This document shows positions 1 through 28,744 of a stretch of DNA of 28,744 nt, piece after piece. The notes beneath the pieces were generated by a model. That model did no database searches and was not told the origin of the DNA. It saw only the letters and a list, made by a program, of their open reading frames with translations. Made by a program: the position numbers and the translations under genes. Numbering within the stretch: the first letter of the stretch is position 1; every line of letters begins with the position of its first letter. Source of the DNA: a virus; the IMG/VR virus record IMGVR_UViG_3300027861_000150, positions 1-28,744 of that record; one strand, 5' to 3'.

Positions 1-648
1 GATTGTTGAACCTGAGAACCTTGTAAAAATGTTGTTTAAGTGGAACTTAGCAAGTTCGATTTCTACGAATGCATAATCTAATCCGCTTTGATATTCGACA
101 GGTGAAAAGTAATGGAATCCAGCTTTGTATGGCTTTATTACCATAACCTCAAGACCTTCTTTGCTTTTTCCAAAACAAGGTATTCTTTGATGCTCATCGT
201 GCCGCCTTGCATTTGCCCAATCATCACAATAATAATAAGCCTCAATGTAGCTTTCTTCGTTCATCTTCTCAGGGCGAAGGTTTTGGATAGGCATATGAGC
301 CACTTCCATCACTTTGGTATGCGCTGTGTCATAAATGACTTGATAGGCAGCTTGACCAAACGTATAGAAGTCATCGCATATTTTCCGCATACAGTCCTCA
401 GTAAATAGCTGAACCATCATTGCATATTCATCTGGCTTTCTGGCTGCGTTTGTAGCGTGTAAACCGCGACCATATATCATATCGCTGATGCCATTAATTA
501 GCGCGCTGTTGGTAGGCGATTCTTTGGCGTCTATGAGCGTTTGATAATAGTTATTATCTAAACCATAAGCTACCCACTTCTCTCGCTTATCCTCGCTTAT
601 CTGTGGCGTTGTGTACTTACCGAGTTCTACTAAGCTGATGCTGCTCAT
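1..648 (-). CDS. Phage portal protein, N-terminal part (cut by window start)
   Basis: Portal proteins form the dodecameric ring at one capsid vertex through which DNA enters and leaves. The reading frame opens with ATG at 648 (MSSISLVELGKY) and is still open at base 1 after 216 codons. The segment SPTNSALINGISDMIYGRGL and the run ELAKFHLNNI near residue 205 match, from memory, portal proteins of Bacteroidetes siphophages. It overlaps the preceding gene by 4 nt (ATGA), implying translational coupling. Its missing C-terminal part is the open frame at the other end of the window (28744..27709), which begins KFTGTEGDSVIVAFND. Simple end-to-end joining is out of frame, so 3n+2 bases are missing between the ends. 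The family call is confident; the exact junction is unknown. Confidence 0.85.
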   Translation of the reverse strand, partial: MSSISLVELGKYTTPQISEDKREKWVAYGLDNNYYQTLIDAKESPTNSALINGISDMIYGRGLHATNAARKPDEYAMMVQLFTEDCMRKICDDFYTFGQAAYQVIYDTAHTKVMEVAHMPIQNLRPEKMNEESYIEAYYYCDDWANARRHDEHQRIPCFGKSKEGLEVMVIKPYKAGFHYFSPVEYQSGLDYAFVEIELAKFHLNNIFTRFSGSTI

Positions 649-989
649 ATTATGACAAATTCGTTATTGGATGGTTGTTCAGTAAACACATTCTCGTTGA
701 TGCTGAATTTTCGAAAGTCAGTTTCGTCCGTAATGAACGCCTTACCGCGAAAACAAAGTTCTGCGCCATCCTTTATTTCAATGATATAGTTCTGCGCGTC
801 CACCAGCACAGGAGAAAATGTATTGGTAATAGTCAAGTAGCCGTTCAGATATGTAGCTGCAAAGTTGAATGTGTGTGTCAGCTTATTCTGCTGCTCGCTT
901 GTGAAAGTTACATCTACGTTTCCTGTTGGTTCAAATCTTGGAATGATTATAAAGGTTTGAGCCGCTGCTGATGTGGTTAAGATTACCAT
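645..989 (-). CDS. Small conserved virion-associated protein upstream of portal
   Basis: This is a 114-aa protein of unknown function, predicted mostly beta-strand (alternating hydrophobic residues, ending SNNEFVII). Similar small proteins sit next to structural genes in Bacteroidetes phages, so a minor structural role is inferred and not demonstrated. The ATG at 989 is supported by the late-promoter-like motif directly upstream (CGTTTAT five bases before the ATG). The stop at 645 overlaps the portal start by 4 nt (ATGA), so the two genes are probably translated together. No transmembrane segment or signal peptide is evident. Confidence 0.7.
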   Translation of the reverse strand: MVILTTSAAAQTFIIIPRFEPTGNVDVTFTSEQQNKLTHTFNFAATYLNGYLTITNTFSPVLVDAQNYIIEIKDGAELCFRGKAFITDETDFRKFSINENVFTEQPSNNEFVII

Positions 990-1019
990 ATACTATAAAC
1001 GAATTTTTCAGATTTTGTT
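990..1019 (-). promoter_or_regulatory. Candidate phage late promoter (ECF-type), copy 1
   Basis: On the minus strand AAC lies at 1019..1017, followed by 15 bases, then CGTTTAT at 1001..995, five bases and the ATG of the pre-portal gene. The same (A/T)AC-N15-CGTTTAT-N5-ATG layout is found before three other late genes. AAC and CGT at this spacing resemble -35 and -10 elements of ECF sigma promoters. If this is a promoter, the transcript would start at or near the ATG. Assignment to the phage sigma factor is inferred. Confidence 0.6.
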
Positions 1020-1023
1020 TCAA

Positions 1024-1052
1024 ATAAAAAAAGCCACCTTATTCGGGTGACT
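1024..1052 (-). terminator. Rho-independent terminator overlapping the end of the 35-aa gene
   Basis: On the minus strand a 7-bp stem (AGTCACC with GGTGGCT, one G-T pair) encloses a 7-nt loop and is followed by seven T residues. The stop codon of the 35-aa gene lies in the loop. It separates the promoter-driven small-gene cassettes (1662..1039) from the pre-portal/portal unit, which has its own promoter just downstream. Confidence 0.8.
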
Positions 1053-1146
1053 CTTTGTTTTGTTTCTCTAAGATAAGGCTGATTATATCATCATATCCTT
1101 CTGTGTCGATTATTTCGAGCAATGTGTTTTTTATTTTGTTAGCCAT
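1039..1146 (-). CDS. Small acidic protein, 35 aa, unknown function
   Basis: ATG at 1146 opens a 35-codon frame (MANKIKNTLLEIIDTEGYDD...) ending in TAA at 1039. It overlaps the 3' end of the 70-aa gene by 16 nt, typical of a coupled downstream gene. The product is predicted to be one or two amphipathic helices and is rich in Glu, Asp, Ile and Leu. The terminator hairpin covers its last codons. I recognise no family. Support is the close coupling and good codon usage; length alone would not justify the call. Confidence 0.5.
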   Translation of the reverse strand: MANKIKNTLLEIIDTEGYDDIISLILEKQNKESPE

Positions 1147-1343
1147 TCTTTACACGATTTTAATGATTTACCAAAAAAAGGACGACAAGATTGTCTTGTA
1201 TCTAAACCAAAAACAATAGCCCAAGAACGGCTTAATTCAATGTCTAATGGCTGATGTATAATGTAACCTTCAATTTCTTTATTAGTCCAAGTATCTAAAC
1301 CGATAAAGTGATATTTTCCGTTTTCAATTTTTGTAAAAATCAT
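1131..1343 (-). CDS. Small protein, 70 aa, promoter-driven cassette gene 2
   Basis: The frame extends further upstream, but ATG at 1343 is chosen because a host-type promoter (TATATTTG at 1373..1366) with an A-rich leader lies just in front; the upstream codons would lie in the promoter. The product (MIFTKIENGKYHF...KSCKEWLTK) is soluble, with predicted strands followed by a C-terminal helix. No family recognised. Position in the structural block, separate promoter and terminator, and a promoter copied from the neighbouring cassette point to a moron-like accessory gene expressed independently of late genes. An anti-defence or exclusion role is only a guess. Confidence 0.65.
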   Translation of the reverse strand: MIFTKIENGKYHFIGLDTWTNKEIEGYIIHQPLDIELSRSWAIVFGLDTRQSCRPFFGKSLKSCKEWLTK

Positions 1344-1364
1344 AGTTTCTTTGTTTTTGTATAC

Positions 1365-1400
1365 ACAAATATATAAAAGATATTCACATAAACTAACAAT
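1365..1400 (-). promoter_or_regulatory. Host-type promoter of the 70-aa gene (duplicated sequence)
   Basis: TATATTTG at 1373..1366 fits the Bacteroidetes -7 box TAnnTTTG, and TTG lies 23 bases upstream. All 36 bases from 1365 to 1400 recur unchanged at 1684..1719. The promoter overlaps the stop codon of the 89-aa gene. Confidence 0.65.
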
Positions 1401-1662
1401 CAATAAAATTATTTTTTACCCAATTAGTACCAATTTGAACCGCTTGTTTTTTTGTGTCAGTAAAACATTGAAATAATTGTTCTGTCATTTGCACTAAGTT
1501 TTTATCATTACTAAAAGAGTCAACTACTAAGTGTGTTTTTTCTTCAATAATTAATTCCCAAGATTGAAGTGGTGTTTTCACTACTGTAATTATATGAGTC
1601 TCACATTGAACCTCATAATAACTTTGACCTTGATACTTTCTTTTTAATGCTAATGTTTCCAT
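1393..1662 (-). CDS. Small protein, 89 aa, promoter-driven cassette gene 1
   Basis: ATG at 1662 follows a TATATTTG promoter and a leader containing CTTATCAAACAAACA, shared with genes at 16181 and 24495. The product (METLALKRKYQGQSYYEVQC...) has two or three predicted beta strands followed by helices (LVQMTEQLFQCF, KKQAVQIGTNWVKNNF). I recognise no family. It sits between the capsid-operon terminator and the 70-aa cassette gene, and its last codons are duplicated at 1712..1738. This gene, its promoter and the neighbouring cassette look like an accessory (moron) array. Confidence 0.65.
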   Translation of the reverse strand: METLALKRKYQGQSYYEVQCETHIITVVKTPLQSWELIIEEKTHLVVDSFSNDKNLVQMTEQLFQCFTDTKKQAVQIGTNWVKNNFIDC

Positions 1663-1683
1663 TGTTTTTGTTTGTTTGATAAG

Positions 1684-1719
1684 ACAAATATATAAAAGAT
1701 ATTCACATAAACTAACAAT
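1684..1719 (-). promoter_or_regulatory. Host-type promoter of the 89-aa gene (duplicated sequence)
   Basis: TATATTTG lies at 1692..1685 with TTG 23 bases upstream and an A/T-rich block (AAAAAATAATTTT) further up. A very similar block precedes the promoter at 16.2 kb. The leader between box and ATG is rich in CAAACA. Confidence 0.7.
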
Positions 1720-1742
1720 AGGTAAAATTATTTTTTAGTCAC

Positions 1743-1768
1743 AAAAAAGGCTACCCATTTGGATAGCC
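1743..1768 (-). terminator. Rho-independent terminator after the tail-tube-like gene
   Basis: On the minus strand GGCTATCC pairs with GGGTAGCC (8 bp, one G-T pair) around a 4-nt loop AAAT, followed by TTTTTT. Because A residues precede the stem it could also work on the other strand, but no plus-strand gene ends here. It closes the capsid transcription unit before the small cassette genes. Confidence 0.85.
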
Positions 1769-1792
1769 CTTTTAAATTAGTTTGATAGATTA

Positions 1793-2359
1793 CTAGCTTG
1801 TCACAATTGTTGATACACCTAAAGCTGTCAACAAAGCACTTATTGTGCCTACAGCGCCTGTTGGGTCAACACAGAAATTAGCAGGTATCTTTTCGCTACC
1901 TCCAAAGGTCAAAGTATAACCATTCAAGTCGCCTAATGCGCCACCTGTTGCAAATGTACCTCCTGTGACGTCCATCCCGTGTTCGTAACCGCACAGCAAT
2001 AAGTCTCCGTTATTAGTTTCTACCAAGATTTTTGGTCGACCGTAAGAAAGCAGCTTTAACTCCTTGTTAGCTTCCTTTGTCATCTTTTTCAAGGTGATGC
2101 TTAAAACCTGCTCAAAGAATGTTGTACCATTATCTCGACTTGCATTTATAGTTTGCTCAAGTGTATTGGTTGTAGCTTTTAACTCGTATTTATACGCAGT
2201 CAATCCTGATCCTAACGTACTAATTGCATCCGTGTCAGTAGTGTCGTAAACAAGTCCACTTGTAGGAAGGTCAGCAAAGTTAAAAATGTAGATATTATTT
2301 ATGCCTCCGACAGCATCTTTACAAGGCTCTACGCGCCCGTGTGTTATATCGCAACTCAT
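1793..2359 (-). CDS. Structural protein, probable tail-tube-like subunit
   Basis: This 188-aa protein starts MSCDITHGRVEPCKDAVGG and contains SRDNGTTFFEQVLSITLKK (about residues 74-92) and a Gly-rich C-terminal half. Proteins with this pattern commonly lie beside the major capsid gene in Bacteroidetes siphophages. I believe they are abundant virion subunits, possibly the tail tube, but I cannot verify this here. The start at 2359 lies 25 bases after a terminator hairpin that follows the capsid gene. Expression may rely on partial read-through, because I see no TAnnTTTG box or late motif directly upstream. Confidence 0.65.
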   Translation of the reverse strand: MSCDITHGRVEPCKDAVGGINNIYIFNFADLPTSGLVYDTTDTDAISTLGSGLTAYKYELKATTNTLEQTINASRDNGTTFFEQVLSITLKKMTKEANKELKLLSYGRPKILVETNNGDLLLCGYEHGMDVTGGTFATGGALGDLNGYTLTFGGSEKIPANFCVDPTGAVGTISALLTALGVSTIVTS

Positions 2360-2371
2360 TAGTTTTTTATA

Positions 2372-2412
2372 TTTAAAAAAAAAGGGCAGACAAGCAATCG
2401 CTCACCTGCCCC
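2372..2412 (-). terminator. Terminator or attenuator after the major capsid gene
   Basis: On the minus strand GGGCAG...CTGCCC forms a 12-bp stem when G-U pairs are allowed. The inner part is AGC/GCT around the loop GATT, and nine T residues follow. It lies between the capsid gene stop (2432) and the tail-tube-like gene (2359). Partial termination here would explain high capsid output relative to the next gene; this is inferred. Confidence 0.8.
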
Positions 2413-2431
2413 AATTTAGGTTTGTATTAAT

Positions 2432-3361
2432 TTAAGCGTAAAGAACTATGTCTTCAACTACTCCGTAGGTAGCACCTTGAAAGAAACGAGCAATGAAACG
2501 GAAGTTATTAGAACCATCCAAGTCAGCCATATCAAGCAGCTTAACTTCTTGAGCCGCGCTTAAAAGAGATGTACCGAAAAACAAGTTGCTTGTTTGAGCA
2601 GCTACCATCTTATTATCGGTCAATCCTTCTGCGACAAATACAGGGACTCCATTGAAGAACAAGTCAACTAAACGCTGATTTGAACCTCTATTCTCGTAAC
2701 CTGCGCCACCAACTCCAGCAGCAGCATATCCAGCTAAATGCTCGATGTATGCCTTGTAGACATTCTTAGAAACGTATAGCTTCAAATCCTCCTTGCCGTA
2801 AACAGCAGATGGAATTTGCGCAATCACGAGGCTCATTTGAGCAGCTACATTCGCAGCAGTAATTGCAACAGCAGCGATTTCTTGAGCCGCAGGAAGAGCA
2901 GCATCAGCAGCAAGCTGAACTGTCAATCCATCATACTCACCTTGATTAGCAGCAACGCCAACCCAGATGTTTTGCTCAATCTTCTGAGCAACTTTTGAAC
3001 CGATGTGACCAATCATATAGTCAGCTAAAGATGAAGGAACTTCTCCTTGATTAGCGCCCATTTGAGCAACTTCCCAGGTGCTTACAAAATCTTTTTTACA
3101 CATTTGGAGGTTCACTTGAGCCTCTTCGACTGTCAAGATTCTTTCAGTTAAATCAACAGTAGATGTTGGCGTAAAGTCGCACGTTGCGTCCTTCACGATA
3201 GCATCAACGTCAATTCGCTGAATAACCTCTTTTTGTAAAACGTTTGGACGAACCGTAATTCCGCCATTTTCGATAGTGCTTGCGCTCAATAAAGCTGCAC
3301 TTATGTACTCACCAGCTGCTTGTCCAGCGTAGGTAGTTGTTATGTTAGTAGTTGTAGCCAT
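2432..3361 (-). CDS. Major capsid protein, HK97-like
   Basis: At 309 aa this is the size of HK97-fold capsid proteins lacking a delta domain. It is placed directly after a scaffold-like gene and before a strong terminator, as highly expressed capsid genes often are. The sequence alternates Ala-rich helices (AAVAITAANVAAQMSLVIAQ) with strands and ends with a typical capsid-like segment (FRFIARFFQGATYGVVEDIVLYA). The phrase VQLAADAALPAAQEIAAVAI may be a linker. It assembles with the portal and is probably matured by the protease at 7814..6861. There is no detectable N-terminal prodomain; the separate 182-aa gene upstream may replace it. Confidence 0.85.
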   Translation of the reverse strand: MATTTNITTTYAGQAAGEYISAALLSASTIENGGITVRPNVLQKEVIQRIDVDAIVKDATCDFTPTSTVDLTERILTVEEAQVNLQMCKKDFVSTWEVAQMGANQGEVPSSLADYMIGHIGSKVAQKIEQNIWVGVAANQGEYDGLTVQLAADAALPAAQEIAAVAITAANVAAQMSLVIAQIPSAVYGKEDLKLYVSKNVYKAYIEHLAGYAAAGVGGAGYENRGSNQRLVDLFFNGVPVFVAEGLTDNKMVAAQTSNLFFGTSLLSAAQEVKLLDMADLDGSNNFRFIARFFQGATYGVVEDIVLYA

Positions 3362-3363
3362 TT

Positions 3364-3912
3364 TTATTTTTTGATTTTAGCTATTTTAGAAAGCACTCTT
3401 GATTCTGTGCCTCCAAATTTTATTGAATGAAAATTGAATGATTTTTTTGATTCCTTTTCAGGATTTGGCACGATTGCCTTTGCTGCTGGCATATCATCAG
3501 ATGATAGCGCAACCTCTTCTTTTACTTCTTCTTTTTTAGTCTCAGAAAGCATTGACTTTATCTCACCAATAGCTGCTTCGAAGTCTTCCTTCGTTACATA
3601 GCTTGGCTCTTCGCTGGCTTCAACTTCAACCTCTGAAGTTTCAACAGCTTCTTCTTCTGCAACAGCTTCTTCTTCCATTGCTTTTTTCTCGCTAATTATA
3701 CCTTCTTCAGTTACAATAAGCATCATAGATTCCGGCAGTTCATACTCGCCAACAGGTAATGGAACTTGTCCATCTTCTGTGACAATGAAAACTGCCTCAC
3801 CAGCTTCGAAACTCTCAGCTTCGATAACTGTGCCGTTCTCAAGAGTCATCTGCTCCAGATGGATTTCCATCCCCAGCAATGTCTTGATTTGATTAATTAC
3901 AGATTTTTCCAT
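3364..3912 (-). CDS. Scaffold-like acidic protein upstream of capsid
   Basis: This 182-aa protein has a structured N-terminal half (MEKSVINQIKTLLGMEIHLE...), a long Glu/Val/Ala stretch (residues about 78-103), a helix that could form a coiled coil (KEDFEAAIGEIKSMLSETKK) and a basic C-terminus ending SKIAKIKK. Position directly before the capsid gene (2-nt gap), acidity, helicity and a basic end fit a capsid scaffold or assembly factor, although no diagnostic motif is present. The ATG at 3912 is preceded by the late-promoter-like motif. Decoration protein is the alternative. Confidence 0.6.
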   Translation of the reverse strand: MEKSVINQIKTLLGMEIHLEQMTLENGTVIEAESFEAGEAVFIVTEDGQVPLPVGEYELPESMMLIVTEEGIISEKKAMEEEAVAEEEAVETSEVEVEASEEPSYVTKEDFEAAIGEIKSMLSETKKEEVKEEVALSSDDMPAAKAIVPNPEKESKKSFNFHSIKFGGTESRVLSKIAKIKK

Positions 3913-3942
3913 ACAGTATAAACGAAATTTTAGTTAAGTGTT
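3913..3942 (-). promoter_or_regulatory. Candidate phage late promoter (ECF-type), copy 2
   Basis: On the minus strand AAC at 3942..3940, 15 bases, CGTTTAT at 3924..3918, five bases and the ATG of the scaffold-like gene. The layout is identical to the copies at 990, 7815 and 15872. It lies in the gap after the 44-aa gene and would drive the scaffold-capsid unit. Confidence 0.6.
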
Positions 3943-3948
3943 ACATTT

Positions 3949-4083
3949 TCAGCTTCCACAAGCCTCGCAATCCTCATCTTCCAGGCTGCAATTCTGTGGT
4001 TTCACGTTCGTTGTTTTGTCGAGTTCTTCTGCCTTCCGCATCATTTCTTCGAATGCGTTTGACTCTTCGGTTATGTTTGCCAT
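3949..4083 (-). CDS. Small Cys-containing protein, 44 aa
   Basis: ATG at 4083 opens MANITEESNAFEEMMRKAEE and ends with a cysteine cluster (C-x6-C-x2-C, within EDCEACGS) and TGA at 3949. The start abuts the stop of the preceding gene. The N-terminal part is helical and acidic; the three closely spaced Cys could bind metal or form disulfides, which is inference. I have no family assignment. It lies between the receptor-binding region and the capsid module and has no promoter of its own, so it is probably translated from the fibre/LamG message. Confidence 0.55.
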   Translation of the reverse strand: MANITEESNAFEEMMRKAEELDKTTNVKPQNCSLEDEDCEACGS

Positions 4084-4299
4084 TTAAATGTCTTCCTCAG
4101 GTTGAAATTCGGATTTCCAAGTGTTGAATTCTTGTGGTGATTCAAACATTATTACTTTGTCATCATCTATTTGCGCTATGCTTTCAATGCCAACAAAATC
4201 CGTTGTTGATTGGTCTTGATTGTATCTTACAAAGTTCCAAGTGATTGCTGTGTCTGCGACCTCGTAAGTGCTGTCGGTTATGTATCCGTATTTATTCAA
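4084..4299 (-). CDS. Small protein following the LamG gene, 71 aa, TTG start
   Basis: The coding part runs from the region just after the LamG stop (4301) to TAG/TAA at 4084, with product NKYGYITDSTYEVADTAITW...WKSEFQPEEDI. No ATG is available in this region; TTG at 4299, one base beyond the LamG stop, is the best start. An ATG much further upstream would overlap LamG by over 100 bp and add an unlikely peptide. Small proteins containing a YGYIT-like start and a predicted beta fold follow tail adhesin genes in related phages; function unknown. Confidence 0.6.
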   Translation of the reverse strand: MNKYGYITDSTYEVADTAITWNFVRYNQDQSTTDFVGIESIAQIDDDKVIMFESPQEFNTWKSEFQPEEDI

Positions 4300-4300
4300 A

Positions 4301-5017
4301 TTAATGTGGTATAAAATAAGTCCCTCCAAAATAATATAAAGTGCCTGTATTACTGTTGCCACTTGAATCTGCTGCACTTGTGCCTGATGATTCATTGAAT
4401 TTATAATATAAAGAAGTAGAGCCAAGCGCCGCGTTAGCGTCAGCTCCGTTTCCAGAGTTATAAAGTGATGCAATTTGAATGTCACTTGCCGTTGTCCCAT
4501 CAAGTATAGATACCTCATCAAGAACAATATCTGAATAGACACTTCCTAAGTTACCCAATCTATTTACATTAAACGTGCCCGCTCGTACTTGCAATCCGCT
4601 TGTGCTTTCTGTACCGTTTAAATAAACTCGCCATCCATTAGAAGCGTCCCTTGTTGCCGTTATCATATACCAAGTTCCTAGACTCATAGTTGGTACTACA
4701 AAGTTCCGAAAGCCACCACCACAATATATCCTTACAGATGTACTTGTTGGTGTCCATATTACCGCAATATTACTCGTGTCCGAAACAAGTCTAGTATTAA
4801 GGTCTGCAAACTTAACCCACATATTTACTGTGGCTTCCGCGCTCACACTTACAGAACTCCCAATGCTTACATAGTCATTTACACCATCGAATTGTAAAGC
4901 GTTTTGAAAGTCATAACTTGTCGAAAGCAAAGGCGTTGCTCCAAGATATGCTTGAGATACATCTGCGCTGCCTAACTTTAATGTCGTTATATCTGTTGCT
5001 CCTAGTTTTATTGCCAT
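4301..5017 (-). CDS. LamG/concanavalin-like domain virion protein (receptor-binding candidate)
   Basis: Residues 1-33 contain repeated LG motifs (KLGATDI, KLGSADV, YLGATPL), a pattern often seen at the start of tail-tip proteins. From about residue 38 a LamG-type jelly roll follows: ALQFDGVNDYVSIG, then WVKF, GTWYMITATRD, WRVYLNGT, and LDEVSIL. A C-terminal YYKFNESSGTSAADSSGNSN segment is also typical of LamG-like proteins. Such domains bind carbohydrate, so recognition of host surface glycans or decoration of the virion is likely. It follows the fibre gene by one base and is 238 aa, with the stop one base before the next gene. Confidence 0.8.
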   Translation of the reverse strand: MAIKLGATDITTLKLGSADVSQAYLGATPLLSTSYDFQNALQFDGVNDYVSIGSSVSVSAEATVNMWVKFADLNTRLVSDTSNIAVIWTPTSTSVRIYCGGGFRNFVVPTMSLGTWYMITATRDASNGWRVYLNGTESTSGLQVRAGTFNVNRLGNLGSVYSDIVLDEVSILDGTTASDIQIASLYNSGNGADANAALGSTSLYYKFNESSGTSAADSSGNSNTGTLYYFGGTYFIPH

Positions 5018-5018
5018 A

Positions 5019-6638
5019 CTACGCTATAATGTAAAGTGTTGATGCGTCAGGTGTTGTAATTGCATCATATTCTAACTGCGTCAAACTAATCATATTAGTG
5101 ATAATATCTGCTCCTGTTACTCCTGTTGTGTTTGATGGCACATAATACGCATCGTTGGTCAGCGTTGAAACGTTGTCATTTGGCTGTGTTGCTGTTGCAC
5201 CTAAAGCCGCTCCACTTGTAACGGTTGCAACTGCTACTGAATTAACTGTGCCGGTAAGGTCTCCGCTTAATATTGTGGCTGTTGAATCTTGATTTGATGT
5301 TGCACCTAAAGCTGCACCTGATGTAACTGTTGCAACTGCTACGGAATTGATAGTTCCAACTGTTGTTATTCCTGTGTTGTCGATTGTGACATCTCCTGAC
5401 ATCGCAACAGATGCCGATTGATTGGAAGCGTTGCCAAGAAACATCTTAGCGGAATCAAGATTTGGTGTCGCATTTGCTCTACCCGCTCCTCCAACTCTTA
5501 TTATTCCTGCGGTAGCGTGACTTCTGATGACTTTGCCAATGTTTTGAATTTCTGCTGCTTCCCCTGTTGGCGCGGTTGCTGTCAATTCACCTGCGGAAGT
5601 TGAAACGTATAATGTATCGCCTTCTAAAAAAGCTGATGTGTTTACGTCTATCAAGTTTCCCAAAGTCACTACTTCACAACCTGCGTTGTTATTGGCATCT
5701 GCATACACTAAGCCGAATGCAGGTCTTGCTGACGCATCATCAGCATCTGCTAAATCCACAAGCGTCTCATTTCCGCTTACTCCTGTGATTGAAACAACTT
5801 TTCCTTTTAGTAAGGTCGCTCCGCTTTGGTTCTTTGCATTAAATCGAACTGCACCATTTAAATCTCCGATAAAGTCATTTGAAGTAACTGTACCTGTTAT
5901 GTTTATATCACCTGTGCCTGTGATATCATAGGTATTCAAATCTAAGTTACCGCCAAGTTGTGGTGTTGTGTCATCAACTACCGCAGCAATACCACCGCCA
6001 CCACCGCTTGCGTAGTTTGGAATGTTTAAAGTATCTCCTACCAATGTAGCTACTCCTGATGTGCCTGTCGTGGTTAAGGTTATATCGCCTTGCTTTGCAT
6101 CTAAAGCTGTTTGCGTTGCTGTGCTTATTGGCTTGTTGGCATCACTTGTGTTGTCTACGTTTCCAAGTGCAACATCTGACTTTGTGTAGTCACCACTTTG
6201 AGCAGTTACCGAACCTGTTCTGCCAAATACAGAATCAACAGCATTGACCTCTGCGCCTGCTGTAATACCGCTTAACTTAGTTTGTTCTGCATCTGTAAAA
6301 GCGTTAGTGTTAGCATTGCTTTCATAAGATGTCTTTATTGCTGATGCCGTTGGATTCACTTCTGCGCCTGAAGCTATTCCTGTCAACTTTGACTTTTCAG
6401 CGTCCGTAAATGCGTTAGTGTTAGCATTGTTTTCGTATGCTGTTTTTATCTGCGCATCCGTAGGATTTACTTCTGCTCCAGCTTCAACTCCTGCCAGCTT
6501 GCTCTGTTCTGAATCGCTAAACTCATTGGTGTTCGCGTTGCTTTCGTATGCTGTTTTGACATCGGCTGCTGTTTTAGCGTTACCAATTGATGCTTCCAAT
6601 TCTGCGAAGCTGTGTATGCCTACTCTCTCTGTTGCCAT
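5019..6638 (-). CDS. Tail fibre-like protein with tandem repeats
   Basis: This 539-aa protein is rich in Thr, Ala, Gly and Asn. Three 37-residue repeats (about residues 30-137) carry ANTNxFxDxExxKLxGxxxGAEVN, a pattern known from phage tail fibres and collar proteins. A Gly hinge follows near residue 220. A second repeat, NSVAVATVTSGAALGAT, occurs twice near residues 440-490. The end, YDAITTPDASTLYIIA, matches a common short fibre terminus. Trimeric assembly and cell adsorption are inferred. Start ATG at 6638 overlaps the previous stop by one base. Confidence 0.8.
   Translation of the reverse strand: MATERVGIHSFAELEASIGNAKTAADVKTAYESNANTNEFSDSEQSKLAGVEAGAEVNPTDAQIKTAYENNANTNAFTDAEKSKLTGIASGAEVNPTASAIKTSYESNANTNAFTDAEQTKLSGITAGAEVNAVDSVFGRTGSVTAQSGDYTKSDVALGNVDNTSDANKPISTATQTALDAKQGDITLTTTGTSGVATLVGDTLNIPNYASGGGGGIAAVVDDTTPQLGGNLDLNTYDITGTGDINITGTVTSNDFIGDLNGAVRFNAKNQSGATLLKGKVVSITGVSGNETLVDLADADDASARPAFGLVYADANNNAGCEVVTLGNLIDVNTSAFLEGDTLYVSTSAGELTATAPTGEAAEIQNIGKVIRSHATAGIIRVGGAGRANATPNLDSAKMFLGNASNQSASVAMSGDVTIDNTGITTVGTINSVAVATVTSGAALGATSNQDSTATILSGDLTGTVNSVAVATVTSGAALGATATQPNDNVSTLTNDAYYVPSNTTGVTGADIITNMISLTQLEYDAITTPDASTLYIIA
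6218..6551 (-). repeat. Three tandem repeats, 111 bp (37 codons), in the fibre gene
   Basis: The repeats encode AYESNANTNEFSDSEQ..., AYENNANTNAFTDAEK... and SYESNANTNAFTDAEQ.... The third is less complete. The DNA has diverged at synonymous positions, so the repeats are old and probably selected for protein structure (stacked shaft segments), though recombination could still alter their number. Confidence 0.85.
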
Positions 6639-6874
6639 TAGTTGACTGTTAAATAAATTTCGTTGTCGGATGTGACGTATTTAAAGTCGTCCGTTGTAAT
6701 GTAGATGTAATTAATTATAGTTGGCGGTGTGCCTGTAATGTTGCCAATGCCTTGCGCCCAGAGCGAGCCATCGCAGCACTTTCTGGAGTAGGTGTTATTT
6801 GGACACAAACAACCTCTGCGACCACCTCGCCTTGATGAAGTTGCGTTGTAATAGCGCAGCTTATCCTTCCTCAT
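6638..6874 (-). CDS. Small Cys-rich phage protein, 78 aa
   Basis: The protein begins MRKDKLRYYNATSSRRGGRRGCLCPNNTYSRKCCDG and has four or five Cys within 15 residues (CLC and CC), followed by GSLWAQGIG and a beta-rich tail. The CPxxTYSxKCCDGxLWAQGIG pattern is a recurrent motif in Bacteroidetes phages next to fibre genes. The Cys may form disulfides or bind metal. It overlaps the protease gene by 14 nt and the fibre gene by 1 nt. It is probably a small virion or fibre-attachment protein. Confidence 0.7.
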   Translation of the reverse strand: MRKDKLRYYNATSSRRGGRRGCLCPNNTYSRKCCDGSLWAQGIGNITGTPPTIINYIYITTDDFKYVTSDNEIYLTVN

Positions 6875-7814
6875 CTAAGCTGTTGATTTTAGATGTCGCC
6901 CAACTCAATGCAGATTTACCGCCCCAAAGTAAGTAGCTAATCGTTCCGCAAGCCTCTGTATCTGAAGCATCATAATACTCTGCAGCTCTGCTCAGATAGC
7001 TTTTCATTCGCTTGATAGTTTCAATGCTCACAGGTTTGCCTTGCGCTAACTGCTGCGCTCTAATCTTACCGACTTGAGTAGCGCATTTGTTATTTACCTT
7101 CTCGTTCAATTCAAGACCTCGTTTCGCGTTGTTCTTTACTGCATCTGGGTAGTCACTATATGACTCCATTGAAATACGCTTTCCGCTTTTGGTTCGCTTG
7201 TCCTTTTTGATTACCGCCTTGACTTCCTTCAGTAGGTACTCCTTTTCTTCTGCCTCAAATTCAGCGAAGATTGTGTCTATATTTTCAACGGCTTTAAGTT
7301 CTGTCTTATCGGCAAAGTAACCTTCGATTGAAAATCCTTTTACCTTACCTGTCTTGACGAAGTCATTCCAAACCTCATCGTTGTCAACTTTTACGCTGAC
7401 CATCCAAGTGCCGACCGGCATTGATAAACCGTAATACGCTGACTTATCTTTTTCACTATCGTCAACCAACCAAGATTCCACAACCGTCAGGTCACTCAAC
7501 TTAAGTTCGTGTTCCAAAGTGCTTTTGGCTTGATTGCCTTGCTTGAGAAAAAGCTGCGATGCTTTGGCTATGGTTTCCTTTGAAAAGTAAACGTAGAATT
7601 CATCCTCGCCATTCTTTCGGAATATGGTTTTGTTTGGAATCAAAGCTGCGCCCATCAGAACTCGCTTCTCCTTATCCACTTCAGCGAGTTTAATTTCTTG
7701 CTCTTTGCTAAGTGCAATGAAGTCTGACTCAATAGCTGGTGATTCCACTATGCTAATTGCGTTTACTCCAGCGTCAATACTTTCTTCGTCAAGGATTAAT
7801 TCAATAATCTTCAT
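6861..7814 (-). CDS. XkdF-like (S78_2) prohead protease with C-terminal accessory domain
   Basis: Residues about 50-170 match the XkdF-type putative serine protease: VLMGAALIPNKTIFR, then FYVYFSKETI, EHEL (His102 likely catalytic), VVESWLV, GTWMVSVKV and GFSIEG (Ser162 likely nucleophile). Residues about 215-315 form a second domain also known in other phages (VGKIRAQQLAQGKPVSIETI, AEYYDASDTEACGTISYLLWGG). Prohead proteases cut scaffold and capsid during maturation. It lies after the tape measure gene, not beside the capsid. A late-promoter motif sits just before the ATG. The fold call is firm; catalytic residues are inferred by pattern. Confidence 0.8.
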   Translation of the reverse strand: MKIIELILDEESIDAGVNAISIVESPAIESDFIALSKEQEIKLAEVDKEKRVLMGAALIPNKTIFRKNGEDEFYVYFSKETIAKASQLFLKQGNQAKSTLEHELKLSDLTVVESWLVDDSEKDKSAYYGLSMPVGTWMVSVKVDNDEVWNDFVKTGKVKGFSIEGYFADKTELKAVENIDTIFAEFEAEEKEYLLKEVKAVIKKDKRTKSGKRISMESYSDYPDAVKNNAKRGLELNEKVNNKCATQVGKIRAQQLAQGKPVSIETIKRMKSYLSRAAEYYDASDTEACGTISYLLWGGKSALSWATSKINSLDEEG

Positions 7815-7844
7815 AGTTAATAAACGAATTTTTTAGGTTTTGTT
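7815..7844 (-). promoter_or_regulatory. Candidate phage late promoter (ECF-type), copy 3
   Basis: On the minus strand AAC at 7844..7842, 15 bases, CGTTTAT at 7826..7820, five bases and the protease ATG. The leader resembles copy 1 closely (ACAAAAYCTRAAAAATTCG). It occupies the whole gap between the tape measure stop and the protease start. Confidence 0.6.
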
Positions 7845-7845
7845 T

Positions 7846-9636
7846 TTATGGAAACGATGCTTTGTTTCGGCTATTTCTATCAAGGCTCTGCTGGCTGGTT
7901 ACATCAGTCGCTACAACGTAGGCTTTAACAGGTTGCTGATTCTGGTCTGCAATGCTGCCTGCCACTTGGTTGAATCCGCTTGTTCCTACTGTGTTGAACT
8001 GTGGAGTGCCACCACCTGCTGCGCCTGCTCCGCCTGTTGCACCGCTAAGTGAAGCTGATGCACCACCGCCGCCGCCGCCTAATGATTTCATAGCTGTATC
8101 TGTTGCCTTGATGATTCCGGCTACTGATGCTACTCCTGCTGCTACTGTTGCCGCAATTACAGGTATAGCTGAAACTCCTGATGAGGCAATGGCTTGTGGC
8201 GTTGCTAATGCTGCTACGCTTGCCGCTTTTACAGAAATTATGGTTTTGGCAATACCTACCGCGCTATCTGCAAGAACAGCCGCCTTCTGTACTTTCTTGT
8301 TTTCGCCTTGAAACATTTCAACTATGCCAATTACTGAGCCAACTGTATCGAGATATTGTAATTGAATATCTGATTTTGCTTGCGCTTCTGCGGCTGTGTT
8401 TTGAATGCTTTGCTGCGCTAAAATTTTTGATTGTGCATCGTACTTTTTTCGAATTTCTATATCTGTTGATTGTTGCTTTTCAGTTATTTGATTTTGCAGT
8501 TCGGCATTACCTTCGGCTTGCGCATAAAGAGCATCGTATTTTCGAGCATTTGCCATCAGCTCCTTATCTATTCCTTGCTCCATTATCTGAAAGCGAATAT
8601 TATCTAATAAGTTTTGCCTTGTTATTAATGCTTTAACTCTATCTTCTTCTTCTTTGGCTGCTAATTTTTTTGCATCGTCAATCTTTTTTTGGTTTGCCAA
8701 TCTTTCTTTTGCTGCCTTATTCCTAGAATCTTGAATCGCTTTTATTTTTGCCTTTTCGGCTGCCTCTTCTTCTTTTCTTAATGTTTCAAGTCCTGTGCTT
8801 AATCTTTTCCGCGTATTAAATGAATTTGTTTGTAAATCAATAAGTTGAATTTCAAGTTGCGCTAATTCATCTAAATCTTCAGCCATTGATTCGCTTTGCT
8901 CAACTGCTATGGTTTGCTGCTCAAGTTTTCTTTGCGCTAATGAAATAGCTTTTTCTGCTGTTTCAATTTCAAGTTTATTAGCTTTTTCAAGTGCTTGAAT
9001 CCTTTTTTGATAAGTTTTAGTTTCATCTTCTGCTATTAATCTCGCTTCTGCTATTATCTGATTGGTTTTCGCGCGTTCAACTCCAAACTCACGCTCTTGG
9101 TCTTTAATTTTTTGCAATTCTCGCGTCAGGTTAATCATTGCCTCAGTTTCTTTGGCTATTTCATCACCTATTCCTGAAACGGCATTTTTAGCTACCTCCG
9201 CTGCTCCTGCGAAATCACCTTCAAATACTTTTATTATAGCTTCACCAATTTGTGATATTCTATCTTTTATTACATCTATTGCAGCGCCTACAGCCGCAAA
9301 AGCTACCTCTAATTGTTCCGCGCCTTTTTTAGTATTTTGAAAATATGAAACCAACGCACCGACAGCAACCAATAAAGCACCAATACCTGTACCTATTAAT
9401 GCAAGTTTGAATACTTTTAATCCTGATACACCTGTCTTGATTCCTTTGGCTAATTTCATAAAGCCCGAAATTGCGCCACCTGTCATTTTATCAAGTTGAC
9501 TTGTAAGCCCTGCTGTTGCTTTATTTGTTTCTTTTAAATTAGTATTGGTTTTTTTGATGTCTTTATTTAACGCCTTAACATCCGAACTTTTAGTATCTAT
9601 TTCTATTTCGACAACTTTTTTAATTGTATCAGCCAT
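7846..9636 (-). CDS. Tail tape measure protein
   Basis: At 596 aa this is a typical small tape measure. It has a basic helical N-terminus, a hydrophobic segment (about residues 76-100, VFKLALIGTGIGALLVAVGA), long charged heptad-like coiled coils (about 165-400), and a second Ala/Val-rich hydrophobic stretch (about 470-510). A Gly-rich linker (LGGGGGGASAS) lies near residue 525. Tape measures fix tail length, by the usual approximation of 0.15 nm per residue, giving a tail near 90 nm. No sheath or baseplate-wedge gene is visible, so a siphovirus tail is inferred. It overlaps the 47-aa gene by 8 nt. Confidence 0.85.
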   Translation of the reverse strand: MADTIKKVVEIEIDTKSSDVKALNKDIKKTNTNLKETNKATAGLTSQLDKMTGGAISGFMKLAKGIKTGVSGLKVFKLALIGTGIGALLVAVGALVSYFQNTKKGAEQLEVAFAAVGAAIDVIKDRISQIGEAIIKVFEGDFAGAAEVAKNAVSGIGDEIAKETEAMINLTRELQKIKDQEREFGVERAKTNQIIAEARLIAEDETKTYQKRIQALEKANKLEIETAEKAISLAQRKLEQQTIAVEQSESMAEDLDELAQLEIQLIDLQTNSFNTRKRLSTGLETLRKEEEAAEKAKIKAIQDSRNKAAKERLANQKKIDDAKKLAAKEEEDRVKALITRQNLLDNIRFQIMEQGIDKELMANARKYDALYAQAEGNAELQNQITEKQQSTDIEIRKKYDAQSKILAQQSIQNTAAEAQAKSDIQLQYLDTVGSVIGIVEMFQGENKKVQKAAVLADSAVGIAKTIISVKAASVAALATPQAIASSGVSAIPVIAATVAAGVASVAGIIKATDTAMKSLGGGGGGASASLSGATGGAGAAGGGTPQFNTVGTSGFNQVAGSIADQNQQPVKAYVVATDVTSQQSLDRNSRNKASFP

Positions 9637-9772
9637 TCTCTTGGAGTTTAAAGTAGTTCTTAAATTCGGTTAAGTTCTGTGGCACTTTATACTTGCCCTT
9701 TGCAAATTGAGTCAACTGACCGCCATCGTGCCAATCGTCTGTTTTTAGTAGTTCTATAATATTCTTTATCAT
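9629..9772 (-). CDS. Small protein, 47 aa, between tail protein and tape measure
   Basis: ATG at 9772 shares a base with the TAA of the preceding 844-aa tail gene (TAATG). The TGA at 9629 overlaps the tape measure start by 8 nt. The product (MIKNIIELLKTDDWHDGGQL...YFKLQENG) is predicted to be helical with no membrane segment. The coupled boundaries on both sides strongly support translation. Small genes at this location in siphophages can be tail chaperones or tip factors; I cannot assign this one. Confidence 0.65.
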   Translation of the reverse strand: MIKNIIELLKTDDWHDGGQLTQFAKGKYKVPQNLTEFKNYFKLQENG

Positions 9773-12306
9773 TAGTCCACAAGTGTTAAAAGTTCAAACA
9801 TAGCTTCGCCTGTCGTTAGGTTGAGCCGCATATTATTTATCGTGTATTTCTTGGCGCTTATCGTCAGCACATCATTGACCTTAATCTCTAACATTAGATG
9901 CAATGGCAATATTGCTTTCAACATTGTCCTACGCATTGACAAATCGTATAGGTCAGTTATGTAATCTTCCCAGAATGATTTGTAAATCGTTGGACTTGTC
10001 GCTGTATCTGTTTCCAAAGTAAACGGATTCACTTCCGCGCCAAAATTCAAACTTTGAGTATAGGTGTTATCCTTGTCGTTGTATTGATAACAAACATTAT
10101 ACTGAGTGTGCTTATCTGCTCCATAAGCCTCGTTTGCATAAAAATCTCTAAACGAAAACTCTGTCTCTCCAACGGTTGCGAGATTTTGAGTTGCTCCTCT
10201 GTAAAACATAACAGTACCTCCACCTATCGGCGTGAAGTTTTTATCAATGTAGTGGCAAACCATCAATTGACTTAGAAACTGTGAATCGCTTATTTGTGGT
10301 ATGTAGTTAGTTAACCTTGACCAGCTTGGATTCTCGAATGGAACTTCCAATGCAAATTTTTCTGAACTTATAGCATCTCCAAAGCTGTCTCTAATTTTAG
10401 TAATTGAATCACCGTATCCAATGCCAGCGTGAATTTGTGCAAAGTTTTGACCAATTACTGATTCGGTTGGTTCAAAATTAAATTTCAATTCATTGTATAG
10501 TTCAGCAGGCTGGACATTAACCTCATCCATATCGACATACTTTGTAATATCTACGTTGCTACCTAATGCTTTCCAATCATCAAAAGTTTCTACTTGAAAA
10601 GTGCTGCCATCAACAGGTAATATCACGAGATTAAACATCTGAATAATTCCTTGCAGCCAATCAATAATCATCTGGTCTGGTAGACCTCCATCAATACTTA
10701 AACTCTCGCCTGTCAAGCTATCGGTATAGGAATAATTGAAATACCTAAAGTCGCAAGTGGATGAGGTGTCCATCTCTTGGTATGTATTTGATACTGAAAA
10801 ATTTAAGTAAGTTGTGTCGCTGGCTATCGTCCAATTGAACAACTCAGGAAAATTGGACTTGACATAAAACTTTAGGTTTCTATCTGTGCCTTGATTTGGT
10901 ATCACAAAGCTATGACCTAACTCTCTGCCAGCATCAAAGTAAACCGTTTCAAAAACTGCGCTTGTATCAATATCATAAGCCACCAGCTTCACCTTTGGCA
11001 TTGGTAAAGTGTCATTTACTGCATCTAACAATGATTGCAATACGTTTATACCTACAACCACGACCACTTGACCGCTATTCGCAGGCACATTCAATACGCC
11101 TGTGCTTGTGTTATAATTTGGGTTTCCTATCAAAGTGCCGCCTGTAATCTGGACATAATCCATATTGTAATGGTCTCCGAAGCCTTCGTATCGGTTAGAC
11201 CATAGATACAAGTCTTGCCAAGCATCGCTCGCCCAAAAACCGCCTGTGAATGAAACGGAGTATTTCGATTCTATCGCAGTCAAAACTGTGTCAGCAGAAA
11301 TAGCTGGCTTCAATTCATACTTCAAACCGCCTTGAGCCGAATACGCATACTTTACTATGGCTGAATACACAACGCCTCCAGCCTCCATTGATACGCTAAT
11401 GTCCAACTCCCAATCACAATTAGGATAGTCGTAAAAGGCTGGAAATATATATTTTGGCGGTACGCTTCTATTTACAGTTACAAAGCCAGCGCTTGTTCCT
11501 GTGCCGACAATATTGCCAACAGTAGCAAATCCATCATTGACATCGTAAAACTTCATACTCCAAGAAACAGGCTTCGCCATTCTCATATTCCAAATGAAAT
11601 TATCTGAGCCAGATGCGCTTGCAAACTGATTGAAATAATATAATTCACTATTGTATATTTCCTTAACAGTTCCTCCATCAACGTCTGACTGAATACTGAC
11701 ATCGTAAGGAATTAACGCCAATCGTTTATCAAGTTGTGTGATAATATTACCTGTGTACGGCTTGGTGTTTATTGAATTGTAAATACCATTACCTACGCCT
11801 TGTAGATTCCAATTTCTGCTTGATGTTGCTAATGGTACAAATTTGCTACCAGCGCCTACTGTGTTTTCAATTGCATCATCAAAAGTATCGTAGCGCAGCT
11901 TTAATTCCTCATTTGTTCCAAGTTCTGGAATAGTGTCCTTTCCAAAAATGTCAGTTAGGTTAGTCATTTCGCTGAAGAATTCAACCTCGTAAAAATCAAT
12001 GCTTCCGTTCTTTAATACTGCGCGTTTGAGCCAAATATAACCGCTTCTAAAAGGTAAGGTGTTTATGTCTATTCGTGCAGCTTTTTTGGTCGCAGGATTG
12101 AAGCCTGTTGCAATACTCTCGTCATACCAATGAGACATCACAATGTTGTTCTGTTTTGATGCTGGAATCGTAAATGATTGTGTGAAATCAGAAAAGACTT
12201 TGCCTAAATCTCGAAAGTCCTTAACAGTTCGGTTCATCTGGATATTCTCATCTTCAAATAAATCAAGCCTATCATCACCAATATAAACTTCAACATTCAA
12301 CCTCAT
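9772..12306 (-). CDS. Large tail protein (tail tip or baseplate-like)
   Basis: This 844-aa protein begins MRLNVEVYIGDDRLDLFEDE and continues with FRDLGKVFSDFTQSFTIPAS, a pattern shared with large tail proteins next to the tape measure in Bacteroidetes siphophages. It is beta-rich with many Asn, Tyr and Asp and no catalytic motif that I recognise. The C-terminus (VLTISAKKYTINNMRLNLTTGEAMFELLTL) looks like a gp27/Dit-like beta region, which suggests a distal-tail or tail-tip hub, but this is weak. Start ATG follows a non-coding repeat element at 12.31-12.38 kb. Confidence 0.65.
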   Translation of the reverse strand: MRLNVEVYIGDDRLDLFEDENIQMNRTVKDFRDLGKVFSDFTQSFTIPASKQNNIVMSHWYDESIATGFNPATKKAARIDINTLPFRSGYIWLKRAVLKNGSIDFYEVEFFSEMTNLTDIFGKDTIPELGTNEELKLRYDTFDDAIENTVGAGSKFVPLATSSRNWNLQGVGNGIYNSINTKPYTGNIITQLDKRLALIPYDVSIQSDVDGGTVKEIYNSELYYFNQFASASGSDNFIWNMRMAKPVSWSMKFYDVNDGFATVGNIVGTGTSAGFVTVNRSVPPKYIFPAFYDYPNCDWELDISVSMEAGGVVYSAIVKYAYSAQGGLKYELKPAISADTVLTAIESKYSVSFTGGFWASDAWQDLYLWSNRYEGFGDHYNMDYVQITGGTLIGNPNYNTSTGVLNVPANSGQVVVVVGINVLQSLLDAVNDTLPMPKVKLVAYDIDTSAVFETVYFDAGRELGHSFVIPNQGTDRNLKFYVKSNFPELFNWTIASDTTYLNFSVSNTYQEMDTSSTCDFRYFNYSYTDSLTGESLSIDGGLPDQMIIDWLQGIIQMFNLVILPVDGSTFQVETFDDWKALGSNVDITKYVDMDEVNVQPAELYNELKFNFEPTESVIGQNFAQIHAGIGYGDSITKIRDSFGDAISSEKFALEVPFENPSWSRLTNYIPQISDSQFLSQLMVCHYIDKNFTPIGGGTVMFYRGATQNLATVGETEFSFRDFYANEAYGADKHTQYNVCYQYNDKDNTYTQSLNFGAEVNPFTLETDTATSPTIYKSFWEDYITDLYDLSMRRTMLKAILPLHLMLEIKVNDVLTISAKKYTINNMRLNLTTGEAMFELLTLVD

Positions 12307-12310
12307 AATT

Positions 12311-12380
12311 ATCTTGTCTTATCTTGTCTTATCTTGTCTTGTGGCATTGCGAAATGTATGCGACCGCAATGCGACCGCAT
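12311..12380. other. Ori-like composite repeat element, site B
   Basis: Between two tail genes the plus strand shows three exact copies of ATCTTGTCTT (12311..12340), then GGCATTGC (12343..12350), seven bases, and two ATGCGACCGC boxes 11 bp apart (12358 and 12369). Inside the DUF4373 initiator gene the same order recurs: pyrimidine tract, GGCATTGC, N7, ATGCGGTCGCAT. The boxes are near-palindromic. This is a candidate initiator-binding or origin sequence. Alternatives are a packaging or regulatory site. Confidence 0.6.
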
Positions 12381-12405
12381 AAACAAACTTTCAACTGCTT
12401 GATTA

Positions 12406-14088
12406 TCAGACCACATCATTCAATTCGTTGTAAGCAAAGTCAAAGGTCAACGCGTAATTTATCAACTTATCGTTTACAGATTTCTTAAACTCAACTTGGT
12501 TGGTTTGGATTGTTACAGGAGTAAACACATCGTCAATAATTAGCACAATGCTTTCGCTCAAAAGTATTTCTTCAAGGAGTAAACTAAACGACTCATTTAC
12601 AAATCCTGTATTGACAATAATAGACTTGAATCCGTTTACATTATATCTCAGCTTTTGCGCAGCATTAAGATTGTATGTGTACGCATTATCCACAACTTCA
12701 CCAATGTTTCTTTTGTATTTACTTTCGGTTGTTGACATCTGTGTCATTGACTTTTTCAAGAAACTGAAGCTATCCCAAAAACCAAACTTGTTTACAAATA
12801 GGCAATCAATCACTTCGTATTTTGGCTCGCAGATGATTTCATATCTCAAAACACCTTGAGCATTGACAGATGCTAAATCATTTTGTGCTGTTTCATATGG
12901 GCTTCCTAAATCCTCTCTTGCTACAAAGTGACCAACTCTCAGATAATCAAATCCATCTATCCAATTATTACACAGATTCTTTTTGCCGATAGGTAGATAA
13001 GTAACCGACTGCTCAACTTTATCAATCATATAATCTGACGGCAATATCTCTATATCAAATATATTATTGACTGTAACAGAACTAGCTGCGTTTGGCTGAA
13101 ACCATAACCACTTAACAGTATTATCGTAGTTAGGATGAGGGCCAGCTTCTGCTGCTCCACATTTGATACGACCTCTTGTAGGCACATCAGGATTATTTCT
13201 ATCAAACTCGCCTGTGAATATTGGTAGAATTGTATAACTATTCTGACCCATCTGACGATAGCAATCTGTTGCCATTATCGTGACATCGTCTTGCTTGTTT
13301 ACTGTTGGTGTCCATTGCACAGAGCCATACGCTCCTGAACCGCCTGAAGATGGTAAAAAGTTTACGCCATCTTTAAATCCACCATATCCAAAGTTTGCTG
13401 TGTAATGTTCTTCTGTTGGTGATGGGTCATCTCCTCCCTCAACAATTATTTCTTTATCTACCTCGATAAAAAGAATCTCATCTGCTTGCGCTGAATTGTT
13501 GTGGGCGAATACGATTGGATTCACCGCATTTGTGGTTGTTGTCATACAATAAAACACATTATTTCCTTCGCCATAATCAAACACAATAGACGAAGAAGTA
13601 AACGATAGAACTGTGACATCCCAAGTCGCTTCTGCATAACTGCTATCGCAAGGAGAACCACCTGTGCCAGAAAACTGAGGCGTTGTTACATACCATTTAT
13701 CGCCAACTTTTAAATTACAAAAGCTGCTAGTGCTAATATCAACAGTTAAATACCGACCTCTTTCTGCGATTGGATTTGAATTGACTGAAATATCTGTGTT
13801 GTCGCTCAATGAAAAGTAACCATACTTAATGTATTGGTCATAATGATGGTCAAGGAAATCAGATGCCAAAGGTGCAATATCAAACACAATTATACCATCA
13901 ACTGCATTGGTTTTTGACAGCGTGTACGTTTTTAAAACATTGCCTGTAACGGCTGACGCTCGGCTGCCATTCTTAATCTTAACGCTGAGAGATGCGCTTT
14001 GAATTGTCGTGCCTGTCGGTGGTACGCAGTTAATAAAGAACGGTGACCTTGTTCTGACAGGTCTATGATTTTTTAGTGCTGTTGGCAT
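12406..14088 (-). CDS. Tail protein (large, beta-rich, unknown exact role)
   Basis: This 560-aa protein starts MPTALKNHRPVRTRSPFFINC and contains VSLSV-like beta segments, several Asp/Asn-rich loops and a C-terminal region with LNAAQKLRYNVNGFKSIIVNTG and YALTFDFAYNELND. The pattern is shared with tail proteins that precede the tip protein in related Bacteroidetes phages. Function could be distal tail or adaptor; I cannot decide. An exact DnaA-box sequence (TTATCCACA, 12686..12694 on the plus strand) falls in the gene. It overlaps the head-tail gene by 26 nt. Confidence 0.65.
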   Translation of the reverse strand: MPTALKNHRPVRTRSPFFINCVPPTGTTIQSASLSVKIKNGSRASAVTGNVLKTYTLSKTNAVDGIIVFDIAPLASDFLDHHYDQYIKYGYFSLSDNTDISVNSNPIAERGRYLTVDISTSSFCNLKVGDKWYVTTPQFSGTGGSPCDSSYAEATWDVTVLSFTSSSIVFDYGEGNNVFYCMTTTTNAVNPIVFAHNNSAQADEILFIEVDKEIIVEGGDDPSPTEEHYTANFGYGGFKDGVNFLPSSGGSGAYGSVQWTPTVNKQDDVTIMATDCYRQMGQNSYTILPIFTGEFDRNNPDVPTRGRIKCGAAEAGPHPNYDNTVKWLWFQPNAASSVTVNNIFDIEILPSDYMIDKVEQSVTYLPIGKKNLCNNWIDGFDYLRVGHFVAREDLGSPYETAQNDLASVNAQGVLRYEIICEPKYEVIDCLFVNKFGFWDSFSFLKKSMTQMSTTESKYKRNIGEVVDNAYTYNLNAAQKLRYNVNGFKSIIVNTGFVNESFSLLLEEILLSESIVLIIDDVFTPVTIQTNQVEFKKSVNDKLINYALTFDFAYNELNDVV

Positions 14089-14653
14089 TGAGTAGGTCTA
14101 TTTGTGATTCAATATAATCTATATTATCTTGCGCAATGGCTTCTTGAAGTTGACTGAATAGTTTTTCCTCTTGGCTATCATAAGCATCCGTGAAGAAGTT
14201 GGTTGCTGGTATTCCGTACTTTTTAATCTTGCGATTGATTACATACGCTAATCCTTTTATTGCTGTGGCTTTTTGTTCAGCATTTTTAAAGGTTTTAAAC
14301 CTACCTGTTTTTAAATCTCTAATTCGTAATGGCTTTTTCTTAATCCAATCAATCAAGACTTGCGGAGGAACGCCTTTACCTGATCGCCTTCCTTTATCTA
14401 CATTGAATCCATACTCCAACATCTTGAAGATTATGAAGCCTTTGCTGAACCTTCCATCTTTAGTGGTTGTCTTTAATTCAGATGTAATTGAATTTCGGAG
14501 ATTGCCGCTATTATCAATGCGCTTCTTGTAGCTTTTACCGCGTGAATTTTTGGCGGTGTAGGTTTTACCTACGTTGATTTTAGCTAATCGAACCACGTTA
14601 TCAGCGAAGTCAGCTAAGACTTTATCTCTTGCTCCTTTTACTCTGCCAGCCAT
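14063..14653 (-). CDS. HK97 gp10-like head-tail or tail-completion protein
   Basis: At 196 aa it has a basic N-terminal part with NVGKTYTAKN, a central EYGFNVDKGRRSGKGVPP, then IDWIKKKPLRIRD and IPATNFFTDAY. This ordered pattern (VDxGRRxGKxVP, then KPxNFFxDA) is typical of gp10-like connector proteins that attach tails to heads. It lies between two small genes sharing 1-nt and 26-nt overlaps, as in HK97-type connector clusters. The C-terminal extension (NIDYIESQIDLLNAN) is species-specific. Confident on class, less so on exact role. Confidence 0.75.
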   Translation of the reverse strand: MAGRVKGARDKVLADFADNVVRLAKINVGKTYTAKNSRGKSYKKRIDNSGNLRNSITSELKTTTKDGRFSKGFIIFKMLEYGFNVDKGRRSGKGVPPQVLIDWIKKKPLRIRDLKTGRFKTFKNAEQKATAIKGLAYVINRKIKKYGIPATNFFTDAYDSQEEKLFSQLQEAIAQDNIDYIESQIDLLNANSTKKS

Positions 14654-15117
14654 CAGATGCAGATTTCTGTATTCGGTACGTCAATAGCAATGTCGATTGC
14701 CCAACCAGCAAGCAGATTTTCAAACCTATCTTGAAAAGGCGTTGCAGTTACTGAATCAGTCAGTTGAAAGTTGTTGCTGAAAGCTGTGCCTCTTCTTAGT
14801 TGCTCGACTAATCTATTACAAACTTGAAGCTGAGTATTCCAGATATCTTGCAAATTATCCATTCCGTAATACGGCTCAGTCTCATTTCTAAGTTGGCTTT
14901 TATTGATGTCCACAACATCCATACAGATGACTGTGAAGTTCAAGGTCATTGTCGAGCCATTTAAAGACGTATCGCCAACGATAATGTGAGCCAATGGAAA
15001 AATACTTTGCTTCGCTAAATCAGCCTCGCTAACGTCTCCTATCGTCACCACGTTTACATTATTATCTGCAATCAATAAGTCGTGTAGCTTTTGCGTTACT
15101 GTATAAAATTGTCTCAT
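14653..15117 (-). CDS. Tail completion/terminator-like protein
   Basis: This 154-aa protein (MRQFYTVTQKLHDLLIADNNVN) carries the segment IFPLAHIIVGDTSLNGSTMT followed by TVICMDVVD. That pattern, small alpha/beta with a conserved Leu/Pro strand, resembles tail-terminator proteins of Bacteroidetes siphophages. The end overlaps the gp10-like start by one base. The start overlaps the downstream-frame chaperone stop by 4 nt (ATGA). Assignment is by position and pattern and is tentative. Confidence 0.6.
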   Translation of the reverse strand: MRQFYTVTQKLHDLLIADNNVNVVTIGDVSEADLAKQSIFPLAHIIVGDTSLNGSTMTLNFTVICMDVVDINKSQLRNETEPYYGMDNLQDIWNTQLQVCNRLVEQLRRGTAFSNNFQLTDSVTATPFQDRFENLLAGWAIDIAIDVPNTEICI

Positions 15118-15413
15118 CCTCTTTGCTTGCGTTTTATTTCGTTGCTTTCTATTTCGTTTTTTTGCTTGTCAAAGGTCAATTTAAGCAGACATTGATGGAG
15201 TGCCAATTTTGTGACTGCATCAATTCGAGTGACGCTTCCATCTGCGAGATGAACGATGGACTGATACCATCCCCATCGCTGTCCAAACTGTGCTCGCTCT
15301 CCATATTCGTTGTCATCAACTCCTCCTGTAAATAGGTCTTCATATCGGTCAGCAATTCTTTTCCTAAATTCCAAAAAAAAAGCATCGCGCCAAGTGCAGT
15401 CTCTAAATCGCAA
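15114..15413 (-). CDS. Tail assembly chaperone, -1 frame extension (probably made by frameshifting)
   Basis: This 99-aa frame overlaps the upstream chaperone by 238 nt. It has no ATG at all; the only early initiators are TTG codons (15413, 15374). Its C-terminal half (FGQRWGWYQSIVHLADGSVTR, then ALHQCLLKLTFDKQKNEIE) matches a conserved Bacteroidetes phage domain, so it is surely translated. The most economical way is -1 slippage in the nine-T run at 15381..15373 of the upstream gene, giving a 252-aa fusion as in the lambda G/G-T pair. Independent start at TTG is the alternative. It ends with ATGA overlap into the next gene. Confidence 0.75.
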   Translation of the reverse strand: MRFRDCTWRDAFFLEFRKRIADRYEDLFTGGVDDNEYGERAQFGQRWGWYQSIVHLADGSVTRIDAVTKLALHQCLLKLTFDKQKNEIESNEIKRKQRG

Positions 15414-15871
15414 TCCAGAAAGAACTCAGCATACTTGTCAGAGCCTTCGTAATCTTCGATTAGGTATGTTTCCTTAACCTTCAAGGTGACAGGTCTGTAA
15501 AGGACAGCCATTGCCTTGTGATACGTAGTTGGTGACTTCATATAATTTTCTAAATCCACATACTCGCCCAGACTAATGTCATCCAGCTTCGGTATGAAAC
15601 CAAAGTCAGTATCTCCAATCTTAATTCTGTTTCTGAATGTTGGCTTCTGTCCGAACACATCTTGCAGCATCTGGACAACGACATCGTATTGCGTCAGGCT
15701 CAGTTTCTGCAAGTCCTCATAGCTGACGTTGCAGAATATGCTGACCATCTTCATCGTCACAAACTCACTTTCTTGAGCATCCTTATTCGCATCCAAGATT
15801 TTTTGATATGCGATGTAGTCCTTTAGTGGAATGTCCTTGAGACTTGCTGGAACTTGAAATTTGACTTTCAT
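15176..15871 (-). CDS. Tail assembly chaperone, main product
   Basis: The 231-aa product starts at ATG 15871 (MKVKFQVPASLKDIPLKDYI), chosen because the late-promoter-like motif ends five bases before it. The upstream in-frame extension lies in a promoter. Residues about 30-166 form a helical core ending ALGAMLFFWNLGKELL. Position before gp10-like and tail genes and a slippery nine-T run at codons 163-167 fit the lambda gpG chaperone, which coats the tape measure during tail assembly. After codon 166 a -1 shift reads a conserved domain. The final 35 residues in this frame are less convincing. Confidence 0.7.
   Translation of the reverse strand: MKVKFQVPASLKDIPLKDYIAYQKILDANKDAQESEFVTMKMVSIFCNVSYEDLQKLSLTQYDVVVQMLQDVFGQKPTFRNRIKIGDTDFGFIPKLDDISLGEYVDLENYMKSPTTYHKAMAVLYRPVTLKVKETYLIEDYEGSDKYAEFFLDCDLETALGAMLFFWNLGKELLTDMKTYLQEELMTTNMESEHSLDSDGDGISPSFISQMEASLELMQSQNWHSINVCLN
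15373..15381 (-). other. Candidate -1 ribosomal frameshift site (nine-T run)
   Basis: On the coding strand the chaperone frame reads ATG CTT TTT TTT TGG. This contains the heptamer T-TTT-TTT in the correct phase for tandem -1 slippage, after which reading continues TTG GAA into the overlapping frame. Both P-site and A-site tRNAs can re-pair perfectly. No downstream pseudoknot was identified by eye. The homopolymer could also be an assembly error, which is why it should be checked. Confidence 0.7.
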
Positions 15872-15901
15872 AATATATAAACGTATTTGGTTGGTTTTGT
15901 A
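15872..15901 (-). promoter_or_regulatory. Candidate phage late promoter (ECF-type), copy 4
   Basis: On the minus strand TAC at 15901..15899, 15 bases, CGTTTAT at 15883..15877, five bases and the chaperone ATG. Three of the four copies have AAC here; this one has TAC. It lies directly behind a host-type box, so this gene may have both early and late promoters. Confidence 0.55.
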
Positions 15902-15908
15902 CCTCACG

Positions 15909-15916
15909 CAAATATA
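15909..15916 (-). promoter_or_regulatory. Host-type -7 box TATATTTG before tail chaperone
   Basis: TATATTTG on the minus strand fits TAnnTTTG. It lies 37 bases before the chaperone ATG and directly after a terminator. No clear TTG was found 19-22 bases upstream, so strength is uncertain. Confidence 0.45.
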
Positions 15917-15920
15917 GGGC

Positions 15921-15947
15921 ATAAAAAAAGCCCCATCTCTGAGGCTT
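15921..15947 (-). terminator. Rho-independent terminator after the 68-aa cassette gene
   Basis: On the minus strand AAGCC pairs with GGCTT (extended by CTC/GAG pairing inside), followed by seven T residues. It closes the small promoter-driven gene that ends at 15975 and precedes the tail operon promoters. Confidence 0.75.
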
Positions 15948-15974
15948 GTGTTTTTACTGTTTTAAGTTTACGAG

Positions 15975-16181
15975 TCATAATATAATTATTTGCGCTGTTT
16001 GGTTTTTTTCTTCGTAAGACCCAAACATTAACAGATTACTAATCTTCATTTCAGTTTCCTTTAAAGACCACCACTTGTCAGACGTTTCATCCACTTCATT
16101 TAATTGGTCAAATACATCAACTCTATTCTCTCTAAGTTGTGAGTCAATCGCTTTTTGTTGTTGTTCTGTGTAAGTTCTCAT
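15975..16181 (-). CDS. Small protein, 68 aa, promoter-driven cassette gene 3
   Basis: ATG at 16181 is chosen because TATATTTG (16211..16204) and a CTTATCAAACAAACA leader lie in front; the longer frame would begin in the promoter. The product (MRTYTEQQQKAIDSQLRENR...) is helical and acidic (two helices, with Trp-Trp in the middle). No family recognised. It sits between terminase and tail genes with its own promoter and terminator, an insertion that interrupts a normally continuous late block. It is moron-like, with the same promoter design as the genes at 1662 and 1343. Confidence 0.65.
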   Translation of the reverse strand: MRTYTEQQQKAIDSQLRENRVDVFDQLNEVDETSDKWWSLKETEMKISNLLMFGSYEEKNQTAQIIIL

Positions 16182-16203
16182 AGTTTCTGTTTGTTTGATA
16201 AGG

Positions 16204-16254
16204 CAAATATAACAATATTCTGTTAATAAACACAATAACTTCAAAATTATTTTT
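16204..16254 (-). promoter_or_regulatory. Host-type promoter of the 68-aa cassette gene
   Basis: TATATTTG at 16211..16204 with TTG 21 bases upstream (16235..16233) and an A/T-rich block AAAAATAATTTT next to the terminase stop. The same block and leader type are present upstream of the promoter at 1.7 kb, so the two cassettes share an origin or were selected for the same promoter. Confidence 0.7.
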
Positions 16255-17419
16255 ATCTGATGCTGTAACTTCCATAGTTCGGATTTGCCAACCTATTCCA
16301 AACTGCATAGCGCACCGCATCAATCGCGTGATTGAAATTGTCCACAGGTTTGTTAAGCAGGTTGCCATTCTTGTCTTCAGTCCACTTGTAGTTTTGCAGT
16401 TCTTTGATTAGGTTCAAACTGTTGGCTGTGACCTTTAGTTCGTACCTCTTCAGCATATCAATGCCAGCCATAATACTGTCCGCACCTTTTGCTGTTGGTT
16501 TGACATTCCAACGTAGCCTGTGCAGTTCTTCGATTGACTTTGGCTCTGCCGAGTCAGCATAGATTACATCAAGCCTATTTAATTCTAATTCCTCAAACTT
16601 CTGAGCGATGTCTTGATTTGTTAGGTTGGTATGATATAGCAGTTCGTCAAGTATTAATTGATTGCCTTTCTTGTAGACCTTGACCAACGCTGTTGGGTCA
16701 TTCGTAAATCCAAAGTCCATTCCTGTCGATAGTAGCTGACCAGATACCTCTTGCACGATTCCAAACTGAAATATGGTTGCTCTGGACATTCCGCGCTCAC
16801 CAAGTCCATAGATGCGCCAATAATCTTCATCGGTTTCCTTGAGTCGTTCAATCTCGTGAATGATGCTTTCGTCAAGGTATGGATTGTCCTTGTATGTCGT
16901 TTGTAGAAAGGAACAGTCATCTCTAGGCACTACCTTATCATAAATCCAATGGAAGCTATCAGATGGATTGTAGTCGATTATGATGCGCCCTGTGGTTCTG
17001 AATAGTATCTGCTGCCAATCTTCCCAATAAAGTTCATTTGCCTCGTTTAGAAAGGCTAAATCACGCTTGCGACCTCGTATCTTCTGCGGCTGGTCTAAGC
17101 TGATAAACTCAATCAGGTTTCCGTTGAGATGGTATTCGCTATTGGATTTATTATGATACTGCTCGCTGTATAGATTGTGTTTGCGGAGGATGTCAAAAAA
17201 GTCGCGCATAACAGATGAGCGAACTGCTGGAAATGTCTTACGAGCAATCGTTATGGTTTTGCCTTTATTGCGATAGCAGTATTCAAATATTATCCAAAGC
17301 AGAATATTGTAAGTCTTGCCAGACCGAGTTCCGCCTTGCTCAACCATTATCTTTTTAGGCGACTTCCTGAGATGTGTATATACCTTATTTACCTGTATCG
17401 TCCCATTCGCCATCCTCAA
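16253..17419 (-). CDS. terL: Terminase large subunit
   Basis: TerL is the ATPase-nuclease that packages DNA into the prohead. Walker A is GGTRSGKT (residues 29-36) and Walker B lies in DLAFLNEANE (about 120-129). The nuclease domain has GMDFGF (about residue 234), YADSAEP (about 290) and HAIDAVRYAV (about 367), matching the RNase H-like acidic residues. The 388-aa length is normal for the family. The start ATG at 17419 overlaps terS by 35 nt; a second ATG two codons downstream is equally possible. The portal is at the far end of the late block and not beside this gene, which is unusual. Confidence 0.95.
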   Translation of the reverse strand: MRMANGTIQVNKVYTHLRKSPKKIMVEQGGTRSGKTYNILLWIIFEYCYRNKGKTITIARKTFPAVRSSVMRDFFDILRKHNLYSEQYHNKSNSEYHLNGNLIEFISLDQPQKIRGRKRDLAFLNEANELYWEDWQQILFRTTGRIIIDYNPSDSFHWIYDKVVPRDDCSFLQTTYKDNPYLDESIIHEIERLKETDEDYWRIYGLGERGMSRATIFQFGIVQEVSGQLLSTGMDFGFTNDPTALVKVYKKGNQLILDELLYHTNLTNQDIAQKFEELELNRLDVIYADSAEPKSIEELHRLRWNVKPTAKGADSIMAGIDMLKRYELKVTANSLNLIKELQNYKWTEDKNGNLLNKPVDNFNHAIDAVRYAVWNRLANPNYGSYSIR

Positions 17420-17738
17420 CTATTTGGAAGGTCTGAATACCTTCGTGTGAAATCTCCTGACGCTCAACGTATCCTCGCTTCTTACCTTTGGTTTTTAAGT
17501 AGAAAATTGTAGCAGCAGCCGAGCCGTCTTGTATTTGCTTGTGCAGTTGTGATTCGGCAAAGTCTAAAGCTACGTTTTCAATATCTGCAACTTGCTTGGC
17601 AAATTCTGCGTCTTCTTTTAGCCATTGGTAGAACGTAGTCCTTCCAACATCTGCTTTCTTACAAGCTGATGTCACTACTCCAAGCGAAGATTCCAAAGCT
17701 TCGATTACTGCCTTTTTATGTTGTTCTGTTTTGTTCAT
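17385..17738 (-). CDS. terS: Terminase small subunit
   Basis: TerS recognises packaging sites and loads TerL. ATG at 17738 overlaps the preceding stop by one base (TAATG); the longer upstream frame would add an unlikely peptide. The 117-aa protein has a helix-turn-helix (about residues 14-45, SACKKADVGRTTFYQWLKED) and a helical centre (ADIENVALDFAESQLHKQIQ), then KTKGKKRGYVERQEI, the TerS pattern of DUF-type Bacteroidetes phages. The stop lies inside terL. Confidence is high from motif plus position. Confidence 0.85.
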   Translation of the reverse strand: MNKTEQHKKAVIEALESSLGVVTSACKKADVGRTTFYQWLKEDAEFAKQVADIENVALDFAESQLHKQIQDGSAAATIFYLKTKGKKRGYVERQEISHEGIQTFQIVEDGEWDDTGK

Positions 17739-18163
17739 TACTTTTCTTCTTGATAGGTTGAATAAACTTGGTCTAAATCGTTGCGCCATTGCTCCCATTG
17801 TCTTGGTGTGCAGGTGCAAGGTTCGTGAAATCGATGGTCAAAAACAACCGCGTGAATCTGCGCAATTACAGGATAGACTTCTGTAAGGTATCTATGCTTC
17901 TCCTGCTTTGTTATGTCCTTGACCTTTGTCCATTGGTTATACTGAGCCTCAGACATACACTTAGCTGGCTTGTGTCTGTCGTATGGAAATAGCTTATTCA
18001 GTTTCTCCTTGCGAGCATCACATCCACAATCTTCGCCAGCCAACCACTTGACCGCCTTCTTGATTCCTGTGGCTTTTGTGACCTTCTCTATTGTATCTCC
18101 AAGTCCTTTACTCGGTGCTTTTTTTCGCCTCGTTGTAGGCTTCGTTGATTTCGCTCTTGGCAT
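17738..18163 (-). CDS. Conserved phage protein with DCGC motif upstream of terminase
   Basis: At 141 aa it begins with a basic tail (MPRAKSTKPTTRRKKAPSKG), then a GDTIEKVTKATGIKKAVKW helix and a Cys cluster (DCGCDARKEKLNKLF). Further Cys occur at CTC near residue 117. The pattern recurs between sigma/transcription genes and terS in Bacteroidetes phages. A DNA- or RNA-binding role is plausible from the basic tail and possible zinc site, but unproven. It overlaps the sigma gene by 56 nt and terS by 1 nt. Confidence 0.7.
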   Translation of the reverse strand: MPRAKSTKPTTRRKKAPSKGLGDTIEKVTKATGIKKAVKWLAGEDCGCDARKEKLNKLFPYDRHKPAKCMSEAQYNQWTKVKDITKQEKHRYLTEVYPVIAQIHAVVFDHRFHEPCTCTPRQWEQWRNDLDQVYSTYQEEK

Positions 18164-18632
18164 TTCTCAATGTGTTGAATATGGATGATGCGCTTATGCG
18201 CGTTTCTTTGGATAGTTTTCTGATGCTCAGTCCTTCGTTGTGATAGAGTTCAAACAGCTTCAAGTCGTACCAATTCATCTGGTCTTTTGCTTGCTCAACA
18301 GCGTCCAGCTTCTTCGTAAATTCTGTTTCAAATTCCATATCAATCTCTGATGCTTTCAATGCTCGAATTGATTCGATGCTTACCATCTGAGTTCGCTTCT
18401 GGATGCGCTGTAAATCAACTATTAAACTACGGATTATAGTATAAACGTAAAAACCAACGATTTGATTTGGATTTTTTTTGTCAATTAGCCTTTCTGGATT
18501 CTTGATTTGAGACAGCTTGATGTACATCTCTTGCACTATGTCTTCAGCATAATGTCCTGCGCCGAGATTAGATGCCATTTTCACCCAATCTTTATGACGT
18601 TCGGTCGTGTATGCAATGTCAAGCAGATTCAT
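18108..18632 (-). CDS. ECF-like RNA polymerase sigma factor
   Basis: The 174-aa product (start ATG 18632 preferred; TTG at 18647 also in frame) has a region-2-like segment HYAEDIVQEMYIKL followed by VGFYVYTIIRSLIVDLQR, then a linker and a region-4-like HTH (NEGLSIRKLSKETRISASSIFNTLRNAKSEI). Two-domain architecture and length fit ECF sigma factors. It is the last gene before the terminase block and lies in the early transcript, so it may direct late transcription. A motif resembling ECF promoters occurs upstream of four late genes. Host-sigma mimicry is the alternative. Confidence 0.8.
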   Translation of the reverse strand: MNLLDIAYTTERHKDWVKMASNLGAGHYAEDIVQEMYIKLSQIKNPERLIDKKNPNQIVGFYVYTIIRSLIVDLQRIQKRTQMVSIESIRALKASEIDMEFETEFTKKLDAVEQAKDQMNWYDLKLFELYHNEGLSIRKLSKETRISASSIFNTLRNAKSEINEAYNEAKKSTE

Positions 18633-18762
18633 TCCAAAAGATTTCAATTGCTAAAATGCCAATGAATATCTGAAAAGTGCATTCTACCTTATCCTCTTCG
18701 TCAAACGCGAAGTAATTAATGCCTAAAATAAACCCTTGTAACCACCCGAATGAAACTTCCAT
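18619..18762 (-). CDS. Small hydrophobic protein, 47 aa
   Basis: ATG at 18762 opens MEVSFGWLQGFILGINYFAFDEED, then a C-terminal hydrophobic helix (FQIFIGILAIEIFW). The product looks like one or two membrane segments around a polar turn. The MxxSFGxLQGFxLG start is a recurring pattern in short Bacteroidetes phage proteins, to my recollection. It overlaps the sigma gene by 14 nt, so the two are likely translated together. Function unknown; a membrane role is inferred from composition only. Confidence 0.6.
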   Translation of the reverse strand: MEVSFGWLQGFILGINYFAFDEEDKVECTFQIFIGILAIEIFWNESA

Positions 18763-18784
18763 TTACGCAATGATACGAAAAAAA

Positions 18785-18976
18785 TCAATCGATGGTTGCG
18801 TTGCGCAGTATTTTAAAGGCGTGATTTCGAACCGTTGACTGTTCATAAGACTCAAGAGCATTGAACTCCTTAGAACGGCTTAAATGGATTCCGTACTTCA
18901 AGACCAACTCAGCCGCCATTCGTGTATACTTAGAATGCCTCAAAATAATTTTGATTGTGGCGCAATTTTCAGCCAA
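18785..18976 (-). CDS. Small basic protein, 63 aa, TTG start
   Basis: The frame has no ATG at its beginning; TTG at 18976 overlaps the previous gene by 37 nt, while an internal ATG at codon 20 would give a 44-aa product. The sequence (ILRHSKYTRMAAELVLKYGIHLSRSKEF...) is basic and helical, with a plausible helix-turn-helix. No family recognised. Position between the coiled-coil gene and the 47-aa gene in the early unit suggests a regulatory or DNA-binding small protein; unproven. Confidence 0.5.
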   Translation of the reverse strand: MAENCATIKIILRHSKYTRMAAELVLKYGIHLSRSKEFNALESYEQSTVRNHAFKILRNATID

Positions 18977-19257
18977 GCGTCATCAGTAAGCTGGTCTTGC
19001 TTTTTGACATCTTCTTCGTAATCCAATTCAATCTCAGCATTGCCCATTTGACTGAACTTATCAATTTGCCTTTCTGCTGCCTCAACCCTGCCAAGCAGCT
19101 TCAGATTCTTCTCTCGCATTGTGCGTAATGCCACTTCTATGTTGTCGAAGTATTCAACAAACTTGTGATCAGGATTATTTGACAGAGTAGTGTTTTTCAT
19201 TATCGTCACTTGCATCAATGCTTTGACTGCGTCAAATTCTAATTCTATCATTTTCAT
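18940..19257 (-). CDS. Coiled-coil protein, 105 aa, unknown function
   Basis: ATG at 19257 overlaps the methyltransferase stop by 4 nt (ATGA). The product is strongly helical (VALRTMREKNLKLLGRVEAA, then RQIDKFSQMG) with an acidic C-terminus. No domain recognised. It belongs to the early/replication block by position and coupling. Confidence 0.6.
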   Translation of the reverse strand: MKMIELEFDAVKALMQVTIMKNTTLSNNPDHKFVEYFDNIEVALRTMREKNLKLLGRVEAAERQIDKFSQMGNAEIELDYEEDVKKQDQLTDDAWLKIAPQSKLF

Positions 19258-19910
19258 AAGTCAAAAATATCAAGTTGGTTTGGATTTTCTTTTTTTATAA
19301 TTCCTAACGCTGTTTCAAGTATAGTTCTGCCAGCTTCATAGTCCACTAGGTTACGAGCCATTTTATTTAGTCTTTGATTCCCTTTGTACTTTGTAAAATC
19401 ATAATCGTGAAACTCAGAAAGCTCTTTTACATTTCCTCGTTCTATCATATTGTTGAACATTTTTCTCTCACCTACATCATTTGGTAGATTAAAATTAGTC
19501 CAGTACATATGCCGACCTCTTTTGTGTCCTGGAATTAAAGGCTCATAAAATGGTATCACATTTTCAACTACATACTTGCCTTCAAAGTAATATTTCAAAA
19601 ATATAATTTCTTCATATAATGTTAAGCTAGGAAATACAGGTTTAAAGTTTTTTGTATTTTTCTGACTAATCCTTACTCTACTATGTGAAGGGCAAGGCGG
19701 TGAACTCCAAATGAAATCAAACTCTTTGTAATGGTCGAGCAAATATTGGTGTGCATCAGCAACTATTACGCTATCATTAGGAAATCGCTCTTGATATAAC
19801 CTTGCTAATTCAGGGTCAAGTTCAACGGCTACTACGTCAATGTTATCCGAAACTTCATCCCACTTGTAACGGTTACCGCCTAAGCAAGCATATAAATTTA
19901 ATATTTTCAT
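19254..19910 (-). CDS. C5 cytosine DNA methyltransferase-like protein
   Basis: The 218-aa protein has motif I-like LYACLGGNRYKW (6-17), an acidic VELDPELARLY (29-39) for SAM contact, motif IV SSPPCPSHS with the catalytic Cys at 73, and motif VI ENV (116-118). It is short for a C5 methylase and lacks an obvious target-recognition domain, so specificity may be poor or provided otherwise. No cognate endonuclease lies next to it, so it looks like an orphan methylase protecting phage DNA. The C-terminus has QLDIF (212-216), which matches the beta-clamp-binding consensus. It overlaps the neighbours by 4 nt on both sides. Confidence 0.8.
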   Translation of the reverse strand: MKILNLYACLGGNRYKWDEVSDNIDVVAVELDPELARLYQERFPNDSVIVADAHQYLLDHYKEFDFIWSSPPCPSHSRVRISQKNTKNFKPVFPSLTLYEEIIFLKYYFEGKYVVENVIPFYEPLIPGHKRGRHMYWTNFNLPNDVGERKMFNNMIERGNVKELSEFHDYDFTKYKGNQRLNKMARNLVDYEAGRTILETALGIIKKENPNQLDIFDL

Positions 19911-20905
19911 TTCTTAATACCTATTAAACCTTTCTTCATACCCAGCGAATCTACGTTGTAGTAACGCTGTTGTTTTCTATCGTAAAACAATCTGAACTTA
20001 CCTGTCTTGCCTACGCCTTTAGGCTTGGTCTTCTGGACATAAACATCTCGCACATTGAAGTAATTATCAACGCTGTGCTGCATCTCTGTATCTCCTTGAT
20101 TGGCAAGCTGAACTTGCTTAATTTGATGCGGCTCGTATAAAAGAATCATCTGATAACCTTTACGCCCGAATTGCTGACCATAAGCCCATTCGTCCTTCTT
20201 ATTAGGTGGAGTCCAGAAGTACCATTCACCATCATCATCCTTTTCACGCACCTCGTGTTTATCATTGGCGTGATTGGTTAGGATTGTCAAATAGTTCTTC
20301 TTCTTTGTCCAAGCGATAAGCACATCCAATTCGTTCTTGACTATGTTGGCTGTTTTACTTCCGCCTATCTCAATGTCTAATTCATTGAATGGGTCTATAA
20401 GCACTCCGTCAAACTTACCGCCAAGCCGATTCTCTTCGTAGTTGACCGCATCAAAGAAGTTGGTGATGTTCATCTGAAGGTCACTCAAGTTCTCTTTCCA
20501 ATGCTCGGTAGGGTCAAGTATTCGAAAGTGCTGGTTAAGCCAAAACATAATCTTATCAAGGCTCTCCTCAGAGATTGGATTGTCGCTATCGTTTTCAAGT
20601 CGTGCGCCTGATGATAGCTTTTCCACGAGCATCTCAATTATCTCGTATTTATCGCCTGTCTCTGGAGATAGTATAAGCCACTTCCATCCGTGCATCAGCG
20701 AAGCATTAAGGATTAAGTCAAAGGTAAATTCTGTTTTACCTGCTCCACCTACGCCAGCTATCATTATCGGATAGCCTTTTTTTAAGCTGATGTATTCGTT
20801 GGCATTCTGCCAAGCTGTATCAAGTCCTCGCTTACGGTTGGTTATCCTTCGATGCTTGATTTGGTTCAGCACCTGAAGAGGCGCTGTTGTCATTGGTTTG
20901 TTCAT
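19907..20905 (-). CDS. DnaB/RecA-type ATPase, probable replicative helicase
   Basis: The 332-aa product (start ATG 20905 preferred, alternatives 20956 and 20893) has Walker A GVGGAGKT (51-58) and Walker B-like FDGVLIDPFNEL (about 165-175), then TILTNHAND (sensor-like), GRKGYQMILLYE and VQKTKPKGVGKTGKF, the order of DnaB C-terminal helicase domains. A primase domain is absent. It probably relies on host primase and polymerase. It overlaps the preceding hypothetical gene by 74 nt and the methyltransferase by 4 nt. RadA-like recombinase is the alternative. Confidence 0.8.
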   Translation of the reverse strand: MNKPMTTAPLQVLNQIKHRRITNRKRGLDTAWQNANEYISLKKGYPIMIAGVGGAGKTEFTFDLILNASLMHGWKWLILSPETGDKYEIIEMLVEKLSSGARLENDSDNPISEESLDKIMFWLNQHFRILDPTEHWKENLSDLQMNITNFFDAVNYEENRLGGKFDGVLIDPFNELDIEIGGSKTANIVKNELDVLIAWTKKKNYLTILTNHANDKHEVREKDDDGEWYFWTPPNKKDEWAYGQQFGRKGYQMILLYEPHQIKQVQLANQGDTEMQHSVDNYFNVRDVYVQKTKPKGVGKTGKFRLFYDRKQQRYYNVDSLGMKKGLIGIKK

Positions 20906-21125
20906 CTGTAATTTGTTTGTATTGTTTAATGTATTCAAATATAAACTCTTTTGCATAATCGTTCTCGCAAAGGAATGCTCCGATTAGACTAAGACCTTGT
21001 TTGGTAAGCGCATTACATACCAGCTTATTCTTCCGAGCCATTATAATGATGTAGTTATCTGATTCGCTCAGTTGCTGCGCTAATGCTCTTCTCTTGAGCC
21101 TTGCGGTTATGATTGGATTATTCAT
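20832..21125 (-). CDS. Unknown protein, 97 aa, upstream of helicase
   Basis: The product (MNNPIITARLKRRALAQQLS...EYIKQYKQITDEQTNDN) is helical at the N-terminus with an acidic, disordered tail (NSASSGAEPNQASKDNQP). I recognise no domain. The helicase start lies inside its 3' part, so the two are coupled. Helicase-loader or accessory function is a guess from position only. Confidence 0.55.
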   Translation of the reverse strand: MNNPIITARLKRRALAQQLSESDNYIIIMARKNKLVCNALTKQGLSLIGAFLCENDYAKEFIFEYIKQYKQITDEQTNDNSASSGAEPNQASKDNQP

Positions 21126-21134
21126 AGGTTCTAG

Positions 21135-21500
21135 TTAATCTTCTAAAGATAAAAGAGTAATTAATTTTTCTTCAGTTATTTCTTCATTATTTAAATAGCA
21201 CTTGCCATCATCAAAATCTTTTTTCTCAAACACTATTAAATTAAAACCTAAATATGTCCATCCATCATCAATACCTCTTCTCATCCATTTGTTTAAATTT
21301 TGCCACATCATTTTCTGACCAATTCTTGGTTCACTATTTCTTGTTTTAATCTCTAACATCATTACTTTTTTGGTTTTCCAATTCCATAAGATAAAATCCA
21401 AATCGCTTGCTGAAAAACCTGTACTTGAATCTGGTAGTTTTTCTCTTATCCATTGACTAAATGTTAAACATCTTCTTCCTGTAATTTCTACTCGTGTCAT
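21135..21500 (-). CDS. PD-(D/E)XK nuclease-like protein
   Basis: This 121-aa protein contains SASDLDFILWNWKTKKVMML followed by EIKTRN, a match to the D...(E)xK core of PD-(D/E)XK nucleases, where the second half is LEIKTR (about residues 49-54). Downstream is QKMMWQNLNKW, a common helix after the core. The call is by pattern only. The DNA of this gene is visibly more A/T-rich than the replication genes on both sides, a possible sign of separate acquisition. It lies 7 bases after the initiator gene. A Holliday or restriction-type nuclease is possible. Confidence 0.6.
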   Translation of the reverse strand: MTRVEITGRRCLTFSQWIREKLPDSSTGFSASDLDFILWNWKTKKVMMLEIKTRNSEPRIGQKMMWQNLNKWMRRGIDDGWTYLGFNLIVFEKKDFDDGKCYLNNEEITEEKLITLLSLED

Positions 21501-21507
21501 AATTAAC

Positions 21508-22131
21508 TTAGAAGTCTTTAGATTGAGATTTGTCTAATTGATACTTGCCTTTAGGTTGGATGGTTTTTAGGTGAGGAATGACTCCATTGGCTTTGGACTT
21601 CCAAACCTTTATCGGTTTATTATATCCGTCCTTCCAGCCGTTCTCTATCCATTGGTCAAATTTAAGTTTTGCGTGTGCTGGGTCAACATCACCTTGCTTT
21701 GAGACGCAGTAATCAACAAACTCATCAACTGATGGTATAATCTTCTCTTCTCTCTTCTTCTCTTCTCTTATGGCATTGCCATCTTGATGCGGTCGCATTC
21801 CGGTCGCATTGCCACTCCATCTTTTCTTTGCATTGGCTGAATTCTTTGCTCGTGTTTCGCTGAATTCAGAAAGCTGGTCATCAAGGAATTTGATGCTAAT
21901 CAATTCATCTTCTAACTTAATGATTCCGCGATTATCTAATTCAACCAAAGCCTCTTCATTGCCTCCGCATATCTTCTGTAAGGCAAGTTCATAAGGTAAA
22001 TCTCCGACTCTTATCCAATAGATGCAGCACAGGTCGATGAAGATTGCGCGAGTATTTAGGCAACACATCTGTATGTTGCCGTTATCCCACTCGCTGGGTT
22101 CAAACTTAAAGTAAGGTAGTTCTTTTGCCAT
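21508..22131 (-). CDS. DUF4373 (Lin1244/Lin1753-like) replication initiator
   Basis: Residues 4-90 match the DUF4373 N-terminal winged-helix domain: LPYFKFEPSEWDNGNIQMC, then RAIFIDLCCIYWIRVGDLP, FLDDQLSEFSETRAK. Such proteins are phage/plasmid replication initiators. The linker (residues 105-130) reads NATGMRPHQDGNAIREEKKR and is encoded by repeated boxes, GGCATTGC and a pyrimidine-rich tract. That is the typical location of origin iterons within initiator genes. The C-terminus (FVDYCVSKQGDVDPAHAKLK) is a helical DnaD-like region. Host-type promoter box at 22149 precedes it. Confidence 0.8.
   Translation of the reverse strand: MAKELPYFKFEPSEWDNGNIQMCCLNTRAIFIDLCCIYWIRVGDLPYELALQKICGGNEEALVELDNRGIIKLEDELISIKFLDDQLSEFSETRAKNSANAKKRWSGNATGMRPHQDGNAIREEKKREEKIIPSVDEFVDYCVSKQGDVDPAHAKLKFDQWIENGWKDGYNKPIKVWKSKANGVIPHLKTIQPKGKYQLDKSQSKDF
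21741..21818. other. Ori-like composite repeat element, site A, inside initiator gene
   Basis: Plus-strand order is a pyrimidine-only tract of TCTTC/TCTCTT repeats (21741..21769), GGCATTGC (21772..21779), seven bases, ATGCGGTCGCAT (21787..21798), then CCGGTCGCATTG (21800..21811). Site B at 12.35 kb has the same order and the same seven-base gap. On the coding strand the same DNA encodes the initiator linker. It fits an origin with AT-free purine/pyrimidine strand asymmetry and iterons, as in lambda O. Functional evidence is lacking. Confidence 0.6.
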
Positions 22132-22148
22132 TGTCTGTTTGTTTGTTG

Positions 22149-22181
22149 CAAAGTTAATTTAAAATTGATAACTACCGGCAA
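22149..22181 (-). promoter_or_regulatory. Host-type promoter before the initiator gene
   Basis: TAACTTTG at 22156..22149 fits TAnnTTTG, with TTG 22 bases upstream (22181..22179). The leader CAACAAACAAACAGACAATG resembles the leaders of the cassette promoters. It lies just after the DnaA-like gene stop. Confidence 0.55.
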
Positions 22182-22641
22182 GCAAATCTTTTGCCTGCTC
22201 CGCCAGCTTGTACTTATCGGTTTCTGTATTGGTGTTCTTTGCCGTCCAATAATCATCTAAGACAGCTTTTACGCTGTGAATCATTGTCGCGTGATTCTTT
22301 GGCTTGCCATTGGAAATCATCTGACCAATGCGAGTTAAAGAGTAGTGCGTATTATCTTTGATCAGGTATATTGCCACTTGCCTTGCAACCACAACTGACC
22401 TATGCCGGTTAGCACTTAGCATAGTAGAAACAGGAACTCCTGACAGTTCTGAAACTGTGTCAATAATGCGCTCCGCTTTTACCTTGTCGCTTACCGATTC
22501 ATCATAGATGACTTTCGTATGCGTAAGCAATTCAAGCTGTTGCGTTATGGCTTCGTAATTTAATCTCGCATCTCGCAAAGCCTCCGCGAAATGCGGAAGC
22601 TGGATGCGTAGTTCTTGAATCTCATCAGAAAGGTAGGTCAT
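22159..22641 (-). CDS. DnaA domain IV-like DNA-binding protein
   Basis: In this 160-aa protein residues about 65-130 match the DnaA C-terminal DNA-binding domain: LSGVPVSTMLSANRHRSVVV, then ARQVAIYLIKD, TRIGQMISNGKPKNHATMIH (the DHTTV-like signature), and SVKAVLDDY. No AAA+ part is present. The N-terminal 60 residues are helical (IQELRIQLPHFAEALRD). It may bind DnaA boxes and either load or block initiation. Position between SSB-like and initiator genes supports replication. It overlaps the SSB-like stop by 17 nt. Confidence 0.75.
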   Translation of the reverse strand: MTYLSDEIQELRIQLPHFAEALRDARLNYEAITQQLELLTHTKVIYDESVSDKVKAERIIDTVSELSGVPVSTMLSANRHRSVVVARQVAIYLIKDNTHYSLTRIGQMISNGKPKNHATMIHSVKAVLDDYWTAKNTNTETDKYKLAEQAKDLLAGSYQF

Positions 22642-22900
22642 CGGTTTTTGGTTTTTCGTTAGACTGAGGTTTTTCGTTTACAGGCTGCGTCATAGCCGTC
22701 CAAGTGTTCAACTCTAAGTAGTGATTACCACTTTGAGATTCTTTCAAATCCCAATTTGACCATCCTTTTTCATTCGCTGCATCTTTCAATGTTTGCAAGT
22801 CCAGATTTCCGAAGCTGATTTTTGTCAGTTCACCATACTGCGTTTGAACTTTTCTAACTTTTCCTAAGAATACCTTTTCAGGCTTATTTTCATTTTCCAT
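22625..22900 (-). CDS. SSB-like protein with acidic C-terminal tip
   Basis: This 91-aa protein has a predicted beta-rich core (VFLGKVRKVQTQYGELTKIS, then HYLELNTWTAM) and a disordered tail ending KTDDLPF. The tail matches the DDIPF tip by which bacterial SSB recruits replication and recombination proteins. The core is shorter than a classical OB-fold SSB, so this could be a reduced single-strand-binding protein. It sits between the ERF annealing gene and the DnaA-like gene, consistent with DNA metabolism. Classification rests on the tail and context. Confidence 0.6.
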   Translation of the reverse strand: MENENKPEKVFLGKVRKVQTQYGELTKISFGNLDLQTLKDAANEKGWSNWDLKESQSGNHYLELNTWTAMTQPVNEKPQSNEKPKTDDLPF

Positions 22901-22910
22901 TATTACTGAT

Positions 22911-23441
22911 TTAAATTGATTTTAGTTTTTGAATTAACGTAGGTGAGATGTCGTACTTCTGTTTGATTATATCAACATCACCACCATTCATTATATACTC
23001 GCGCGCCTTTTGCCAAGCGTCTGTGTTAGCTTTAATTTGCGGCTTTTTAGCTGCTTGAGTTTGAGATTTATTTTGCTCTCCTGCGGCATCAATATCTTTG
23101 TCTGTGACTAATCCAAGCGCGCTACTCAGAGCGTATCTTCGAATGTAAGTGATGGCACTTCCCAAGACTTGGAAATCATTCATACCTTTTAGTTGCACTC
23201 CTTGCGGAATATTGGCTCGTGATTCTCGCATTTCACCGCTTTCGATATGAAAGATTGTGGTAATAATACTATCCTCGTGCAGTTCCTGCATAAATCCAAT
23301 CCCGTACTTCTTCATTAGCGGATTAATTACTTTGAATATAGCAGGAAGGTCGGCATATGTGTATCCGTAGCCTTGCGTTCCTTTATGGATTGTAGGACAT
23401 TCCTGTTGGAATGCCGCGACTGATTTTAATAGATTTTTCAT
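22911..23441 (-). CDS. erf: ERF-family single-strand annealing protein
   Basis: This 176-aa product has the ERF pattern: GYGYTYADLPAIFKVINPLM, then KYGIGFMQEL, and GSAITYIRRYALSSALGLVT followed by DKDIDAAGE. ERF proteins anneal complementary single strands and support recombination-dependent replication. The C-terminal part (WQKAREYIMNGGDVDIIKQK) is a DNA-binding-like helical region. It starts 3 bases after the preceding gene and is followed by the SSB-like gene, a common pairing. Confidence 0.85.
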   Translation of the reverse strand: MKNLLKSVAAFQQECPTIHKGTQGYGYTYADLPAIFKVINPLMKKYGIGFMQELHEDSIITTIFHIESGEMRESRANIPQGVQLKGMNDFQVLGSAITYIRRYALSSALGLVTDKDIDAAGEQNKSQTQAAKKPQIKANTDAWQKAREYIMNGGDVDIIKQKYDISPTLIQKLKSI

Positions 23442-23443
23442 TG

Positions 23444-23653
23444 TTAGTCTGTTTTTAGTTTTTCAATTTCGGAATAGATTTGCTCCTTGCGTTTGTCAAT
23501 GTTTTTGACGCAATATTCGATAATTATTGGTAGGTCATCGACCAGAGTATCCATATTAAACACTACCGTTCCTTGCTCTCCTTCAAGGAGCAGTTCGCCA
23601 TCGCTCGCATAAATCGTATGCGTGTCGTAAAAGTATATGTGTTTTTTAGCCAT
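23444..23653 (-). CDS. Unknown protein, 69 aa
   Basis: The product (MAKKHIYFYDTHTIYASDGELL...SEIEKLKTD) has an N-terminal beta hairpin and a C-terminal helix. No domain recognised. It overlaps the preceding gene by 8 nt and is 3 nt from erf, so it belongs to the early operon. Confidence 0.6.
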   Translation of the reverse strand: MAKKHIYFYDTHTIYASDGELLLEGEQGTVVFNMDTLVDDLPIIIEYCVKNIDKRKEQIYSEIEKLKTD

Positions 23654-23852
23654 TAGTGAGTTTGTTTTTTATGTTAATGATTTGATTCTGAGATGGCACT
23701 TTGCCATCCGCTAAGTTATAAAGAAATTGATTGAACGAGTATCGGTTAGGATAAAGCGTTGAGTAGACATTGGCAACCAGCAAGTTGTCGTTATGTTGCA
23801 GGTGACTGTGCTTCTGGAGCATATCAGCTATTAAGGTTTCAATATTTTTCAT
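23646..23852 (-). CDS. Unknown helical protein, 68 aa
   Basis: The product (MKNIETLIADMLQKHSHLQH...) is helical and contains YPNRYSFNQFLYNLADGKVPS, which could be a helix-turn-helix-like turn; this is speculative. It overlaps the 21-aa gene by 4 nt (ATGA) and the next gene by 8 nt. Confidence 0.6.
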   Translation of the reverse strand: MKNIETLIADMLQKHSHLQHNDNLLVANVYSTLYPNRYSFNQFLYNLADGKVPSQNQIINIKNKLTNG

Positions 23853-23914
23853 AATATGAAAAGCGCTACAATTAATAGAGCAATAATCGCGTAGGTTAAT
23901 TTTTTTTCCGTCAT
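23849..23914 (-). CDS. Single-pass membrane micropeptide, 21 aa
   Basis: ATG at 23914 opens MTEKKLTYAIIALLIVALFI followed by Leu and TGA at 23849. The start shares a base with the preceding TAA (TAATG) and the stop overlaps the next ATG by 4 nt (ATGA). A short charged head and a 14-15-residue hydrophobic helix predict a membrane peptide. Coupling on both sides makes translation likely despite its size. Function is unknown; a role in host membrane, lysis timing or exclusion would be guesswork. Confidence 0.55.
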   Translation of the reverse strand: MTEKKLTYAIIALLIVALFIL

Positions 23915-24186
23915 TATTTCAAAGGTGTTAATTGGTTCATAAACGAATTTGAATGGTCTTTTTCTGTGTAAACGCAGATGACTGTACCTAAATGCTCGTT
24001 AGCTTTAACCTCTTCAAGTTTTGTTCTCAGACTTTCGCTGACGTAGTGATCAGGTTGCGCATCTCTAAGTCGTTGAAACTCGCCAAGCCAATAGTAAAAG
24101 TCTTTGTGTTGTGGATAGTAATACTCTCCGTTGCATCCGCATCGGCAGCTTCTTCCAAGTCCGTAATAAATTTTTTCGATTTTCAT
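23914..24186 (-). CDS. Unknown protein, 90 aa, with Cys cluster
   Basis: Residues 12-19 read RSCRCGCN, three Cys in five residues, which could bind zinc. It then has YYYPQHKDFYYWLGEFQRLR and helical segments. I know similar GRSCRCGCxG starts among small phage proteins but no function. It follows the 100-aa gene by 6 bases and precedes the micropeptide with TAATG overlap. Confidence 0.6.
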   Translation of the reverse strand: MKIEKIYYGLGRSCRCGCNGEYYYPQHKDFYYWLGEFQRLRDAQPDHYVSESLRTKLEEVKANEHLGTVICVYTEKDHSNSFMNQLTPLK

Positions 24187-24192
24187 AGTTGT

Positions 24193-24495
24193 TTATTTTT
24201 GATTGTTCATCCAAGTTAAGATTGTCTCAGCGTATTGCTCAAGTAGTTCTTCATCGTCACCAAATTCAAATGATTCGCTGAATAAAGTTGCAAGCGTATC
24301 ATTACTTACTGCCTCAACAGTTAGGTGATTGTCAGCTTTAGTTTGAATGTTAGCTGTGACGCTTCCATCTCTGTAAAGGCGAATAAATAGACTTCCTTCG
24401 CTGACTTCGCAATCTTCGAGTCCTTGAACGATTGCTTCTAATTGGTCGCTTTCATCTAATCGATTCCAAGCCTTTGCTGTTTCTGTTTGTTTCAT
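24193..24495 (-). CDS. First early-operon protein, 100 aa, unknown function
   Basis: ATG at 24495 is selected because a TATATTTG promoter and a CTTATCAAACAAACA leader lie directly upstream; the longer frame includes them. The product (MKQTETAKAWNRLDESDQLEAI...TILTWMNNQK) is acidic, with predicted beta strands (FIRLYRDGSVTANIQT) and a C-terminal helix. Acidic, small and first in the early transcript, it resembles proteins used for host takeover, although no family or target can be named. Confidence 0.65.
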   Translation of the reverse strand: MKQTETAKAWNRLDESDQLEAIVQGLEDCEVSEGSLFIRLYRDGSVTANIQTKADNHLTVEAVSNDTLATLFSESFEFGDDEELLEQYAETILTWMNNQK

Positions 24496-24519
24496 ATCTG
24501 TTTGTGTTTGTTTGATAAG

Positions 24520-24555
24520 CAAATATAGCATTAAATGTTTATAAATAGCATAACT
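24520..24555 (-). promoter_or_regulatory. Host-type promoter of the early operon
   Basis: TATATTTG at 24527..24520 fits the Bacteroidetes -7 box; the -33 position has TTATG in place of a clear TTG. It is followed by a leader with CTTATCAAACAAACA as in the cassette genes, and preceded by a terminator. It should drive the genes from 24495 leftwards, including the sigma factor. Confidence 0.65.
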
Positions 24556-24570
24556 CTCAAAAAAAAGATA

Positions 24571-24600
24571 AAAAAAAAGGGCAATCCTTTCGAACTGCCC
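24571..24600 (-). terminator. Rho-independent terminator closing the portal-lysis block
   Basis: On the minus strand GGGCAGTTC pairs with GGATTGCCC (9 bp including G-U pairs) around the stable loop GAAA, followed by eight T residues. It separates the late block ending with the 60-aa gene from the early promoter 45 bases downstream. Confidence 0.9.
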
Positions 24601-24625
24601 CAAACAAACAAACAATGAACGCTCT

Positions 24626-24808
24626 TTAATCTACCAAAGTAGGCAGATAATCTTTTATAATTCGGTTGACGAAGTGTAGGTTTTCTTTTCTCATACGCTC
24701 CAGCATTACTTTATCCTCAGTCGCGCCTTTTCCAGCAGCAATCTTCGCATTCTGCTCAAGCAAATAATCCTTAACTATTTCTTTCCACTCTTCGATGGTG
24801 TACTTCAT
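24626..24808 (-). CDS. Unknown helical protein, 60 aa
   Basis: The product (MKYTIEEWKEIVKDYLLEQNAK...) is helical and charged throughout, without membrane segments. It ends 26 bases before the terminator hairpin, so it is the last gene of the preceding transcription unit. No family recognised. Confidence 0.6.
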   Translation of the reverse strand: MKYTIEEWKEIVKDYLLEQNAKIAAGKGATEDKVMLERMRKENLHFVNRIIKDYLPTLVD

Positions 24809-24820
24809 CTGCCAAAGATA

Positions 24821-25537
24821 CTATAAATTCATCAATAAATTGATTGGTGTTTTTCCGTTGTCCAAAACAACCATACAACCGATTGCAGGTTTTTTACCAT
24901 ACTTGGCATATGCCATTGCATAGGCTTTGTGATTGATGCCGCATCCGACTTGACTTCCAAAGATTTTAAAGTTTTGTCCAACTACAAATTCGGTATAAGC
25001 CTGAGTATGTAAATGACCTTGTATCACGGATTGAAGGTCAGCCTTGCATTTACTTCGTGCCGTTCCGCCTTCACCGTGTACATATTGAACATCATCGATT
25101 ACCAATCGTTCCACAAAATTCCAATCCGGAACTTCCAGGACTTCCTTGTAGGACTTAATCCACTTGCTTGGTATTGCTGAAGTCTGCGCCTTACGCATTA
25201 TCAACCTATCGTGATTTCCAATGATTACATCTGCTTTTGGAAACGCGTCTCGCCACTTAGCTATCTTTTTTATCGCAAGGTCAAGTTCCTGACCACCGCC
25301 AAGACCGTCTGCATCAGTTTCGTGGTAACTCGAATAGTGGTTATCGATGACATCGCCTATAAATATTGTCCGATTCGTGTTGAACTTTTCGGACTGCTCA
25401 ATACAAAACTCTAAATAACCATCTAAGCAGAACGGTTCGTGTAGGTCACCTATGACAAGGATGCGATTCTCTTTGGATTTCAAGCCGCTCACCAGCTTGT
25501 TTAGTCCGTTACTCAGTCTTGGTCGGTTGGTGTTCAT
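24821..25537 (-). CDS. Calcineurin-like metallophosphoesterase
   Basis: The 238-aa protein has all five metal-binding motifs: GDLHEPF (30-36), GDVIDNH, GNHDR, VHGEG and GHLHTQA. This marks an active two-metal phosphoesterase. In phages, such enzymes may act as nuclease, DNA end-processing (SbcD-like) or nucleotide phosphatase; no subunit partner (SbcC) is encoded here. It overlaps the RusA-like gene by 29 nt. Confidence 0.85.
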   Translation of the reverse strand: MNTNRPRLSNGLNKLVSGLKSKENRILVIGDLHEPFCLDGYLEFCIEQSEKFNTNRTIFIGDVIDNHYSSYHETDADGLGGGQELDLAIKKIAKWRDAFPKADVIIGNHDRLIMRKAQTSAIPSKWIKSYKEVLEVPDWNFVERLVIDDVQYVHGEGGTARSKCKADLQSVIQGHLHTQAYTEFVVGQNFKIFGSQVGCGINHKAYAMAYAKYGKKPAIGCMVVLDNGKTPINLLMNL

Positions 25538-25883
25538 AAAGGTTGAATTCTATTCTCGGATTGTCTTTGTCCAGCTTTCGATGTGCAACTATCTCAACAC
25601 ATTTGTTATCGTTTTTAATCGCTCCGGCTTTTTGTAAACAGTCAAGTATTACTTTCAAGCTGTTGTCAAGGTCTGCTCTTCGAGATGGGTAGTACACAGT
25701 TAAGTTTATGCCAAACTCACATTCAAGCATCTCAGAGGCTCTGTATTGGCTTAAAAATGATTTCTCGTATTCTTTAAGGTCTTTGCCCTTTGCAAGGCTG
25801 CAACGGCTTCCTAATCGAATAATGCGATAACAATTGGACTTACTCGGTACGTTTCCTTTTATAGTGGTTTTATAAACTTCCAA
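25509..25883 (-). CDS. rusA: RusA-like Holliday junction resolvase
   Basis: The core reads IKGNVPSKSNCYRI, then a strand NLTVYYPSRRADLDNSLKVI, and AIKNDNKCVEIVAHRKLD, with Asp residues in RRADLDN and NDNKC that correspond to the RusA metal ligands. RusA cleaves Holliday junctions made in recombination-dependent replication. TTG at 25883 gives a start fitting the family (MEVYKTTIKGNVPSK); ATG at 25931 would add 16 residues and overlap the spanin gene by 73 nt. It sits unexpectedly in the lysis/late-end region and not with other replication genes. Confidence 0.75.
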   Translation of the reverse strand: MEVYKTTIKGNVPSKSNCYRIIRLGSRCSLAKGKDLKEYEKSFLSQYRASEMLECEFGINLTVYYPSRRADLDNSLKVILDCLQKAGAIKNDNKCVEIVAHRKLDKDNPRIEFNLYEHQPTKTE

Positions 25884-26326
25884 ATGACGCGTATAGCGAT
25901 ATACAGAACTGCTAATATAACCAAAAACCAAATTAGGCGTTTAGAATGCTTTTCAAGTTGCTCTAAAATGGTTTGTTTTCTTACCACGATTTGCTCACAA
26001 GGTACAGATACAACTTGATATATTGTATCGCTTTTGCACTCGCCCGATAGATATACTGTATCGCCCTGCCGCACATACTGAATTCGTAATTTATCTTTAA
26101 ATAGAGTGACAGTATCGCCATCTGTCGAATTAAATATCGTGTCAACTTCGACTTTCTGAGTCGTGATTTTAATTGTGTCATTTATAGTGTCTTTTTTTAA
26201 TAACTCTGGATATCTAATCGTTAGCTTTTCAATCTTGCGTTCTGCCTTGCGAAACTTCTTTTCCATTCGATGCTCTAAAGAGCAACTACTTAGAACTAAT
26301 AATAAGCCAATTAGAAGCACTCTCAT
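25859..26326 (-). CDS. u-spanin-like lipoprotein with C-terminal membrane anchor
   Basis: This 155-aa protein has a lipobox signal peptide (MRVLLIGLLLVLSSC, Cys at 15), a long charged, helical and beta-rich periplasmic part, and a C-terminal transmembrane helix (LIWFLVILAVLYIAIRVIW). The outer-membrane lipid plus inner-membrane anchor in one chain is the layout of unimolecular spanins that fuse the two membranes in the last step of lysis. It follows the endolysin gene (ATGA overlap), which supports a lysis role. Signal and anchor are seen; the spanin role is inferred. Confidence 0.7.
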   Translation of the reverse strand: MRVLLIGLLLVLSSCSLEHRMEKKFRKAERKIEKLTIRYPELLKKDTINDTIKITTQKVEVDTIFNSTDGDTVTLFKDKLRIQYVRQGDTVYLSGECKSDTIYQVVSVPCEQIVVRKQTILEQLEKHSKRLIWFLVILAVLYIAIRVIWKFIKPL

Positions 26327-26820
26327 CGGTTATCTACAAAGTTAGTGTAAACAGTTCTGCCTTTGACTTTTGATGCTCTTAAAACTTGTTTTCTATTGCC
26401 TTCAGATTTGTAAGAAACGTGAACCCAACTTGGATTCTCTAATGAGCCAAATTCAAATATCAGTTGGTCGAAGTCCAGATGGTCGTATATATAGTAGAAT
26501 ATGTCTTTATTACTTGGGTAGTCACGCGAATCGTTATCAATATCAATTGCCTCTCCTTTGCAATGCTGAGACGTTGCAACGTATTCACCTTTTATCATCT
26601 TATGCGCTCCGCCAATTGCGCGATTTAACTCCTGCGCTCGATATCCGCTGCTTACAGTTATTGGCTGACCAAAGTGTTCTCGAATTGGCTGAAATACATT
26701 GTTCGCTAAAGTGATAAGATTTGTCAAATGCTCGCCTTCTGGAGTATTATCAATGCTTCTCCGCGTTGCTGTTTGGCTTTTGCTGACTTCTGCCAGCGTT
26801 AAGTTTGGACTAATCTTCAT
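26323..26820 (-). CDS. Endolysin, M15-family D,D-carboxypeptidase-like
   Basis: ATG at 26820 (MKISPNLTLAEVSKSQTATR) begins the fold; the upstream in-frame extension is inside the holin gene. Zinc-ligand motifs are HCKGEAIDID (His and Asp near residues 85 and 92) and WVHVSY (His near 133), with SSGYR at about 57-61. This is the peptidase M15A pattern used by many phages to cut peptidoglycan cross-links. There is no signal peptide, so a holin is needed for export. It overlaps the holin-like gene by 11 nt and the spanin by 4 nt. Confidence 0.85.
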   Translation of the reverse strand: MKISPNLTLAEVSKSQTATRRSIDNTPEGEHLTNLITLANNVFQPIREHFGQPITVSSGYRAQELNRAIGGAHKMIKGEYVATSQHCKGEAIDIDNDSRDYPSNKDIFYYIYDHLDFDQLIFEFGSLENPSWVHVSYKSEGNRKQVLRASKVKGRTVYTNFVDNR

Positions 26821-27136
26821 TTGCTGCTCTTCTTTTTGAGACTCGTTTCTTAGCTGTTTGCACAATTCGCTCCTCAAGTCTTGCGATTGTTGCTGACTGA
26901 TGAATTAGTATCTGATTCATCTCGTCTAATTGACTTCGTAACTCTTGAATTTCTTGCCGTAATCCTTCGATGATTTCCTCGTTCTTCTTGACAATAGCTG
27001 ACGCTTGCAATGTCTGCACAATAAACGCTCCGATACTCTTGCCCTTCCAAATTAAACCACCTAATGCTACCGCACTCAAGACAGTGATTATTCCGTGTTC
27101 ACTAATTAACTTAGCAACTCCTTCTATTACTTCCAC
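26810..27136 (-). CDS. Holin-like protein (GTG start)
   Basis: The frame opens with GTG at 27136, the first initiator after an in-frame stop, because no ATG exists before codon 70. The 108-aa product has one N-terminal hydrophobic helix (GIITVLSAVALGGLIW, about 15-30), then a long coiled coil (about residues 52-95) and a basic C-terminus (KKRVSKRRA). Single-helix holin-like proteins upstream of M15 endolysins occur in several phages. Endolysin export is inferred from position and topology; a tail or membrane-anchoring role is also possible. Confidence 0.65.
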   Translation of the reverse strand: MEVIEGVAKLISEHGIITVLSAVALGGLIWKGKSIGAFIVQTLQASAIVKKNEEIIEGLRQEIQELRSQLDEMNQILIHQSATIARLEERIVQTAKKRVSKRRAANED

Positions 27137-27218
27137 TCTTGCCTAATTTTTTGATAAATTTCTGCAACTTGACGATGTTGCTTTTCTTTGGTGTATACGT
27201 TTTTTTCACAGCACCCAT
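27111..27218 (-). CDS. Small basic protein, 35 aa (tentative)
   Basis: ATG at 27218 opens MGAVKKTYTPKKSNIVKLQK..., which is highly basic, and TAA is at 27111. It overlaps the neck-like gene by 13 nt and the holin-like gene by 26 nt. The gap between those genes would otherwise be unused, which supports a gene here; a GTG start four codons later is also possible. No family recognised. It could bind nucleic acid. Confidence 0.4.
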   Translation of the reverse strand: MGAVKKTYTPKKSNIVKLQKFIKKLGKSGSNRRSC

Positions 27219-27706
27219 CCACAGAAGTTATTGTCGGTTGCTGGATTCACATCACTATTTGTGTTGCTTGAATACTCTGGAAAAAGACCGCTATTGCTAC
27301 ATAGATAATCAACCAAACGGTTTGAATAATATACCGCGAAGTCACGTTCCTGAGATACTAAACTGTCAACATCTGATTTATCTAACGCTGTTGCGTTCTC
27401 AGGCTGATGCCGGTAAATACCTCCATTGCCGATTGTCACGCTTCCCATTGGCAGAAACTCAACCAATGACCAATGTATCAAAGCTGGCTTAATCCAATCC
27501 GTAACTAGACTCAGGTAGTTTCCAGCAAGCGTTCCAGCAATGATGTCAGCTTGTATCTTTTCAAGTAAATCCGTTCCAAGCAAACGCTGTATATGCATAT
27601 CTTGCGAGATGCTTATGAACTGCACGAAATGGTCAGAATCCACGTTGCCGCTTAAGTTGCTAAACCTGAGTACATCTTCCGTCTTTATCAGTAGTGCTTT
27701 TGCCAT
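27206..27706 (-). CDS. Neck or head-completion-like protein
   Basis: The 166-aa protein (MAKALLIKTEDVLRFSNLSG) contains FISISQDMHIQRLLGTDLLE, then TDWIKPALIHWSLVEFLPMGSV. This matches in my recollection DUF6712-type proteins of Bacteroidetes phages that follow the portal gene and probably form the head-tail adaptor. It is 2 bases after the portal stop. The assignment is by pattern and position. Confidence 0.65.
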   Translation of the reverse strand: MAKALLIKTEDVLRFSNLSGNVDSDHFVQFISISQDMHIQRLLGTDLLEKIQADIIAGTLAGNYLSLVTDWIKPALIHWSLVEFLPMGSVTIGNGGIYRHQPENATALDKSDVDSLVSQERDFAVYYSNRLVDYLCSNSGLFPEYSSNTNSDVNPATDNNFCGWVL

Positions 27707-27708
27707 TT

Positions 27709-28744
27709 TTAACTTGGATAACGTCCATTATTCTTCATATCTCTTGGTGCTTTTGCAGCATCCTTTCTTCCTCTTGGCTTAGGTTCGTATGACTTTGGAA
27801 TTGATGCAACTTCTTCAGATGAACTCAATGCCTTATCTTCAACGTATTCTCCGTCTTTCTTTTTCTTTAATTGATACAGATTCTCCTGCCAAAAATGACC
27901 GCAGAAACTACCGCCTTTGAAACGAAACAAATCGTACGCTTGACCTTTATGACCAAACCCTTTATTAACTCCTTTACGAGACGCTTTGTCAATATCCTCT
28001 AATCTGTAAACAACGCCTTTTGAACTTCTGCTCATCATATTGCGACAGAAATCTCTGCTTTTGCCTTTGGAATATTTTTCCTCGTATGAATAACGAACTT
28101 TATAATAGCTTTTATCAAGCTGCGAATCTCTGCTTGGAAACGAACTGATGTAGTTATTGAATTTCTGCCAAGCACTTAATTTGATGGATTTCTTTACCCA
28201 ATCTTCAATTGGCTCATTATCTTCTGACCATTCGCGGCTGTCAATTAATTCCCACTCATCATCTATCTCGCTTCCTTCTAAAGCGTCAAGCATTTCATCA
28301 TCATCAAAATCTTCCTTTGATAACTCAACGCCTGTTTTTTCTTGCGCAGTATCATCGTCAACTTCTTCGATTTCCATCTCGCTGAATTCAAGCGGCTGGC
28401 TGGTGAGAAAGAAAGTATTTAAGCTGATGCTGTTAAATGATAAAATTGCATTAATTGATTCAACAATGACTCTTTGCATTGGCTTAATAACTGTATTGTC
28501 AAACAGCAAAGCAGCCATCTTAATTTCATCGGCATTTGAACCAAGACCTCCATTTTGCGGCAGACCAAAAAGCAAAGGCGAAACTACGCGATGCGATACC
28601 ATTATCTTTTTACTCGCTTCTTCAGAGATGAATTGGTATTGATTGTGCGCGTCTGGCAAGCTAATGGATTCGATTGAAGCAGATGTCTCTTGCGAATCAT
28701 TGAATGCTACAATTACGCTATCTCCTTCTGTACCTGTGAACTTG
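27709..28744 (-). CDS. Phage portal protein, C-terminal part (cut by window end)
   Basis: The frame is open to base 28744; the first complete codon reads Lys (KFTGTEGDSVIVAFNDSQ...). Following are HRVVSPLLFGLPQNGGLGSN and ADEIKMAALLFDNTVIKPMQ, typical of the portal wing/stem of Bacteroidetes siphophages. An acidic linker (about 60 residues) precedes a C-terminal domain with KSYYKVRYSYEEKYSKGKSR, CRNMMS, KGGSFCGHFWQENLYQL, and a basic tail. The Cys/His pairs in that domain could bind metal. It is the 3' part of the portal gene whose 5' part lies at 648..1. The TTG at 28659 is not a real start. Confidence 0.85.
   Translation of the reverse strand, partial: KFTGTEGDSVIVAFNDSQETSASIESISLPDAHNQYQFISEEASKKIMVSHRVVSPLLFGLPQNGGLGSNADEIKMAALLFDNTVIKPMQRVIVESINAILSFNSISLNTFFLTSQPLEFSEMEIEEVDDDTAQEKTGVELSKEDFDDDEMLDALEGSEIDDEWELIDSREWSEDNEPIEDWVKKSIKLSAWQKFNNYISSFPSRDSQLDKSYYKVRYSYEEKYSKGKSRDFCRNMMSRSSKGVVYRLEDIDKASRKGVNKGFGHKGQAYDLFRFKGGSFCGHFWQENLYQLKKKKDGEYVEDKALSSSEEVASIPKSYEPKPRGRKDAAKAPRDMKNNGRYPS

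Follow-up and report, generated by a model that had tools for sequence, protein, structure and literature searches.

The viral genome analysed here, a DNA stretch of 28,744 nucleotides (the window), contains two copies of one replication-origin-like composite element. Site A is located within the gene of a putative replication initiator, and site B, 9.4 kb downstream in gene direction, in the tail-gene region beyond the terminase genes. The genome (~29 kb) is near complete, as the two ends of the window are bridged in the related record G001 across about 65 bp, and its main genes are all encoded on one strand. A near-match search of a phage collection with a 10.5-kb region retrieved no match. 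Judged from cultured relatives, i.e. phages of Flavobacterium, Leeuwenhoekiella, and Cellulophaga, and not from a known host, the phage is of Bacteroidota type.

The preliminary description of this DNA reported, on the plus strand of both sites, a pyrimidine-rich tract followed by spaced boxes, and composites are indeed present in the sequence at the positions claimed. At both sites, GGCATTGC is followed after exactly seven bases by a box, namely ATGCGGTCGCA at A (21787-21797) and ATGCGACCGCA at B (12358-12368), and a second related box lies 11 bp beyond the first. No third copy of the box had been noticed by eye. The pattern GGCATTGC-N7-ATGCGNNCGCA was seen twice in the window against 6e-7 occurrences expected from base composition, and the sequence GCGGTCGCAT, present at one position in A and at two in B, is absent from the rest of the window. 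These elements are real, but their natural unit is a tandem 11-bp iteron, with about three units per site, on the minus (coding) strand. Read in this direction, both copies consist, in identical order, of three phased 11-bp quasi-palindromic iterons (GCRNNYGCAWT) and an abutting purine-rich tract of AAGAN pentamers: GCGACCGGAAT-GCGACCGCATC-AAGATGGCAAT-GCCATAAGAGAAGAG... at site A and GCGGTCGCATT-GCGGTCGCATA-CATTTCGCAAT-GCCACAAGACAAGAT... at site B. The coordinates are listed in Table 1.

Table 1. Components of the two composite elements and associated genes in the window.
Feature	Position	Strand	Basis
Site A, composite element (iterons and purine tract) within the initiator gene	21739..21818	-	sequence, profile searches
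Site A iteron 1, GCGACCGGAAT	21797..21807	-	
Site A iteron 2, GCGACCGCATC	21786..21796	-	
Site A iteron 3 (degenerate), AAGATGGCAAT, then GCC	21775..21785	-	
Site A purine-rich tract, ATAAGAGAAGAGAAGAAGAGAGAAGAGAAGA	21741..21771	-	
Site B, composite element (second copy) within the 99-bp gap 12307-12405	12309..12380	-	sequence, profile searches
Site B iteron 1, GCGGTCGCATT	12368..12378	-	
Site B iteron 2, GCGGTCGCATA	12357..12367	-	
Site B iteron 3 (degenerate), CATTTCGCAAT, then GCC	12346..12356	-	
Site B purine-rich tract, AAGAC/AAGAT pentamers (10-bp repeat x3)	12309..12342	-	
Initiator gene, 207 aa, winged-helix, DUF1376-like/primosomal PHROG; low-confidence linker encoded by site A	21508..22131	-	
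Tail-region gene, 844 aa; start codon just 3' of site B	9772..12306	-	
DnaA C-terminal-domain-like protein; adjoins the initiator gene directly upstream	22159..22641	-	
DnaB/primase-helicase-like ATPase	19907..20956	-	
ERF single-strand annealing protein (functional counterpart of SPP1 gp35)	22911..23441	-	
RusA Holliday junction resolvase (functional counterpart of SPP1 gp44)	25509..25931	-	
Terminase genes	16253-17819		

A profile was trained on 54 in-gene elements from which the clade of the window had been excluded. Its full-length matches in the window were A (E 3.6e-11) and B (E 1.7e-6) only, and a sequence model of in-gene elements built with a covariance tool gave E-values of 3.9e-18 and 6.6e-13, respectively. 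In single-strand folding, A scored higher (z -3.58) than B, which gave a modest z of -1.55. Palindromic repeats would be expected to give such scores, and a hairpin reading was set aside. The GC skew, a check proposed earlier, is of no help in this respect: it is uniformly negative across the window, with no switch at A or B.

The initiator had been assigned to the DUF4373 family, a name that finds no support. The protein encoded in the window has no Pfam match, its relatives match DUF1376 weakly and below the cut-off, and PHROGs classifies it as a primosomal protein. The AlphaFold model comprises a winged helix, a long helix (residues 81-106), a low-confidence linker, which is the part encoded by site A, and a C-terminal helical domain. 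The top Foldseek match of this model was DnaD-N (probability 0.97, E 0.12; Z 6.7), level with unrelated winged helices, as were the Rep initiators with a Z of about 6. A PDB sequence search using the initiator alignment yielded no match. In literature linking DUF1376 or DUF4373 to phage replication or origins, covered mostly without subscription journals, no description of the element was found. Next to the initiator gene, members of the clade and the phage Arctus_1 carry a DnaA-like gene, an arrangement not found in most relatives.

The motif search of relatives suggested in the preliminary description was carried out on initiator genes taken from viral contigs and complete phages, all but few of which are metagenomic fragments. 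Site A was recovered by profile search in about 70 related initiator genes, gapless and in an identical 11-bp phase. The self-match at lag 11 reaches 0.58 across 15 non-redundant in-gene elements, 0.62 for site B, and 0.48 across 30 more distant elements with other iteron sequences; control pieces from elsewhere in these genes give 0.28. Since 11 is not a multiple of 3, a repeated peptide cannot be the source of the repeat. In six genes of the clade, the protein sequence varies more across the element than outside it (9 of 27 identical positions versus 115 of 179), while synonymous third positions are invariant in 5 of 7 element codons versus 27 of 108 codons elsewhere (p 0.017). This combination of a variable peptide and conserved synonymous positions indicates constraint at the DNA level. 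Relatives thus keep the DNA boxes while the linker peptide changes; the reverse case of a retained linker with lost boxes, taken earlier as weakening the origin idea, was not encountered.

Site B is confined to the clade of the window, where it occupies the same position, just upstream of the same tail-region gene, in all 8 records that hold the region (G000, G001, G002, G004, G036, G037, G038, and G039). A shifting position, which had been named as a point against an origin, was therefore not observed. Four records contain both sites. The model scan for second copies covered 37 whole records and two complete phages, with the fragment G039 added later, and revealed a second full-length copy in this clade only. 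Among 69 full-length profile matches in pattern-fetched loci, no convincing second copy was found outside the clade; the matches without a recognisable MAKELPY-type start were B sites of the clade, truncations at contig ends, and other or unconfirmed ORFs. A weak third match in G042 was discounted as lying inside a coding gene. The complete phages morran9-1 and Arctus_1 have no site B, which is accordingly not essential for this type of initiator. The B array of G037 and G038 has one iteron more than that of G002. Comparison of the close relatives L028/L029 and L019/L030 shows such a change in copy number, of exactly one 11-bp unit, in site B upstream of the tail gene.

Two types of iterons can be distinguished. 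Arrays of GCGnnCGC usually have GCC in front of the tract, and those of GCAnnTGC usually have GCT. In 59 of 59 distinct initiators, the type agrees with the identity of residue 97 (window numbering), which is located in the long helix after the wing: N or K occurs with GCG (44/44), R with GCA (10/10), and A with mixed arrays (5/5). In held-out loci fetched afterwards, N agreed in 6 of 6 cases, R in 2 of 2, and A in 1 of 2, the array of L181 (A97) being not clearly mixed. K97 was inconsistent, as L254 is of the GCA type and L079 and L086 are of the GCG type. Mapped on a tree, each trait changes 6 times with only 2 well-supported independent pairs, which is not significant alone; the association is therefore strong and its phylogenetic replication weak.

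The clade itself offers an informative case. G000, G001, and G002 have N97 and GCG arrays at A and B alike. G004 (locus L005) possesses the sole R97 of the clade, and both its in-gene array (GCAAGTGC) and its array at B (GCACTTGC) are of the GCA type. Site B is non-coding and yet switches together with residue 97 and site A, which links the initiator to both sites. Exact sequences of A and B do not always match, since the iteron centre in G001 is GAGC in A and GGTC in B. From this covariation we strongly infer that the initiator is the reader, and both A and B are very probably recognised by the phage's own protein. The earlier suggestion of in-gene iterons as known for lambda O is supported as well, because the boxes outlast the linker peptide and track residue 97.

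Two well-studied phages provide the closest parallels. The lambda origin consists of iterons in gene O and an A+T-rich tract whose purines lie almost entirely on one strand (PMC5043065). The same features are seen here: phased iterons within the initiator coding sequence, an adjacent strand-asymmetric purine tract, known as a sequence feature only, and constraint at the DNA level. The iterons differ in length (11 bp versus 19 bp in lambda), no family match ties the window initiator to O, and lambda as described has one such origin (PMC5043065). In the Bacillus phage SPP1, gene 38 contains oriL, and oriR lies at a distance of 12-13 kb in a gap of the late region. The replisome organizer gp38 (G38P) binds both; oriR-bound gp38 has been proposed to stall forks and to trigger recombination-dependent concatemer replication (PMC6316719, PMC3485210). 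The window likewise contains a repeat array in duplicate, in the initiator gene and, far off, in a gap between late structural genes (9.4 kb on about 29 kb versus 12-13 kb on 44 kb in SPP1). Direct repeats and an AT-rich region make up both SPP1 sites, and this phage has genes for an annealing protein and a Holliday junction resolvase, to which ERF and RusA of the window correspond; the DnaB-like ATPase of the window is a further counterpart of the SPP1 proteins. Binding and origin activity are proven in SPP1 and predicted for the sites described here; the iterons of the latter are 11-bp quasi-palindromes with a purine pentamer tract, and the host group is another one. Iteron plasmid origins with winged-helix Rep initiators share the tandem, helically phased iterons beside a melting region, and the winged-helix N domain of the initiator model weakly resembles DnaD-N and Rep initiators (middling, Z 6-7). 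They differ from the present case, in which one site is inside the initiator gene and the two sites are separated.

We consider it probable (about 0.72) that the phage's own initiator binds both arrays, A being an in-gene origin of the lambda O kind and B a second site in the late region comparable to that of SPP1. Given the lambda-like layout at A and the SPP1-like distant position of B, the primary origin is most likely A, with B as an additional site for the initiator. Site A would be the ancestral in-gene origin and site B a clade-specific second copy in a gap of the late gene cluster. The winged-helix domain of the initiator, together with the following helix, may bind each iteron. At A, the initiator would open the tract beside the iterons and load the phage helicase for early theta replication. 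Later, the initiator on B might act as a fork barrier, a second origin, or both, helping the switch to concatemer-producing replication, in which the ERF and RusA proteins would be used.

Other explanations of site B have to be weighed against this reading. One of them is a regulatory function, with no role in replication: B would be an operator for the initiator or a different phage protein, which would repress late expression or set its timing, or the purine tract would serve as a translation enhancer. The location is suggestive: in every member of the clade, B ends at most about 10 nt from the start codon, as an operator or a ribosome-binding region would. Such a function, however, would not require the tract in register, and B keeps the complete origin-like anatomy including this tract. 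Moreover, no element precedes homologues of the tail gene outside the clade (including the P12024L/S gap and G005), and around B in the window there is no terminator-like site and only a few weak promoter-like ones. A purely regulatory role is thus unlikely. It is still less probable that ectopic recombination left B behind as a fossil or selfish copy of A that has no present function. The two sites are alike over about 73 bp (77% for A of the window versus B of G001), and B is restricted to one clade; but a fossil does not explain why B has been kept at one position in 8 diverged records, with its phase intact and changing in step with A and residue 97, nor did any coding sequence flanking A come along with it.

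The DnaA C-terminal-domain-like protein, named earlier as a possible binding partner, could read the iterons in place of the initiator, as its gene adjoins that of the initiator and is present in the clade members carrying the region. We rejected this candidate, which has very little probability, on its distribution: most records with the element, among them the complete phage morran9-1, lack the gene, and it is a residue of the initiator that the iteron type tracks. Finally, the position of B in the late gene cluster could be that of a packaging (pac) or site-specific recombination signal. We regard this as extremely improbable, since B duplicates an in-gene element read by the initiator and is several kb distant from the terminase genes, and no relation to a recombinase was seen. 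The preliminary description had considered a second origin, a termination or loop site, and a packaging signal for B; sequence comparison favours a probable second site bound by the initiator, and nothing points to packaging.

A two-origin arrangement is already known experimentally from SPP1, whose second site has been suggested to set off the change from circle-to-circle to concatemer replication. In another phage group, an apparently independent case, with a clade that has B and relatives that do not, would allow a comparative test of this idea. For an initiator family that is uncharacterised, the link between residue 97 and the iterons yields a prediction at the level of a single residue, and with the in-gene signature origins can be located in many uncultured phage genomes. 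A more far-reaching model is tentative and, in our opinion, rather doubtful. It combines a recognition code at residue 97 (N reading GCG, R reading GCA, and A both), a broad Bacteroidota-type class with in-gene origins, and an SPP1-like second site, independently evolved among the tail genes of one clade, which would serve the concatemer switch as a late origin or by stalling forks in a programmed way.

Several observations were made in more distant records. L246, L262, L269, and similar distant initiators retain the 11-bp period and the AAGAG tract with wholly different iterons (e.g. GTTCAACAGAA), which suggests that a large reservoir of putative in-gene origins may exist. In many distant initiator genes, an iteron-only cluster without a purine tract is located ~180 bp upstream of A, in the part coding for the winged helix (L007, 5553-5589; L025, 14703-14740; L043, 10165-10201; and many others); this cluster has no match in the window. 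In L526 (1189-1917; record G042, element 37702-37772), the gene of an initiator of the MPKDTFYFSHDYNSRNDEKI type, Lin1244/DUF4373-like by eye, contains repeats resembling iterons together with a purine tract (AAGGAAAGGAAAGG). The architecture may therefore span initiator families. Around position 1500 of L523 (record G041), several perfect GCACAAGCAAT 11-bp iterons, in a copy number above the usual one, are followed by a GCTATAAGAGAAG tract.
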